A stretch of DNA of 59,639 nucleotides from Planctomycetota bacterium (lineage in GTDB: Bacteria > Planctomycetota > Phycisphaerae > UBA1845), in contig JAJRPG010000092.1 in the NCBI GenBank assembly GCA_024280855.1, positions 1 through 59,639 of the forward strand. Reading direction: 5' to 3'. Positions 1 to 59,639 of this stretch are shown here, one piece after another (the stretch's first letter is position 1; each line of letters opens with the position of its first letter). Under the pieces are notes generated by a model. The model did no database searches and was not told the DNA's origin. It saw only the letters and a list, made by a program, of their open reading frames with translations. The position numbers and the translations under genes were made by a program.

Positions 1-2
1 AC

Positions 3-419
3 TACAAACCTATCTCTTATCTCTGGGTGATGAATGAACAGAATGACTTCATGATGATTTCTTGTTTTGGTGCAGTCGGATTTGTGCACATTTATTGCGA
101 CAAAACAATCGCAATAAATAGCCACCACTATCTAGTGTATCATTATTACGAAAGTCGTATCTCACAGGACTCACTGAGGAGGCTCAATTTTTTCAATTTC
201 GGCTCGAAATACTGGGGCTTCCCCGGACCATATCATGCAAAAACATATACAATACCGTTTTGGGTTCCCTTAGGATTATTCATGTTTTACCCTACTATCG
301 CCTTCATCCGAGGCCGTCGTCTCAAGCGTTGGAAAATAAAAGGGCATTGCCTTAAGTGTGGCTATGACCTTACCGGTAACGTGTCCGGTAAATGCTCGGA
401 GTGCGGAACCGAAGTTTAG
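3..419 (+). CDS. Membrane protein with C-terminal CGYDLTGN zinc ribbon (5' end probably outside window)
   Basis: The frame is open from the left edge, and the first possible start in the window is a GTG at 27, so the gene probably begins upstream. Seen: a hydrophobic stretch (FWVPLGLFMFYPTIAFI) followed by a basic segment and a tail with two CxxC pairs, CLKCGYDLTGN and CSECGTEV. This four-cysteine tail is a recurrent zinc-ribbon appendix on otherwise unrelated phycisphaeral membrane proteins. The cysteines probably bind Zn on the cytoplasmic side, after the last membrane segment. The next gene starts 8 bases after the stop and ends in the same motif, so the two look co-transcribed. Specific function unknown. 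Confidence 0.7.
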   Translation, partial: YKPISYLWVMNEQNDFMMISCFGAVGFVHIYCDKTIAINSHHYLVYHYYESRISQDSLRRLNFFNFGSKYWGFPGPYHAKTYTIPFWVPLGLFMFYPTIAFIRGRRLKRWKIKGHCLKCGYDLTGNVSGKCSECGTEV

Positions 420-427
420 AATTCATC

Positions 428-1015
428 ATGAACAGCTTTAATCTATCAGCACGCTTATCAGCAAAACAACGCATGCGCATGATCGTTGGCACGATAGCCA
501 TTGGATTAATGGCGCCTTTGGTAATACACATTACAGTTCAGATCAACGTGAAAGGTATAACATTTTGGGTTGCATTTGCAGACGTTCTACAAAAACAGTT
601 TGCACCACAGCACATGCTTATCATGCTATCATTGTTCTGTCTTTTTCCATTCGGGGTCTTGGCCAAAATGACATTTAGCCTCGCAAGTACTCGAACGCGG
701 CGAACTTGTTATGTAATCTATTTATGTGGGTTGATAGGGATTCTCAGCTTGATGATACCCATGCATGTCGCAGCATGGAATCAGATGTATGGGTTGAGTC
801 CTAAGTCCTTCTCTGGATTATTGTTGCTCATGTACTCTGCGATTAGTTCCACAGCTACGCTTTTTGTTGGTTGGCTTATAGGCAGCATGATTACGAGATT
901 TAAGTGGTTTAATCCACCGCCTTTAGGTTACTGTCAAACGTGTGGATACGACCTCACCGGCAACGTATCGGATACATGCTCTGAGTGTGGGACGACAATA
1001 TGCTCATCAGTCTAA
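428..1015 (+). CDS. Multi-pass membrane protein with C-terminal CGYDLTGN zinc ribbon
   Basis: About 195 residues from the ATG at 428. The frame is open back to 392, but that upstream part overlaps the preceding gene, so the later start is preferred. Four hydrophobic segments are visible (near residues 16-37, 56-78, 97-118 and 131-156), followed by a short cytoplasmic tail with two CxxC pairs (CQTCGYDLTGN and CSECGT). It forms a tandem with the preceding gene, which has the same kind of tail on a different membrane body. Function unknown. The tail is most simply read as a small zinc-binding module for regulation or interaction. Confidence 0.75.
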   Translation: MNSFNLSARLSAKQRMRMIVGTIAIGLMAPLVIHITVQINVKGITFWVAFADVLQKQFAPQHMLIMLSLFCLFPFGVLAKMTFSLASTRTRRTCYVIYLCGLIGILSLMIPMHVAAWNQMYGLSPKSFSGLLLLMYSAISSTATLFVGWLIGSMITRFKWFNPPPLGYCQTCGYDLTGNVSDTCSECGTTICSSV

Positions 1016-1086
1016 CAGGCCTTTTCAGCAATTTAACGGCCTTCGACATCGAATTCGAATAACGATATTGAATCAGCGGAGCGGTA

Positions 1087-1198
1087 TGCCTAGGCGCGGG
1101 CATGTCGGATTGAAAAAAACGCTAGCTTCGGGTTTGACTTAACTCTTATCGCACAGAACAACTCCATGCCCGCGCCTAGGGGCTTGGGCATGCCACCC
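1087..1198. repeat. REP pair A1 (BIME-like inverted palindrome)
   Basis: Two inverted copies of a palindromic unit, GCCTAGGCGCGGGCATG at 1088-1104 and CATGCCCGCGCCTAGG onward at 1165-1198 ending GCCACCC, surround a spacer of about 60 bases. The same arrangement, with a recognisably related spacer, recurs at 8167-8294. It fills most of the 308-base gap 1016-1323; nothing else was recognised there. Confidence 0.8.
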
Positions 1199-1323
1199 GA
1201 CCCCGGCCTACGCATCTTTGCTGGCGGATGCTTGTACGCCTGCCCTGCCACGGCCCACGGGGAATATCTGCGCCCATAACAAAAACTATCAGGCGATAGC
1301 CACGATGGATTACAAAGGGCGAG

Positions 1324-1596
1324 CTAATCCGTCACCACGTCAGCTAACAGCGATACGCTAATCACCGCACGGCGCATCACCACGACCTGACGACGATTCA
1401 CGGTCACGCCATCCTCTAGCGACTCGGCTAGGTACGCCTCCTTGTCCGCATGGCCATCGCGGCAATCGTGCATATCCGCCTCAGCTAGCACAAACGCGAC
1501 GTCCGTCACCTCCAGCAGTTGGCCAAGATAAACAATCGACGTCCCGGTATCCAGGACCACGCTTTGACCTATCATTTTCGTCAATGGATCTGACAT
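1324..1596 (-). CDS. Small conserved Sm-like protein of unknown function
   Basis: A 90-residue protein. It starts with a strand-like segment (GQSVVLDTGTSIVYLGQLLE), continues with an acidic EADMHDCRDG motif, then a basic NRRQVVVMRR stretch and a hydrophobic VISVSLLADVV end. This order matches a short protein family common in planctomycetes that resembles an Sm/LSm barrel; that likeness is from memory of the family pattern. No catalytic motif is visible. It stands alone, divergent from the downstream trpB and convergent with the zinc-ribbon pair. No clear ribosome binding site precedes the ATG at 1596. Confidence 0.65.
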   Translation of the reverse strand: MSDPLTKMIGQSVVLDTGTSIVYLGQLLEVTDVAFVLAEADMHDCRDGHADKEAYLAESLEDGVTVNRRQVVVMRRAVISVSLLADVVTD

Positions 1597-1726
1597 GTCA
1601 GAGAATACACCCGTAGAGAATTATGTTATTGCACAACACCACTCAAAAGCTCACAGTATGATAAACGCTTCAACCGAAGTTGGCCAAACAAACCAGAGCC
1701 GCACGGCGCAAGCCTGCGGGCACGTC

Positions 1727-1863
1727 GGGTGCCCCATTCTTCGTGTACTCACGAAGAATGGGGGAAGGACTCCTGATAACAGGACGTCCCCCACCCTTCG
1801 CGTCACCGAACGTCTGAATTTCCTATGGCTAGTATTAGTGTGACGCGAAGAATGGGGCACCCA
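1727..1863. repeat. REP pair C1 (GGGTGCCCCATTCTT type)
   Basis: Two inverted units beginning GGGTGCCCCATTCTTCG, at 1727 on the plus strand and at 1863 on the minus strand. Each contains a strong hairpin, for example CACGAAGAATGGGG pairing with CCCCATTCTTCGTG at 1732-1760. Single copies of the same unit lie at 46395 and 47396. The 362-base gap 1597-1958 upstream of trpB otherwise shows nothing recognisable. Confidence 0.8.
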
Positions 1864-1958
1864 GACCTCAGCCCGCGTGGCGCATCCATGATTTTGCAGA
1901 AAGCCCAAACTCACCCTACGATAACACGGGCCAAAGTTTTTTTACTGAGCAAGACAAA

Positions 1959-3203
1959 ATGAACCAAAAAGCAATTAACGTAGACTGGATGCCGACCATT
2001 TCAAGCAAATGGGATCCTGACAAGCATGGCCGATTCGGCGAATTCGGTGGCCAATACATCCCCGAAACGCTCATGGCCGCCGTCACCGAACTGGACCAAG
2101 CCTACGCCCAAGTGAGGCAAGACCCGGCATTCTGGGCGGCGTGGGGCGAAATGTTAACCCAATATGTAGGCCGGCCTAGCCCGCTTTATTTTGCAAAACG
2201 ACTCACGGACAAACTCGGCGGCGCTCAACTATTTCTCAAACGAGAAGACCTCAACCATACCGGCGCTCACAAGATCAATAACACCATGGGACAAGTCCTG
2301 TTAGCCCAGCGGCTCGGCAAAAAGCGCGTCATCGCAGAAACCGGCGCAGGTCAACACGGCGTCGCCACAGCCACCGCAGCCGCTTGCTGCGGGATGGAAT
2401 GCGTGGTCTATATGGGCGAAGAAGACGTGCGACGCCAAAAGCTAAACGTCTTTCGCATGGAACTTCTCGGCGCAAAAGTAGAACCCGTCACCGACGGACA
2501 GCGCACGCTAAAAGATGCCATCAACTCGGCACTACAAGATTGGATGTCCACCAGCCAGCATACCCACTACATCATCGGCAGCGTCATGGGGCCTCACCCT
2601 TATCCACTGCTGGTACGAGATTTTCAATCCATCGTAGGCCGAGAAACCCGCGCGCAAATGCTCGACCAAACTGGCCAATTGCCCGACCATGTCGTCGCGT
2701 GCGTCGGTGGCGGTAGTAACGCAGCCGGCATCTTCGCCCCATTCCTCGACGATGAAAAAGTATCTCTAATCGGCGTAGAAGCAGCCGGCGAAAAACTCAA
2801 AACCAACAGACACGCAGCTACCCTGTCCGAAGGCAGGCCCGGCGTGCTACATGGGATGCACACTTTTGTATTGCAAAATGACGACGGACAAACATTGCCA
2901 GTTCATTCCGTCTCGGCAGGATTAGATTACCCCGGCGTAGGCCCGGAACATGCTCATTGGATGACCTGTGGACGCGCACAATATGTCGCTATTAACGACG
3001 ACGAATCGCTGGAAGCTTTGAAAACCCTCTCAACCACAGAAGGCATCATCCCGGCCCTGGAAACAGCCCACGCCATAGCTCATGCCACCAAAATGGCACT
3101 CACGCTCCCCAAAGACCAACGCATCGTCATAAACATTTCCGGACGTGGCGATAAAGACGTGGCAGAAGTAGCCCGACTAATGGGTTCAGAGGCGACACTG
3201 TAA
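1959..3203 (+). CDS. trpB: Tryptophan synthase beta chain
   Basis: 414 residues, the usual length. TrpB condenses indole with L-serine using pyridoxal phosphate, the last step of tryptophan synthesis, as an alpha2beta2 complex with TrpA. Seen: the N-terminal [14 protein letters not shown] motif, the PLP lysine in HTGAHKINN (K105), the conserved [12 protein letters not shown] loop, the phosphate-binding glycine run [10 protein letters not shown] (about 248-257), and a C-terminal SGRGDKDV motif. A second ATG at residue 11 is possible, but the first is kept. No trpA or other trp gene is adjacent, so the gene is separated from the rest of its pathway here. Confidence 0.97.
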
Positions 3204-3218
3204 TAGGAAAAACGTGTC

Positions 3219-3303
3219 GGGTGGCATGGGTAAACTACCGTTTACCCGTGTCTGTAGGCGCGATTAAAGCTCACGGGTACGCAGTAACGTACCCATGCCA
3301 CCC
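3219..3303. repeat. Double-hairpin repeat B1 (GGGTGGCATGGGTA ends)
   Basis: The outer inverted repeat GGGTGGCATGGGTA (3219-3232) pairs with TACCCATGCCACCC (3290-3303). Inside lie GGGTAAACTACCGTTTACCC (3228-3247) and GGGTAC/GTACCC (3275-3294). It sits between the trpB and accC stop codons, which converge on it, and could stop transcription both ways, although no T-run follows. Its GGGTGGC end is shared with the other intergenic palindromes. Confidence 0.75.
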
Positions 3304-3345
3304 AGAAAATTATAACGAATCCACTATTTATATAGGGACGGGCCG

Positions 3346-4689
3346 CTAGTTAGAAAAGTTTCTTTCGACAAATCCCGTGTCGATGTGTCCCGTCGCAAAA
3401 TCAGGATGGGCGAGCACTTTACGCAAGAAAGGAATCGTTGTCTTAATCGGTTCGATGATAAATTCATCCAGGCATCGCAACATGCACCGAATCGCTTCGG
3501 GCCGCGTAGGTTGATGAACGATGACCTTAGCTAAAAGCGAATCATAATGCGGTGAAACGCGACAGCCGTCATGCCCAAAAGTATCGATGCGTACACCAGG
3601 ACCACCAGGCGGACGAAACTTTGTCACCGTACCAGCACAGGGCCTAAAGCCATGATCGGCGTCTTCAGCGTTTATGCGACATTCGATTGCATGACCTCGC
3701 CATTGCACGCCTCGTTGACTGCAAGGCAAAGATTCACCAGCAGCAACGGCTAATTGCATTTTGATTAAGTCCAGCCCCGTAACCATTTCCGATACGGGAT
3801 GCTCAACTTGAATGCGTGTATTAACCTCGATGAAATAGGCCTTGCCTTTCGCATCGATAAGAAACTCGACCGTGCCCGCCCCGCTATAACCCGAGGCCTT
3901 GCACAATCGTACTGCGGAGTTGAACAAATCTTTTCGGGTTCGAGATTCGATCGAAGGCGAGGGAGACTCTTCGATAAGTTTTTGATATCGCCGCTGCACG
4001 GTGCAATCGCGTTCGCCTAAGTGAATCACGTTTCCACTATTATCAGCCATGATTTGCACTTCGACGTGCCTAGGCCTTTCGATAAATTTCTCGAAGTAAA
4101 CCTCACCATTACCAAACGCGCCTTCTGCTTCCTGCTGAGCTTGCTTGAGAGCGCTCATCAGATCGGTCTTATCCAGCACCGCCCGCATCCCGCGACCGCC
4201 GCCGCCAGCCGAGGCTTTAATCATGATCGGATAGCCAATGTCCTCAGCAATTTTTATGATTTCCTGTTCATCATCGGGCAAACCTTGACTGCCAGGCACG
4301 ATGTTGACTTTGGCTTTTTTGGCAATGGCCCGTGCCGTGGCTTTGTCACCCAGTAAACGCATCGCCTCGGCGCTGGGGCCGATGAATTCGATATTGGACG
4401 CGCGACATTTTTCAGCAAAAGCCGCATTTTCCGCGAGAAACCCGTAACCAGGATGAATCGCATCTGCGCCAGCGATTTCCGCGGCTGCGATGATACGGTC
4501 TGTCTTTAGATAACTATCCTTAGGGGCAGGCCCACCAATGCAAATGGCGCGATCGGCTAGATGCAAAAATGATGCGTTACGATCTTCTTCGGAAAAAACG
4601 CACACCGTCTCGATGTTAAGCTCGCGACAAGCGCGAACCACCCGGAGTGCGATCTCTCCCCGATTAGCTATGAGGACACGTCGAAACAT
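3346..4689 (-). CDS. accC: Biotin carboxylase subunit of acetyl-CoA carboxylase
   Basis: 447 residues, full length. It carboxylates the biotin on AccB using ATP and bicarbonate, the first half-reaction of malonyl-CoA formation for fatty acid synthesis. Seen: the N-terminal [11 protein letters not shown] motif, the GYGFLAEN loop, the ATP-grasp glycine loop [11 protein letters not shown] (158-168), and the active-site segment [14 protein letters not shown], where most homologues have NPR or NTR. It follows accB by 61 bases on the same strand, after pepP, forming a pepP-accB-accC operon. The carboxyltransferase genes are not in the window. Confidence 0.97.
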
Positions 4690-4750
4690 AATTAAACTAA
4701 CGAACCTAATACACTAGAAGTAAGGATGATCGAAACGACGCCGCAGTCTA

Positions 4751-5221
4751 TCACTGTGGACGAACCAGAAAAAGAGGTTGGCCAAACTCAACAGCCTGGG
4801 CATTCTTAACGAGCGTTCGCTCGACCGTCCCAGCGACCTCAGCCTTTATTTCATTAAACACTTTCATCGCCTCGAGGATGCACACGACCATGCCCACATG
4901 AACCTTACCGCCCACCTGCACAAAAGCCGGGGATTCTGGATCGGGTGAGGCGTAGTAAGTACCAACCATCGGCGAGGAGATTTCGATTAAATCATTATCT
5001 TCCTCAATCGCAGCCGGTACTGGTGTAGCCGCTGCTACCGGTTGAGGCTGGGCAGCGATGATAGCCGCTGGCTGCGCGATCATCTCTGTCGCGGCAACGG
5101 CTAAGGTTTGATTAGGTCTACGCAAATTGACCTCTTCTTCACCGTCGCGCAACGAAATCTCAAGGAGGTCGTTTTTGACCATCATTTCGATCAGCTCGCG
5201 TATTTGTTCTATATCAAGCAA
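4751..5221 (-). CDS. accB: Biotin carboxyl carrier protein of acetyl-CoA carboxylase
   Basis: About 156 residues. The N-terminal helical part (LDIEQIRELIEMM) leads into an Ala/Pro-rich linker and then the biotinyl domain with the biotin lysine in CILEAMKVFNEI. The start is set at the TTG at 5221: a GGAG sits 9 bases upstream and the protein then begins exactly where AccB families begin. The frame also continues to a GTG at 5266, but no binding site precedes that codon and the extra 15 residues do not resemble AccB. It carries carboxybiotin between AccC and the carboxyltransferase. Confidence 0.93.
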   Translation of the reverse strand: MLDIEQIRELIEMMVKNDLLEISLRDGEEEVNLRRPNQTLAVAATEMIAQPAAIIAAQPQPVAAATPVPAAIEEDNDLIEISSPMVGTYYASPDPESPAFVQVGGKVHVGMVVCILEAMKVFNEIKAEVAGTVERTLVKNAQAVEFGQPLFLVRPQ

Positions 5222-5230
5222 GTTATTAAT

Positions 5231-5234
5231 CTCC
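5231..5234 (-). promoter_or_regulatory. Ribosome binding site that decides the accB start
   Basis: GGAG on the minus strand, 9 bases ahead of the TTG at 5221. No comparable site precedes the in-frame GTG at 5266. Confidence 0.5.
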
Positions 5235-5275
5235 GAGAAGTATCTTCGACTTCCAATAACCGTCACGAAGTCGGG

Positions 5276-6400
5276 CTAGATTACGGACCCGGTCTTTGTT
5301 TTATTGAGTGTGCTTAATACGCGATACCCATCGGGTGTCACGAGCACGTCATCTTCAATACGCACGCCACCAACGCCGGGCACATAAATGCCTGGCTCTA
5401 CGGTGATAACCATGCCAGCACGAAGCTTTACATCAGACCGCCAACTCAGCGAAGGCGACTCGTGAACATCCAATCCCAAGCCATGCCCGAGTCCATGATT
5501 GAATGCTTCGCCGTATCCAGCTTCGACAATATAATCTCTGGCGACCGCGTCCACATCACACATTTTTCGGCCTGGCTTAATGACTTTGATCGCCCGTTTC
5601 TGAGCCTCAAGCACGACATCATAGACCAAACCGATTTTCGGTGGGATGCTACCGACGAAGACCATACGGGTCAAATCGCTACAATAAACACCGACCCTGG
5701 CTCCCCAATCGAACAATATAGCACTACCACGCTTAACCTTCCGCGAGCCGGGGTGGGCATGAGGGAGCGCACCATTAGGGCCTTCCGCACAAATCGTCGG
5801 AAAAGCTGGCTGGGACGAACCTCTTTTCTTCATCTCATATTCTAAACGGGCGGCTAACTCCAGCTCTGTTTGCCCGACTCGAATCGACTTTCGCATGGCT
5901 ATAAATGCCTGCTGCGCGACCTTGATAGCCTTCTGCATTTCACCCAGCTCATGCTCATCCTTGAGGCATCTCATGTCCTCAAGAATCGGCGGGGCATCCG
6001 TAAGTTTGGTGGTCTTAGCTAACTTGTCGATGGTGCGAAAATCAGCCAGGCTTAGACCGTCGGTTTGCACGGCTACGCGGCGAAGCTTAAGCGTCTTACA
6101 TACCGTAGCTATTTCATTATTTAGCAGACCCTTTCGCATCCACCGCGTCACCCAAGGACACTCCTGATTGATGCATTCGTCGAATCGGCCATCACTGATA
6201 AGATGAACTTCCTTGGCTAGGATTAGCACGGCTGAATCTTCGCCAGTAAAGCCTATCAGATAAAATGCATCCATCGGCTTAGTGAGCAGCATAGCTGTGA
6301 CGCCATGCTTTTTCATCAGCCGCCGACAGCGAGCCAATCGACCTTTAACGAGCGGCGATGGGCCTGCGGGTCTGGATGTTTTCTTTGTCTTTTTTGCCAT
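5276..6400 (-). CDS. pepP: Xaa-Pro aminopeptidase-type M24 metallopeptidase
   Basis: 374 residues, the size of the short Xaa-Pro dipeptidase/aminopeptidase group. An N-terminal creatinase-like domain (about 1-140) precedes the pita-bread catalytic domain. Metal-binding residues can be placed: Asp in LFDWGARVG, Asp in YCSDLTRMV, His in HGLGHGLGLDVHE, Glu in ITVEPGIYV and Glu in GVRIEDDV. It removes N-terminal residues preceding proline, using two divalent metals in the cytoplasm. It is first in an operon with accB and accC, an arrangement also found in other bacteria. The extreme N-terminus is very Lys-rich. Confidence 0.9.
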   Translation of the reverse strand: MAKKTKKTSRPAGPSPLVKGRLARCRRLMKKHGVTAMLLTKPMDAFYLIGFTGEDSAVLILAKEVHLISDGRFDECINQECPWVTRWMRKGLLNNEIATVCKTLKLRRVAVQTDGLSLADFRTIDKLAKTTKLTDAPPILEDMRCLKDEHELGEMQKAIKVAQQAFIAMRKSIRVGQTELELAARLEYEMKKRGSSQPAFPTICAEGPNGALPHAHPGSRKVKRGSAILFDWGARVGVYCSDLTRMVFVGSIPPKIGLVYDVVLEAQKRAIKVIKPGRKMCDVDAVARDYIVEAGYGEAFNHGLGHGLGLDVHESPSLSWRSDVKLRAGMVITVEPGIYVPGVGGVRIEDDVLVTPDGYRVLSTLNKTKTGSVI

Positions 6401-6612
6401 ATCTTATATACGCTGAATCTTCACTAGAGTTGCAATAATTCTCATCACAACCTCTTTCAATGCGTATGATGCAACTTATAGGCTGGGGTGTCAAAGTTGG
6501 CTCATCATGTATCGTTGACGGCAACTGGAACTAGGCCTACCGTTATCTTTAGACGCTGGGATCAGTTGATTCGGAAAGCGGTGAAACAGACAAACAATTA
6601 CGAGAATTATTC

Positions 6613-7437
6613 ATGCCAACATCACACAACGCTAACATCGGGCCGGTTCAATTTGGTAAAGGGTGTGCCCTGCCGCTAATCGCAGGCCCCTGCGTGATTG
6701 AATCCCGCGACCACACGCTCAAACTAGCCGAAGCTATCAAAAACATTTGCGAGGAGCTTGGCATCCCGCTCATCTTCAAAGCGAGTTTCGACAAGGCGAA
6801 TCGGTCTAGCATAAAAAGTTTTCGCGGGCCTGGAATCGATCAGGGGTTAGCCATTTTAAGCGAAGTGCGTTCACAGCTTGATATGCCGATCATATCCGAT
6901 ATTCACTCGCCCGAACAAGCGGCTGCTGCTGGTGAAGTACTCGACTGTTTGCAAATCCCGGCTTTCCTTTGTCGTCAGACAGACTTACTCGCGGCTGCGG
7001 CGGCGACGGGGAAATGTGTCAACGTCAAGAAGGGTCAGTTCATGTCCCCGAAAGAAATGAAAAACGTAGCTGACAAAGTTAAAGAATCTAGCTGCGAGAA
7101 TTTACTGCTCACCGAGCGTGGCACGTTTTTTGGATATCATAGATTGGTCAATGACTTCACGAGCATACCTAAGATGCAGGAATTCGCGCCGGTGGTTTTC
7201 GACGCCACGCATAGCTGTCAACTACCCGGCGGCGCAGGCACGCTAAGCGGCGGCCAGCGTCAATACGTTGGCACTCTAGCGTCGGCAGCGATTGCGGGCG
7301 GTGCGGATGGATTGTTTCTAGAAGTACACGACAACCCCGACCAAGCAAAAAGCGATCCTGCGACGGTGTTCCCGCTGGATCAATTGTCTGATTTGCTGAA
7401 GAGGTTGAAAAGAATTTCTGAGGCTGTTAGGGAATAA
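6613..7437 (+). CDS. kdsA: 3-deoxy-8-phosphooctulonate synthase, metal-dependent type
   Basis: 274 residues. It joins phosphoenolpyruvate and arabinose 5-phosphate to make Kdo 8-phosphate for the lipopolysaccharide inner core. Seen: FKASFDKANRSSI, RGPG, ARQTDL-like CRQTDLLAAAA, NVKKGQF and GTFFGYHRLVNDF. In IAGPCVIES the position that is Asn in the metal-free E. coli enzyme is Cys27, which in characterised homologues (Aquifex type) is a ligand of the essential divalent metal; metal dependence is inferred from this. It is evidence that the organism makes Kdo. It stands alone, with 212 bases before it that hold no other gene. Confidence 0.95.
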   Translation: MPTSHNANIGPVQFGKGCALPLIAGPCVIESRDHTLKLAEAIKNICEELGIPLIFKASFDKANRSSIKSFRGPGIDQGLAILSEVRSQLDMPIISDIHSPEQAAAAGEVLDCLQIPAFLCRQTDLLAAAAATGKCVNVKKGQFMSPKEMKNVADKVKESSCENLLLTERGTFFGYHRLVNDFTSIPKMQEFAPVVFDATHSCQLPGGAGTLSGGQRQYVGTLASAAIAGGADGLFLEVHDNPDQAKSDPATVFPLDQLSDLLKRLKRISEAVRE

Positions 7438-7484
7438 TCGAGTTGCTTGTCGTTTTCTAAATCAAGCAATGTTTAATGACGCCA

Positions 7485-7527
7485 TCATCGACTCCCCCAT
7501 GTCCAAAAAGAAGGACATGGGCCACCC
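7485..7527 (+). repeat. Repeat D1L, left end of a 582-bp inverted-repeat unit
   Basis: A 43-base sequence running from TCATCGACTCCCCC to GGGCCACCC, with an internal hairpin CCATGTCC/GGACATGG around AAAAAGA. It is a perfect inverted match to 8024-8066. Close variants bound a second unit at 46752 and 47329. Confidence 0.9.
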
Positions 7528-7549
7528 GGACTATAAAACAAGGAGTTTT

Positions 7550-7708
7550 ATGAGTATTGCGTATCGCAATGGGGAAGTCCTGTGTTCTGCATTAACTAAT
7601 GTTTTCGAGAGTCGGGCAAGTGCCATTCGTATTGCACTGTTGAATTTTGCCATTCGCAAACTTATAGGTAGCCCGAGAGTATATAGATTAGACCTGCAAT
7701 TGAAATAA
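7550..7708 (+). CDS. Possible small ORF inside the first inverted-repeat unit
   Basis: 52 residues from an ATG at 7550 with AAGGAG four bases upstream, the best ribosome binding site in this patch. The protein is basic with short hydrophobic stretches (MSIAYRNGEVL, AIRIALLNFAIRKLIG) and no known motif. Its end overlaps the end of the minus-strand zinc-ribbon gene by 47 bases, so both may not be real. Confidence 0.3.
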   Translation: MSIAYRNGEVLCSALTNVFESRASAIRIALLNFAIRKLIGSPRVYRLDLQLK

Positions 7709-7910
7709 ATCCTCCCACTATCCTCGCAATGAATAATTTTTCAGCGTCCCTCTGAGGATCAGGTGGTGCGTGCCAAATATTGCCGCATGTGTTACATTTG
7801 CATTTGAAACGTTTCCCCTTTTCTGCCAGAAAGTCGGCGAAAGTGTTCGATACAATCTTTGTGTCTACACTACCACACGAGTCGCAAGCATTTGGCTTAA
7901 AAGGTTTCAT
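7662..7910 (-). CDS. Small zinc-ribbon membrane protein within the first inverted-repeat unit
   Basis: 82 residues from the ATG at 7910; the longer open frame upstream runs through repeat DNA and is not protein-like. Seen: CDSCGS near the start and CKCNTCGNIWH after residue 35, together a TFIIS-like zinc-ribbon pattern, then a single C-terminal hydrophobic helix (IVGGFISIAGLIYILSGYL). It probably displays a zinc ribbon in the cytoplasm from a tail anchor. It lies wholly between the 43-base inverted repeats, so it could be carried by that unit. Function unknown; no good ribosome binding site is visible. Confidence 0.55.
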   Translation of the reverse strand: MKPFKPNACDSCGSVDTKIVSNTFADFLAEKGKRFKCKCNTCGNIWHAPPDPQRDAEKLFIARIVGGFISIAGLIYILSGYL

Positions 7911-8023
7911 CGTTGCAATGTTACGAATGGCGTGAATTATTACAAGCGTATACGAATTGGAAAGGCATAAAATCCTGATACGGAATATGGTAACGCATTT
8001 GTTACGCTTGGACTGTAGCGGCT

Positions 8024-8066
8024 GGGTGGCCCATGTCCTTCTTTTTGGACATGGGGGAGTCGATGA
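8024..8066 (-). repeat. Repeat D1R, right end of the 582-bp inverted-repeat unit
   Basis: Perfect 43-base inverted copy of 7485-7527. No obvious target duplication is seen outside the two copies (CGCCA on the left, CCGAA on the right). Confidence 0.9.
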
Positions 8067-8139
8067 CCGAACGCCTGTGGCCGAATCAATCACAATTTAA
8101 TTTTAAAATTGAGCAGTGAGATTCACAACAAATAACTGG

Positions 8140-8159
8140 ATACCCGCCAGCGCGGGTAT
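8140..8159. repeat. Short palindrome of the CCCGC-N4-GCGGG type
   Basis: ATACCCGCCAGCGCGGGTAT, followed by GAC. Similar units occur at 15102 (ATTCCCGCCTGCGCGGGAAT) and, degenerate, at 41246. They resemble the dRS3-like dispersed palindromes of other bacteria. Confidence 0.65.
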
Positions 8160-8166
8160 GACGACT

Positions 8167-8294
8167 GGGTGGCATGCCCAAGCCACTAGGCGCGGGCATG
8201 TCGGATCGAAAATCACGCTCGCTTCGGGTTTTGCTTAGCTCTTATCGCACACAACGACTTCATGCCCGCGCCTAGGGGCTTGGGCATGCCACCC
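8167..8294. repeat. REP pair A2 downstream of the transposase
   Basis: GGGTGGCATGCCCAAGCC at 8167 and its inverse ending GGGCATGCCACCC at 8294 enclose a 60-base spacer that matches the spacer of A1 at most positions (both contain GCTTCGGGTTT and CTCTTATCGCACA). It sits 60 bases beyond the end of the transposase gene. The 444-base stretch 7911-8354 holds this unit, D1R and the 8140 palindrome and no convincing gene. Confidence 0.85.
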
Positions 8295-8354
8295 GAAGCT
8301 TGGTTATACCACCCAACACCCTACAGTATGAGTGCGACCTTCATGGCCAATTGC

Positions 8355-8956
8355 TCATCCATCCAACGCGGGGATGTTATCAACGTCCGGGATGATGGGC
8401 ACATCTTGTTGACCGTCAAAGTATCCGGCACTTGACCAGTACCAATCTTCGGGCGTAGCTACAAGCTCGCGTCGAACGGGATTGGCGTGAATGTAGTCGA
8501 TGGTCGCGTGAATAGTTCTTGCTTGCGTGAGGTTACGATCATAGCCCCCGCCCCTCTGCCAGAATCGATGAGCCACTTTTCCGTTGGGCTGCTGGTCGCG
8601 CATGATGCTCAATAAATCTGGCGAATGAGATCGAATGTATTGCAGCGCCTTGCGCGTAACGGGCGCTTGATGTCCGCTAGGATCGCACTAATCGAATAGT
8701 CATCTGGCTTCGGGTAGATCAATACGTGAACATGTTCGGGCATTAGGACATAGGCCCACAAATCGAAATCGTGCTTTTTGCGAGCCGCATCGAGTGATTC
8801 AATAAACCAATCACAAGCGCGATCTCGCGAAAGAAAATGATGCCGCTGAAAACAGGTAAAAGTCAAGGAGTGGGCATCGCCAGGCGTGTTGTATCGACGG
8901 CAGGTCTTTCGCTTTGTGCGATCGTTAGGCCATGATGATTCTACTGATGCGCTCAT
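8355..8956 (-). pseudogene. REP-associated tyrosine transposase (RAYT), frameshifted
   Basis: Two adjacent frames together make one Y1/HUH transposase of the IS200-like RAYT family, which cut and join single-stranded REP DNA. The first (8956-8609) carries the start motif RYNTPGDAHSLTFTCF and the metal-binding HUH pair in MPEHVHVLIYP. The second (ending 8355) carries HRFWQRGGGYDRN and YIHANPVRRELV, the usual place of the nucleophilic Tyr. The join is placed near 8661-8663: after ADIKRP, the other frame continues correctly as VTRKALQYIRSHSPDLL, so one base appears missing in a GGG run. It is flanked on both sides by family-A palindromes, as expected for a RAYT and its substrates. It could be a decayed gene or an assembly error. 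Confidence 0.85.
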
Positions 8957-9001
8957 TTATGTATACGATAGCATATCGCGTTAACTATTCCATGCCTGCT
9001 C

Positions 9002-9035
9002 CATGCCCGCGCCTAGGGGCTTGGGCATGCCACCC
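9002..9035 (-). repeat. Single REP A3 upstream of the transposase
   Basis: CATGCCCGCGCCTAGGGG to GGGCATGCCACCC, matching the right half of A1 and A2. It lies 45 bases ahead of the transposase start. Confidence 0.85.
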
Positions 9036-9092
9036 TACCTGGCTTCGACCTATTTTATAACTTGTACTTTTTGGTGATGGCGCATGATTCGA

Positions 9093-9944
9093 TCAGTGGC
9101 GTTTTGATAGTTTGACGAGTTGCTTAATGGCTCCGTGCATCTGGGGGCTTAGTGGCATCGCGTAGCTGCGGGCTTGGCCGGAATCTATTGAACCCATGAC
9201 AGCTACGTTTAGTCCGACGAGATTGCCTTTGTTATTGAGCAAAGGGCCGCCGCTGAAACCGGGTTCTAAACGAACAGTTGTTTCGACAAGTGCGCCATAA
9301 TCCTTTATCTTGGCCGGGTCTAATTCTCGCTGAAGTGATATACGTTCGTTCGTAACTACACCCGTACGGAAGCAGCTATGCCCCGCGCTGAATGGGCATG
9401 TGACAGCTACCACATGCATGCCCGGAATGAGCGGCTCTGGCGAAGTTTCCGCTGCGCGCAGGTTTACCCCGTCTATTTTCAAAAGCGCAAGGTCAAAATG
9501 TTCATGTACGACGATGGACTCAACGGTGTACTCAATACCCTCGTTCGTCACAATCGTAACTGTTTGGGCATGACGCACGACGTGCTCGTTGGTGAGAATC
9601 AAGCCATCCTCCGAAATTATGATTCCCGTTCCGCCCGAACTGCTTGCCGTGGCGCTCACTTCTGAAGATTGGCTATGGCGATGAACGGTTCGTGGCGTAT
9701 CTGTTTTGACATGCACGACAAAATCCGAGGCCTGAAGGGCTACCTGCTGTAGACCTGCCTGTTGCCCGGTTGTCAGAGATGCCAGATGAATTTCTCTGGT
9801 ATCAGAAGGCGAACGGTGCTGCGGCATGCAGTGGCACAGGGCCTCCCAATGTCGCGTAGCTAACTGATTGGCACTATTTTGACTCCTGGCGCACCCGGCT
9901 AACGAAGTGAACAAACACGCGAAATATATTGAAGCAGCTCTCAT
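9093..9944 (-). CDS. Lipoprotein trypsin-like serine protease (HtrA protease domain, no PDZ)
   Basis: 283 residues. The N-terminus has a short hydrophobic stretch ending in the lipobox SLAGC (C18), so the protein is probably lipid-anchored in the periplasm. The HtrA-type protease domain has the full triad: His121 in TNEHVV, Asp151 in HFDLALLKI and Ser231 in EPGFSGGPLLN. The chain ends shortly after the protease domain, with no room for a PDZ domain, which is short for the family. It is the last of a minus-strand run 9093-12181 with two small lipoproteins and a porin, possibly one envelope-related group, although the gaps are about 75-105 bases. Substrate unknown. Confidence 0.85.
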   Translation of the reverse strand: MRAASIYFACLFTSLAGCARSQNSANQLATRHWEALCHCMPQHRSPSDTREIHLASLTTGQQAGLQQVALQASDFVVHVKTDTPRTVHRHSQSSEVSATASSSGGTGIIISEDGLILTNEHVVRHAQTVTIVTNEGIEYTVESIVVHEHFDLALLKIDGVNLRAAETSPEPLIPGMHVVAVTCPFSAGHSCFRTGVVTNERISLQRELDPAKIKDYGALVETTVRLEPGFSGGPLLNNKGNLVGLNVAVMGSIDSGQARSYAMPLSPQMHGAIKQLVKLSKRH

Positions 9945-10020
9945 CTTTTAGTTTCTCCCGCCAAGCGTTGCCTGGCAAGGAAACTTTAAGATATGAAAAG
10001 CACTGCAAACTGTTTACCGA

Positions 10021-10494
10021 TTATTTGGATTCAGTTATCACACCTGTCACTTTTAGTAGGCGCCGATAAGAGGCTGATGCGGCGGCGTAATGTTGGCGAA
10101 CACTTGAGATACGCGATTTATCAGCAGCGAGAGATAGATTCTGTAGTGACTCTCGAAACGCGGCGACCGTGATACGAACTTCGTCCCGGTCAGAGGCTTC
10201 TATCGATGTCAGACGTGCGTCACTGTCCCATACATCAACGTCCTTTAATAGCTTCTCGCACTGCTCCGCAAGAATACGGAGATTTCTACGGCGAGCTTTG
10301 CGGACGGGTAATCTAGTTGATGGGTGGGGGTCCTGCCGGTGGCTAGTTACGGCGTGGTAAGCCGAGGTTAGCTGAGGTATCTGCGATGTACTAGTTATTG
10401 GCCCCGTAGTGCGAGACGCTGATTGGCAACCAACTAACAGAATTGGTAAGAATACGCAGACCATTCGTTTTCCGGACGTCATAGCCTTTATCAT
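10021..10494 (-). CDS. Small lipoprotein of unknown function
   Basis: About 157 residues from the ATG at 10494, chosen because GGGAG lies 7 bases upstream; the frame is open to an ATG at 10542. A basic N-terminus and hydrophobic stretch end in the lipobox LLVGC, then a Ser/Thr-rich linker. The rest is helical and charged (RILAEQCEKLLKDVDVWD; VRQHYAAASASYRRLL), consistent with a periplasmic helical bundle. No family recognised. The protease gene follows 76 bases downstream on the same strand. Confidence 0.6.
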   Translation of the reverse strand: MIKAMTSGKRMVCVFLPILLVGCQSASRTTGPITSTSQIPQLTSAYHAVTSHRQDPHPSTRLPVRKARRRNLRILAEQCEKLLKDVDVWDSDARLTSIEASDRDEVRITVAAFRESLQNLSLAADKSRISSVRQHYAAASASYRRLLKVTGVITESK

Positions 10495-10648
10495 TGCTGA
10501 TCTCCCAAAACTACCTCCTCCTGAAACTCTTTCGTCCTGCATACTACTTTAGGCGCTCTGACTGACTAAATCAACCGGCTTTGATGGAGCAAGAAAGCGT
10601 CCTTATGTTATCGGATCGATGGCTATAAGTGCCAGTTGGGCGTCAGCT

Positions 10649-10816
10649 CTATGTTGACGCGAGCGAGTCGAGCGTCGTGGTCACGGTATCGCTGGCGTAA
10701 TCAAAAATCCCGATTGAAAATGCATCGCGGAAATTTGTGGCGCAGGAACCCGCGAAACATGAAGAGAAACTAATTACCATATAAGCCAAAATTTTTGTGC
10801 GCCTGTTCCTGGTCAT
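10649..10816 (-). CDS. Tiny lipoprotein of a planctomycete type
   Basis: 55 residues from the ATG at 10816, with GAAAGG upstream; the frame extends to 10870. The signal region MTRNRRTKILAYMVISF leads to FAGSC, a usable lipobox, then NFRDAFSIGIFDYASDTV and a short Thr/Leu-rich end. Similar very short proteins with a FRDAF..G...F motif after the signal are familiar in phycisphaeral genomes; this likeness is from memory. Function unknown. Confidence 0.5.
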   Translation of the reverse strand: MTRNRRTKILAYMVISFSSCFAGSCATNFRDAFSIGIFDYASDTVTTTLDSLAST

Positions 10817-10891
10817 TATTCCAGCCTTTCGATTATCAAGCGTAGTTTTGCTAATTTTCATTATACTCATACAGACAATTCCGGGCGGAAA

Positions 10892-12181
10892 TCAAAACGA
10901 TATTTGTGTCCGCATCCCAACGACAGGCGCATCCGGGCCTCCTCCGCCAGGGTTCACGACATACTGCAAGTCTGGCATGATGCTCAGCCACGGTGTTAAT
11001 TGTGCTTTATAGAAAAGTTCGACGACAGTTTCATCGTACCGTTGTTCTAGCGACTGGATGCGATCGCTGAGAGTCGCGTGACCCATGGCTAAGCCTAGTA
11101 TATCGTCGTCTCTAGTTGGTAAGGCGCCGATCCATTGTAACCCTACGCCGTAATACTGACTAAGCTCGTTGTATTCCGGTGGAGCCCAACCAAATTGAAA
11201 AAAGATGCCAACACCCTGGCTATCGCCGGGCGCGTCGTTCTCTTTGAAGATGAGTTGATCGAAGGCAAGATACATTCCGCTATTGCCCCGATGAGTTCGT
11301 GGTCTAAGCCTACCGCCGAGGTCGTTTTGGAATACATCCTCATCGCCAGAAGTATGCCAACCGCCGACGCGGTACGTTCCGGGATAAGACTGCTCGCCAA
11401 TCTTGAACTCCGGCATCCAGGCTAACTCTAGCATCGTCACAGTGTCCGCGCGATTGTGGAATGCGGTATCGAACCCCGAAGTGCCGCCGTAAGACTGCTG
11501 GTCGAAAATACCGGCCATGATGTAGAATGTGTCCGTTGGCTCAAGAGCAATGACGACGCCCAGGGCTGGGTCGGGAAAGGTCGGTACAGGGACCATGGGG
11601 ATTACGGCGAAGGCGCTGTTGGTGAATTCCAACCCGTATTCTACAACCAAAAAATCTGCATTCGCATCCATCTTACCGATCTTGAACCACATTTTTTCGT
11701 CGTTTAATTCCTGTCGCCACCAATACTCAGACACCTGAACGAAATCTCGCTCCTCATCGTTATTCAGGGTGAACAGGTCGCCGACATGCCGTTCTGAGAT
11801 GCCAGAGCCATGACGCTCTTCTGCATATATGAAAAATTCTCCACTATCCCACCAATCCAGCGCGCCTGTGTCCAAGGTCAGAGTCAAATGCGTGTTGCCC
11901 GTATATTCAATGGCCCGACTTGTGTTGAGGCCCCCGTTCGTATTGGCGAACACCGTACTGACATATTCAAGGCTGAGGGTAACGCCTTCATCCTCCAACT
12001 TACTTCGAGCACCGCCCCAATCGCCGGTCAGCCATGCTTCGCCAGGCGCGGCATCCGCGAAGTCTCTCGAATTCGGTTCATCGGAAGTGGGTGCTACTGA
12101 CGGGGGCGTAGAATCAGTGGTTTGTCCAAAAGTAGTGCCAAAGGCTAAAAGAATCGCCAGAATACAAACGCCTTGTTGCAT
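10892..12181 (-). CDS. OprB-family carbohydrate-selective outer membrane porin
   Basis: 429 residues with a signal peptide (cleavage probably after TFGQ). The family signature is near the start of the mature protein: AWLTGDWGGARSKLEDEGV followed by beta-strand segments with alternating aromatics and acidic turns. The C-terminus ends in ...VGMRTQISF, with a terminal Phe as in outer-membrane barrels. OprB proteins form 16-stranded barrels that admit sugars. Downstream genes are small lipoproteins and a protease. No sugar-use genes flank it, so the substrate cannot be guessed. Confidence 0.88.
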   Translation of the reverse strand: MQQGVCILAILLAFGTTFGQTTDSTPPSVAPTSDEPNSRDFADAAPGEAWLTGDWGGARSKLEDEGVTLSLEYVSTVFANTNGGLNTSRAIEYTGNTHLTLTLDTGALDWWDSGEFFIYAEERHGSGISERHVGDLFTLNNDEERDFVQVSEYWWRQELNDEKMWFKIGKMDANADFLVVEYGLEFTNSAFAVIPMVPVPTFPDPALGVVIALEPTDTFYIMAGIFDQQSYGGTSGFDTAFHNRADTVTMLELAWMPEFKIGEQSYPGTYRVGGWHTSGDEDVFQNDLGGRLRPRTHRGNSGMYLAFDQLIFKENDAPGDSQGVGIFFQFGWAPPEYNELSQYYGVGLQWIGALPTRDDDILGLAMGHATLSDRIQSLEQRYDETVVELFYKAQLTPWLSIMPDLQYVVNPGGGGPDAPVVGMRTQISF

Positions 12182-12490
12182 TGATTAACCCTATGACGTG
12201 ACAGCATGACTAACTATTGGGCTTACTGGTAATTATCCCAGCCCGGCGTCAGCATCTTTATAGCGATCATTTTCACAATCAACACTCAGACCCGATCCGT
12301 CGAGCCGTATTTGGTACTGCTTTATCGGCGATCCATGGCCGATTCTTCAGTCGGCACGATACAGGATGGTGGTGGCCTATGCACTACTTTTTGGCTAAAA
12401 AAACGGAGGTTCATGCTATTGTACGACGTAACCGTTGTCATCATGTAATAGCATGACCGACACAAGCTTGAACAAACAGGCGTTTATGGA
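12182..12490. other. Gene-free stretch with an inverted repeat
   Basis: 309 bases with no supported gene. It contains TCATGCTATT (12411-12420) and its inverse AATAGCATGA (12447-12456). A tighter relative, GTCATGCAATAGCATGAC, lies at 51868-51885, so this is probably another dispersed palindrome family. The porin promoter should lie here, but none is clear. Confidence 0.5.
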
Positions 12491-13621
12491 TTACTTGTTA
12501 TTTTGATTGCGGATCATTTCGAAAGCTTTAGCCAAGTCTTGCTGACGGCGTTTCTGTAAGTCTTCCGGAAGCTCATCAAAACTTATTAGCCATTCCATCT
12601 TGGTCCCGTCTTTCATGGGGACGGTAATTTTTCCGGCGTATCCGCTTAGTGTTGGATCACTTGGTGAACCAGATTGATGTGTCAATTTGTTGGCATTTTC
12701 ATCTGACTCGTGGGGATGGTAGAAAACGACCCCCTTCGGAGTAAGCAGATAACCCAGGCCAGTATACGCGGAAATTCTTTCCAGCACGCGTTCAGCAGTT
12801 TCATCTGCCACGTTTACCGAGAAACGCTTCTGCATGTGCAGGGGTATACAGGTAAGTGCCTCTGGATCGGCACTTATGGTTACGCCCACGGCTTGGCCTA
12901 TGGCCTGCAAAACGTTAATCAATGGCCGACCATTATACTTTAGCGTAATGCGCTGTTGCAGTTGGCGACGAAGCTGTTGATCGAACGAGCCAACGACCAC
13001 AACTTGATCCTCCAGCCACCATGCCCAACCTAGTTGGTCACAGGCAATCTGCAAAACCTGGTCGCCGCAGCCTGGCCCAATGGCTCTCATCGCAGACGAC
13101 AGGTCTTGCCATGCGCTGGCAGAGGCGACCCGAAACTGCACGAATGACTTGAGTTTTTCAAGTGACGTGTTGTCGACACCGGGGTTGAGTGCGGATAATC
13201 GATGCAACAATTTCAATTCCGTCCATGATGGCCTACGTCCCAGTTCATATATGGCTCGTAATGGCACGATTTCTATATCGCGGTCACGCACTTTGAAAGT
13301 CATGCCCAGCGGGCCGAATAGTTTTTTTAACCCTTCGCGCAAAGGCAAATTTGAGATTTTTACTTGTTCGATAAGTGTATCGCCGCCGTTCGGGACCAGA
13401 GCCATGACTTCGGGGGACATGGTAATGGTGACGCCGGTTTGCTCGGAAATTATAGCCATCGCATCTGAAAGGCGCACGTTTTCCAATGCAATAGGTGGCG
13501 TTGGCTCGTCGAGCGCCTGCTCAATAATCGAACGCAGAGACTGCGACGCGGATACTACGCCAGCGAAGATACACAGGAAAAGTGTTATATTGATTTTCAT
13601 ATTTTGCATTTCTTTTTTCAT
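12491..13621 (-). CDS. Secreted protein with two STN-type (secretin N-terminal) domains
   Basis: About 376 residues from the ATG at 13621, with AAAGGA 10 bases upstream; the longer frame upstream overlaps the preceding gene and is not protein-like. After a signal peptide (ends SAS) comes a first STN-like unit: IALENVRLSDAMAIISEQTG then ISNLPLREGLKKLF. A second lies near the C-terminal third: ITLKYNGRPLINVLQAIGQ then VADETAERVLERISAYTGL. STN domains are the short periplasmic folds at the N-terminus of secretins and TonB transducers, but no barrel follows here. It is third in a sigma/anti-sigma operon, 14 bases after the anti-sigma gene, and may be a periplasmic sensor or target. Function inferred only from context. 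Confidence 0.65.
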   Translation of the reverse strand: MKKEMQNMKINITLFLCIFAGVVSASQSLRSIIEQALDEPTPPIALENVRLSDAMAIISEQTGVTITMSPEVMALVPNGGDTLIEQVKISNLPLREGLKKLFGPLGMTFKVRDRDIEIVPLRAIYELGRRPSWTELKLLHRLSALNPGVDNTSLEKLKSFVQFRVASASAWQDLSSAMRAIGPGCGDQVLQIACDQLGWAWWLEDQVVVVGSFDQQLRRQLQQRITLKYNGRPLINVLQAIGQAVGVTISADPEALTCIPLHMQKRFSVNVADETAERVLERISAYTGLGYLLTPKGVVFYHPHESDENANKLTHQSGSPSDPTLSGYAGKITVPMKDGTKMEWLISFDELPEDLQKRRQQDLAKAFEMIRNQNNK

Positions 13622-13635
13622 GCGAGGTATATCCT

Positions 13636-14286
13636 TTACAGCGGTGGCGCGGACGCTTGACTTTGGGCCATCGACCCGGAGCCTATGGAGACGAAGGAGA
13701 CGCGCGACCGGCTGGCTGTTTCGTCCGCCGCGATAGGTTCGTGACGAAATGATACTAAGGCTACCGCATTTTTTAGTGGTAAACGATGTCCCAAATGGAT
13801 CGACGGGCCTATCGATACGATCGACGTAGGGGCGTTTGTCGAATCTTGCCACGGCATCATGGTGACAGCCAACGCAATCGCAGCTGCGGCGGCTAAGGGC
13901 ATCATGGCTTTCATCCATCGCAATTTCGGATGTCGAACCTGGGAAGTCGACTCAATCTTTTGAAGCACGCCCTGCGTAAATCTTTTTTCATTCCACGAAT
14001 CTGGCAGCTCGGTTGCACCTTGGACTAACTCATCCACACGATCGAGTTGGGCGTCGTCATACTCGCTGGTGATGCGGTCTTGAATCGTCTGCTGAAAAGT
14101 CGCCCAGTCGATGTCAATCTTTTCGTCTCGCAACGACTTAACAAAATCGTCCACGCTTCGGAATGATTCCGCTTCGTCGTTAAGATCGTTCAACAGTTCC
14201 CGCTGCTCGTTGGTTAGCGATTCGTCTAACGCACGAGAGGCCAGGAATGCTGGATCGTTCGGATTGTATTTGTCTTCTTTGGACAT
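13636..14286 (-). CDS. Putative anti-sigma factor with one membrane helix
   Basis: 216 residues: an acidic, helical N-terminal cytoplasmic part (1-120, with WNEKRFTQGVLQKIE), one membrane helix (MKAMMPLAAAAAIALAVTMM, about 125-145) and a 70-residue periplasmic tail rich in Ser. No HxxxCxxC zinc anti-sigma motif is visible. The role is inferred from position: it follows the ECF sigma gene by 21 bases on the same strand and has the topology of membrane anti-sigma factors. It precedes the STN-domain protein. Confidence 0.65.
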   Translation of the reverse strand: MSKEDKYNPNDPAFLASRALDESLTNEQRELLNDLNDEAESFRSVDDFVKSLRDEKIDIDWATFQQTIQDRITSEYDDAQLDRVDELVQGATELPDSWNEKRFTQGVLQKIESTSQVRHPKLRWMKAMMPLAAAAAIALAVTMMPWQDSTNAPTSIVSIGPSIHLGHRLPLKNAVALVSFRHEPIAADETASRSRVSFVSIGSGSMAQSQASAPPL

Positions 14287-14307
14287 TAGCTCATCTCGTT
14301 ATTCACT

Positions 14308-14892
14308 TCATAACTGCCCTGAAAGTAACTCACGCAGTTTTTTTCTCGCTTGAAACACATTCCATTTCACCAACTCGACAGAACATTCGACAATCTCAGC
14401 TACCTGCTTTTGCGGCAGCCCTTCTACGCTGAACAGAATCAACGAAAGCGCCTGCTTTTCCGGCAGCTTGGCTATCGCGTCGCGTACCAGGCCTTGCATC
14501 TCATGGCCCTGCTCGGTGTCATCATCGTCTGGCGCGACGAGCCGAAACTTTGACGCGGCGTCCTGCGCGTCGTTATCCGACGAAAAATCGCCATCCAGCG
14601 ATACAGCTGACCGCAAACTTCGTGCGCGTCGGAAATTTAGCGACAGATTCCCGACGATTCTCAGCAGCCAGGAGCCGAACTTTTCGGCGTCTTCCAGTTG
14701 CCCCATGCTCCGAAACGCTTTCACGAAGGCGTCCTGGGCTACGTCGCTGGCGTCTTCTATATTGTTGAGGAGTCGATAAGCAACCGAGACAGCCCGGCGT
14801 TGGTAGGCGCGGACCAGCTCTGCGAAGGCATCCGCATCACCCCCTTGTGCTTTTTCGACCGTGGCTCGCTCTGACGTTTTTGACTCATTCAA
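14308..14892 (-). CDS. ECF RNA polymerase sigma factor
   Basis: 194 residues. Region 2: FAELVRAYQRRAVSVAYR through DASDVAQDAFVKAF and WLLRIVGNLSLNFRR. Region 4: LPEKQALSLILFSVEGL with the helix-turn-helix QKQVAEIVECSVELVKWNV. The start is a TTG at 14892: no ATG or GTG exists between an in-frame TGA upstream and region 2, and GGAG lies 10 bases upstream. It recruits polymerase to the promoters of its regulon. First gene of a sigma/anti-sigma/STN-protein operon, with a possible own promoter at 14922-14950. Confidence 0.92.
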   Translation of the reverse strand: MNESKTSERATVEKAQGGDADAFAELVRAYQRRAVSVAYRLLNNIEDASDVAQDAFVKAFRSMGQLEDAEKFGSWLLRIVGNLSLNFRRARSLRSAVSLDGDFSSDNDAQDAASKFRLVAPDDDDTEQGHEMQGLVRDAIAKLPEKQALSLILFSVEGLPQKQVAEIVECSVELVKWNVFQARKKLRELLSGQL

Positions 14893-14921
14893 TTCGTCGC
14901 GACTCCATCGTCCTCAATCTT

Positions 14922-14950
14922 GTTAGACACGCGAAAATGGTGTCCGTTAG
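14922..14950 (-). promoter_or_regulatory. Possible ECF-type promoter of the sigma operon
   Basis: On the minus strand TCTAAC, then 17 bases from the AAC, then GTCTAAC. AAC and GTC at this spacing is the general ECF pattern. It lies about 30 bases ahead of the sigma start and would fit autoregulation. Single occurrence, so weak. Confidence 0.3.
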
Positions 14951-15101
14951 AGGTTTTTTCGATAATTCCAGGCCATTGCGTCCTAATACTGGCGATTCCT
15001 GGCCATAATGACGCATGGTAGCCCTTAACTTGCTGTATGTGAATGAGTATCGACCGGCTACTGTGGCTTGCAACATGGTAAGTCGGTCTCAACAAGACTG
15101 G

Positions 15102-15121
15102 ATTCCCGCCTGCGCGGGAAT
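15102..15121. repeat. dRS3-like palindrome
   Basis: ATTCCCGCCTGCGCGGGAAT, a perfect 8-bp stem with a four-base loop, followed by GAC. Related units lie at 8140-8159 and 41246-41271. Confidence 0.7.
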
Positions 15122-15202
15122 GACTGAGCGGTGACTAAAGCCGGTCCGTGATTTTGCAATTTTTATGCCCAAGCTTACAGTATCCACGAATCGCGGGCAG
15201 GT

Positions 15203-16084
15203 ATGAATTTACGGCTGACTGATAATCCTATGGAATTATTACAAGAAATTGATGCGTGCCGATTGGCTATGGCTCGCTTGCGGCGAGATGGACGGCGGGT
15301 GGGACTTGTGCCTACGATGGGTGCGCTTCACGATGGGCATCTGTCGCTGGTGCGGGCGGCGAGAAAAATGTGCGACGCAGTCGTAGTCTCTATTTTCGTG
15401 AATCCCACACAATTTGGGCCTGGCGAGGATTTTGAATCCTATCCGAAAACGACGGAGGCTGACCTTGATGCTTGCCGCTCGGAGATGGTTGATTTTGTTT
15501 TCTCACCAAAAGTTAGTGCCATGTATCCTGACGGTGCGGACATGACAAGTGTCCACGTTTCAGGGCTTACCGAGGGGTTATGCGGGGCGAGTCGGCCTGG
15601 GCACTTTGATGGTGTGACGACAATCGTTAGTAAGCTATTCAACATTATTCCAGCGGACGCGGCGTTCTTTGGCGAGAAAGATTATCAGCAATTGATGGTG
15701 ATTAAGCAGATGGTTGGCGATCTTAATATGCCGATCGAAATTGTTGGCTGTCCAATCATTAGAGAAAAGGACGGTCTGGCATTATCCTCTCGCAACGCTT
15801 ATTTGAGTGAAGTCGAAAGAATGCAGGCTCAATGCCTTAATCAGTCGCTGATGGCCGCCTGTGAGAAAATCACATCTGGGCAGGTCGTCGTTGATGAGAT
15901 TCGTGACGGCATTCAAAAGATTATTTTAGACGCTGGGCCTGCGGAGATTGACTATATTGAGATTGTCGATGCCGTATCGCTTACCCCCCTACCAAAGATT
16001 GATAGGCCCGCTCGGATATGCCTGGCTGTGCTTATTGGCGGGTGCCGATTGATTGATAACGTCGCCGTGGACGTACCATTGTGA
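15203..16084 (+). CDS. panC: Pantothenate synthetase
   Basis: 293 residues, normal size. It joins pantoate and beta-alanine with ATP through a pantoyl adenylate, the last step of vitamin B5 synthesis. Seen: VPTMGALHDGHLSLV with the nucleotidyltransferase HxGH signature (residues 43-46), SIFVNPTQFGPGEDF, FFGEKDYQQL and the second nucleotide loop LSSRNAYLS. A weak start context (GGCAGG directly before the ATG) leaves the Met at residue 10 possible. No panB or panD is nearby; lgt follows after 59 bases on the same strand. Confidence 0.96.
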   Translation: MNLRLTDNPMELLQEIDACRLAMARLRRDGRRVGLVPTMGALHDGHLSLVRAARKMCDAVVVSIFVNPTQFGPGEDFESYPKTTEADLDACRSEMVDFVFSPKVSAMYPDGADMTSVHVSGLTEGLCGASRPGHFDGVTTIVSKLFNIIPADAAFFGEKDYQQLMVIKQMVGDLNMPIEIVGCPIIREKDGLALSSRNAYLSEVERMQAQCLNQSLMAACEKITSGQVVVDEIRDGIQKIILDAGPAEIDYIEIVDAVSLTPLPKIDRPARICLAVLIGGCRLIDNVAVDVPL

Positions 16085-16143
16085 TCCGCTTATTATGGCT
16101 AATAGTATCCGATTGACTTTGTTTAATATAAGAAGCGCCTCAT

Positions 16144-17391
16144 ATGCATCCTGAACTGTTTACCGTTCCGATTTTGGACATCTCGGTTAAGACATATGGA
16201 TTTTTCCTGACGGTTGGATTTCTGTCGGCTGTCTGGTTTGCCATGCGGCGTGCGCATCGTGTGGGGGCAAATCCTGACCGGGTACTTGATGCTTCATTTT
16301 TGTCGCTGGTCTTCGGGGTGGGTGGCGCTCGCATATTTTATGTTATGCACTACTGGCAGACCGATTTCGCCTATCGCGATAACAAATTTTTCGCGGCAAT
16401 CGATATTCGAGAAGGCGGGCTGGAATTTCTCGGCGGACTGATAGGGGCTGTGACGGCGGTGTGTACCTATCTTTGGCTTAAGAAGCTATCTATTCGTCTA
16501 TATTTAGATGTATTAGCCCCGGCGACGATGTGGGGATTGGGCTTTGGCCGGTTGGGCTGTTTTTTTAACGGGTGTTGTTTCGGTGGGCTTTGTCTTACGC
16601 CGGGACAAGCGGTGCCCCAATATCAATGGGCGGTTCAGTTTCCTTACGGCAGTCCGGCTCATTCGCGTCAATGGGAAGAGCGCAAATTGAGCGTACCAGC
16701 TGAGCTTATTACGACCACGAGTGCGGGGAGTCATTTGCTGCCAGCGTCTATACTTAACATGCCAATAGAAAAACGTGAACAGCCAAGGCTTGACGTGCGC
16801 AGACTTGAGGATGCGTTGACGAAGGCGAAAATTAGTGATCCTTCAGGTGAGATTACGCGAAAGATTTCTGAGGAATTGAAACTGGCTAAGGTTAAGCTTC
16901 GATCGATGGGCTATGCGATGCAGCTTGCTCAACTCGAAATGGCCCAGCGATATCCCTCCCGACTACATCCTGAACGTGGTTCTTCAGTGACAGAGTTACA
17001 GCAGCTTGCCCAGACGAGCCTGTCGCTGCCGGTACATCCGACGCAGCTTTATTCGTCCATTCATGCCTTTATTTTGTCGGGATTGCTGTCGGCGATATTT
17101 TATATTCGTAAGCGACACGGACTTGTCATCATTTTAATGTTCATCATGTACCCGATAGCCAGGATTCCTCTGGAACTTATCCGGGTGGATAACCCGCCTG
17201 ATGTCTTGGGCTTTTTGACTATTTCTCAGTTTGTCAGCTTAGTGATGACTGTGATTGGGCTGGTTTTTATGATGTTGCTTTACAAGATGTTGCCGGAGCA
17301 GTCTCCCACCGTAGCTAGAGAGATTAAAGAGATGGCTATCGCGGCGGCGGAATTGGAAGCTTTGGAAAAGAGCGAAGGGCAGCGTGCTTAG
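16144..17391 (+). CDS. lgt: Prolipoprotein diacylglyceryl transferase with a large inserted loop
   Basis: 415 residues, about 120 longer than typical. Lgt moves diacylglycerol from phosphatidylglycerol to the lipobox cysteine of prolipoproteins at the inner membrane. Seen: the N-terminal KTYGFFLTVGFLSA, the family signature GLGFGRLGCFFNGCCFGG (about 131-148), and the C-terminal VHPTQLYSSIHAF. Between the last two lies residues 170-293, hydrophilic and partly helical (LEDALTKAKI; EITRKISEELKLAKVKL), not part of the usual fold and probably periplasmic. The several lipobox proteins in this window are expected substrates. Preceded by AAGAAG ahead of the ATG. Confidence 0.93.
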   Translation: MHPELFTVPILDISVKTYGFFLTVGFLSAVWFAMRRAHRVGANPDRVLDASFLSLVFGVGGARIFYVMHYWQTDFAYRDNKFFAAIDIREGGLEFLGGLIGAVTAVCTYLWLKKLSIRLYLDVLAPATMWGLGFGRLGCFFNGCCFGGLCLTPGQAVPQYQWAVQFPYGSPAHSRQWEERKLSVPAELITTTSAGSHLLPASILNMPIEKREQPRLDVRRLEDALTKAKISDPSGEITRKISEELKLAKVKLRSMGYAMQLAQLEMAQRYPSRLHPERGSSVTELQQLAQTSLSLPVHPTQLYSSIHAFILSGLLSAIFYIRKRHGLVIILMFIMYPIARIPLELIRVDNPPDVLGFLTISQFVSLVMTVIGLVFMMLLYKMLPEQSPTVAREIKEMAIAAAELEALEKSEGQRA

Positions 17392-17433
17392 CGGGTTTGG
17401 GTTTATATTTTGATGCTCAAAAACATCTGAACG

Positions 17434-17463
17434 CCGCGCAAGCTGAAGCATGCGGCTCGTTAG
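17434..17463. repeat. Palindrome family E, copy 1
   Basis: CCGCGCAAGCTGAAGCATGCGGCTCG and a few more bases, 43 bases after the lgt stop. Its 26-base core is identical, on the other strand, to 49113-49140. A GC-richer relative sits at 19921-19952. Confidence 0.8.
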
Positions 17464-17481
17464 TTAACCGTCGATAGTTCA

Positions 17482-17533
17482 GGCAGGTCAACCTTTCACC
17501 AGTAAGCGAAAGAACGACCTGCCCTACTTTTTT
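17482..17533 (+). terminator. Rho-independent terminator after lgt
   Basis: GGCAGGTC (17482-17489) pairs with GACCTGCC (17516-17523), with a second pairing CTTTC/GAAAG inside, followed by six T at 17528-17533. It ends the panC-lgt transcript. Confidence 0.75.
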
Positions 17534-17538
17534 GCAAA

Positions 17539-17578
17539 GGGTGGGACACGTGTAAGCGGTGGCTTACCTATGCCACCC
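17539..17578. repeat. GGGTGG-ended palindrome
   Basis: Starts GGGTGG and ends CCACCC, with an inner perfect stem GTAAGCGGTGGCTTAC. It lies directly after the lgt terminator and shares its ends with the other intergenic palindromes. Confidence 0.65.
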
Positions 17579-17620
17579 TGCTGGCTTTATATGCCGCGTG
17601 GTTGACACTTTACGAAAGAG

Positions 17621-18805
17621 TTATTCTGGAGAGGGCTGGTCTTGGTCTTCTGGTGTTTTCTCTTCTACCGGGACTGAGGGGTCGAATGGTTCTTCTGCTT
17701 CGGGCAGTCGTCCCAGTGACTCGGCAGAGGCAAGAGGGACGGCTAGGTCTATCGCGCCGCCATCACGAGAGAGTCGCATTTGTAAATCTTCCCCTGCTGG
17801 AATCATGTAAATTTGCTTGGCTAGGTCGGCGTAGTTTCGCAACTTAGCCCCGTTAATCGCTTCTATAATGTCGCCCGGTAATGCGCCAGCATCTCGCATG
17901 GGCGAAGGGTCCGCAATGGATTTAACCACAACACCAACGCCGGGTACGCTACTTACTTGAATTCCTAGCCAGCCTCGCTGGAATGAAACGCCGTCCATAA
18001 GCTGAGGGGCGATTATATCTATGCGCGTTTTGGGCACTAAAAAACCCACACCGCAGTCGTACATTTCCGCGCCAGCTAATTCTCCTGCCCGCTGGGCCAT
18101 GGGTACGGCGATGCCAATGACACGGCCATACACGTCGCAGACTGGGCCGCCATAGTTGACGGGTGACAACTTGGCGTCAGTTTGGATGGCGTTACCCTGC
18201 ATTCGATTCAATGCGCTAATCACGCCGACCGTAACCGAAGGCTCTCGGCCACCGAACCCCAAACCTAGCGCAATCGCCCATTCACCAACCTGGACATCTT
18301 CACTTTTTCGCCATGTGGGTAGTGGTAAATCAACTGCGTCTACTTTGAGCAAGGCTAATTTTCGTACATAGTCGCGGGCGACGAGGTCTGCGGCTAAGCG
18401 GCGGCCGTCTGGTAATGTGACGGAAATGAGAGCAGGTTCTCTTGCGAAGTTGAAGCTACTGGTGAGGATGTATCCATCGCGGGAATAGACAATGCCCGTA
18501 GCTGGGCCATCGGCGATGACAAAGCTGGAGCCTAGCGTGTCGCGGAATGGATTTTGTAAACGCTTCTTGCCTTCCTGTTCGTCGTCATCGCCAAGGGTCA
18601 ATTTTTTTCCTGGCTGCGTGCCGCCTACGGTGTCGATACGCACGAGATATGATTTCATAGAAGCGGCGACGTCGCGGAAAACCTGCTGCGTAGCGATCAT
18701 CAATGCGGTGTCGCTGTCTACTTCTTTAGTTTGTGCCTTAGCCTTGGTAACTGGCCAAGGGCAACTTAGTAGTAATAGCAGAATTATAATGGTTCGAGAT
18801 TTCAT
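17621..18805 (-). CDS. Catalytically dead HtrA-like protein with PDZ domain (second pseudoprotease)
   Basis: 394 residues with a signal peptide (ends KAQ). It has the fold landmarks of an HtrA protease followed by a PDZ domain (about 270-360, GWLGIQV to IYMIPAGEDL). All three triad positions are changed: in GYILTSSFNF the His position is Phe118, in VRKLALLKV the Asp position is Lys149, and in SPVNYGGPVCD the Ser position is Tyr218. The tail is Glu/Pro-rich. It is the last gene of the large minus-strand block and overlaps its upstream neighbour, another triad-less paralogue, by 4 bases. It likely binds rather than cleaves: a partner, adaptor or sensor for the active protease 20001-21794 (inference). 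Confidence 0.85.
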   Translation of the reverse strand: MKSRTIIILLLLLSCPWPVTKAKAQTKEVDSDTALMIATQQVFRDVAASMKSYLVRIDTVGGTQPGKKLTLGDDDEQEGKKRLQNPFRDTLGSSFVIADGPATGIVYSRDGYILTSSFNFAREPALISVTLPDGRRLAADLVARDYVRKLALLKVDAVDLPLPTWRKSEDVQVGEWAIALGLGFGGREPSVTVGVISALNRMQGNAIQTDAKLSPVNYGGPVCDVYGRVIGIAVPMAQRAGELAGAEMYDCGVGFLVPKTRIDIIAPQLMDGVSFQRGWLGIQVSSVPGVGVVVKSIADPSPMRDAGALPGDIIEAINGAKLRNYADLAKQIYMIPAGEDLQMRLSRDGGAIDLAVPLASAESLGRLPEAEEPFDPSVPVEEKTPEDQDQPSPE

Positions 18806-20019
18806 GGCTGATTCTTCGCTATTGGCGGGTCAATATGAATGGTCAGAATTCTTCGTTTTCGCCTGATAACAAGCTCGATCGTATCTGCGGGGCCTCGTGT
18901 TTTCATGCGCTTGGTGAATTGAGATACATCAGAAATTTCTCGATCATTTACTGACAAGATCAAGTCATCTTTTCGTAGGCCTGCGCGTTGGGCAGGTGAA
19001 TTTCTGACGACACGTTCAACAAAGGGTAACACAGTGCGAAAGCCGGTGCGGGTGATTCGAATACCAGGGTCGAACGATTCTACTTGAGGCTTAGTCGTAA
19101 TTTCACCTGAGCCATCTGAAGGCGATTGCGTTGCGGCTAAGTAAAAGTCTGCGAGAACGTCGTAAGGGATGGCATAGTTAAGGTGTGTGTGCGTTCGGTT
19201 GGAGATGACGAGCCGGCCTATCATGCCGACTAGCTCGCCTTGCAAATTGACCATAACACTGCCGGGGCTTCCGGGGTTGCTGGTAATGGCGTCGATAAGC
19301 AACACGTCTCCGGTATATCGAAAATCTTTTGACCGACGGCGGGCGTCCAGGCGCGTTCGGGCAGAGAAAACACCGTGGGCGAGTGACATTTGTTCAGAGC
19401 CATCGGCAATTTTGAATGGGTTACCTGCGGAAACAATCCAATCGCCGGGGAGCAGCGGCTCATGGCAAGTGTTTGATGAAGACTGCTGACAAGAAAAATC
19501 GTAATGAGGTAATGGGCCGATGAGTTTTTCCTGTGACGATCGATCTACGTCTTCCGGTTTATTCAACTTTAATAAGGCTAATTGTAGGTCGGTGTCGCGC
19601 TTGATGAGCTGAGCTTCGTAGCGCGAGCCGTCGGCGGTGACGGCGCGGATGCGGTCGCCGGACACGATGAGCGATAGAACGGTGACGATGTATCCATCTT
19701 CTGAGGCGATGATTCCCGTGCCGTATCCGACCTGTTGACCTGCACCTAAGCCGTAAAGTTTTACGGCTCGTTGTTGGGCGGTTTGAAAAGCGTGGTTGAA
19801 ACCGCCGGCGTGGACCTTGGGCGCTAAGAGCGTTAAGAGAATGCTGAACACACCGATGGTTGAAAAAATGCTAGCTCTTACCGCGAGATACGAAACTTGG
19901 TGATTGTTATGCTTTCGTGGCTCCGCGCGGGCTGAAGCCCGCGGCTCGTTAGGAAGCTCGTTCAAGAAGATTGATGTGATCGTTCTGTATTCGCTTATGG
20001 TCACGGTAGCACTTTCCAA
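18802..20019 (-). CDS. Catalytically dead HtrA-like protein with PDZ domain (first pseudoprotease)
   Basis: 405 residues. Protease-like domain about 95-300 and a C-terminal PDZ domain (residues 315-400, NSPAQRAGLRKDDLILSVN). The triad is lost: GYIVTVLSLI has Ser116 where His is expected, DLQLALLKL has Gln146 for Asp, and NPGSPGSVMVN has Pro252 for Ser. The N-terminus before the hydrophobic signal (about 52-70) contains ELPNEPRASARAEPRK, which is encoded by a dispersed palindrome of family E; no other Met lies before the signal, so the repeat seems to be translated. It overlaps both neighbours (18 and 4 bases), indicating coupled translation with the active paralogue upstream. Confidence 0.82.
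   Translation of the reverse strand: MESATVTISEYRTITSIFLNELPNEPRASARAEPRKHNNHQVSYLAVRASIFSTIGVFSILLTLLAPKVHAGGFNHAFQTAQQRAVKLYGLGAGQQVGYGTGIIASEDGYIVTVLSLIVSGDRIRAVTADGSRYEAQLIKRDTDLQLALLKLNKPEDVDRSSQEKLIGPLPHYDFSCQQSSSNTCHEPLLPGDWIVSAGNPFKIADGSEQMSLAHGVFSARTRLDARRRSKDFRYTGDVLLIDAITSNPGSPGSVMVNLQGELVGMIGRLVISNRTHTHLNYAIPYDVLADFYLAATQSPSDGSGEITTKPQVESFDPGIRITRTGFRTVLPFVERVVRNSPAQRAGLRKDDLILSVNDREISDVSQFTKRMKTRGPADTIELVIRRKRRILTIHIDPPIAKNQP
19921..19952. repeat. Palindrome family E, copy 2, inside a coding sequence
   Basis: CCGCGCGGGCTGAAGCCCGC plus CGGCTCGTTAG, in the N-terminal codons of the first HtrA pseudoprotease. It has the same layout as 17434-17463 and 49113-49140, with compensating changes that keep the stem. 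Confidence 0.8.
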
Positions 20020-21794
20020 TCGCTCATCATGTCACTATAACGATAACCTTGGCCTCGAACGTGGATGGTTTGTGGCAATCGCACACCTGACACAGATTGA
20101 TAATCCGAAAAGTACATCGTGCCTAGCGTGCCAGCTTGTTCATGCCAGATCACAGCGCGACGCAGTTCGTGGGTTTTGGTGTCAAAGGCTAAGCGAACGA
20201 CTGCGCCTTTATCCAGCGGTGAGAAAAGTTCTTCTACATCGCTCGAAATGATTTCTACGCCAGCTAATTCGTTGGCAAAAAACATGTCCACTGGCGATTC
20301 AATTCCATCATCGAGGCGATAGTCTACATTCGCGCCGTCGTGATATAGCGCAATCGAATTTAACGAATCTTCAGGCTGAAACAAACGCTGATATACCAGG
20401 TGCATGACCGAAAGTACGCGGCGCTCGAACGATCGAACATCCGAACCTCGTCGGTCGTCGTGATCGAGTACCTGAATTTGCTGGGCATCGACTTCTAATA
20501 GTCTTGCTGGTTCACCTTCCTGATCGTATTCCTGCAATAATAGTGATCCTTCTTCGGTAGCTTGGACGTCATAAGCGTCGAGCGTTTTCCAAGTCGATCT
20601 CATGGCGTCATCATACGTTCGGCAGGCGTGCCATTGGTACTTCGTAGCCAGAGAATCCTGAGCTTTGATACCGACTGCTTTTCTAAATGCACGAATCACG
20701 CGGTCCACCTCTTGGCCATTGGCTAACCCGTCTGGGGAATATTGACTTCTCAGTTTCGGTGCAACTGGTCGCAAAGGAACGACTGTTCGGCCTGATTTTC
20801 CATCACGTTCAAAATCGACGAATAAATTCCAATAGCCTGGATAGGTTCCCAGTAGACTTACGAAATGGTTTGAAGATACAACGGGCGTGGTGTCGATGGC
20901 TAGGATGCGATCGCCACGGCGCAGGCCCGCGAGGTAAGCTGGTCCGGCGCTGCGAATTTTATCGATCACCACCATGTTTCGATCTTCCTGAACCGTGGCT
21001 TCAAAAGAACCATGCTGGGCGAGTCCTCCGGCGCGAAGCAATGGTATGAAACGCCGAATCTGATTGGTAGTAATCGCATAGCCAAAGCCGACATTGAATC
21101 GGCCTCGGGTGTTGATGGAGATGCGGCCATTGATTCCAATGACTTCGCCACTTTCATTATACAATGGCCCGCCCGAATTTCCGGGATTGATCGGCGCGTC
21201 AATTTGAATGCAGTCGGAATAGGTTAAGTTGCCTTTCACACCCCATTGATATCGATGAACGCCAGTTACTAAGCCAAGGGTAAGAGTGGGGTTCTCATCT
21301 TCAGTAAGACTAAACGGATTCCCAAGTGCTATGGCTGTGTCACCTACGCTGACGAGATCGGAGTCGCCAAGCATTGACCAGGGGAACGAGTCTCGCCCGG
21401 TTAATTGGAACATCGCGACATCGCCGATGGGGTCAATGCCCAATACACGCAGATCGTAGCGCTGGCCATCACTAAGCCCGCCGAAGCCGCTGCGCGTCCG
21501 TAACATGCTGGCGACGACATGATAGTTGGTAATTCCAAAGCCATTTTCGTCGATAAGAACGCCAGAGCCTCCGCCGCGCTGCTCAGTGTTGTAAATAGCG
21601 ACGACGCTGGGGGTGACTCGATCAACGACTTGAATTCTTTGCTGCTGAGATTCTAAAACAACATTCGGAACTTGCACCAGTTGCGATTTCGACTGAACGG
21701 TGGTGTCAGCATGGAGGCTGGTTGAGAAGCAACAAATTAGCCCAATCAGCGGCATAATCTGAAGAAAATAATTTGTTCGAGTGAGACGGTTCAT
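20001..21794 (-). CDS. HtrA-like trypsin-fold serine protease with PDZ domain and long C-terminal region
   Basis: 597 residues with a signal peptide (ends SLHA). The triad is intact: His92 in TNYHVV, Asp125 in IGDVAMF, Ser207 in NPGNSGGPLYN. A PDZ domain follows at about 270-345 (YLAGLRRGDRILAID). The last 250 residues (from about 355) are not part of the DegP plan; they contain strands and a tail ending in WKVLP, resembling an outer-membrane lipoprotein-sorting-like beta sheet. It should degrade or process proteins in the periplasm. It is followed, with overlap, by two paralogues that lack the triad, and preceded 16 bases upstream by an NPCBM protein. Part of the 23-kb block with MoxR and vWA genes. 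Confidence 0.88.
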   Translation of the reverse strand: MNRLTRTNYFLQIMPLIGLICCFSTSLHADTTVQSKSQLVQVPNVVLESQQQRIQVVDRVTPSVVAIYNTEQRGGGSGVLIDENGFGITNYHVVASMLRTRSGFGGLSDGQRYDLRVLGIDPIGDVAMFQLTGRDSFPWSMLGDSDLVSVGDTAIALGNPFSLTEDENPTLTLGLVTGVHRYQWGVKGNLTYSDCIQIDAPINPGNSGGPLYNESGEVIGINGRISINTRGRFNVGFGYAITTNQIRRFIPLLRAGGLAQHGSFEATVQEDRNMVVIDKIRSAGPAYLAGLRRGDRILAIDTTPVVSSNHFVSLLGTYPGYWNLFVDFERDGKSGRTVVPLRPVAPKLRSQYSPDGLANGQEVDRVIRAFRKAVGIKAQDSLATKYQWHACRTYDDAMRSTWKTLDAYDVQATEEGSLLLQEYDQEGEPARLLEVDAQQIQVLDHDDRRGSDVRSFERRVLSVMHLVYQRLFQPEDSLNSIALYHDGANVDYRLDDGIESPVDMFFANELAGVEIISSDVEELFSPLDKGAVVRLAFDTKTHELRRAVIWHEQAGTLGTMYFSDYQSVSGVRLPQTIHVRGQGYRYSDMMSDWKVLP

Positions 21795-21810
21795 AAATGT
21801 TTGCGACTAT

Positions 21811-23073
21811 CTATTGGGTATTGGTTGAGTTTTCTAATCGAGAAGGTTTTTTTATTAGCCTGGCGCCTGCCCAATCGGCGTGGTCAGCTAGGTCTATTTC
21901 ATCGCCGTAATCGACCAGAAGGGTCAACACTTTGACACTGGATATATCTACGCTAACCAAACTCGACGGGTCTGATCCATGCACTAAGCCACTATCGAAA
22001 ATAACTTTGTCGTCGCCAAAGACTTGAAACACGACGCTGCCACGCGGGGCGACGCTATCGTCCAGCCCGATGGTTGAGACGAAGCGTTCGTAAGCCTTGC
22101 TTACATCAAAACTAATACGGGTACGACTATGAACACCCAAACCTTTTTCATATTCGATCCCGCCCAGGCGTAAAGGGTGCATGGCAACGCTTCTATCACG
22201 GCGCAATGGCCAGGGTTTGTGAATGCGTCCTTCGATTTTTTCGTCTAGCGGAGAAAGATCGCTGATGTAGACGATTCGACGACTGTAGAATTTTATTTTT
22301 TTAACCAGATCAATAGGTAGTGAAAATTTAATGGGGTGCGAAAGCTTGCCCGCGATGCGGGTTTCTAGATGTAATTGCTTCTTATCAAGCTTGGTCACTT
22401 GGCTATAGATTGAAGAACCGTCAACAAAATCGACGCGAATCCCAGGGTTAATAATGGTTTGGCGAATTCCGGCGAATACGATACCGAAAATTTTCTCACG
22501 CTTAAACAGACGCTCGCGTTCGCTAAATACAAATCGCCCTTCGCTTTCGCCCAGCGTCGCTAACCGGCCTCTCATTACTTTTGCTTTGTCTTTGCTTCGC
22601 GTAATTAGGACGTCGTGACCAGGCAAGGGCTTGTCTAGCGCATCAGAAAAAAGCTGAGCAGATTCAGAGAAATTATCTGTATCAACCAACTTCACCCCGG
22701 CTAGGGCATCAAAGGGCAGGGTGATGGATTCGCCCCACCATGTGCGCACCATGATGGCATCATCGTCACTGTCTAACAACTGGGCAAATAATCGCCCGCC
22801 ATCCGCAAGGTAAATCGTTACGTCATTTTTTTTATCACGCAGCGGCACATCAAATGTGATGGACATTAAGTCATCGAAGCTTAGCGATTGTTGCGTGGTA
22901 TCAGTGTCGAGTATTACCTCATCATTCGTCAATGCGATAAGGCGCCCTGCGATAGGTTGGCCATCGATATGCAATGCGGTTGCGGAGATAGTCTCGGCAC
23001 GAGCCAATGGCGCAATGCTTAGGACTAACCAAGCGATGGCAAACGGACTAAGGTTTCTTGGCCAATTCTTCAT
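21811..23073 (-). CDS. Secreted protein with NPCBM carbohydrate-binding-like domain
   Basis: 420 residues with a signal peptide (ends ARA). N-terminal part: repeated small beta units (GRLIALTNDEVILD; GGRLFAQLLDSDDDAIMV; GRLATLGESEGRFVF), which look like Sm-like or adhesin-type barrels. C-terminal part (about 275-410): an NPCBM/NEW2 domain, seen in YEKGLGVHSRTRISFDV, FQVFGDDKVIFDSG and WAGARL. NPCBM domains bind sugars in glycosidases and are frequent in planctomycete surface proteins. It overlaps the upstream gene by 26 bases, so it is translationally linked. Ligand unknown. Confidence 0.8.
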   Translation of the reverse strand: MKNWPRNLSPFAIAWLVLSIAPLARAETISATALHIDGQPIAGRLIALTNDEVILDTDTTQQSLSFDDLMSITFDVPLRDKKNDVTIYLADGGRLFAQLLDSDDDAIMVRTWWGESITLPFDALAGVKLVDTDNFSESAQLFSDALDKPLPGHDVLITRSKDKAKVMRGRLATLGESEGRFVFSERERLFKREKIFGIVFAGIRQTIINPGIRVDFVDGSSIYSQVTKLDKKQLHLETRIAGKLSHPIKFSLPIDLVKKIKFYSRRIVYISDLSPLDEKIEGRIHKPWPLRRDRSVAMHPLRLGGIEYEKGLGVHSRTRISFDVSKAYERFVSTIGLDDSVAPRGSVVFQVFGDDKVIFDSGLVHGSDPSSLVSVDISSVKVLTLLVDYGDEIDLADHADWAGARLIKKPSRLENSTNTQ

Positions 23074-24157
23074 AGTATTGTTCTACAAGCTGACGATACC
23101 GACTCGGAAAACTATCACGCAGCGCCTGGAGAATTTGCTCGCGCTGCGCAGGAGGCATCGAACCCCAACGGTCTGCGGGATTGGCTCGACGTCCTTCTCG
23201 AAGCGCCCCATCTTGTGCGTCGCCACCTGAAAGTCTACCTTTCTCCATCGGCTTATCCTGGGGGTCGGGGCTACCGGCATCTTTCTGCCCTTGTTTCCCT
23301 TGTTGTTGCTGCTGTTGCTGTTGCTCCTGCCCTTCTGATTTACTGCTGCTACTACTACTGCTTTGCTCGTCTTCCTCGGCTGAGTCGATTAGCTTATCCA
23401 GTAATTCGATGATGCGGGTTTGTCGAGTTTGCACGGGTTCATTGGCTTCACCGAACCCAAGACGGCGGCGCGAGAAACCCATTAAGTCTACAACGTCTCC
23501 CATGCTTTCAGGTTGTCGGCCTGCTAACTCTGCTTGCATTTGCTGGGCAGTGATGATTAGTCTTTGCGAATCTCCGGTGTAGGTTTTCAAAAATTCGCCC
23601 AGGGCTTTGTAGGCCTTTTCGTATTGCATATCGGACAGCAAACAAACGCCACGAAGAAAAGATATCTCGCCAGCGTGGTAAGTGTACGTTAATAAATCCC
23701 ACTCGGTGCTTTCGTATATTTCTTCAATTAACGCGCCAGCTTCACGCATGCGCTCCATAGCTATGAGTGATTTTACTTCATAGACAACGGCATGAGTTGA
23801 TACAAATGGATTTTCTGAGGTGCGTATTTTTTTTAATAACTGGACAGCTTGATCGTAGTCGTCGGCATCGAAGGCATCTAAGCTTTCTCTAAATGCAGGG
23901 ACTAAGACTGATAAACCTTGAGCGAGAAATTCTGCGCCGTCGCAATCGTCGCATTCTCGCCAGGTTTTTTGGATTAATTCACGGGCTTGTTCTGGTATCG
24001 ATTCGTCTGCGGTGACGCGCTCTACAAATCGATCTGCTGGGCTTGCCCAAGCGATGGTTGCGGAACATAGCGTAATGGCACCAATAGTCACCCAGGCTTT
24101 CGAAAGCCAAGCGAATTTTTTTGCCAAATGAATCGTATGCGAAGTTTTTACCCTCAT
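23048..24157 (-). CDS. Secreted helical-repeat protein with Ser- and Gln-runs
   Basis: 369 residues with a signal peptide (ends AWAS). The middle (about 70-215) is built of helix pairs (FDADDYDQAVQLLKKIR; YEKAYKALGEFLKTYTG), a TPR-like solenoid. A low-complexity linker follows, with seven Ser and eight Gln in a row, then GKQGQKDAG and a C-terminal motif PPAQREQILQALRDSFPSRY RQLVEQYYEELAKK. That ending is typical of short proteins encoded beside MoxR/vWA genes in planctomycetes (from memory). It overlaps the gene before it by 4 bases. Probably a periplasmic scaffold; no enzymatic motif. Confidence 0.7.
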   Translation of the reverse strand: MRVKTSHTIHLAKKFAWLSKAWVTIGAITLCSATIAWASPADRFVERVTADESIPEQARELIQKTWRECDDCDGAEFLAQGLSVLVPAFRESLDAFDADDYDQAVQLLKKIRTSENPFVSTHAVVYEVKSLIAMERMREAGALIEEIYESTEWDLLTYTYHAGEISFLRGVCLLSDMQYEKAYKALGEFLKTYTGDSQRLIITAQQMQAELAGRQPESMGDVVDLMGFSRRRLGFGEANEPVQTRQTRIIELLDKLIDSAEEDEQSSSSSSSKSEGQEQQQQQQQQGKQGQKDAGSPDPQDKPMEKGRLSGGDAQDGALREGRRANPADRWGSMPPAQREQILQALRDSFPSRYRQLVEQYYEELAKKP

Positions 24158-24924
24158 GGCGACTCAACCCTTTCTCGCATTTGATTCGCTACGCCTTCGG
24201 TTTCCTGCTGACGCGAAAATGTTGATTCCAACTGTAATCGTAGCGAATCTTCCGGCTCATCTCCGGATTCGTAAGCTTTGTGAATCGCAGTGGTTCTGGT
24301 ATTGATTCGCAGCTGCATAGATTTCAATAGCTTGAGTTCACCGGAAAGCGGCAACAGCGAATCATCTTTTTTACCCTTTTTTTGCCCCGACTGACCGCCC
24401 TGCTCTTCGTTTTCCTGCTGCATCTTTTTTACAGAATCAAGTAGCTGCTCCAACGCATCGATGATTTCCTGTTCAATAGCCTGGGTCAACGTGCCTGTTC
24501 TTAGTAAACTTAAACGCTGGGACACGCTCTGCATGTCTTTGGTAATTTGTTCTACCACATAAGGAAATACAATCGTCGTGCCGTCTTCATCCAGAATATG
24601 CGCACAACTCGCAGCCTGCTCTGATAGTGCCGCCTGCTTGGCAGATAGTTCCGCGATTTGAAGTTTCTCCGGCCTTTTGAAAGCATCGCGCCCAATGTGG
24701 TCCAGGACAAGCGTCTTGGCGTTAATGGCTTTTTGTTTGGATAATAAGACTCGGAACCGAGCTTCCAGATGCCGCAAGGTCTCGGCTCGGTCTTCCTGAC
24801 GCAACTGGCTTAATGCTTCTTCTAACTCTAACTCAGCCTGCTCCAACTCTTCAATAGCCCGGTCCTGCTGCGGCAACGCTTCTTCGGATTTCTCCTGTTT
24901 GAGAGACTCGGCTGCGTCCTTCAT
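24154..24924 (-). CDS. C-terminal part of an interrupted coiled-coil protein
   Basis: 256 residues if translation restarts at the ATG at 24924. It is helical and charged (EELEQAELELEEALSQL; ETLRHLEARFRVLLSKQ), then a segment with VVEQITKDMQSVSQRL, a Gly/Lys-rich linker and a helical end. It lies in the same frame as the upstream gene: from its TAA (25021-25023) to this ATG there are 32 sense codons, Q/E-rich and compatible with a linker. In related planctomycete proteins (from memory) this segment is the C-terminal half of one long protein. The restart site has only a weak GAAGAA ahead of it. It overlaps the next gene by 4 bases. Confidence 0.65.
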   Translation of the reverse strand: MKDAAESLKQEKSEEALPQQDRAIEELEQAELELEEALSQLRQEDRAETLRHLEARFRVLLSKQKAINAKTLVLDHIGRDAFKRPEKLQIAELSAKQAALSEQAASCAHILDEDGTTIVFPYVVEQITKDMQSVSQRLSLLRTGTLTQAIEQEIIDALEQLLDSVKKMQQENEEQGGQSGQKKGKKDDSLLPLSGELKLLKSMQLRINTRTTAIHKAYESGDEPEDSLRLQLESTFSRQQETEGVANQMRERVESP

Positions 24925-25020
24925 TTCTTCTTCGGCGTTTTCAATATTCTCAAGACCCGGAGGCTCTTCGTCGGCAGGCTCATCGCTTTCATCTTGCTGC
25001 TGCTGTTTCTGCTGGTCTGA

Positions 25021-26235
25021 TTACTCACCCTCACCTTGCTCGCCCTTCTCTCCCTTCTGACCTTGTTTCCCTTTTTGACCCTTCTGACCTTGTTGGCTCT
25101 GCTGAGATTTCTGGCCTTGCTGACTTTTTTGTCCCTTCTGACTCTCCTGACCTTGCTCGCCTTTTTTACCGCTTTGCGATTGGCTTTGCTGAGATTGACT
25201 ATCCGGCGATTGGCCTTTCTTCATCTGCTCAGCTAGCTGTTCCGTTTCCTTTGATAGCTCTTCTTGTCGCTTGGCTAAGTCCTTCTTCTTGTTCTCTTGA
25301 TCGAGTTCTTTTTTAGCTTGTTCCAATTGCTCTTTGGCCTTGTCGAGCGACTCCTTAGCTGACTGCTGCTGCGATTTAGCTGACGAAGAGTCACCACTTT
25401 CCATTGATTTCTTCGCTTGAGACATGCTCTTGGATGCCTCGGATAAAGACTCTGACGCTTTACTGGCACTCTTCTGGGATGAGGCTTCACTTGACTCAGT
25501 AGGTTTTTCGTCCTGCATCTTCTCGGCGATTTTTTCCACCTGCTCAGCCAGCGCCTCAGCTTGCTCGGCTAATGACTCCTGCTGTTTTTCCAGTGATGGC
25601 TCATCGCCATTGCTTTCGCCCGCAGCTTTAGCATCCGATTCTTTCAAGAGTTTGCCTTGTTGACCCCTTAAGCTATCCAATTGTTGCAACGCCTGATCGA
25701 TTTGCTGGCCTAACGCGCCTTGCGCATCTTGCTGATCGACGTCGTCGCGTAAGGACCGCTGCTCTTTTAATAATCGTTGTACACGTTCTTGATAAGCTTT
25801 GAGCTTTTCGATTTCGCTGCGACGTTCATCATTTTCACCGTCACGTTCCATGAGAATGTTCAAGAGCGCATCGGCATCCTCAACCCATTTAGTCTGAGCA
25901 TCTAATGCGTTACCAGAAGAACCAACTTCGTCTAACAAACGAATGATATCTTCAAGACGATCATTTAGGCCTAGCTCACCAGACCGTTCGAGAACCTTGG
26001 CTAACCGTTGGGCGTTTTCTGGTTCGGTTTCGGAAAGCTCTTCCCTCAGACGGAAAATACGGTCTTGAAATCGCACATACCGATCGTGAATCATGCGCTG
26101 CTTACGGGCGAGAGGTGATTCCTCGGTGCTATCAGCTGACCCTACCTGTCCTGGCTGAGGTTGGGCTACGACTACTGACGTACCTATGGCGAGTAATATG
26201 AACAGCAGCGATGTTATAAAGAATTTTGAATTCAT
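25021..26235 (-). CDS. N-terminal part of an interrupted Q/K/S-rich coiled-coil protein
   Basis: 404 residues with a signal peptide (ends VVVAQ). The mature part is almost wholly helical: heptad-like segments (FQDRIFRLREELSE; IDQALQQLDSLRGQQGKL), then a Ser/Ala/Lys-rich and Gln/Glu-rich part and finally short QKGQKGKQG-type repeats. It ends at a TAA, after which the frame stays open into the downstream feature, so the natural product was probably about 690 residues. A single C-to-T change of a CAA (Gln) codon would give the TAA, which fits the Gln-rich context. It lies between the large membrane protein and the helical-repeat gene. Likely a periplasmic structural or scaffold protein. Confidence 0.7.
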   Translation of the reverse strand: MNSKFFITSLLFILLAIGTSVVVAQPQPGQVGSADSTEESPLARKQRMIHDRYVRFQDRIFRLREELSETEPENAQRLAKVLERSGELGLNDRLEDIIRLLDEVGSSGNALDAQTKWVEDADALLNILMERDGENDERRSEIEKLKAYQERVQRLLKEQRSLRDDVDQQDAQGALGQQIDQALQQLDSLRGQQGKLLKESDAKAAGESNGDEPSLEKQQESLAEQAEALAEQVEKIAEKMQDEKPTESSEASSQKSASKASESLSEASKSMSQAKKSMESGDSSSAKSQQQSAKESLDKAKEQLEQAKKELDQENKKKDLAKRQEELSKETEQLAEQMKKGQSPDSQSQQSQSQSGKKGEQGQESQKGQKSQQGQKSQQSQQGQKGQKGKQGQKGEKGEQGEGE

Positions 26236-26311
26236 GGTTTACCATCCCAGCCCGAAAAATTCAGCCCGGCGATATCATAATATGATAGCGCGGTCTAAAA
26301 TGCTTGGCTGA

Positions 26312-28441
26312 CTAATCTTCAAAAACGTCGTCTCCTTGCTTATCGAGCGAATCCTTCGTCTCGGTATGCAGCTCATTTTGTAATCGCATGATATCACGCA
26401 GCATGTTCACCAGCTCGTGATACCCTTCCCATTGTATCATGCCATCCAAAATCGATTGCATTTTTCTCAAAATCGCTTCCTGATGCTCGTCTATTGAGCG
26501 ATTTTCCTGCCCCAGCGACTGCCTGGACCAGCGACGGATTTCGTCGGCGGCGTCGATTAAATCTCGCGTAGCTAGCATCGTAAGCGGGTCGATAATCGTA
26601 TCAACTAACCGCTCAACCTCATCTTTAGTATCGAGCTGATTGATGCGTAGCTCGTCAAGAATTTGCTGAAACTGCTGACGAACGATATTTACAGAACGAG
26701 CGAGGTTTCGCTGACGCCTTTCCAGCGGCGATAGCAGCAACGCGAGTTGTTCTTTAGTCAATTCGCCCTGAGCCTGTCTGGCCGCGGTGAGCAGGTCTCC
26801 GCGAAGTCTTCCCTGAGAATGGACGATGCGCTGAAAGTCCATGCGGTATTCTTGCTCGCGCCGGGATAGCTCGGCTAATAACTCATCACGGGAAACCACG
26901 CGCAATGTCACAACCGTCGCATTAGATGTGCCCGGGCCTGTGACGTCGTTGAAATCTGATGCGTGAGCGCCTAAAAAGAGGCGATCTCCTTCGACAGCCT
27001 CTGACGCTTGAATGGGCCAATTCAGCGTGGTTGAAAATTGTTTGCGGGCTGGCACGAACTCTGGAAGCGCCACCGGCATCTCGCTCGCTGATTCATCATC
27101 CATACGATAAAACAAATCCAGCGTCGCTAGTCCATAGGTATCGTTACATTCTACCGACACCGGAAGGATAGCCTCTTGCGTAACCATATCCCCTACGCCG
27201 GGTATCCGCACGCGAACAAAAGGCGGCTCGTCTTCAATCACACGAATCGAAAAACGCACCGGACGCTTATTGTCTAAGCCCACCTGATCGCGCAATTGAA
27301 AATGATAAGTGTCGGTATCCTGCGGTGAGAAAGTAACCGTATACCACGAATCATCCGTAGTCTGGGTTTGAGATTCTAGCCCATCACCGTTGACGAGTGA
27401 GATGTCAGTCAATGGCTTATCCACAGTCACAGCTATGGTTACGCGACTTCCTTGTAGCACTTCGAGATGTCTTTCACCATCGCCATACGTCACTGGAGAT
27501 TGCAAACTATAAGCAGGAGGATCAACCTGAACCTGCGATGTGGCCACGCGAGGCCTTTCCTCTAACTTAGCTTCATACCACCGCGTGCGGTCGTCTCCGC
27601 CTCGGAGTGAAAATTGAAAATTTTCTCGCGCATCTTTGAACGTGTAACGATAGCGATATGTTCCCGCGCTACCCACCGTCACCATCATTTCTCGGCCACG
27701 CTTACCGGAAGTCGTTTCGTAGTGGAATTCGACCTCGCGCGGCGCTTCGCCTTCTGCATAAGCCTGGATAATCAGGTCATCGCCGATAGCTCCGAACAAC
27801 ACATCACCCTCTAATTCCACAACCAAATGCGTGCGCTGAGGCCAGGGTGTTTCTTGTAACAAGACATTTCGCTCAAACCACAGTCCCACCGTTTTCGGCG
27901 ACCATAACAAAGTTGAAGCCGCTAGTGTGATTAAGATAATAAGATAAGTGCCAACGCGACGCGCATGTTGACGATTGACGACGACATCAAAATCCAAACC
28001 CGACACAGCCTCAGTCGCTCGCTGAACCACGCTGCGCATTAGCGCGGGTGAGTTCGACGACGGCTGAGCAATGTCGTCACTTGAAAACCTCACGGCTGAA
28101 ATCAAAACTGATGATAGTTGGGGATAAGACCGCTCGACTAAATGAGCCGCCTCCACTGGCCCCATAGGCAGGCGAAGTGGTTTCAACAATCTGCGCCAGG
28201 CTATGAAAAGCAATATCGACATAGCTGCAGCGCCATAAGCGAATCGCATACTCCATCGCAACCCGTGTGAGCCGTAATCCATCGCGAAACTTACGACGGA
28301 TAGAAGCAGCATCGTCGCTACGATACGCGTCATGGCGTCCAGCGTGACCAACATGCGAAGCCTGCGCACTACGCGCATCAGCCGCGCTTGCACACGCTTA
28401 TCGAGATCAAGTTGAATGGCTAGCGAATTACCCATCGTCAT
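26312..28441 (-). CDS. Large membrane-anchored protein of the MoxR/vWA cluster (DUF4175-like)
   Basis: 709 residues. Three membrane helices in the first 190 residues (IVATMLLLSVVSFAM; FAYGAAAMSILLFIAW; YLIILITLAASTLLW). Then a long extracytoplasmic beta-rich part with Ig-like units (VQVDPPAYSLQSPVTYG; FSIRVIEDEPPFVRVRIPG) and a C-terminal helical region (LSRREQEYRMDFQRI; DIMRLQNELHTE). This layout matches a family found next to MoxR, DUF58 and vWA genes and usually called DUF4175; the assignment is from overall layout. Its proximity to a secreted coiled-coil protein suggests the two interact in the periplasm (inference). Confidence 0.7.
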   Translation of the reverse strand: MTMGNSLAIQLDLDKRVQARLMRVVRRLRMLVTLDAMTRIVATMLLLSVVSFAMDYGSHGLRWSMRFAYGAAAMSILLFIAWRRLLKPLRLPMGPVEAAHLVERSYPQLSSVLISAVRFSSDDIAQPSSNSPALMRSVVQRATEAVSGLDFDVVVNRQHARRVGTYLIILITLAASTLLWSPKTVGLWFERNVLLQETPWPQRTHLVVELEGDVLFGAIGDDLIIQAYAEGEAPREVEFHYETTSGKRGREMMVTVGSAGTYRYRYTFKDARENFQFSLRGGDDRTRWYEAKLEERPRVATSQVQVDPPAYSLQSPVTYGDGERHLEVLQGSRVTIAVTVDKPLTDISLVNGDGLESQTQTTDDSWYTVTFSPQDTDTYHFQLRDQVGLDNKRPVRFSIRVIEDEPPFVRVRIPGVGDMVTQEAILPVSVECNDTYGLATLDLFYRMDDESASEMPVALPEFVPARKQFSTTLNWPIQASEAVEGDRLFLGAHASDFNDVTGPGTSNATVVTLRVVSRDELLAELSRREQEYRMDFQRIVHSQGRLRGDLLTAARQAQGELTKEQLALLLSPLERRQRNLARSVNIVRQQFQQILDELRINQLDTKDEVERLVDTIIDPLTMLATRDLIDAADEIRRWSRQSLGQENRSIDEHQEAILRKMQSILDGMIQWEGYHELVNMLRDIMRLQNELHTETKDSLDKQGDDVFED

Positions 28442-28473
28442 TTACACATCACCAAAGCGTCTCACATCCGTAC

Positions 28474-30972
28474 TTACAACAAATGTTTCCATTTTCTACA
28501 AAACCATTCTACCGAGAGCAAGCCAATAAGCAGCGTCAGTGTCCAGCCATTGTCCCACAACGAAGTTGGCCTTGATCGCACGGAAACTTCTTCATGTCGA
28601 TCCGGAATCAAACCCGGAATTTCGTTAAGTTCATCAATCTCAAAATAGGCCCCGCCTGCAGATTGCGTTGCGAGCAAGGTCAAATCTTCGCGGGCCATCT
28701 GCGGATTGAGCACTTCGATATTAGGCCTGGAAACACGCACTTCGCGCGCGATTGTGGTTAATTCCGCGGTGCTACGTCCCGGCACCTGCACCTCGATGCG
28801 ATAGGTTCCATTTTGCGTAGGCACGAATCTTCCTTCGTACCAGCCCGCTCGCTCACGTTGCGGGGTGAGTAGGAAATCGCGTTTTTCGCCTTCAATCTCA
28901 AACGTCGCTTTTACTTCAGCCTTACGCATGGGTTCAAATTGTTCATCGAGCAGGCGGGCTGTAATGGTAACACTCTCTCCGATGGCGTATCGGTCGCGCT
29001 CCGTCAATAGCAAGCCACGCTTCGTGCCACCCAGCAATTTCCCCTCAGCTAAATAGCGTACCATTTGAATCCAAAACCGATCAAAGTTTTCAACACCGCT
29101 ACGCCGCCAGCGCCAGGTGCCATCAAAAGCTAAAAAGCCGCTACGCCCCGCACCAACAAATTGCACAGCTGCGAGCACATGCCCACCCCACGCATGTCGC
29201 ATACGCGGGTCGCCATGCCTCATCAACACCGTCGCAGCAGGCTTAGCTCGCAAGACGGGATAATGCCAATAAACCTGACTCAACCCACGCCACGCAAGCT
29301 TGGTCGCCACAGCATCCCCGGCTAATCGCAATATGTTATGATGGAACGACGCCTCTGGAATGTCTATCGGCGCAGGTTTTGACTGGTAATGGCCAATTTG
29401 ATTCAGCACCAAATCTGCCTCAGTGTCTAACACGACCGGAAGCAAATCAATAAGCGGAGATAAGGATACTTGCCTCAAAAATAAAGGCGAACGAGCGCGG
29501 GCTGCGGTATACAACAACCCCCCGCCATGCTCTGCCACGAACCTGTCAGCTAACTGTGCCCAGGCCTGATCGAATTCGGAGGCATCGGGGTCCATGAGGA
29601 CAATGGCGTCGTACTCGAATAGCTCCTCGGCTAATCTCGGAAGATGGTCGATCACCGTATTGCCATCGCGCACAGAACTCAGATCAGCGGACTGCAGCCA
29701 ACAACTGACGTCTATCGTGTCGTCTCGCTCCAAGAGTCGCGTAAGAAATCGATAATCCCAGCTTGGCCCGCCCGACACAACCAAGACCCGCGTCCGCGCA
29801 TCAATCACATTGACCGTCACCTGTTGACTATTGTCATCCACAACAGACTCGGCTTCTACCTCAGGCACGCGCACCGTATAAATGTATCGGCCGACACGAT
29901 CTTGTCGCCGCTCAAAACTGACTGACTTCGTCTCCCCCGTACCAAGCGTCAACGTGCGGGTATCCACAACATGTTCACTTCCCGTCGCGACATGTTTTTC
30001 CAAAAGCTCAACCAACAATAACTCATCGTCTACCCCCTCACCCACGACCTTAGCTGTCACGGCAAAAGGGTCACGCTGTAGCGCATTTTCAGGGGCTAAG
30101 GTTTCGGTCACGCGAACATTACGCGGCGGCGACGGATCACCGACACCAACCGCATAAACCGCGATGTCTCGTGATTTTGCATATCGCGCAATGTCAACGG
30201 CTCGTCCCCCTTCATTTAATCCGCCATCGGATAACAAGACGACACCAGCTATGGGAGCGCTGCCGAGTGACTCTATCGAAAGTCGTAGTGCGCGATCTAA
30301 ATTAGTCACCGGACCAGCCGAGGTCATCGCTAATGAAATATCATCAGCCTTACCCGACGATTGTTCATCCTTATCTTCATTCACACCTAAAGATTCTCGC
30401 TCACCAGCAGAGCGGATGGTTCCTCGTAGTTCAGGCTCGTCGCTAAACGAATAGACTTTGACTCGATTATTAACCGCTAGCTCTGTTAGCCAGGCACGGT
30501 TGTTAGCGTTTAACATAGTCTCCACAATTTCACGCCGGCGCACGCCCTGAGTTTCCTCTGCGGACATAATAGTTGCCACGCGCGTAGCGGCCTGGGGTGA
30601 TCGATAGGTATCTGCTAAATCCATGCTCGACGAATCATCGACCAGAACAATCGTATAAGAATCGACCCATTGCCTCACAATGCGCACGCTAACAGGCTCT
30701 AACAAGATGATAGCTAAGATCAACAAAACGCTGCATCGCAACAAGCCTAGCACGGTCCTCGCCCTGGGCGATGCGCCGCGCCGACCTTCGCGTTGATACA
30801 TACCCATCACCAACCAACACGCAGCTAGCACCAACGCGGCAAAGCCTACCGCCCACCATCCTTCGGGCATGCGGCGAAGCTCGGTCACAAAGGTTTCCTG
30901 TTCACGAGTCACGGGCGCAATCGCAGCGGATAACCAAGAGAAAGACAAAATGTCCCAAGCTACACTATGCAT
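28474..30972 (-). CDS. Membrane-bound von Willebrand factor A protein with C-terminal membrane anchor
   Basis: 832 residues. Two N-terminal membrane helices (about 40-57 and 75-92), a vWA domain with the metal site DDSSSM (Asp112, Ser114, Ser116) and GVVLLSDGGLNEGG, then a beta domain, a glutamine-amidotransferase-like domain without an obvious Cys/His pair (LVVSGGPSWDYRFLTRLL; YDAIVLMDPD), further beta domains and a last helix (LTLLIGLLSVEWFCRKW). Proteins of this plan belong to MoxR-vWA systems, where the vWA domain binds client proteins through Mg. It is 36 bases after the BatA-type gene, so they are co-transcribed. Confidence 0.82.
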   Translation of the reverse strand: MHSVAWDILSFSWLSAAIAPVTREQETFVTELRRMPEGWWAVGFAALVLAACWLVMGMYQREGRRGASPRARTVLGLLRCSVLLILAIILLEPVSVRIVRQWVDSYTIVLVDDSSSMDLADTYRSPQAATRVATIMSAEETQGVRRREIVETMLNANNRAWLTELAVNNRVKVYSFSDEPELRGTIRSAGERESLGVNEDKDEQSSGKADDISLAMTSAGPVTNLDRALRLSIESLGSAPIAGVVLLSDGGLNEGGRAVDIARYAKSRDIAVYAVGVGDPSPPRNVRVTETLAPENALQRDPFAVTAKVVGEGVDDELLLVELLEKHVATGSEHVVDTRTLTLGTGETKSVSFERRQDRVGRYIYTVRVPEVEAESVVDDNSQQVTVNVIDARTRVLVVSGGPSWDYRFLTRLLERDDTIDVSCWLQSADLSSVRDGNTVIDHLPRLAEELFEYDAIVLMDPDASEFDQAWAQLADRFVAEHGGGLLYTAARARSPLFLRQVSLSPLIDLLPVVLDTEADLVLNQIGHYQSKPAPIDIPEASFHHNILRLAGDAVATKLAWRGLSQVYWHYPVLRAKPAATVLMRHGDPRMRHAWGGHVLAAVQFVGAGRSGFLAFDGTWRWRRSGVENFDRFWIQMVRYLAEGKLLGGTKRGLLLTERDRYAIGESVTITARLLDEQFEPMRKAEVKATFEIEGEKRDFLLTPQRERAGWYEGRFVPTQNGTYRIEVQVPGRSTAELTTIAREVRVSRPNIEVLNPQMAREDLTLLATQSAGGAYFEIDELNEIPGLIPDRHEEVSVRSRPTSLWDNGWTLTLLIGLLSVEWFCRKWKHLL

Positions 30973-31008
30973 AAATCGTTTCTACAACTCCCATTTTTCG
31001 GTGACATT

Positions 31009-33309
31009 TTATCGCCGACGTCCCCATGACCACGCCAAAAACTGTTCAAAAAGAAGCACCGCTACTACCGCAAAAAGCACCAGTCGCCACATCTCTGTTC
31101 TAGGATTACCAACTTCACCCGATAGCGCCTCCACGCCATCTACATATTCAATAGGCACGCCCTCATTCGCCTGCCTCAATTCAGATTCATTCGCCGAGGC
31201 CACATCACTCTCTCGCGTATCAGGATTCACCGACACCAGACGAATCGTTTGCCCCTGGTCTCGCCGCTTCAACACAAATTGGTACACGCCGCAACGATTG
31301 GTATCCGCCCAGGTAGCCACCAAACCCGCACCTTCTTCTGCCGACTTCGCAGTCACGACGACCTCTCGCTCATTGGGATACGCTGGTGTGCGCACGATGA
31401 CCTCTGATTCAAAAGCGGAAGTATCGATAGCCATCTCAATAGGCACGCCAGCCGCATAATCTGTGCCGTCAGCATTGCGTTTGGAAACGTGCAGGGCGAA
31501 CTCCATCATGACCGGAAGATACGTTGGATGGTTAGGCCAAAGATGCCACTCCTTATCCGCCGCCGTCGTAACCATTAGCACGCGACCTTTACCAAACCGT
31601 TGCTCAACTATCGCGGGATAATCCTGGTCATCTCGAAACACAGCCAATACCCGGGCTGACGATGTTGTTGCCATGTCGCTGTCACCATCTTCGCCATCTC
31701 GCTCATCAACCTCAGCCATCTCGTCCGCGTCCGCAAGCTTACAATCGAAAAACTCCAGGAATGGAATTTCTGACAGGCCAAGCGGGTCTCCCTCTAAGCT
31801 CAAAGGTCGCATGATCGGATGTAAACGATCTACAATCTTAAGATGAAAAGGCCGGGCGCCGCGCACACGCTCTCCCAATTTTGCAGGAAGTAGGCCAATA
31901 CCATCGCGGTATAAAGTCGCGTTATACAAACCTGGGTCAACTTGATCGCCAAGATAAAAAATCACCCCACCGCCACGCCGCACAAACTGCTCCAACCGCT
32001 GAGCCGCAGGTTCACTCACGCGATAAACATTGGCGATAATCACCGCGTGATACATTGAAAGATTAGCCGTCTCAAGCTCCGACTCATCGACCACGACCAC
32101 ATCGTTACCGCTAAACACCTCACCCTTGGGACGAAGCGCGGTAGTCAAATACGTCACTTCATCTTCAAACAAGTCAGTCGAAGGTTCGCCATTGACAACG
32201 AGGATGCGAATTGAATTAGCCACGTCCGCTACGAAAAATCGTTCGTTGTCCAGGTCTAACGCATCATGCGGAATCGAAACACGAACCGTCTCATACCCTG
32301 CCGAAACAAATGAAGCATCTAAATCGACAGAACTCGTTAAACCGCCCACCAACTCCGGTATAGTTTTGGTCGGTTGAGCCAGGTTGCCCACCGTAATTGA
32401 CACATCCAAATTCGCGGCTGAACCTTGCGCATAGTTCGCCACCTTCGCCCGCAGCGTAGCCTCTGCCCCCGTCACCAACTGCCCACCCGTCAGACGGACA
32501 TCCGTAACCGCGATATTCTTAGCCTCATCCTCACCCACATCAATAAGTACAATCTGCAAATCGTGGTCATCGCTGGACCAATCCATTAACGGCTTGAGCA
32601 ACGACCCGCCAGTTTCATCATCACTGTGCGTATCTGCAAGCCAATCCTTCTTCTGAAAATCGCTGACCACATACACGGCTGCGTTGATAATATCTTCGCT
32701 GTTTGATAGATATTTATTGACATGCTCAACCACCTCTACCGGATTCATCGCCAATTGCGAAACCGAAAGTGATTCTAAGCGGGCTAATAATTCGGGCGTT
32801 TGCCGTTCATCGAGAAAAGTGCCTCGCTCCACCGGCGAATCAGGCTCTGTCATGCGGAAAATAGTCACGGTATCGTCTGGCGATTCTTCCCGGATTAACT
32901 CAATCAAGCGATGCACGCTTTTCTTAGCGTGAGCAAACAACGCAACCCCGTCAGACACATAGCCCATGCTAAAAGAATCGTCGATCAAAATAATGCGCTC
33001 GGTCTGCGCCCTGCCGCTCAAAGAAGCCACGATACCGCTGGGCGTTAAAAATGGCCTAGCTATGAGCATCGCAATTAACAAAACCGCTAAACAACGCAGC
33101 GCGAGCAATAGCCATTCTTCGAGCTTGACCCTACGACGATTTTTCTTCTCCGCAGCCAATAAAAATTCTACCGCAGCCCAACGCACCCGCTTAAAACGTC
33201 TGCGGGCTAACAGGTGAATAATGATGGGCACAGACATGGCAGCCGCCCCAGCCATGAATAGACTGGGCGTTACAAATGCTGCGGCTAATATGGAAACTGA
33301 AAACGTCAA
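31009..33309 (-). CDS. BatA-type membrane protein with vWA domain
   Basis: 766 residues. Starts with the BatA N-terminal membrane motif (FVTPSLFMAGAAAMSVPII, LLARRRFKRVRWAAVEFLL, then LLLALRCLAVLLIAMLIARPFL). The vWA domain follows with metal site DDSFSM (Asp110, Ser112, Ser114). A large extracytoplasmic beta region and an amidotransferase-like segment (YHAVIIANVYRVSEPAAQRLEQF) come next, with a C-terminal helix (LVLFAVVAVLLFEQFLAW). BatA proteins partner MoxR ATPases in envelope stress and chaperone functions in Bacteroides and others. The DUF58 and MoxR genes are directly upstream. Confidence 0.85.
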   Translation of the reverse strand: MTFSVSILAAAFVTPSLFMAGAAAMSVPIIIHLLARRRFKRVRWAAVEFLLAAEKKNRRRVKLEEWLLLALRCLAVLLIAMLIARPFLTPSGIVASLSGRAQTERIILIDDSFSMGYVSDGVALFAHAKKSVHRLIELIREESPDDTVTIFRMTEPDSPVERGTFLDERQTPELLARLESLSVSQLAMNPVEVVEHVNKYLSNSEDIINAAVYVVSDFQKKDWLADTHSDDETGGSLLKPLMDWSSDDHDLQIVLIDVGEDEAKNIAVTDVRLTGGQLVTGAEATLRAKVANYAQGSAANLDVSITVGNLAQPTKTIPELVGGLTSSVDLDASFVSAGYETVRVSIPHDALDLDNERFFVADVANSIRILVVNGEPSTDLFEDEVTYLTTALRPKGEVFSGNDVVVVDESELETANLSMYHAVIIANVYRVSEPAAQRLEQFVRRGGGVIFYLGDQVDPGLYNATLYRDGIGLLPAKLGERVRGARPFHLKIVDRLHPIMRPLSLEGDPLGLSEIPFLEFFDCKLADADEMAEVDERDGEDGDSDMATTSSARVLAVFRDDQDYPAIVEQRFGKGRVLMVTTAADKEWHLWPNHPTYLPVMMEFALHVSKRNADGTDYAAGVPIEMAIDTSAFESEVIVRTPAYPNEREVVVTAKSAEEGAGLVATWADTNRCGVYQFVLKRRDQGQTIRLVSVNPDTRESDVASANESELRQANEGVPIEYVDGVEALSGEVGNPRTEMWRLVLFAVVAVLLFEQFLAWSWGRRR

Positions 33310-33369
33310 GCCCTAACCTTCAACCTCTCTGGTGTTTTTCTAAACGACTAACAACAACCCTATTAGATT

Positions 33370-34299
33370 CTACGCCCGTGCCCGTCTGGTACGCAGACGC
33401 GCGGACAAGCATGTCACTAGCGCCGTATCCAAAGTGTCAGCCGTACTAATTGTGGCGTAACCAATACCACGGTCCAGGCACGAACTGCGCACCTTGCTCA
33501 CAAACGATTGGAACGCCTCCAGATAACTGTCCCGCAGCGACTGGGGATCAGTCAAAATTTCAATATCTAAATCTTCCATACCTTCAAACAGCGTTCGATC
33601 GGTAAATGGAAATTCAATTTCATCCTGATCCAAAATATGCAACACAAGCACATCATGCTCATGATGTTGAAACCGCTGCAATCCCTTGGCGAACGTGTCT
33701 ACATCCGTCAGTAAATCAGACAAAATCACCACCAACCCACGTCGCGGAATCGTGCTGTTTAACTGCTGAAAAGGTATAGCTAACTCGGTAGCCCCCGTGG
33801 GCGCGTGATCTTCAATGCACCGAACAACCCGATGAAGCGAGCCTCGGTTTGATGACACCGGCAACGTCGCGCGAACGGTCTCGTCAAATAGCGTCAAACC
33901 CACGCCATCTTGCTGATGCACCAACAGATGCGCAAGCGAAGCTGCCACCGTCGCGGCGTAATCCCATTTAGTCATACGGTCTGGCGCAGGTTGCTCTGGA
34001 TAAGCCATCGACCCGGAGCAGTCCAACAAAATATGCACGCGCATATTCGTCTCTTCTTCGTATTCTTTAATAAAGAAACGATCCGCTTTGGCGTATACGC
34101 GCCAGTCGATATGTCGAATATCATCACCGGGCACATAAGGCCGATGACTGGCAAACTCAACGCTGAATCCCTTATAAGGACTCTTGTGCATCCCGCTGAC
34201 GAAACCGTCAACCACACGACACGCGCGAAGCTCCAGCTTGGATATTCGGCTTAATATATCAGGCCGTAAGTACTTTGCGTGCGCACTCATCGTCATCAA
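33370..34299 (-). CDS. DUF58 (vWA-like) protein of the MoxR system
   Basis: 309 residues, cytoplasmic. The DUF58 signature is clear: SVEFASHRPYVPGDDIRHID, then WRVYAKADRFFIKEYEEE, then a vWA-like metal site LLDCSGSM (Asp93, Ser95, Ser97), and VILSDLL. DUF58 proteins are the standard partner of MoxR ATPases, thought to serve as metal-dependent adaptors. The start overlaps the end of the moxR gene by 41 bases, so the two are translated together. Confidence 0.92.
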   Translation of the reverse strand: MMTMSAHAKYLRPDILSRISKLELRACRVVDGFVSGMHKSPYKGFSVEFASHRPYVPGDDIRHIDWRVYAKADRFFIKEYEEETNMRVHILLDCSGSMAYPEQPAPDRMTKWDYAATVAASLAHLLVHQQDGVGLTLFDETVRATLPVSSNRGSLHRVVRCIEDHAPTGATELAIPFQQLNSTIPRRGLVVILSDLLTDVDTFAKGLQRFQHHEHDVLVLHILDQDEIEFPFTDRTLFEGMEDLDIEILTDPQSLRDSYLEAFQSFVSKVRSSCLDRGIGYATISTADTLDTALVTCLSARLRTRRARA

Positions 34300-35341
34300 A
34301 AGGTGTCCGGTTAGGGTCTATACATTTCAACAATTCTTCAATAATTCGTTCCGTACTATATCCTTCTGCCTCAGCCGAGTAATTAGTGACAACGCGATGT
34401 CGCAACACCGGCAAAGCCAGTGCGCGAATATCTTCAATAGCTACATGGTGACGATTTTTCAAAACCGCTCGGGCTTTCCCTCCCAATAGCAGCGCCTGAA
34501 CCGCACGAGGACCAGCCCCCCAACTCACCACTTTATTGATAAAATCAAGGCTGCCCTCCTCATTAGGTCGAGTCGCACGGACGAGGTCCAAAGCGTAACG
34601 AACCATCTCCGGGGCTGCGGGGATACGACGAATCAACGTCTGGTAAGCAATCACCTGCTCCTGCGTCACGCACGGCGATAGCTCCGGAACCTCACCACCT
34701 GTCGTAGTATCCGCAATTGCATATTCTTCTTTGTACGAAGGATAATTAATAAGCACCTTGAACATGAATCGATCCTGCTGCGCTTCCGGCAGTGGATAGG
34801 TACCTTCCTGCTCAATGGGATTTTGCGTAGCTAACACGAAAAACGGTGGCGCTAAATCATGCTGCACGCCGCCGACCGTAATGTGCCGCTCCTGCATCGC
34901 TTCCAACAGCGCAGCCTGCGTCTTAGGCGGCGTTCGATTAATCTCATCCGCCAAAACGACATTCGCAAAAATCGGGCCATGCAAAAACTTAAACGATCTT
35001 TCGCCCGAAGACTTGTCTTCCTGAATCACCTCAGTACCCGTAATGTCAGAGGGCATAAGGTCTGGCGTAAATTGAATACGACGAAACGTAAGCGCCAAAC
35101 ATTTCGCCAGCGAAGAAATCATCAGCGTCTTAGCTAAGCCTGGCACGCCTTCCAACATACAATGACCATTGGCAAAAAGCGCGATTAACATCTGGTCAAC
35201 CACCTCGTCCTGACCAATGATAATTTTGCCAAGCTCACTACGCAGCCGAGCATAGGCAGCCGTGACTTCGTCCACCATCTGCGGATCAATAGGCGGCGAT
35301 GATTGCCCCGCCCCTTTATTGACATCGTTTAATTCATGCAT
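34259..35341 (-). CDS. MoxR-family AAA+ ATPase
   Basis: 360 residues. Walker A GVPGLAKT (65-72), Walker [10 protein letters not shown] (128-136), sensor 1 [13 protein letters not shown] (168-180), and the MoxR-specific [14 protein letters not shown] and [12 protein letters not shown] motifs. MoxR ATPases act as chaperones that insert cofactors or assemble complexes, working with vWA proteins. Here the gene is followed by DUF58, BatA-type and a second vWA protein, a complete MoxR-vWA set. N-terminal 25 residues are a poorly conserved extension. Confidence 0.95.
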
Positions 35342-35367
35342 ATTTATCTCCCAATTATCCCCCGCTA

Positions 35368-36426
35368 TTATTGTTGCATAATCGGCAACTGGTTGTAAGG
35401 CAGTTGCAAAATAATCAAAGCAATCGCGGTATCATAAACATCACCTATCGCATCCACACTCCACGAACCATCGGGCTGCTGCTGCGTTAACAACAAATCT
35501 CGCCGCTTGGCATAATACTCATCCCAAAACGGATCATCGCTCACATACAACGCCTGGGCATAGTATAGGTGCGCGTAATAATCATGCCCCGCGATGGATT
35601 GCCCAGGCTTGAGATGCTGTTTGCAATAAGCCAGCGCACGCTTAGCCCGCGGATTATCATATAAGCCGGCGTTAAACCAACAACACACCGCAGCCGCAGC
35701 CAGTGGCACGCGAGAAGGCCCTCGACCGGAAGCAGTATACCGAATACCACCGTCACTGTTTTGAGAGACGGCTATATAATTCATCGCATCATCAATAACT
35801 TTTTTAGGCACAGTGATCCCTACATTACGAGCCGCCCGTAGCGCCTGCACCTGTGTAATCGTTACCGACCCCTCGTCGCCTCCGGAATCCGGCGTATAAA
35901 TCCAACCGCCACGTTTACTCTGCGACTTTGAGGTCAAATTCACCGCCTGCCGCAAGATGCCATGAAGCAGTTTGGCACGATTCGGGTCTTCTTCCATGCC
36001 ATAAGCCTGACTCAAAAAAAGCATCGAAAAACCATGGCCATACATCGGACGAGATTCTCGAGCGCCACGACCGATCATGCCGGATTTCTTAACCGAATTC
36101 ATAAGAAACTTCATCGCCCGATCAACCTGCGGCGCATATCTTCCCTGCGTAGACGTATTGCCATCCATCAACATCGCAAGCCCCGCCAGCGAGGTCATAG
36201 CTATCGGATAATTCCCGAATCCACCGCGGTTAGACCAAATCCCCTGACGACCCTGCACCCTCGCCAAGTAAGACAATCCGCGATCAATCGCTGCCCGTGT
36301 CTTAGCCGTAATGCCCTTCGGCTCACTACGCTTGGGGGGAGCCTGTGCATACGCCGACGGTAATGCACAGTGACACGCGAGAGACACTATGGAAACCACA
36401 ATCTTGAATCGTGCGCCATGGCTCAT
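35368..36426 (-). CDS. Secreted prenyltransferase/squalene-cyclase-fold repeat protein
   Basis: 352 residues with a signal peptide (ends AYAQ). The body is an alpha-toroid of repeats: RGLSYLARVQGRQGIWSN, DRAMKFLMNS, QAVNLTSKSQSKRGGWIY and DDAMNYIAVSQNSDGGIR. QW-type motifs place it in the prenyltransferase/terpene cyclase fold, but the DxDD acid motif of squalene cyclases is not seen, so the fold is probably used for binding. Such proteins occur beside MoxR genes in planctomycetes. Its stop overlaps the start side of no other gene; its start overlaps the giant PQQ gene's stop by 4 bases, so they are coupled. Confidence 0.78.
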   Translation of the reverse strand: MSHGARFKIVVSIVSLACHCALPSAYAQAPPKRSEPKGITAKTRAAIDRGLSYLARVQGRQGIWSNRGGFGNYPIAMTSLAGLAMLMDGNTSTQGRYAPQVDRAMKFLMNSVKKSGMIGRGARESRPMYGHGFSMLFLSQAYGMEEDPNRAKLLHGILRQAVNLTSKSQSKRGGWIYTPDSGGDEGSVTITQVQALRAARNVGITVPKKVIDDAMNYIAVSQNSDGGIRYTASGRGPSRVPLAAAAVCCWFNAGLYDNPRAKRALAYCKQHLKPGQSIAGHDYYAHLYYAQALYVSDDPFWDEYYAKRRDLLLTQQQPDGSWSVDAIGDVYDTAIALIILQLPYNQLPIMQQ

Positions 36427-39400
36427 TTTCCAGGCTCCGTCTTATTCGTGTCAATTACGCTAACATCATACGAAAAACCATGAATCGCCGACGCAAGCCC
36501 TACCGATATAGTGTCAGCCCTCACCTCCAAATCACCACCAAAACGATAACCTGACAGTGAAGACGTCCTCGGCAATTCCTCCCGCCAACCGGCATCCTCA
36601 CCTGTCTCAGCATGAATAGCAGCGACACTGTATTGCGTATCTTGAGCGCGTGGCCCACTGCCACTGTTTAGAACAGCAAATATAACCTTACCCCGCACTC
36701 GAACGGTCGAAGTCTTTTGCTGCACCACAGCTAAGTCCTGCCGCAGCCATTGCTGCTTACCCGATACCAAGTTAATCGCCTTCATGCTAATCGCCTGACG
36801 ACGATTCACACGTTCAGGATAGACAGCTATCAGCGAGTCGTCGACCAGATGTAGGTCCATTAGCCTCGCGATGCGTTCAAAGAAAAACGGCGTAGATTGA
36901 TACCCCTTAGCCACGTCAATCACATAACCGCCGCCACCAAGCAGCACCACGCCGAGCGTATGCTCATTCAATGCAAACAATTGCACTAACGGCTTATCAA
37001 GCTCTCGCTGCCAAACATCTTCACCATTGACAAGGTCGACCCCCAGCAATCCATCCACGCGCGTCGAATGCGTAGGCCCATACACATGACTATCCGTAAT
37101 CACCAACGAAACAAGATCGCCATCATCATCAGGCTGCTCATACAATATCTGCCGCACAAGCCTGCCATTTTCCCGATCGATAATATGCACCCGCTGCATT
37201 CGAGCATCCGCTGTAATCACGCGCGTATCTGTTAGCCAAATATGCGCCACTGTCTCCCCATACATATCTCTTTCCCAAACGGTCGAACCATCCGCCGACC
37301 GCATCAGAGAAAGTCGCCCGCCGGTAGGCATCGCTGCTATCATGCCATCTCTTGCTGCCAAGGAACTGTCACGCATTTCGGGCTTAGCCACCCGCGGCAG
37401 AAGCTCAAAAGGCCTGGTCCAAAGCCGCTTGCCCGTTAGCAAGCCAATGCCGCTCAACCCTTCCCGACTCACTGCAACCACAACCTGACCATCCACCACA
37501 AACCATCTTTTAGACAATGGCTGGTTATTGCGTCGTTGCTGATTATTTCTGTTAAACGAAGACCCCTGTGGAAATATTTCCGGGAAACGCATATCCGCCT
37601 GCCATAACACATCCCCCGTCACGGGGTTCAACGCAGCTAAACGATCTTCACGCACAAAAACAATGACCGGCATGAAGCCTTCATCACGGGCATCGCCACG
37701 CCGATGACCCAACCGATAAGAATCTCGGCTAACATTATTGCCTGTATTCTTAGACGCAAAAATCCATGAGCCGCTTCCATTCTTATTTGCTTGATTCGCA
37801 GATGCCGTGGCTCCATCTGCTGATGCCTCTCTTTTAACCGCACTGTTTTGCGCCAGCCATGAACTTATGGTACTCGAAGCTGAAGGCTTGGGGCCAAACA
37901 TATCGAACCATTCAAACGTGGATGGAACCGCCTCAGCCGGAGAAGATTTCATCAACGCTGAAACCCACGGAGCCACAACTCGCGGAGGACTATGCAACAC
38001 ATGCGTATGCAGATTTATCAAATACATGATCGCCGTTCGGGATAAATCAGGCGATGCCTTCATTCCCGCACACTCGACCAGGCCATGCTCCGCAAACTCA
38101 ATTCGGCCTCGCAACAAATTCCGCTTGGCATTTTCCAATAACGCCCGCTGCGCCGTCACAGGCGGAGCACCCAACTCCGACATCGATCGCAATGACCGAG
38201 CCAATGTGTTTGACCAATTCCCGGATGATGCGTGCTGCGATACTAACTTTTTTAATTTCGTATTCGTAAACCCCTGAAATTCTTGTTTGTCTGCCTGGTC
38301 CATTGACTTTACGACTTCGTATAACGCGCGCCGCAACACTACATTCGCAGAACCCTTAGCCAATCCACCTAGCTCAATTTTTTTATCGTCTGTCAGTGAA
38401 GTCGCCGCCGACCAGATAGTTTTCGCTGCCCCAACGGAATCCTGGTTCGACTGTTGCCAAGTGGATTTCGCCTGGGCGACCCTAACCTTCTGCGCAGTGG
38501 ACAAGGCCTGTTGCTGCGCGTTATCCAACGCCCTAGCCATCTGGTCAGGCTTCCCCTTACCTTCATTAGCCAGGCACAACCATGAGTCTACTAACGTGCG
38601 CGATCTCATTGGCTGATTCGCATCATCGAATCGAGCATCATCAGATTCCAACAACGCAATCGCCGCCTCAGGCCGACCGCGCAAAATCTCCAGTCTGGCC
38701 AATTGCAAACGTGTCTTAACATCCTCCGGATGAGCTGATAAGCGAGCCAGCGCCGCAGGATACATGACCGAAAGATCCGGAAATCGCCGGGCAAACGAGG
38801 GATCCACACTATACAAAGAGCTGCGATAAGAAACAATGTCGCCAAGCGGGTGCTGTCTTTCTATCAACGTATCTGAGTGAACCAATTCCCCAGTTGCCGC
38901 ATCGAGCGTTAGCACAGATTTAATGGCAGGAATCAAAATGGTCTCGCCAACGAGCGTCGCTCGCCCTGTCTGCGTAAAGGGCAACTCCCTCGACCACGCA
39001 TCCTTACCAGTCCCCATATCAAGACACGTCAACGTCTGCCCGGAAAGCCAAATGTGCTTGGCGTCAGCCGCCATAATCAAAGAAGCACCATCCACAACCC
39101 GGGACCACGCCACCGCGCCATCAATAACATCCAAAGCGTATAACGCACCATCCACCAGAGATGGGAAAACAACCAACCCACGCGCCACTATCGGCGCACC
39201 CGTCTCCCATGAATGCCCCCAATGCTCCACCGCGGGGTGATAGTTATCCAATCGGTGCGCCCAAATCACATTATGACGGGCGACGTCTACCGCAAAAAAC
39301 ACGCCATAACCAGATGCCATATACATGACACCACTTTGATAGACCGGCGTTAACGGAATATTCACAAGACTGCTAGGCGATGGCGCGGAGCAGAGAAATA

Positions 39401-40922
39401 TATGCGCAATATCTTCCCCTGTCGCAGGGTCGAGAACACCTAAAAATAGTTCTCGCTGCCGCTCATACGGAACCCACAACCCCTTACCCACGACAACGGG
39501 TACAGCCCGAAATCGAACATCAGACAAAGGATCAAGCGAATCATCGCCCCCCCCCCGTGACCAGGATATCTCACCAGTACCCACACCACGAGCGACCAAA
39601 CGCACCGTATTGCCAGGTAATTTTTGACCACGAGGCGCAGGCGGCGCGACACGAGGCGGTGCCACGACACCGTCATTACCCACGAGCCTCGGCAAGGTAG
39701 GTTCAACCGTGTAAAGATAATCACCCTCAACAGAAATTTCGCCCACGACACTCTCGAACGTGCGAGCAAGCCTAGCCGCTGGCGACGTAGATGATCCAAT
39801 AGACACCGGCAAACGCCTTTTCAAAGATGGTGACTGCCAGAGCAACGACAAATCATCCGCGTCTAAAGCCACACACCCACGTCTTGTGCGTAAAAATATT
39901 CGATCATTCTGAATTGCAAATCGATAAAACGGAAACGCCAATCGCTCACGACCAACCTTGCCGCCAAAGTCGACAGAGGAACGAAAATTACGCTCGTCCA
40001 ACTCAAATCGCCAAGGCGCAGCCGACGAAATTTCCGGCGTTACACCAGGTAGACGCCCATTCCCAACCGCCCTCCCATGAGACATAGGCCAAGAGGTATA
40101 AGTTTTTTCGTCGACGACATAACGATCAACCGACCGCGAACCAGCAGCAGAAACAACGATATGATGCCACGGGTGAGCAGGAGGCTGCTTGGTAATAGCC
40201 GGTATGTGAGGCGTCATGGTGAGATAGGCTTTATCCATCGCACCATTTGTCGCCTGCGCCACCGATTCCATAATAGCCACGCGCAGTTCGTCCTGCTCAC
40301 CAGCCCGCACTAGCGTGCGCATGTCGTATAACAGTCTCAATGCCAAATCAGATTGGTTCTCGTCCAGTGCCCACGACGCCAGTGTCTCCAACGCGTCACT
40401 ACCATAACTGCTTCCCGTATATCGATGGGCAATCGTCCACAGCCCATCCGCCTGATGTTCAGCTACAGCTTGGTCATACAATCGCTTCGCTTTCCCATCA
40501 TACAACAAGCGATAAGCCGCTATGCCCTCAGGCGGTAGTGAAGCGATGCGACTAGCCGCAAAACGAGAAGCCGATTGATAACGTGTTGTCGAATTAAGGT
40601 CGTCTTTATCCTGCAAGACTAGCGACCCATCAGAGGCGTCGATAACCCGCTGCAAAGAATCGATAGCCAGCTTCCAATCCTCGCGCAATATCGCTTCCTC
40701 AGCCCGCTGTAAAAGGTTTGAAACAGGTGCGGAAGTTTCTATAAGTACGCGCGAAGCGCGAGGCGCAATATTGATTTTAGGCGTGTTACGCGCTGGCGCA
40801 CGACGGACATTCACACCACGCCTGGCAGGATTGCCTTGAGCGCTCACCCGAGGCGAAAAAGCTGTGCAGATACCAATCATAGCTACAAAAAATATCCGCG
40901 ATGACATGTGCCGAGTCGCCAT
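36423..40922 (-). CDS. Giant secreted PQQ-propeller protein with helical repeats
   Basis: About 1,499 residues from the ATG at 40922, preferred because GGAT lies 6 bases ahead; the frame is open to another ATG at 40961, and an ATG at 40907 is possible. After a signal peptide (ends VSAQ) come a helical part with TPR-like pairs (LQRAEEAILREDWKLAIDSL), a first beta-propeller with PQQ/BamB-like blades (VAWSRVVDGASLIMAADAKH; LTCLDMGTGKDAWSREL), a helical middle (LSAHPEDVKTRLQLARLEILR) and a second propeller (ALNPVTGDVLWQADM). No dehydrogenase active site is seen, so structural or binding roles are likely. A run of ten G on the coding strand (39547-39556) lies inside it. First gene of the 23-kb block. 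Confidence 0.82.
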   Translation of the reverse strand: MATRHMSSRIFFVAMIGICTAFSPRVSAQGNPARRGVNVRRAPARNTPKINIAPRASRVLIETSAPVSNLLQRAEEAILREDWKLAIDSLQRVIDASDGSLVLQDKDDLNSTTRYQSASRFAASRIASLPPEGIAAYRLLYDGKAKRLYDQAVAEHQADGLWTIAHRYTGSSYGSDALETLASWALDENQSDLALRLLYDMRTLVRAGEQDELRVAIMESVAQATNGAMDKAYLTMTPHIPAITKQPPAHPWHHIVVSAAGSRSVDRYVVDEKTYTSWPMSHGRAVGNGRLPGVTPEISSAAPWRFELDERNFRSSVDFGGKVGRERLAFPFYRFAIQNDRIFLRTRRGCVALDADDLSLLWQSPSLKRRLPVSIGSSTSPAARLARTFESVVGEISVEGDYLYTVEPTLPRLVGNDGVVAPPRVAPPAPRGQKLPGNTVRLVARGVGTGEISWSRGGGDDSLDPLSDVRFRAVPVVVGKGLWVPYERQRELFLGVLDPATGEDIAHIFLCSAPSPSSLVNIPLTPVYQSGVMYMASGYGVFFAVDVARHNVIWAHRLDNYHPAVEHWGHSWETGAPIVARGLVVFPSLVDGALYALDVIDGAVAWSRVVDGASLIMAADAKHIWLSGQTLTCLDMGTGKDAWSRELPFTQTGRATLVGETILIPAIKSVLTLDAATGELVHSDTLIERQHPLGDIVSYRSSLYSVDPSFARRFPDLSVMYPAALARLSAHPEDVKTRLQLARLEILRGRPEAAIALLESDDARFDDANQPMRSRTLVDSWLCLANEGKGKPDQMARALDNAQQQALSTAQKVRVAQAKSTWQQSNQDSVGAAKTIWSAATSLTDDKKIELGGLAKGSANVVLRRALYEVVKSMDQADKQEFQGFTNTKLKKLVSQHASSGNWSNTLARSLRSMSELGAPPVTAQRALLENAKRNLLRGRIEFAEHGLVECAGMKASPDLSRTAIMYLINLHTHVLHSPPRVVAPWVSALMKSSPAEAVPSTFEWFDMFGPKPSASSTISSWLAQNSAVKREASADGATASANQANKNGSGSWIFASKNTGNNVSRDSYRLGHRRGDARDEGFMPVIVFVREDRLAALNPVTGDVLWQADMRFPEIFPQGSSFNRNNQQRRNNQPLSKRWFVVDGQVVVAVSREGLSGIGLLTGKRLWTRPFELLPRVAKPEMRDSSLAARDGMIAAMPTGGRLSLMRSADGSTVWERDMYGETVAHIWLTDTRVITADARMQRVHIIDRENGRLVRQILYEQPDDDGDLVSLVITDSHVYGPTHSTRVDGLLGVDLVNGEDVWQRELDKPLVQLFALNEHTLGVVLLGGGGYVIDVAKGYQSTPFFFERIARLMDLHLVDDSLIAVYPERVNRRQAISMKAINLVSGKQQWLRQDLAVVQQKTSTVRVRGKVIFAVLNSGSGPRAQDTQYSVAAIHAETGEDAGWREELPRTSSLSGYRFGGDLEVRADTISVGLASAIHGFSYDVSVIDTNKTEPGK

Positions 40923-41330
40923 GTAGAAATCCAATAGACTATCGCAACCCAAACCATTCACGTCCGATAAATAACGTCAGCCCTAAAACTCGCCAGCCAC
41001 CCTATTTATCGGAAACCCACACGGCTTGCCCAAGACTCCCATCTATAGACTTGCCAGAACAACGACCCTCAAAAGCATCGTAGCCTTTGGACTAACGCAA
41101 TGCCAGCACGGTTTTCCCCAATGACAAAAGCCGACATGATAGTTACAGGCTGGAAACGATGAATCAATGATTAGACTAAGATATTCGAGTAATAAAGCGT
41201 GAAAGATTGAGCATATTGGGAAAAACGTGAGGTGATTGATTCCTCGTCATTCGCGTAATAGCGGGAATGACAGAATAGTCCTTATCGATAATTATCAGTG
41301 TTACAAAAGCCGTTTGCTCGGCGAACGCGG
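40923..41330. other. Gene-free stretch upstream of the 23-kb block
   Basis: 408 bases between ffh and the PQQ gene, both on the minus strand. It must hold the promoter of the long block and the ffh transcript end, but I see no convincing element. It contains a degenerate dRS3-like palindrome GTCATTCGCG...CGGGAATGAC at 41246-41271. No small RNA or tRNA shape was recognised. Confidence 0.5.
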
Positions 41331-42758
41331 CTAGCGTTTTCGTCCCTTACGCCGGTCCCTCTTGTTAGGTCGTCGTTGTTGTGCTTTCGACGACCCTTTC
41401 ATTTTCGGCATCCCGCCACCCGCAGCCATTTTTGAAAACTGCGACCCCATGCGCATCCGCTGCATCAAAGACTGACCGCTCATCGCCTTCATCATCGCCC
41501 GCATAGGCTCAAACTGCTTCACAATCGCGCTAACATCAGACGGGTCCGCACCAGCGCCTTTCGCAATTCGACGACGACGTGATGTATCGATTATTTTGGG
41601 GTTCGCCCGCTCCTTCGGCGTCATGGATTCCACCACCGCTTCCATTCGAATCAGCTCGCCCTCGTCAACTTCCTGGTCGCCCATCGCGTCACCCATGCCG
41701 GGCATCTTCTTGAGCAGCTCCCCGATAGGCCCCATTTTTCTGACCTTACGAAGCTGAGCGATAAAATCGTCCAGCGTCATATCGCCGCTAGCCATCTTAG
41801 ATTCTAGCTGCTTAGCTTCATCCTCATCGAAATGCCGCTGCGCCTGCTCCACCAGCGAAAGGATGTCGCCCATCCCCAAAATTCGACTAGCCATGCGGTC
41901 AGGATGAAATTCCTCAATCGCTTCTAACCGCTCGCCCACACCAATAAACTTGATGGGCTTACCCGTAATCTGCTTTACCGAAAGCGCAGCCCCGCCGCGC
42001 GTATCGCTATCGAACTTCGTCAATATGCAGCCATCAAGCTCAAGACGTTCGTTAAAAGACTTCGCAGTAGCCGCCGCATCCTGTCCGGTCATCGCATCGA
42101 GAACTAAATAAATCTGATGAGGCGTGGTAGCCGAGGCAATCTTAGCTATCTCATCCATCAAGTCTTCGTCGATAGCCAACCGCCCCGCCGTGTCGAGAAT
42201 CACAACATCTCGATCCGTTTTCCTGGCGTGCTTGATCCCGGCACGACAAACCTTAACCGGGTTTTGGTTTTCCCTATCCACAAAAACAGGACAATTAATC
42301 TGCGAGCCAAGCACCTCAAGCTGATCAATAGCCGCCGGACGCTTCAAGTCAGCCGCCACCAACAAAGGCCGCTTAGCTTTCTCCATCAACATCTTCGCCA
42401 TCTTGCCGCAGGTCGTCGTCTTACCAGACCCCTGCAAACCAGCCATCAGCAACACAGTAGGGCCAGGCGTAACAAACGGAATCTTAGGATCGACAGGCCC
42501 CATCAACTCAATCAGCTCGTCATGCACGATCTTGACGATCACATCAGCAGGCTTGAGCGTTTTGAGAACTTCCGCACCGAGCGCCTTCTTTTGAACTTCA
42601 GCACAAAACGTCTTAGCTACGTCGAGATGAACGTCCGCCTCCAGCAGGGACGTGCGAATCTCAGTCATCGCCTCGGCTATATTTTCCTCGGTAATGCGTC
42701 CACGACCGCGAAGTCCTTGAAACACGCCCTTGAGTCGATCTGATAAAGCATCAAACAT
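41331..42758 (-). CDS. ffh: Signal recognition particle protein Ffh
   Basis: 475 residues. N domain, GTPase G domain with P-loop GLQGSGKTTTCGK (107-119), DTAGRL and TKFDSDTRGGAALS, then the Met-rich M domain (KKMPGMGDAMGD, MRMGSQFSKMA) that binds signal sequences and 4.5S RNA. It delivers nascent membrane and secreted proteins to FtsY and SecYEG. The C-terminus is strongly basic (KAQQRRPNKRDRRKGRKR). It is divergent from carB. Confidence 0.96.
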   Translation of the reverse strand: MFDALSDRLKGVFQGLRGRGRITEENIAEAMTEIRTSLLEADVHLDVAKTFCAEVQKKALGAEVLKTLKPADVIVKIVHDELIELMGPVDPKIPFVTPGPTVLLMAGLQGSGKTTTCGKMAKMLMEKAKRPLLVAADLKRPAAIDQLEVLGSQINCPVFVDRENQNPVKVCRAGIKHARKTDRDVVILDTAGRLAIDEDLMDEIAKIASATTPHQIYLVLDAMTGQDAAATAKSFNERLELDGCILTKFDSDTRGGAALSVKQITGKPIKFIGVGERLEAIEEFHPDRMASRILGMGDILSLVEQAQRHFDEDEAKQLESKMASGDMTLDDFIAQLRKVRKMGPIGELLKKMPGMGDAMGDQEVDEGELIRMEAVVESMTPKERANPKIIDTSRRRRIAKGAGADPSDVSAIVKQFEPMRAMMKAMSGQSLMQRMRMGSQFSKMAAGGGMPKMKGSSKAQQRRPNKRDRRKGRKR

Positions 42759-42876
42759 CAGTAATTTTCATCACTCTGATATGAAAACACGCAGCGTCTA
42801 CTCAGACCCTACGAATCCAAACACATAACAATCCCATATTTTTAGTAGCGCAATCCCAAGTGGTCAAGCTGAGCCT

Positions 42877-45800
42877 GTGAATACTGCCCACATACTCGCA
42901 TTAAAGCCAAGGTTGCCTTATAAAGTAATTGTGCCCAAGCGATCCGACATTCACAACATCCTCATCATCGGTTCAGGCCCTATTGTCATCGGGCAGGGGT
43001 GCGAGTTCGACTATTCCGGAACCCAGGCCTGCAAAGCCCTGCGCGAAGAAGGCTATCGAGTCGTCCTTATCAACTCCAACCCAGCCACCATCATGACCGA
43101 CCCGGAGACAGCCGACCGCACCTACATCGAACCCATCACGCCCGAGTTCATCGAAAAAATACTCGCCAAGGAAAAAGAGCTAGGCTACCCCATCCACGCC
43201 ATGCTCCCCACCCTCGGCGGACAAACAGGCCTTAACTGTGCCATGGAAACTTTCGAGCAGGGCATCCTCGCCAAATACAACGTAGAAATGATCGGGGCCA
43301 ACCGCGACGCCATTCACAAAGCCGAAAATCGCACCGCCTTCAAAGAAGCCATGATTCGCATCGGCATGGACGTCCCAAATTCCGGCATCGCCCACACCTG
43401 GGAAGAGGCGTTACAAGTCGTCGAGCAAGTGAAACTCCCCTGCTGCATTCGCCCGGCCTACACCCTCGGCGGTGCTGGCGGCGGATTCTGCTACACCAAG
43501 GAAGAATTTGAAACCATCGCCAAGCGGGGTCTGGAATATAGCCGGGTCAGCGAAATCCTCATCGAGGAAAACCTTTACGGCTGGAAAGAATTCGAGCTGG
43601 AAGTCGTCCGCGACCGAGTCGATAACGTCGTCATCATCTGCTCCATCGAAAATATCGACCCCATGGGCGTTCACACCGGAGACTCCATCACCGTCGCTCC
43701 CGCACAAACCCTTACCGACAAAGAATATCAAAAAATGCGCGACAGCGCCATCGCCATCATCCGCGAAATCGGCGTCGACACCGGCGGCTGCAACATCCAA
43801 TATGGCGTAGATCCAAAAACCGGGCGACAAGTCGTCATCGAAATGAACCCCCGCGTCTCCCGCTCCTCTGCACTAGCTAGCAAAGCCACCGGATACCCCA
43901 TTGCCCGCATCGCCGCAAAGCTCGCAGTCGGTTACACCCTGGACGAATTACCTAACGACATCACCAAGTCCACTCCGGCTAGCTTTGAACCGACCATTGA
44001 TTATTGCGTGGTCAAAATGCCGCGCTGGACGTTCGAGAAATTTCCCGACGCCGACGAAACGCTAACTACCCAAATGAAATCCGTCGGCGAAGCGATGGCT
44101 ATCGGTCGCACCTTCAAAGAAGCCTTCCAAAAGTGCATCCGCTCGATGGAAATCAAACGCGCCGGCTTTGGACTCGACGATAACGATGCGTCACTAAACC
44201 ATCACACTACGCAACAAGATGCTACCCCTCACATACCACGAGGTGGAACCACAGCCACGGAAGCGCCGCCGGACGTTGAGGAAGAACACGCCCAACAATG
44301 GCCAATCTCAAAGTCGATACTAAACGAAAAACTGTCAATCCCTTGTCAGGGCAGACCATATTACATGCGCTACGCCCTCAAGCTCGGCTGGACTGTCGAG
44401 CAGATACACGAAGTAACCCGCATCGACCCCTGGTTCATAGAGAACATGGCTGAGCTTGTCGAAACAGAAAAAACCAAGACGCCGCTCACCAAACTAAAAC
44501 AATTAGGCTACAGCAATGCCCAACTCGCCAACGCCAACATCACAAGCAACGGTCAAACCCTCAGCCCGGTCTACAAGCTCGTGGACACCTGCGCCGCAGA
44601 ATTTGATGCCAGCACCCCCTACTATTATTCCACCCACGAATCGCCTTCCATAAACATCAACAAACCAAACGAAAACTGCGTCGAAGACGAGATTCGCATA
44701 ACTGACAAACCAAAAATCGTCGTGCTAGGCGGCGGCCCTAACCGCATAGGCCAGGGCATCGAGTTCGACTATTGCTGCTGCCACGCAGCTGCCACAGCCA
44801 AAAACGCCAACTACGAATCGGTCATGATTAACTCCAACCCGGAAACAGTCAGCACCGACTTCGATACCTCAGACATGCTTTTTTTCGAGCCGTTAACTCA
44901 TGAAGACGTACTAAACGTCATCCAACGACTCAACGGAAAACCGCTCGACCCTGGTAGCGATTCACCCAACGGCTTAGTCAAAGGCGTCATCGTACAGTTC
45001 GGAGGCCAAACGCCGCTCAATCTCGCACAAAGCCTCAAAGACGCCGGCGTCCCCATCATCGGAACCCAGCCGGAAATGATTGACCTAGCCGAAGACCGCG
45101 ACGAATTTCAACGCATCATCAAAGAACTCAGCCTACTCCAACCACCCAACGGCATCGCCCGCTCAACAGACGACGCATTCGCCATCGCAGACCGAGTAGG
45201 CTACCCCATCCTCGTCCGTCCCAGCTATGTACTAGGCGGACGCGGCATGAAAGTTTGCAACAACCGAGACGACCTAAATAATTATCTACAAGAAGCCATG
45301 AACGCTTCTGACCGATCTGAAAGATACCACGAAAACCCGCTCCTCATCGACAAGTTCCTTTCAGACGCCATCGAAGTAGACGTAGACGCCGTCGCAGATT
45401 TTGGCCAACTCGACCGAGAGGGCGGCGAGTTTGAGCCGATGTGCATGGTCGCGGGCATCATGGAACACATCGAAGAAGCCGGCATCCACAGCGGCGACAG
45501 CACCTGCGTCCTACCGCCATTCTCACTAGGCCGTATGGTTATCGAAGAACTCTTTCACACCACCAGACGACTGGCCAAAAAACTCAACGTCTGCGGCGCT
45601 ATCAACGTGCAATACGCTATCTTAAACCGCACCGTCTACATCCTCGAAGTCAACCCCCGTGCCTCACGCACCCTTCCCTTCGTAGCCAAAGCGACCGGCG
45701 TACCGTGGGCGCAAATTGCCACGCGAACCATGCTAGGCCATCCCCTCGCACAGGTGTTAGCCGAACACAAAATCTTCGAGACACCTTGGCCAAAACATAC

Positions 45801-46383
45801 TTCCGTGAAAGCGCCCGTGTTTCCGTTTGAAAAGTTTCAAGGTGTGGACGTTATCCTTGGTCCCGAAATGCACAGCACCGGAGAAGCGATGGCTATCGCC
45901 CCCACCTTTGGCCGAGCATTCGCCAAAGCTCAAATTGCCATTGGCTTGTCACTCCCCAAAGAAGGAAACGTCTTAGTCAGCGTAAACGACCAGGATAAGC
46001 CGCGAACCGTTTCCGTCGCCAGACAATTATACGACCTCGGCTTTCATCTTTTCTCAACAGAGGGAACCAGAAACGCCCTACTCGAAGCCGGCATCCCCTC
46101 AACCCTAGTCTCCAAAGCCGCCGACGACCACGACGCCCCATTCCTCAAGGATTTAATCGAAAACGGCACGTTAAACTTGCTTATCAACACCCCTATCCGC
46201 ACAGGCTCCGCTTCAAACGAAGGCCGCTGGCGCGCCGCCGCAGCCACCCGCCGCATCCCACTCATCACCACCCTAACCGGAGCCATCGCAGCTATCTCCG
46301 CCATCCGCACCCTATGCAAATCAGAAGACGGCTCCGCACCATTGCCACTACACGTCAAAGCATTACAAGATTATTTTCAATAA
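42877..46383 (+). CDS. carB: Carbamoyl-phosphate synthase large chain with long inter-domain linker
   Basis: 1,168 residues from the GTG at 42877, about 90 longer than typical CarB. It makes carbamoyl phosphate for pyrimidine and arginine synthesis from bicarbonate, ammonia and ATP. Two ATP-grasp halves are seen: [20 protein letters not shown] and [20 protein letters not shown], with [19 protein letters not shown] and [19 protein letters not shown]. The C-terminal MGS-like domain is present ([16 protein letters not shown]). An extra low-conservation segment lies between the halves (about 430-475). The frame start may instead be the GTG at 42931, where the canonical [14 protein letters not shown] begins. 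No carA is adjacent. Confidence 0.95.
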
Positions 46384-46394
46384 ACAATCCGCGC

Positions 46395-46439
46395 GGGTGC
46401 CCCATTCTTTGCCTACTGGCAAAGGGTGGGGGAAGGACG
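46395..46439 (+). repeat. Family-C palindrome, copy C2
   Basis: Starts GGGTGCCCCATTCTTTGCC, with a stem to GGCAAAGGGTGGGG. Same unit as at 1727 and 47396. Located just after the carB stop. Confidence 0.75.
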
Positions 46440-46751
46440 ATCGCAATCAATCCGGGCTGCTATTTAATTGTCAAAGAGCGAGCGAACCCGTTCAGAGCCA
46501 AGTCTGGGGGTAAGGTCCGCACATCTAAGGCGCACTGAATTTTCATGTCACGCGGGAAGCTGACTTCTTCCCGAGTTAATACTTTGATTTGCGTGACACA
46601 AAAAAGCGTTGCTCCATGTAAAGAACAACGCCGGTGATCTATAGAAACTGTTTGCTAGAGAGATCAGAGGGCGTGAAATGCCGGCTGGCTACGTCAGGAA
46701 TGAGGATTAAATTAGTCGTTAGCGCGTACGGGAAATGGTGCTGTGGGTTAA

Positions 46752-46794
46752 TCATCGACTCCCCCAGGTCCAAAAAGAAGGACCCGGGCCACCC
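46752..46794 (+). repeat. Repeat D2L, left end of a second inverted-repeat unit (620 bp)
   Basis: 43 bases from TCATCGACTCCCCC to GGGCCACCC with internal hairpin GGTCC/GGACC around AAAAAGAA. It differs from D1L at a few stem positions and matches its partner 47329-47371 inverted with one mismatch. Confidence 0.9.
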
Positions 46795-46924
46795 CGGCCA
46801 TCTTTTACCCTGCTGTTAGCGTTTTAGTGGCTTAAAGAAAGTTTTTTTATCTAATCAGCTATCTAGCTCTTAATAAAAGCATTACTGTTTTTTCTTGTGT
46901 CTGGTAGCGGTTTTAACTAGAATC

Positions 46925-47278
46925 GTGGCTAGAAAGGTTGGTGTCATTTTGCGTTACCTTATTACTTTATCTTTTGCTTTTCTCCTTGTTGTGGGTTGTG
47001 GGACAAATATCGGCGATCCGCTTGCAGGTAGGACGACATTTGCAGATGCGAGGCAAGTGTGCATTGGGATTTGGGCTACAGAAGCACAGTTCAACGCACT
47101 AGTGATAGGTTCTCGATCTCTCAGAGATGATGGCTCTACTGAAGTTGAATTAACATCAAGAGCAGTTTCCTCATGTAGTACATCATGTGCTAGTATTGGA
47201 TTGCCTGGCGATCCGACTTGTGTATCCACGTGCATTGAGTGCGTATTGCCAACAATTGCCGCCGTCTACGACGAATAG
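46925..47278 (+). CDS. Small Cys-rich lipoprotein inside the second inverted-repeat unit
   Basis: About 117 residues. The start is uncertain: GTG at 46925 or TTG at 46949 (AAAGG 11 bases upstream of the latter); the frame begins at 46895. A signal region LRYLITLSFAFLLVV ends in the lipobox VVGC. The mature part contains ADARQVCIGIWATEAQF and a C-terminal cluster of six cysteines (SSCSTSCASIG, PTCVSTCIECV), probably disulfide-linked outside the cytoplasm. No family recognised. It lies wholly between the two 43-base inverted repeats, as the zinc-ribbon gene does in the first unit. Confidence 0.6.
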   Translation: MARKVGVILRYLITLSFAFLLVVGCGTNIGDPLAGRTTFADARQVCIGIWATEAQFNALVIGSRSLRDDGSTEVELTSRAVSSCSTSCASIGLPGDPTCVSTCIECVLPTIAAVYDE

Positions 47279-47328
47279 ACTACTAGCAAGTGAAAATACC
47301 CTATAGCTTTGAGCCATCAGTCTAGGCC

Positions 47329-47371
47329 GGGTGGCCCGGGTCCTTCTTTTTGGACCTGGGGAAGTCGATGA
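47329..47371 (-). repeat. Repeat D2R, right end of the second inverted-repeat unit
   Basis: Inverted copy of 46752-46794 with one mismatch. The flanks also share TAA/TTA just outside the repeats. The unit is 620 bases end to end. Confidence 0.9.
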
Positions 47372-47395
47372 TTAGACGCCCAACACCACCGCGCG

Positions 47396-47436
47396 TGTGC
47401 CCCATTGTTTGCCTACCGGCAAAAGGTGGGGGAAGA
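47396..47436 (+). repeat. Family-C palindrome, copy C3 (slightly degenerate)
   Basis: GTGTGCCCCATTGTTTGCC with a stem to GGCAAAAGGTGGGG. Head is GTGTGCC rather than GGGTGCC. Directly outside D2R. Confidence 0.6.
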
Positions 47437-47469
47437 ATCTTAGTTAGAAAATATGTCACGCGAGCAATA

Positions 47470-49164
47470 TCAACCAGGAAAATTATCCGCTGCACTCTGC
47501 GAACCTTGATACGCCCGCAAATCAACATGAATTGTGCGTTTTGACTGTGGCAGGTAAATATCAACCGTGTGATCAACAGGTGGCGACGGGTTCACGGCTT
47601 CATAGACATCAATAATTCTACGCCGTGATTTAATCCCAAAGCTCACAGACAACTCATCCGAATCAACAAGCCGATACGCATCACTATTAGCAAGGTGATC
47701 GCGCAGCATCGTATCCTGCTCAACCCAGGTACGATTCGCCCGCTCAATGAAAATGTAAGGAAAACTATAACTGTCTAGAATTTTCTCTATATCATCAACC
47801 GAAGAAACTGACGAGGTAAAATCAATCGCAGGCACGACGTTGCAGGTGTAAAATAGCTTACTCGCCCGAACCACCACGCAGCTACGCCAGGGCATATGCT
47901 CTCGCACCGCAAACACAAAGTCGCCATCTCGAACGCCGCTAAACAGCACAGCACGGCCTTGTATATAAGCATTCTTCCCAACGACCGCCCGCCCATAATC
48001 AGGTTCAAGCGTAATGGGCTGCGAGAGTCCCTGCCAGGTTAGCGTCACCACGCAAATTGCCAACGCTAATTTTTGAAGCATCACGCTCGGTAATCGCAGG
48101 CGCAAAGATTCAACCGTCATCGCCGCCCAAATAGCAATCGGGAAAAGTCCAATACATATAAATCGAGGATTCTTACAATCGATCAAGCTAAGCATCACAT
48201 AGCAAGCTGCAAACCACCCAGCCAGCAGTACGCCCAGTACGATAGATCGCTTAAAACACAGCACCAGCCCCACAGCCGAAATACCCAGCAGCACAGGCCC
48301 GACCATAGATGTCATCTGTCTGGCATAAAACCAAAGCCCCGCTAAGCCCGCGCCATCTTCGTGATTGGTGTACCCGCTAATCACCTGCCGTCCAAGCTCG
48401 TCGAGCATGAAATACACAGCCAGGGTACTCGCCAGATATATACCTACACTGGTTAGCGCGTGTCGAAAACTTACGCGACCCATTAGCCAAAGTACAACTA
48501 CGCTAAGACCAAACGCGCCGGATAAAAACATCGCAGGCTGCTTAAAAAATATAGCTACTAGCACCAGGGCATGAGCTAGTAATAAGCCTCGCCACTTCGG
48601 ACGCTGAATATAACGGCTAAACACAACGCCCGCCCAGATCAGCACAGACAATGTCGGAATCTCCAACATCGCCTGCCGTCCCCATGTCACAAAACTCGGC
48701 ATCGTGACTAGCACAACAACCGCTAACAAGCTCGCACCACTACTCATCCAACGTCGCGCGAATACATACGTGCCACCAGCTGCGATCAATCCAAAGAACA
48801 CCACGCACAGCCTAGCCGTCTGTACAGACACCCCGAATATCGCAAAAAATCCGGCTTCGACCATCGCAAAACCCGGCGGATAATGTTTCCCAATCCCCAG
48901 CGAGGGATAGCGGCCATATTGCTGCTCAGCAAAAGACATAGGCTCGCCCCAAGCCTCTGGCCCCGCGCGAACCCAATCGTAAATCAGCACACCATCCAGC
49001 GCATGCACCGCCCCATCGCCAGACCGAAACCCGCCAACAGAAATACCACTACCAAGCACCAGCGCCGTCACTGCCAGCGCAATACTTAAGCACCAAAAGT
49101 CCTTGCGTCCCCACGAGCCGCATGCTTCAGCTTGCGCGGAGTTGAAACGATAATGTGCTTTCAA
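47470..49164 (-). CDS. Family 39-type membrane glycosyltransferase (ArnT/PMT-like)
   Basis: 564 residues with about ten membrane helices. Hallmarks of the GT-C fold: an acidic luminal motif near the N-terminus (SGDGAVHALDGVLIYDW), YPPGFAMVEAGFFAIFGV, and VTWGRQAMLEIP. Such enzymes transfer sugars from lipid-linked donors to lipids or proteins on the outer face of the inner membrane; donor and acceptor here are unknown. The N-terminus reads NSAQAEACGSWGRK and is encoded by a family-E palindrome (49113-49140). No other cell-wall sugar gene is adjacent. Confidence 0.82.
   Translation of the reverse strand: MKAHYRFNSAQAEACGSWGRKDFWCLSIALAVTALVLGSGISVGGFRSGDGAVHALDGVLIYDWVRAGPEAWGEPMSFAEQQYGRYPSLGIGKHYPPGFAMVEAGFFAIFGVSVQTARLCVVFFGLIAAGGTYVFARRWMSSGASLLAVVVLVTMPSFVTWGRQAMLEIPTLSVLIWAGVVFSRYIQRPKWRGLLLAHALVLVAIFFKQPAMFLSGAFGLSVVVLWLMGRVSFRHALTSVGIYLASTLAVYFMLDELGRQVISGYTNHEDGAGLAGLWFYARQMTSMVGPVLLGISAVGLVLCFKRSIVLGVLLAGWFAACYVMLSLIDCKNPRFICIGLFPIAIWAAMTVESLRLRLPSVMLQKLALAICVVTLTWQGLSQPITLEPDYGRAVVGKNAYIQGRAVLFSGVRDGDFVFAVREHMPWRSCVVVRASKLFYTCNVVPAIDFTSSVSSVDDIEKILDSYSFPYIFIERANRTWVEQDTMLRDHLANSDAYRLVDSDELSVSFGIKSRRRIIDVYEAVNPSPPVDHTVDIYLPQSKRTIHVDLRAYQGSQSAADNFPG
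49113..49140. repeat. Palindrome family E, copy 3, inside a coding sequence
   Basis: CGAGCCGCATGCTTCAGCTT and GCGCGG, identical over 26 bases to the reverse of 17434-17459. It encodes AQAEACGS near the start of the glycosyltransferase. Confidence 0.8.
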
Positions 49165-49403
49165 AAAATTAATGACCTAACACCAAGTTCTATAAGAAAC
49201 AACAGACAACAATAATGTTTAAAAGTGAATCCACCGCCACCAAACGTAACTCTCCCGCAGACACATACTACACACTACGCAAAAGGCATATCGGACATGC
49301 TATGAAAGGTATTTCGCAATATTTGGAGGGTATCAGCAAGCTGAAAATAAAGTGAGTTACCAGCATCGCCAGGCTGGATTTTCTTATCAAATGTGGCTGC
49401 AAC

Positions 49404-50009
49404 CTAAGGCCAAATCTCAACAGGGTCGCCCAGTCGCAAGACTTGAAAAAGCTCTTCGATATGTTCGTCAGAAACAGCCACACACCCAGCCGTAGACCCA
49501 GGCCCCGCGCGACCGCCATGTAGCCCAATCCCGCCGCCCAGCGCCGTAGTCCAATCGGGACATCGCCCCTCATCCAAAGCCGCCCGCAGCGCCTCGGCTT
49601 CGCCTTCGGTAATCAGCCCTGACACAAGCCCCGATGCGACGGCTTTTTTATCGGGATAATCAATTCCCAAAAAACGATGGTAGGGACTATCCGGGTTTGC
49701 GGTCACGATATGAAAGCGCCCGATAGGCGTTCGCATATCACCATCACGAGCCTTCCCACCCTTCGCACTTCGGCCAATGTTGATGTGATATGTCCGCACT
49801 AAATCATCACCATCGTACAAATACAGTAAGCGAGATTCCTTGAGTATCACCACGCGCGGCGTATGAACCACGAGCTTGCCATGCTCGTCAGCCGAGGTTT
49901 TTGAAGGGAATCGCTTCAGCGAGACGACTACCAATGCTGCACCGATTAAGGCCACCACAATTACGGACGTAAACGCTCGACGATAGAACTGGGCCATCTT
50001 TCCATCCAT
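49404..50009 (-). CDS. L,D-transpeptidase (YkuD domain), membrane-anchored
   Basis: About 201 residues from the ATG at 50009; the alternative ATG at 49997 is close, and the upstream frame overlaps the divergent sigma gene. One N-terminal helix (FTSVIVVALIGAALVVVSL) then the YkuD domain from VVILKESRLLYLYDGDD. The active-site block is present: HGGRAGPGSTAGCVAVSD with catalytic Cys, and TPIGRFHIV. L,D-transpeptidases make 3-3 peptidoglycan cross-links or attach lipoproteins; their presence supports a peptidoglycan-containing envelope. It is divergent from the ECF sigma gene. Confidence 0.88.
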   Translation of the reverse strand: MDGKMAQFYRRAFTSVIVVALIGAALVVVSLKRFPSKTSADEHGKLVVHTPRVVILKESRLLYLYDGDDLVRTYHINIGRSAKGGKARDGDMRTPIGRFHIVTANPDSPYHRFLGIDYPDKKAVASGLVSGLITEGEAEALRAALDEGRCPDWTTALGGGIGLHGGRAGPGSTAGCVAVSDEHIEELFQVLRLGDPVEIWP

Positions 50010-50103
50010 GAAAGCAGCAAAAAGCAACGAAACGACCGTAAAACACTCCGTAAAATCAGGGATTTTCGTAGCATCCACGCCATGACGAGGATACAATGGG
50101 CAT

Positions 50104-50709
50104 ATGGAAGCGCCAACGGATGAACAACTTCTGCAAGAATATACCACTGGCCAGGTGGCCAGCTTCGAGCTATTGGTGCGCCGCCATAGTAGCGAGCTGT
50201 TCAAATTCGTCGTGCGATTTACGTCCGATTCCGTCGCGGCTGAAGATGTCGTTCAGGAGACTTTTTTGCAGGTCCACACCTCCGCGTCGCGCTTCGACAC
50301 GACCCGGCGATTCAAACCCTGGCTATTCACCATCGCGGCCAACAAAGCCCGAGATTATTTACGAAAACGTAAGCGGCGACACGAATACTCGTTCGAGGCC
50401 AGCGTCTCCGGCCAAGACGATTCCGGCCAGCGTTTCCTCGACATGCTCTCCGACGATAGCCCCGAAACTGATGAAGGATTACTGATAGATGAGAAGCGGG
50501 CCACCATTAAAGCAACAGTTGACGCAATGCCTGATAAACTCCGCGAAATACTAATTTTAGCCTATTTTCACCGATTGGCGTACAAGGAAATCGGTGAGAT
50601 TATTGGCATTCCTGTAGGTACGGTAAAAAGCCGATTGCACACAGCCGTGGCGTCTTTTCGTGGACTTTATGATTCTCATGCAAAAAATCGTTCTCAGCCC
50701 GAACCGTGA
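50104..50709 (+). CDS. ECF RNA polymerase sigma factor
   Basis: 201 residues. Region 2: FELLVRRHSSELFKFVVRF, AAEDVVQETFLQVHTSASRF, PWLFTIAANKARDYLRKRKR. Region 4: LREILILAYFHRLAYKEIGE and IPVGTVKSRLHTAVASFR. The gene just downstream encodes its probable anti-sigma partner. A GAGGAT precedes the ATG at 50104 by 12 bases. Confidence 0.92.
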   Translation: MEAPTDEQLLQEYTTGQVASFELLVRRHSSELFKFVVRFTSDSVAAEDVVQETFLQVHTSASRFDTTRRFKPWLFTIAANKARDYLRKRKRRHEYSFEASVSGQDDSGQRFLDMLSDDSPETDEGLLIDEKRATIKATVDAMPDKLREILILAYFHRLAYKEIGEIIGIPVGTVKSRLHTAVASFRGLYDSHAKNRSQPEP

Positions 50710-50802
50710 CGAAACGGCTGCGTAACATAGATGGCGAGCTTCGATCTGGGGTCTACTCGCATTTAGATAAGGGTTCTCTTTTTTAATTAGGGATTGGCAC
50801 AT

Positions 50803-51855
50803 ATGCCCGAACAGCGAAACGCTGAAACACTTTTACTCGACCTTCACCTTGAGCGCCTTAGCCACGATGATAAAGCTTGGCTTCAAGCGGAACTTCTCCA
50901 CGATGCTGGCCTTCGAGCTAAGTCCGATAAACTCGGAAATCTTCTTCGCCCTTTAGACCATTGGACTGCGCCGCAGCCTTCGACCAACCTCGCGGACAGA
51001 ATTTTGGCCGCCGTGAAAGAAGCTGATGCGACACCTGTGTCCGATGAGAATTTGACATTTACGCAGGCTAAGACTGAACGTTTTTTCCGGGCTATGCCGG
51101 TTCGGTCGCTGAAAGAATTTTTAGCCATCGCCGCCTGTATCGCGCTCATCGCCACCGTAGCTATCCCTGCGATTTACGGCGTTCGTGCGCAAGCACAACT
51201 TAGCCAATGCACCAGTAACCTCGGTTCGATTTTTCAAGGCGTTCGCTTGTATCAAGCGGCCTTCGGCGGCGCGTTGCCTTATGCTGGAAATGAAATTGGC
51301 GCTTCCTGGCTTCCCGGTAGCGATAGCGGCGCACCGTATATGTCGAACAGCCGTCACGTTTACCTTTTGACCAAGCTAAATTATGGTCCGCAGCCGGAAC
51401 ACTTTGCGTGTCCGTGTTGCAGCACATCTGAGGCGATGCAGCATGACCAGCTAGCTTCTCACAACGACTTTGCACAAGGTGCGAACATTACCTATGCCTC
51501 GCTCAACATGGCTGGGACTACACCAAACCTTCGTCCTCGCGGCGCGATTGCTTATATGAGTGATGCGAATCCTATGTTTGTTGATGGCCGATTTGATGCC
51601 AAGGTGAATCCCATGAGCGCCAACTCACCCACCCACGGCGGGCGAGGTCAAACCGTGCTGACGCTTGATGGCACTGTCCGTCAATTAACCACGCCCAATT
51701 ACGGCACAAACAAAGACAACCTGTGGATGGCTGGTGACATTCGTTATTACAACGGCACGGAAACCCCAGCCACCGACGATGACGCTTTCTTAATCCAAGG
51801 CTATCCCGTCACCGATCTAAAACTAATCACCCGCTCTCGTCGGCAGCATTACTAA
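50803..51855 (+). CDS. Putative anti-sigma factor fused to a pseudopilin-like (H-X9-DG) extracytoplasmic domain
   Basis: About 350 residues from the ATG at 50803 (AGGGA about 10 bases upstream; the TTG at 50794 has none). The cytoplasmic part (1-108) is helical, with LLLDLHLERLSHDDKAWLQ resembling anti-sigma N-termini but lacking the zinc HxxxCxxC. One membrane helix follows (KEFLAIAACIALIATVAIPA). The exposed part begins QLSQCTSNLGSIFQGVRLYQ and ends PTHGGRGQTVLTLDGTVRQL, both typical of planctomycete DUF1559/H-X9-DG prepilin-like proteins. It follows the ECF sigma gene by 93 bases. The fusion suggests a surface-signal sensor (inference). Confidence 0.72.
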   Translation: MPEQRNAETLLLDLHLERLSHDDKAWLQAELLHDAGLRAKSDKLGNLLRPLDHWTAPQPSTNLADRILAAVKEADATPVSDENLTFTQAKTERFFRAMPVRSLKEFLAIAACIALIATVAIPAIYGVRAQAQLSQCTSNLGSIFQGVRLYQAAFGGALPYAGNEIGASWLPGSDSGAPYMSNSRHVYLLTKLNYGPQPEHFACPCCSTSEAMQHDQLASHNDFAQGANITYASLNMAGTTPNLRPRGAIAYMSDANPMFVDGRFDAKVNPMSANSPTHGGRGQTVLTLDGTVRQLTTPNYGTNKDNLWMAGDIRYYNGTETPATDDDAFLIQGYPVTDLKLITRSRRQHY

Positions 51856-51867
51856 ACAATTTAGAAC

Positions 51868-51885
51868 GTCATGCAATAGCATGAC
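51868..51885. repeat. Palindrome GTCATGCAATAGCATGAC
   Basis: An 18-base near-palindrome, related to the inverted repeat at 12411-12456. Confidence 0.55.
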
Positions 51886-52083
51886 CTACGTTTCAGATTA
51901 CTTTATTGGCTGAAACGGCCCCACGTCCTCATGTCGAGTGAAAATGGGATAGCGTTGGCGTCACATCTCTGGCATTTTCGGTATTAGGATCGCCCAGATT
52001 GAACTTAGAGTGCAGAGTGGCTAGAATGACTGCTCGGAGCCGGCTTATGAAAAATCTTAGATAGAAATTGAGAGGTAGTGGCC

Positions 52084-53607
52084 ATGAGATGCGCAAACCT
52101 TGTGTGTCAATCCACAACTCTGACTTTGGGCTTTTTGATTAGCACCCAGACGGTGATGCTTTCAGGATGTACGATGCCTACTGACGAGGATACCTCGACT
52201 ACCATATCAACACCCGACGGACGAGCCAGCCTAAGCGTGCCACTTGGCGCACTCCCGGAAGGGATGACGATGGATGACATCATCATTAGTGAAAGTAGCA
52301 TTGACATTGATGTCTACGCTGAATTGGGTGTTGATCCGCCGCTAGCCGTCTTTAAGTTGGAGCCAGACGGACTACAATTCTCTGAGCCAGTAACCCTTAC
52401 CGTCGAGCTGGCAGTCACAGACTCCACAAATCGACATATCGAGGCCTCCCTTGTTTCCGGAGAAGAAGTGGAGTCCTTTACAGACGTGGTGAGCGAACTC
52501 GACCTGGAGACTAATACGATCACTGCTTCTATGCAGCTAACACATTTCAGCAGTGTGTGGATCCATTACAACATCGATGTGTTCAGTACTGTGATCGACA
52601 CGTCAACAGCTGAAGTCGTTATCGGGGAGTCATCCGAGGTCAAAATCACAGTGACGCGAATGGTTGAACCTGGAACGTTGCTAAGTGTCCTACAATACGA
52701 TGACGGCACACAAGTGCAAATATCATTGGGGCACAGCCCGTTGCTCCCTGATAGTGCAAGCGATGACACTTGGACCTTGGAAGGTGATTTAACAGCGATT
52801 GGGCCGGTCACGCCGTCAAAAGTCGAAAATTTTCCACCATTGTCCAGCACTTCCGGCCAAACTTTCACGCTCCCAACCCAAAAATTTGAATGTACGTCGC
52901 AAGGAGAAACTTCCATGAGCTATATAGCCACTGGTCTATATCACAGAGCCATGGTCACCGTCACGAAAAATTTCGGCGTCTTTGACAGGGGTTTGGATGA
53001 TAGGAAAGAGTCTGTTACTCCTGAGATTGTTGACTCGGCGCGGTGTGTCGAGAAGAGCGCCTGCTGCGTAGACGGACAATGTAAATCTGCTGGCGAAGTA
53101 GCGTGTTTAGCTATGAATGGCACGCACCTCGGATCTGGAAAAACCTGTGATGCCAACGAATGCGCGATGCTGATCGGCGCGTGTTGCATTGGAGATGGCT
53201 CCTGCGTCGATACCACCCAAAGTCTCTGTGCCGCTATGGACGCAGAAGTGGGTAGCTCATTCGTGCGGTCGGGATCAGTCTGCATGGAATTAGGATGCGA
53301 GACAATTGTTGGTGCCTGCTGCATAGAAGATGGTGGCTGCGTCGAGGTTACACAGGATGCTTGCGCCGCAAGGTCGCCGGAATTTGCAAGCACGTTTCAG
53401 GGAGTGGGACGGTCCTGCGCCGACGGCAACGGAGGTATGCTTTGTGACGGTGTTCAAGCGGGTGCTTGTTGTTTCAACGGCGTTTGCCAGGTTTTTGCGA
53501 AAACGCAATGCGATCTCATCGAAGGCACATACCTTGGCGACCATTTTCTTTGCAGTAACCGCGATGTGCAGCCCGTGATGCGCGACAAATATCGCTTTAG
53601 CTATTAA
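52084..53607 (+). CDS. Cys-rich lipoprotein with repeated ACC..G.C modules
   Basis: About 507 residues from the ATG at 52084, with GAGAGG 8 bases upstream. A signal region ends in a lipobox (VMLSGC). Residues 30-290 form beta-rich units: an N-terminal ZU5-like domain (ASLSVPLGALPEG, FSEPVTLTVEL) and a second Ig-like part. The C-terminal third has four cysteine modules: SACCVDGQC, GACCIGDGSCVDTTQSLC, GACCIEDGGCVEVTQDAC and GACCFNGVCQVFAKTQC. These ACC..G.C modules are familiar from planctomycete extracellular proteins (from memory). Probably surface-exposed and disulfide-rich; function unknown. Confidence 0.72.
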   Translation: MRCANLVCQSTTLTLGFLISTQTVMLSGCTMPTDEDTSTTISTPDGRASLSVPLGALPEGMTMDDIIISESSIDIDVYAELGVDPPLAVFKLEPDGLQFSEPVTLTVELAVTDSTNRHIEASLVSGEEVESFTDVVSELDLETNTITASMQLTHFSSVWIHYNIDVFSTVIDTSTAEVVIGESSEVKITVTRMVEPGTLLSVLQYDDGTQVQISLGHSPLLPDSASDDTWTLEGDLTAIGPVTPSKVENFPPLSSTSGQTFTLPTQKFECTSQGETSMSYIATGLYHRAMVTVTKNFGVFDRGLDDRKESVTPEIVDSARCVEKSACCVDGQCKSAGEVACLAMNGTHLGSGKTCDANECAMLIGACCIGDGSCVDTTQSLCAAMDAEVGSSFVRSGSVCMELGCETIVGACCIEDGGCVEVTQDACAARSPEFASTFQGVGRSCADGNGGMLCDGVQAGACCFNGVCQVFAKTQCDLIEGTYLGDHFLCSNRDVQPVMRDKYRFSY

Positions 53608-53744
53608 CTAGGTTTGGATTCTCTATGTGATAAGGCTGGTGCGCCACCCGGCCTACGTTTCTACTATAATAGTCGTGCGTGCCTTGTTATTGGAATTGGT
53701 ATTGCCTGGCTTTATGGCTACGTTGTGCTTCGCAGCTTGTCGAA

Positions 53745-54836
53745 CTATGGTCGCAGACCGACGGTAGATACGCGACGAAAGACCAATGATCCAACAGAAA
53801 GCACCAGAAGAATCATGATAGCTAGGCCCCACTCCGACACAGTTGGTACTGGTGCGGTAGCATCTCCCCAGAAGTAAACAAATGTGGCACCGCTGAGGCC
53901 CCCGCTGCCGATTGGTACGAAAGTATCTATGAGAGCGCCGGTATCTGGATGGTATCGCCTTACGCGATTAATACTGGCACTAGTTACATAGAGCGAACCA
54001 TCAGGTCCAAAGACAATTCCGGTACAGCCTGTCGCCCCACTCGCAAAGGTTCCAAGGAAGCTACCTGTTGCATCAAATTGCCGAATGGTACTATTTCCCT
54101 CATTCGAAACTAGAACCCGACCATCACTTCTGAACAGAACAGTACGCGGTTTTGAAATGCCTGAATTCGCATCTGCAAAAATTTTGATAAAGGCTCCCGT
54201 AGTACCGTTATAAACCAAAACTCTGTTGTTGTTGTAGCTGGGGACATAGAGGTTTCCGTCGGGCCCGAAGGCCATTCCCGCATCTGGTCCATTGAGCCCG
54301 CCAAGCCCAGATGAGACAAATTCGTCGATGAACGCACCAGTTATCCCGTCGTAGCGCAGGATGTTGTTATTATTGAAGCTGGCCACATAAAGATTGCCGT
54401 CTGGCCCTATAGCCATACCAGTTGGCGAATCCAACCCGCCAGATTCATCTACAACTACCGTCGCGGGGTTATCCCAGACAAAGATGCCCATGAATGCCCC
54501 TGTTTGCCAGTTGAAGCGAAGTATGCGGTCATTCTTTTCGCCAGCAATGTACAAATTGTCGTCCGGCCCCCTGAGAATTGTCATTGATCCTTCAACGTCG
54601 CCAGTGGTATCAAGTGTAAATTCGAACGCTCCGGTGCAGGCATTGTAGGCGTAGATGTCATTGGACGCCCAACCGGAAACGAGCAACCGCAGCCCATTAC
54701 AAGAAGAAATTGGCTCACTTGCCCTAGAGACTGTGGGCAACAACGAACACCCCAGAAACACGATTATCGCTACGTAACTTGTACGCGAAGTCGATATAAT
54801 CTGCCGTTGACTCACTTTATTTACATAATCACACAT
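53745..54836 (-). CDS. Secreted NHL-type beta-propeller with VPTVSEWG sorting tail
   Basis: About 363 residues from the ATG at 54836, chosen because GGAG lies 8 bases upstream; the open frame extends to 54962. After a signal peptide (ends SRAS) come at least six blades of the form GPDGNLYVASFNNNNILRYD / GPDGNLYVPSYNNNRVLVYN, an NHL/SMP-30 propeller. The end reads VPTVSEWGLAIMILLVLSVG SLVFRR: a short motif, a hydrophobic helix and a basic tail, the plan of IPTL-CTERM sorting signals. It is probably cut and anchored or released by an exosortase-type enzyme that is not in the window. Confidence 0.85.
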   Translation of the reverse strand: MCDYVNKVSQRQIISTSRTSYVAIIVFLGCSLLPTVSRASEPISSCNGLRLLVSGWASNDIYAYNACTGAFEFTLDTTGDVEGSMTILRGPDDNLYIAGEKNDRILRFNWQTGAFMGIFVWDNPATVVVDESGGLDSPTGMAIGPDGNLYVASFNNNNILRYDGITGAFIDEFVSSGLGGLNGPDAGMAFGPDGNLYVPSYNNNRVLVYNGTTGAFIKIFADANSGISKPRTVLFRSDGRVLVSNEGNSTIRQFDATGSFLGTFASGATGCTGIVFGPDGSLYVTSASINRVRRYHPDTGALIDTFVPIGSGGLSGATFVYFWGDATAPVPTVSEWGLAIMILLVLSVGSLVFRRVSTVGLRP

Positions 54837-55078
54837 AATCGTATCTCCGATAAAATGGCGTCTACTCGGCATCAATAACGTATTGAAGCGAGCAGTGTTC
54901 CCCCTCCAGTCGATGCAATTCCTGTAGCACCTCATCAAGACGCGCCTGCTGCAAAAATCCACCGAAAGTCTTGTCTACCATCTCATAGCTCGGGAATTTT
55001 GATAACCGAACATCGGTTTAACAAATATATGGAAAGATGGCCCGCAGGCAGCGTGACATATCCAGGGAAATGTAAATC

Positions 55079-55687
55079 ATGGGATGGGAGTCAACACAAC
55101 CTTCGATGCTTCGTCGTATGGGCGAAGTAGATAATCGCGCTGCCTGGCGGGATTTCGACCATCAGTATGGCTACTTAATTATAAGCTATTGCCGCAGTTG
55201 CGGTTTTCAAGCCACAGATGCAGAGGATATTCGCCAAATAGTGATGATAAACCTCGTGGGATGTATGGCATCATTCCAATATAAACCGAGTCGTGGTCGT
55301 TTTCGTGATTATCTTCGTACTGTCACCCGACATGCCATCTCTCGATATGTAAAACAACGGCTGGACCGAGCCATTTTATTTGACAATTCCTTACTCGATA
55401 CGCTCGACAATCAAGAATCATTACTCGACACCCAATGGGAACGTGCGTGGGTGCGTCATCATTATCGTCATGCACTTGATGAATTAAGGCGTGTTTGCAC
55501 ACCTAAGACGCTGGATGTATTTGACAGGCTGGTCGCTGGGGATCCTGTAAAACATGTAGCTCTGATGTTTAGTATGTCCGCAGATGCGGTGCGGCGCGTA
55601 CAGCAGCGAATACGTGATCGGCTGCGCTTGATAATCGCGGTACAAATTCAACTTGAAGATACTGCGAATACACATGACAAAATTTGA
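55079..55687 (+). CDS. ECF-like sigma factor linked to a Ser/Thr kinase
   Basis: 202 residues. Region 2: WRDFDHQYGYLIISYCRSCG, TDAEDIRQIVMINLVG, SRGRFRDYLRTVTRHAI. Region 4 is recognisable at FDRLVAGDPVKHVALMFSMS with a following helix rich in Arg. This is the planctomycete sigma type encoded beside protein kinases. The kinase start lies 14 bases inside its 3' end, so the two are coupled. Confidence 0.88.
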   Translation: MGWESTQPSMLRRMGEVDNRAAWRDFDHQYGYLIISYCRSCGFQATDAEDIRQIVMINLVGCMASFQYKPSRGRFRDYLRTVTRHAISRYVKQRLDRAILFDNSLLDTLDNQESLLDTQWERAWVRHHYRHALDELRRVCTPKTLDVFDRLVAGDPVKHVALMFSMSADAVRRVQQRIRDRLRLIIAVQIQLEDTANTHDKI

Positions 55688-58157
55688 CCCTAACCATCAA
55701 GATTCGACGAACGTCGATATGTTCATTTTTGGACTAGATAATCAAAGCGACAAATGGCTTGACCATGTGCGTACAGCGGCAACCTCCGAGTCACTCGGCA
55801 GTATTGGTCAATATGAAATAATTCGAGAGGTTTCACGAGGTGGTCAGGGAGTAGTTTATGAAGCTCGGCTACCTGAATCCTCCAAGAAGATCGCTTTGAA
55901 ACGATTGGTAGCAGGCGCGCTCGCCACGGATTCAATGAGGCGAAGATTTAATCGCGAATTATCGGCGGCCGCTGCACTGAACCATCCCAACATCGTTACC
56001 GTCATAGGGATGGAATCCGTAAATGGCGAACCAATACTAGCCATGGAGTGGGTAAACGGAAAGCCAATCACTCAATGGGCGCGAGATCGCGAGACTACAG
56101 TTGCGGAGTTGATTGATGTCACCATTCAGTTATGCGACGCGGTCCTTCATGCTCACCAACGTGGCGTCATACATCGAGATCTCAAGCCGTCAAATATACT
56201 TGTGGATGAAGCAGGCAATCCAAGAGTGCTTGACTTTGGACTAGCCAAGATCGCTGAAACTGAAGACCTCAGTCCGGACGGAGTAACATTGACTACGGAC
56301 TTCGTCGGTACACCGGCCTATGCGTCGCCAGAACAACTGTGCAACTCTCGTGGCATGTGCGATATTCGTGTAGATGTATATGCCATAGGTATGCTTCTTT
56401 ACGAATTGCTGACAGGTCGCACGGCCTACCCCACCGATGGATCGCTCGCTGATATGTTACATCAAATCCGCCACTCGGCTCCGATTCGACCGTCTACAAT
56501 TAGTTCTTGCTGTGACCACGAATTGGAGACCGTCGTACTTAAAGCCATAGCCAAAGACCTTGGACAGCGATACCAATCAGTCGAATCCCTAAAGTCTGAT
56601 TTGTCTCGATATCGACTTGGTCAACCTGTGTTAGCTCACCCGCCAAGTTCGATGTACCTTGCCAGAAAATTCTTCCATCGCCATCGTACCGCATGCATTG
56701 TCAGCATGGTGTCTTTCATGGCTGTTGTAAGTAGTGCCATAATCGCAGGCGTACTTGGCGTTGCTGCGATACGCGCGCACGAGGATGAGTCAAGGGCGCG
56801 ACGAGTTGCCGAACGAACCAGTTCTTTCCTGCAAGACATGCTTGCTTCGGCTCAACCTCGACACCACGGAGGAGATGTCAAAGTATTATCTCTTCTTAAT
56901 GAGACAGCACGTCGAGTGGAAATCCATTTAAGCGATGATCCTGAGGCGGCGGCTGATACATTTCGCACAATCGCTCAAACCTATTACAGCTTATGGTTAG
57001 CCAATCGCTCTGTACCGTACTGGCGTAAAGCTTTAGCACTCTATCGAAATTTACACGGCAACAACCACGAATCCGTTGCTTCTTGCTTGGCTGGTTTGGG
57101 CATGTCACTAAGTTTCATGGATGCTCCAGAGGCTATCGGCGTGCAGCAGGAATCCTTATTAATCAATCGCACATTATACCACGAAGATGATCCCCGAATC
57201 GCACGGAGTATTCTAAGGCTAGGCTTTGCATATTACCGCGGAACAAGCCCACCAGCATACGATGATGCGGAAGCTTGTTTCCTCGAAGTGCTTCAGAAAA
57301 CAAATGAACTAGAAAATACAAAAAATCCCAATAGAGCCGACACGTTGTACACTTATGCCGCGATGCTTTCTCGACAAGGTCGACACGAGGAAAGTTTGAA
57401 TCGCTACACCGAAGCCATTTCCTTGAAGCGTGCCATGTATGGGGACGAATCAACGCCTGTCCTGGAATGCCGTGATGACTACGCCATGGCGCTCTTTCGG
57501 GCAGAACGATATGACATGGTCCTGGTCGAGTTAAAAGATACGATTGCCTTGACTAGGCGATTGCTAGGTGATGGTTGGGCTGCAGCATCACTATCTCGGT
57601 CCGCCAACACTCACCAACGTCTTGGTCAAATGCGGGAAGCGCGACGATGTCACCTCCATGCGTTGCGAGCCTACTACACTTTGCTTGAATATGATGCCAT
57701 ACAAAAAGTTAAATCCTCGGCAGTTGTAAGCGACCAGCCATCCATGAAAGAAAACCCAATGGCTAATGATGATGAATTGTTTGCCGCGATAACTGTCATT
57801 CCGATCGAGGCGCACATAAGTATCGCCCTCTTTTCGGGTATTCTCTCTAGCCTTGCCGAAACCTTGGTTGAAACCGGAGAGACCAACATGGCGATTACTG
57901 CAGCAAATGAAGCGCTCCGACTAAGGCTTAGTGACAGACCACCTAATCATTGGCGAATAGCACAGAGTACCGCGTTGTTAGGTTACGTTCAGTCGTACCG
58001 CAATCCTACAGATGAAAGCCAGGCGATGATTGGCGAGAATCTTGCTATTCTCGAAGCTACGCGAGGAATGAACTCACAGGAAGCATTAACGGTGCGACGT
58101 TATTTAGTCAGGCTGAGTGCCCGCACTCAAAGTACAAACCAAACTATCGCTGGCTAG
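55674..58157 (+). CDS. Membrane Ser/Thr protein kinase with TPR domain
   Basis: About 827 residues from the ATG at 55674, overlapping the sigma gene by 14 bases. Kinase motifs are complete: SRGGQGVVYEA (ATP loop), IALKRL (Lys), VIHRDLKPSNILVD (catalytic loop), LDFGLAK and GTPAYASPEQ, then a membrane helix (CIVSMVSFMAVVSSAIIAGV). The outer part is built of TPRs (WRKALALYRNLHGNNHESVA; YTEAISLKRAMYG). In planctomycetes such kinases phosphorylate their partner sigma factors; here that is inferred from overlap and family. Confidence 0.92.
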   Translation: MTKFDPNHQDSTNVDMFIFGLDNQSDKWLDHVRTAATSESLGSIGQYEIIREVSRGGQGVVYEARLPESSKKIALKRLVAGALATDSMRRRFNRELSAAAALNHPNIVTVIGMESVNGEPILAMEWVNGKPITQWARDRETTVAELIDVTIQLCDAVLHAHQRGVIHRDLKPSNILVDEAGNPRVLDFGLAKIAETEDLSPDGVTLTTDFVGTPAYASPEQLCNSRGMCDIRVDVYAIGMLLYELLTGRTAYPTDGSLADMLHQIRHSAPIRPSTISSCCDHELETVVLKAIAKDLGQRYQSVESLKSDLSRYRLGQPVLAHPPSSMYLARKFFHRHRTACIVSMVSFMAVVSSAIIAGVLGVAAIRAHEDESRARRVAERTSSFLQDMLASAQPRHHGGDVKVLSLLNETARRVEIHLSDDPEAAADTFRTIAQTYYSLWLANRSVPYWRKALALYRNLHGNNHESVASCLAGLGMSLSFMDAPEAIGVQQESLLINRTLYHEDDPRIARSILRLGFAYYRGTSPPAYDDAEACFLEVLQKTNELENTKNPNRADTLYTYAAMLSRQGRHEESLNRYTEAISLKRAMYGDESTPVLECRDDYAMALFRAERYDMVLVELKDTIALTRRLLGDGWAAASLSRSANTHQRLGQMREARRCHLHALRAYYTLLEYDAIQKVKSSAVVSDQPSMKENPMANDDELFAAITVIPIEAHISIALFSGILSSLAETLVETGETNMAITAANEALRLRLSDRPPNHWRIAQSTALLGYVQSYRNPTDESQAMIGENLAILEATRGMNSQEALTVRRYLVRLSARTQSTNQTIAG

Positions 58158-58214
58158 TTTTTGCCATAAGTTAATCTCTGATTTCCGCTAGCTACTATGT
58201 CGCCTTCGATATAA

Positions 58215-59639
58215 TTATTTAATTCTCCGCATACTTGGCACGTCTGATCGTAACGGGCGTCCAGCAGGCGACGTATCGTTTGCACTCGGTGTCTGTACAT
58301 TTATTTGATAGGCCACGCTAAAATTAAGTCCGGTTCGGTCTTGGGTTAGGTTTACCACGTCAACATCTACCAAGGTCGGGAATCCGCCCAAGGCTTCACC
58401 TTCGTTGTCGATGAATGAGTCGTTGTCCATGTCTGTACCAGCAAAAACACCGTACTCGCCGACGGGAAGACTTTCGAATGAGAAGGCATATCCGTTGGCT
58501 GCGGTCGCGTCGAATTGGGCAACGGCGGTTCCCGTAGCCAGGTCAAACACGAGCACGAAGATGGTTCCGATATCGCCGCCTGTTGCATTTTGCGCTCCGA
58601 CGCCAAGGCGTACATCAACGCTTAATGTTCCGCCATTTGACTCGAAAGAAACTGTTCCCGTATAGACGCCATCCGTAAGGCCAGTGCGATCGATGCTAAT
58701 CTGATATGTACCCTCTCCGCCGGTTGTTGGTGTAACCGATAGCCATGTCTCGCTGGTAGTGATGTTGGTCACACTTAACGTGTCGGCGCCAGCGTTGTTT
58801 ACTACGACACTTGCAGACGTATCATTCGTACCTAAATCCACGCGGCGCGGTGTGATGCGCAGTACTGGCCCGACAGCTACTGTTTTGCCCGCAATTTCCG
58901 ATGCCGCGCGTACGGCACCTAATGCGTTAATCAAACCGTGTCCAAACGAGGTGTCTTTGCCAGTGGCTCCCAAGTCATCTGTAATTCTGATATTCGTCCC
59001 CGGATGAGTCCCGGCTAATAGTAAATCGAAATCGTCGGGAGTCATATTGGGATTGACTGATTTCATCAGGGCTACGACTCCCGCGAGATGCGGGGCAGCC
59101 ATCGACGTTCCCTGATAAAAGTCGAAAGTGAAAGTACCATCGTCCTGACCTAACGTGCTGAGTACGCCGTCTGGAAAGGTGTCGCCGTTGGCGTCCACGC
59201 TCGTGTCTCCGCCAGGTCCAGCTACTTCGATAGTGTCACCAAAATTTGAATATGGCGCGAGGGTACTTGTCAGCCCCACGGCACTCACCGTCACCACGCC
59301 TTCCAAAGCTGCGGGCGTGTAATTGCTCGCGTCAGCTGCGTCGTTTCCTGCAGCGACAATGATAATCACGCCAGCAGCGCGGGCGGCAGTCACGGCTTCC
59401 TGTTCAACCGTTGAGAATCCCAATCCTCCCAGACTCAGGTTAATCACGTCAGCTTTCTGTGCGGGCAAGTTTCCAGAATTATTCGGTAAGCCAGCCGCAT
59501 AAAGAATGCCCTGGGCGATGTCGAAATCTGTTCCGCCACCATTACCCAGCACACGAATCGGCATGATACTCACGTTCCAAGCCACGCCTGCGACGCCCGA
59601 ACCGTTATTCGTGGCTGCGCCAATCGTGCCAGAAACATG
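58215..59639 (-). CDS. Subtilisin-family (S8) serine protease, 5' end cut by the window
   Basis: At least 474 residues; the frame is open to the right edge, where it reads HVSGTIGAATNNGSG, the segment containing the catalytic His of HGTHVSGTIG. The Ser is in GTSMAAPH, and the Asn of the oxyanion hole in VIIIVAAGNDA. The catalytic Asp and signal peptide lie outside. The C-terminal 250 residues carry a BACON-like beta domain (RVDLGTNDTSASVVVNNAG) and a second beta domain ending in PVGEYGVFAGTD. Probably secreted. Its stop is 57 bases from the kinase stop. Confidence 0.9.
   Translation of the reverse strand, partial: HVSGTIGAATNNGSGVAGVAWNVSIMPIRVLGNGGGTDFDIAQGILYAAGLPNNSGNLPAQKADVINLSLGGLGFSTVEQEAVTAARAAGVIIIVAAGNDAADASNYTPAALEGVVTVSAVGLTSTLAPYSNFGDTIEVAGPGGDTSVDANGDTFPDGVLSTLGQDDGTFTFDFYQGTSMAAPHLAGVVALMKSVNPNMTPDDFDLLLAGTHPGTNIRITDDLGATGKDTSFGHGLINALGAVRAASEIAGKTVAVGPVLRITPRRVDLGTNDTSASVVVNNAGADTLSVTNITTSETWLSVTPTTGGEGTYQISIDRTGLTDGVYTGTVSFESNGGTLSVDVRLGVGAQNATGGDIGTIFVLVFDLATGTAVAQFDATAANGYAFSFESLPVGEYGVFAGTDMDNDSFIDNEGEALGGFPTLVDVDVVNLTQDRTGLNFSVAYQINVQTPSANDTSPAGRPLRSDVPSMRRIK

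Follow-up and report, generated by a model that had tools for sequence, protein, structure and literature searches.

An active HtrA protease and two triad-less paralogues co-inherited in Planctomycetota: candidate subunits of a mixed trimer

HtrA proteases are familiar as symmetric assemblies of three identical subunits. The stretch of DNA analysed here (the window, 59,639 nt, contig JAJRPG010000092.1 of a planctomycete genome) encodes three adjacent HtrA-like proteins, P1, P2 and P3, and comparison of their sequences leads us to favour, with somewhat better than even confidence, the view that they assemble into one exported HtrA oligomer of mixed composition. This would most likely be a 1:1:1 trimer in which P1 alone supplies an active site. 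Two distinct inactive families are kept together with one active family across the phylum, with the residues of HtrA activation split between them, and this is the new element. The three genes come last, at the 3' end, in a run of minus-strand genes that resembles an operon, listed here in the order of the run.

35341-34259, minus strand: presumed MoxR ATPase; AAA matches below the cut-off only
34299-33370, minus strand: presumed DUF58 protein
33309-31009, minus strand: BatA-like protein with a double-TM anchor domain (TIGR02226, 78 bits against a cut-off of 23)
30972-28474, minus strand: vWA2, a presumed name; the Pfam run gave no vWA match
26312..28441, minus strand: d4175a, an operon protein named for its position beside the DUF4175-like gene; no Pfam match over the cut-off
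24154..26235, minus strand: DUF4175-like gene, interrupted here by one in-frame TAA (25021-25023)
23048..24157, minus strand: TPR-like protein of the same operon, with sub-threshold TPR matches
21811..23073, minus strand: NPCBM/NEW2 domain protein, directly upstream of P1
20001..21794, minus strand: P1, active HtrA protease with PDZ domain, 597 aa (HtrA-PDZ part, residues ~43-348; C-terminal domain, residues ~356-597); triad H92, D125, S207; activation cluster T177, R181, Q197; LD-loop P160-F161
18802..20019, minus strand: P2, triad-less HtrA-PDZ paralogue, 405 aa; S116, Q146 and P252 at the triad sites; L241 in place of the cluster Gln; LD-loop aromatic F202 kept
17621..18805, minus strand: P3, triad-less HtrA-PDZ paralogue, 394 aa; F118, K149 and Y218 at the triad sites; S197, R201 and Q208 equivalent to DegP S183, R187 and Q200

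The MoxR, DUF58 and vWA2 identities of genes within 28474-35341 are ones that we assume. The DUF4175-like gene is a single open reading frame in two related genomes (G001 and G002), unlike the split copy of the window. The initial annotation had given junctions of 16, 18 and 4 bases for the genes around the set. The 4-base overlap of P2 and P3 stands, but the 16 bases are a gap between the NPCBM gene and P1 (21811 versus 21794) rather than an overlap, and P1 and P2 overlap by 19 bases (20001-20019), not 18, given a TTG start for P2 that is itself uncertain.

All three proteins have the domain arrangement of the HtrA/Deg (S1C) family, a trypsin-like domain followed by PDZ. Each passes the Pfam Trypsin_2 model (P1 95.5, P2 62.4 and P3 88.3 bits, with a cut-off of 27.6) and at least one Pfam PDZ model, and the solved structures nearest to them in sequence are those of HtrA proteases such as DegP and DegQ. 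AlphaFold models were obtained for P1 (pLDDT 86.7) and P3 (pLDDT 89.1), and across protease and PDZ domains their best matches among HtrA structures are 2z9i for P1 (Z 29.8, rmsd 4.0, 282 residues aligned) and 3qo6 for P3 (Z 27.1, rmsd 4.8, 290 residues aligned). The DegP/Do model TIGR02037, with a cut-off of 416.2 bits, is not reached by any of the three (169.6, 114.9 and 157.1 bits for P1, P2 and P3).

The catalytic residues separate the three families, as the initial annotation had proposed for the window. There, P1 retains His92, Asp125 and Ser207, and alignments of 80 P1, 81 P2 and 77 P3 rows place the Ser/Gln/Pro of P2 and the Phe/Lys/Tyr of P3 at the triad positions of otherwise sound HtrA-PDZ proteins. 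A full H/D/S triad is found in 78 of the 80 P1 rows; in the two exceptions (G006 and G273) the His column is empty, the G273 copy being damaged and the G006 row having been shortened by the start-codon rule, with an open frame that spans profile positions 13-545 without a stop. No P2 row has a complete triad (0/81), and the single members left are an Asp in eight rows, a His in one, and a Ser in the damaged G273 copy. In P3 the Ser site is aromatic in every row (Tyr in 73, Phe in four) and never Ser, the His site is F, Y or W in 73 of 77, and the triad Asp survives in two rows of family f9. By comparison, H, D and S are all kept in 23 of 23 other HtrA-like proteins from the window genome and related genomes of the class. 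Since only P1 passes the triad test, we regard P1 as an HtrA protease by that test and P2 and P3 as pseudoproteases of HtrA fold.

It is very improbable that P2 or P3 is active with another catalytic set, an idea to which the Asp at the P2 site in 8/81 rows lends some colour. Neither alignment contains a His among its invariant or nearly invariant columns, which indicates that the triad has not moved elsewhere and answers the relocation that the initial annotation had named as a possible objection. Even less credible is the suggestion that P2 and P3 are functionless decaying duplicates. Two triads have been lost and a few copies are broken (P3 of G198 is split by a stop, and P1-P2 of G273 is damaged), but P1, P2 and P3 are retained across the phylum, and dN/dS between G000 and G001 lies at 0.055-0.122, with 0.072, 0.074 and 0.055 for the protease and PDZ regions of P1, P2 and P3. 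Such low values point to purifying selection, so that the dead copies are not decaying.

The three families are also inherited together. In an initial search, 45 of 60 genomes, that of the window included, matched P2 strongly, at E 1e-38 or better. In the 44 stretches fetched, the genes lie in the order P1, P2, P3, with the same NPCBM gene alongside in most; P3 lies apart from P1-P2 in three (L068, L070 and L083), one (L086) stops at the contig end, and P1 and P2 form a single open reading frame in five. No count includes the loci L039 and L040, no protein could be used from L008 and L181, and L003 and L005 were left out of the general HtrA profile.

We then ran profiles of P1, P2 and P3 over 298 genomes of the class, again including that of the window; a genome is called negative here if none of its top-scoring candidates (four to six per genome in this survey, up to 16-25 in the 80-genome check described below) matched strongly. 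The scores are bimodal: P3 has 57 matches of at least 342 bits and the next at 222, P2 has 58 of at least 245 bits with no further genome at E 1e-50, and P1 has 58 of at least 420 bits, followed by 322 and 300 (family f9). P1 and P2 occur in the same 58 of the 298 genomes and P3 in 57, and the trio is thus not confined to the contig on which it was noticed. The sole genome with P1 and P2 and no P3 (G104) has a contig that ends inside P2. Among the 58 genomes, P1 and P2 are neighbours in 57 and P2 and P3 in 49. In four of the others (G030, G048, G219 and G273), P3 is on a separate contig though the contig of P2 runs on, so that the set is kept there without linkage. The remaining five comprise three near contig ends (G104, G249 and G291), one spread over three contigs (G244) and one (G284), the last two not having been read.

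The same association extends beyond the class. In a phylum sample of 392 genomes, P3 is found at E 1e-70 or better in 66, three of them the window's own genome or others of its class and the rest from many other families. We read 24 of the P3-bearing genomes outside the class, and 22 have P1, P2 and P3 together; of the two exceptions, one (G523) is cut by the contig and the other (G601) has only P3 in the stretch read. Among those 22, P1 and P2 are one open reading frame in some, and the neighbouring genes differ in a few. All three profiles were also applied to 80 genomes from the phylum sample, and P1, P2 and P3 were each found in the same 13; a further genome (G322), whose P1 match reached 327.6 bits, carries a divergent set of a second kind, described below. 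One scan of genome contigs for wider spread returned four loci, two from near relatives and two HtrAs of Flavobacteriales (32%). In a tree of 99 rows, P1, P2 and P3 each form one clade (SH-aLRT 100, 97 and 99) with a similar inner order, and each is an old clade. A mirror-tree test over 24 genomes, in which shared operon history was removed by means of the TPR protein and two DUF4175-region proteins, gave no excess correlation among the three (partial r 0.093 for P1-P2, 0.089 for P1-P3 and 0.143 for P2-P3).

Subunit communication in HtrA proteases offers a more specific reading of the conserved residues. According to PMC11642142, an activation cluster passes the signal between subunits of DegS and DegP through an Arg of the L3 loop (DegS Arg178, DegP Arg187), which together with DegP Thr176, Ser183 and Gln200 orders the LD loop of the neighbouring subunit and hence its active site. 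Alignment of P1 with DegP places Ser183, Arg187 and Gln200 at T177, R181 and Q197, and among the 80 P1 rows the three positions hold S or T in 79, R in 79 and Q in 80. In P3, S, R and Q are each present in 77 of 77 rows (the position of DegP Thr176 is not conserved), and in the 23 other HtrA-like proteins S/T is present in 23, R in 21 and Q in 20. The cluster is therefore kept in P3 at least as strictly as in working HtrAs, even though the active site of P3 is gone. In P2 the Gln is missing from all 81 rows and the Arg is present in 28, but the LD-loop position of DegP F171, on the receiving side of the signal, holds F or Y in 76 of 81. P1 carries both the cluster and the receiving aromatic. 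The S/R/Q residues of P3 might be kept for folding only. A dead protein that keeps the switch would need a live neighbour, and the co-inherited P1 is the obvious candidate.

Gene fusion adds to the picture. P1 and P2 form a single open reading frame in 13 of the 80 P1 rows, and the P1 tree requires at least seven gains or losses of the fused state, six of them forced by starred branches, without telling fusion from fission. These recurrent fusions, the near-perfect co-occurrence, the old clades and the activation parts kept in the dead members lend strong support to the earlier proposal of a dedicated active/inactive set.

The second kind of set was recognised from weaker profile matches in the phylum sample, from which 13 loci were read. 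They cover ten of the 13 weaker P1-like matches listed (G359:C267, G334:C253 and G339:C126 were not read) and three genomes (G335, G354 and G365) added for their other profile matches; exclusion of two loci cut by contig ends (L201 and L204) leaves 11. Each of the 11 has a tandem of three HtrA protease domains of which only one has a full triad, and both dead domains lie on one open reading frame in six loci (L197, L198, L200, L203, L205 and L206). Domain order varies, and two of the triad residues survive in some of the dead domains. In every one of the 11, the cluster Gln is kept by one dead domain and absent from the other. The Gln-keeping dead domain has the Arg in nine and lacks it in two; the live domain has the Arg in nine and the Gln in ten. 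These labels were assigned from the residues before the tree was made, and the tree agrees with them: the Gln-keeping domains group with P3 (support 91) and the live ones with P1 (93), and the Gln-less ones fall on one side with P2 (77, not starred). The placement is tentative owing to long branches, and on that footing we tentatively suggest that the second kind and the main set represent one old three-part set. A single mixed trimer would call for just such a count, three domains of which one is live.

We infer that P1, P2 and P3 form one complex, in which the PDZ domain of P3 would sense a ligand, and Arg201 and Gln208 of P3 would then bring the LD loop and the oxyanion hole of P1 into order. 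Arg181 of P1 would in turn contact P2, which would close the ring and possibly serve as a scaffold or dock substrates. Such an assembly would be a one-blade protease with its activity set by a dead activator, not by three equal subunits. A fuller version of the mixed trimer is one that we put forward tentatively, at a little under an even chance. It holds that the 1:1:1 heterotrimer is obligate, with one active site and a directional relay (P3 as donor, P1 as donor and as receiver with the blade, P2 as receiver only), that it is ancestral to much of Planctomycetota, and that it has been repeatedly re-wired by gene fusion and order while always keeping one live domain and two dead ones. Within this relay, the LD-loop Pro is absent from P3 in 76 of 77 rows and the adjoining position retains F or Y in 53, which makes the part assigning P3 no receiver role the softer half.

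The dead proteins might instead form homotrimers of their own. More generally, P2 and P3 may act separately, as homo-oligomers or monomers whose PDZ domains and pseudo-active sites bind substrates or ligands, serving as chaperones or adaptors that feed P1 without a shared ring. Features that fit such a separate action are the invariably aromatic Ser site of P3 (Tyr or Phe, 77/77), which is constrained in the manner of a binding site, the retained PDZ domains, the occurrence of P3 unlinked from P1-P2, and the lack of excess co-variation in the distances. We nevertheless consider it unlikely, though it deserves weight, as it leaves unexplained the invariant activation cluster in a P3 without an active site, the repeated P1-P2 fusions, and the one-live/two-dead count.

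The nearest precedent is the MamE-MamO pair, and active/inactive HtrA pairs of this type are already known (PMC4794232). As there, an active HtrA and a triad-less paralogue share one gene cluster and are conserved as a clade, and MamO aids MamE-dependent proteolysis though itself lacking an active site (PMC4794232), which is a model for a dead copy that has acquired a different role, for instance in metal binding, and acts on P1 proteolysis only indirectly. We regard such a course as improbable for the present set. Many conserved residues of P3, among them S116, R148, S214 and Y218, surround the old active site, and scores with the MamO model (P1 56.9, P2 26.7 and P3 23.7 bits) lie far below its equivalog cut-off of 800 bits, as do those with the MamE model (117.8, 42.4 and 76.0 bits, same cut-off). 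Furthermore, MamE has one dead partner, whereas the window set has two separate dead families found phylum-wide, and P3 retains the activation cluster, with Tyr or Phe replacing Ser. MamO itself has a transporter domain, a metal site and a role in magnetosome formation, and HtrA pseudoproteases evolved independently in three magnetotactic groups (PMC4794232).

Other systems resemble the mixed trimer in part. ClpP-ClpR rings mix catalytic and non-catalytic paralogues, in a fold unrelated to HtrA and driven by an ATPase, and Arabidopsis Deg5-Deg8 is a hetero-oligomer. The latter comprises two HtrA paralogues acting together but, unlike P2 and P3, both have a catalytic serine, as the S266A and S292A variants indicate (PMC3640471). 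DegS and DegP share with the present set the fold, the PDZ domain and the activation-cluster residues, the L3 Arg of one subunit ordering the LD loop of its neighbour (PMC11642142); there the three subunits are identical and active, whereas here the roles appear divided over three genes. A search for mixed trimers in one HtrA2 paper brought up no mention of them, and a literature search judged by titles and the beginnings of abstracts, with most subscription journals and all bioRxiv preprints outside its scope, gave no description of such a trio. If the mixed trimer is real, it would be a natural HtrA with a single active site and an example, found across a phylum, of pseudoenzymes that serve as fixed subunits, and with activator and enzyme in different genes, cis and trans activation of HtrA could be studied residue by residue.

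The initial annotation had further suggested that the set works with the upstream MoxR-vWA genes, and this is borne out in part. The set lies at the 3' end of the operon in most stretches, the NPCBM gene adjoining it in most of those read, and in the window lineage it is probably co-transcribed with this envelope operon. A DUF4175-region gene of at least 465 bits occurs in 60 of the 298 class genomes, namely all 58 with the set and two without it (G036 and G045), the next score being 461. Against a strict tie, six genomes that were read have the operon with no HtrA genes alongside (G036, G045, G103, G115, G116 and G148), and in family f9 (G060 and G092) set and operon are on different contigs. 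The two are therefore close partners rather than one obligatory unit, and the link is common, not obligatory. The mixed protease may process or police proteins of the MoxR-vWA system. A nearby ECF sigma/anti-sigma pair, considered as a DegS-like target, is unsupported, with panC and lgt intervening on the other strand.

The C-terminal domain of P1 (searched as residues 345-597) gave weak DUF4292 matches only. Of 43 members, 5 had such a match, the best at 5.6e-4, and the C-terminal part encoded in the window itself reached E 0.25. A LolA/RseB-like fold is conceivable for this domain, which the fold searches did not bring out because they were filled by protease matches. In the fused P1-P2 proteins, this domain is present in some and missing in others.

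Two features, one in P1, the HtrA protease with the full triad, and one elsewhere in the operon, are located in the window as follows:

20001-20762, minus strand: C-terminal domain of P1 (residues 345-597)
24154-26235, minus strand: DUF4175-like gene, interrupted by one in-frame TAA at 25021-25023

The C-terminal domain of P1 is modelled with confidence and has no clear family, its matches to DUF4292 being weak. Some proteins in which P1 and its triad-less paralogue P2 are fused as one ORF do not carry this domain, and the P1 proteins of family f9, where the set of P1, P2 and the second triad-less paralogue P3 lies away from the MoxR-vWA operon, are shorter. A candidate tatC gene, judged by eye, is located near the set in f9 (L154, approximately 7688-8548; L155, approximately 9064-9906).

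P3 is encoded by ORFs of approximately 658-724 amino acids in families f52, f93 and f119 (loci L132, L134, L135, L137, L138, L143, L147, L149-L151 and L165), and in most of these the C-terminal extension contains an additional PDZ-like stretch. In G030, whose P3 is on a different contig from P2, a second P3-like HtrA ORF lies back to back with the relocated P3 on the opposite strand (L164, 4463-7399).

The DUF4175-like gene is uninterrupted, as one ORF, in G001 and G002. Since the TAA in the window falls within a low-complexity stretch of Q, K, G and E, the split reflects either an assembly error or a real truncation.

Elsewhere in the window, putative anti-sigma and sigma-factor-like genes are found at 13636-14892, close to panC and lgt (names assigned by eye), and several genomes of family f1 have the sigma-like gene close to the set. 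An additional Trypsin_2 protein, encoded at 9093-9944, retains the TNEHV and FSGG motifs.
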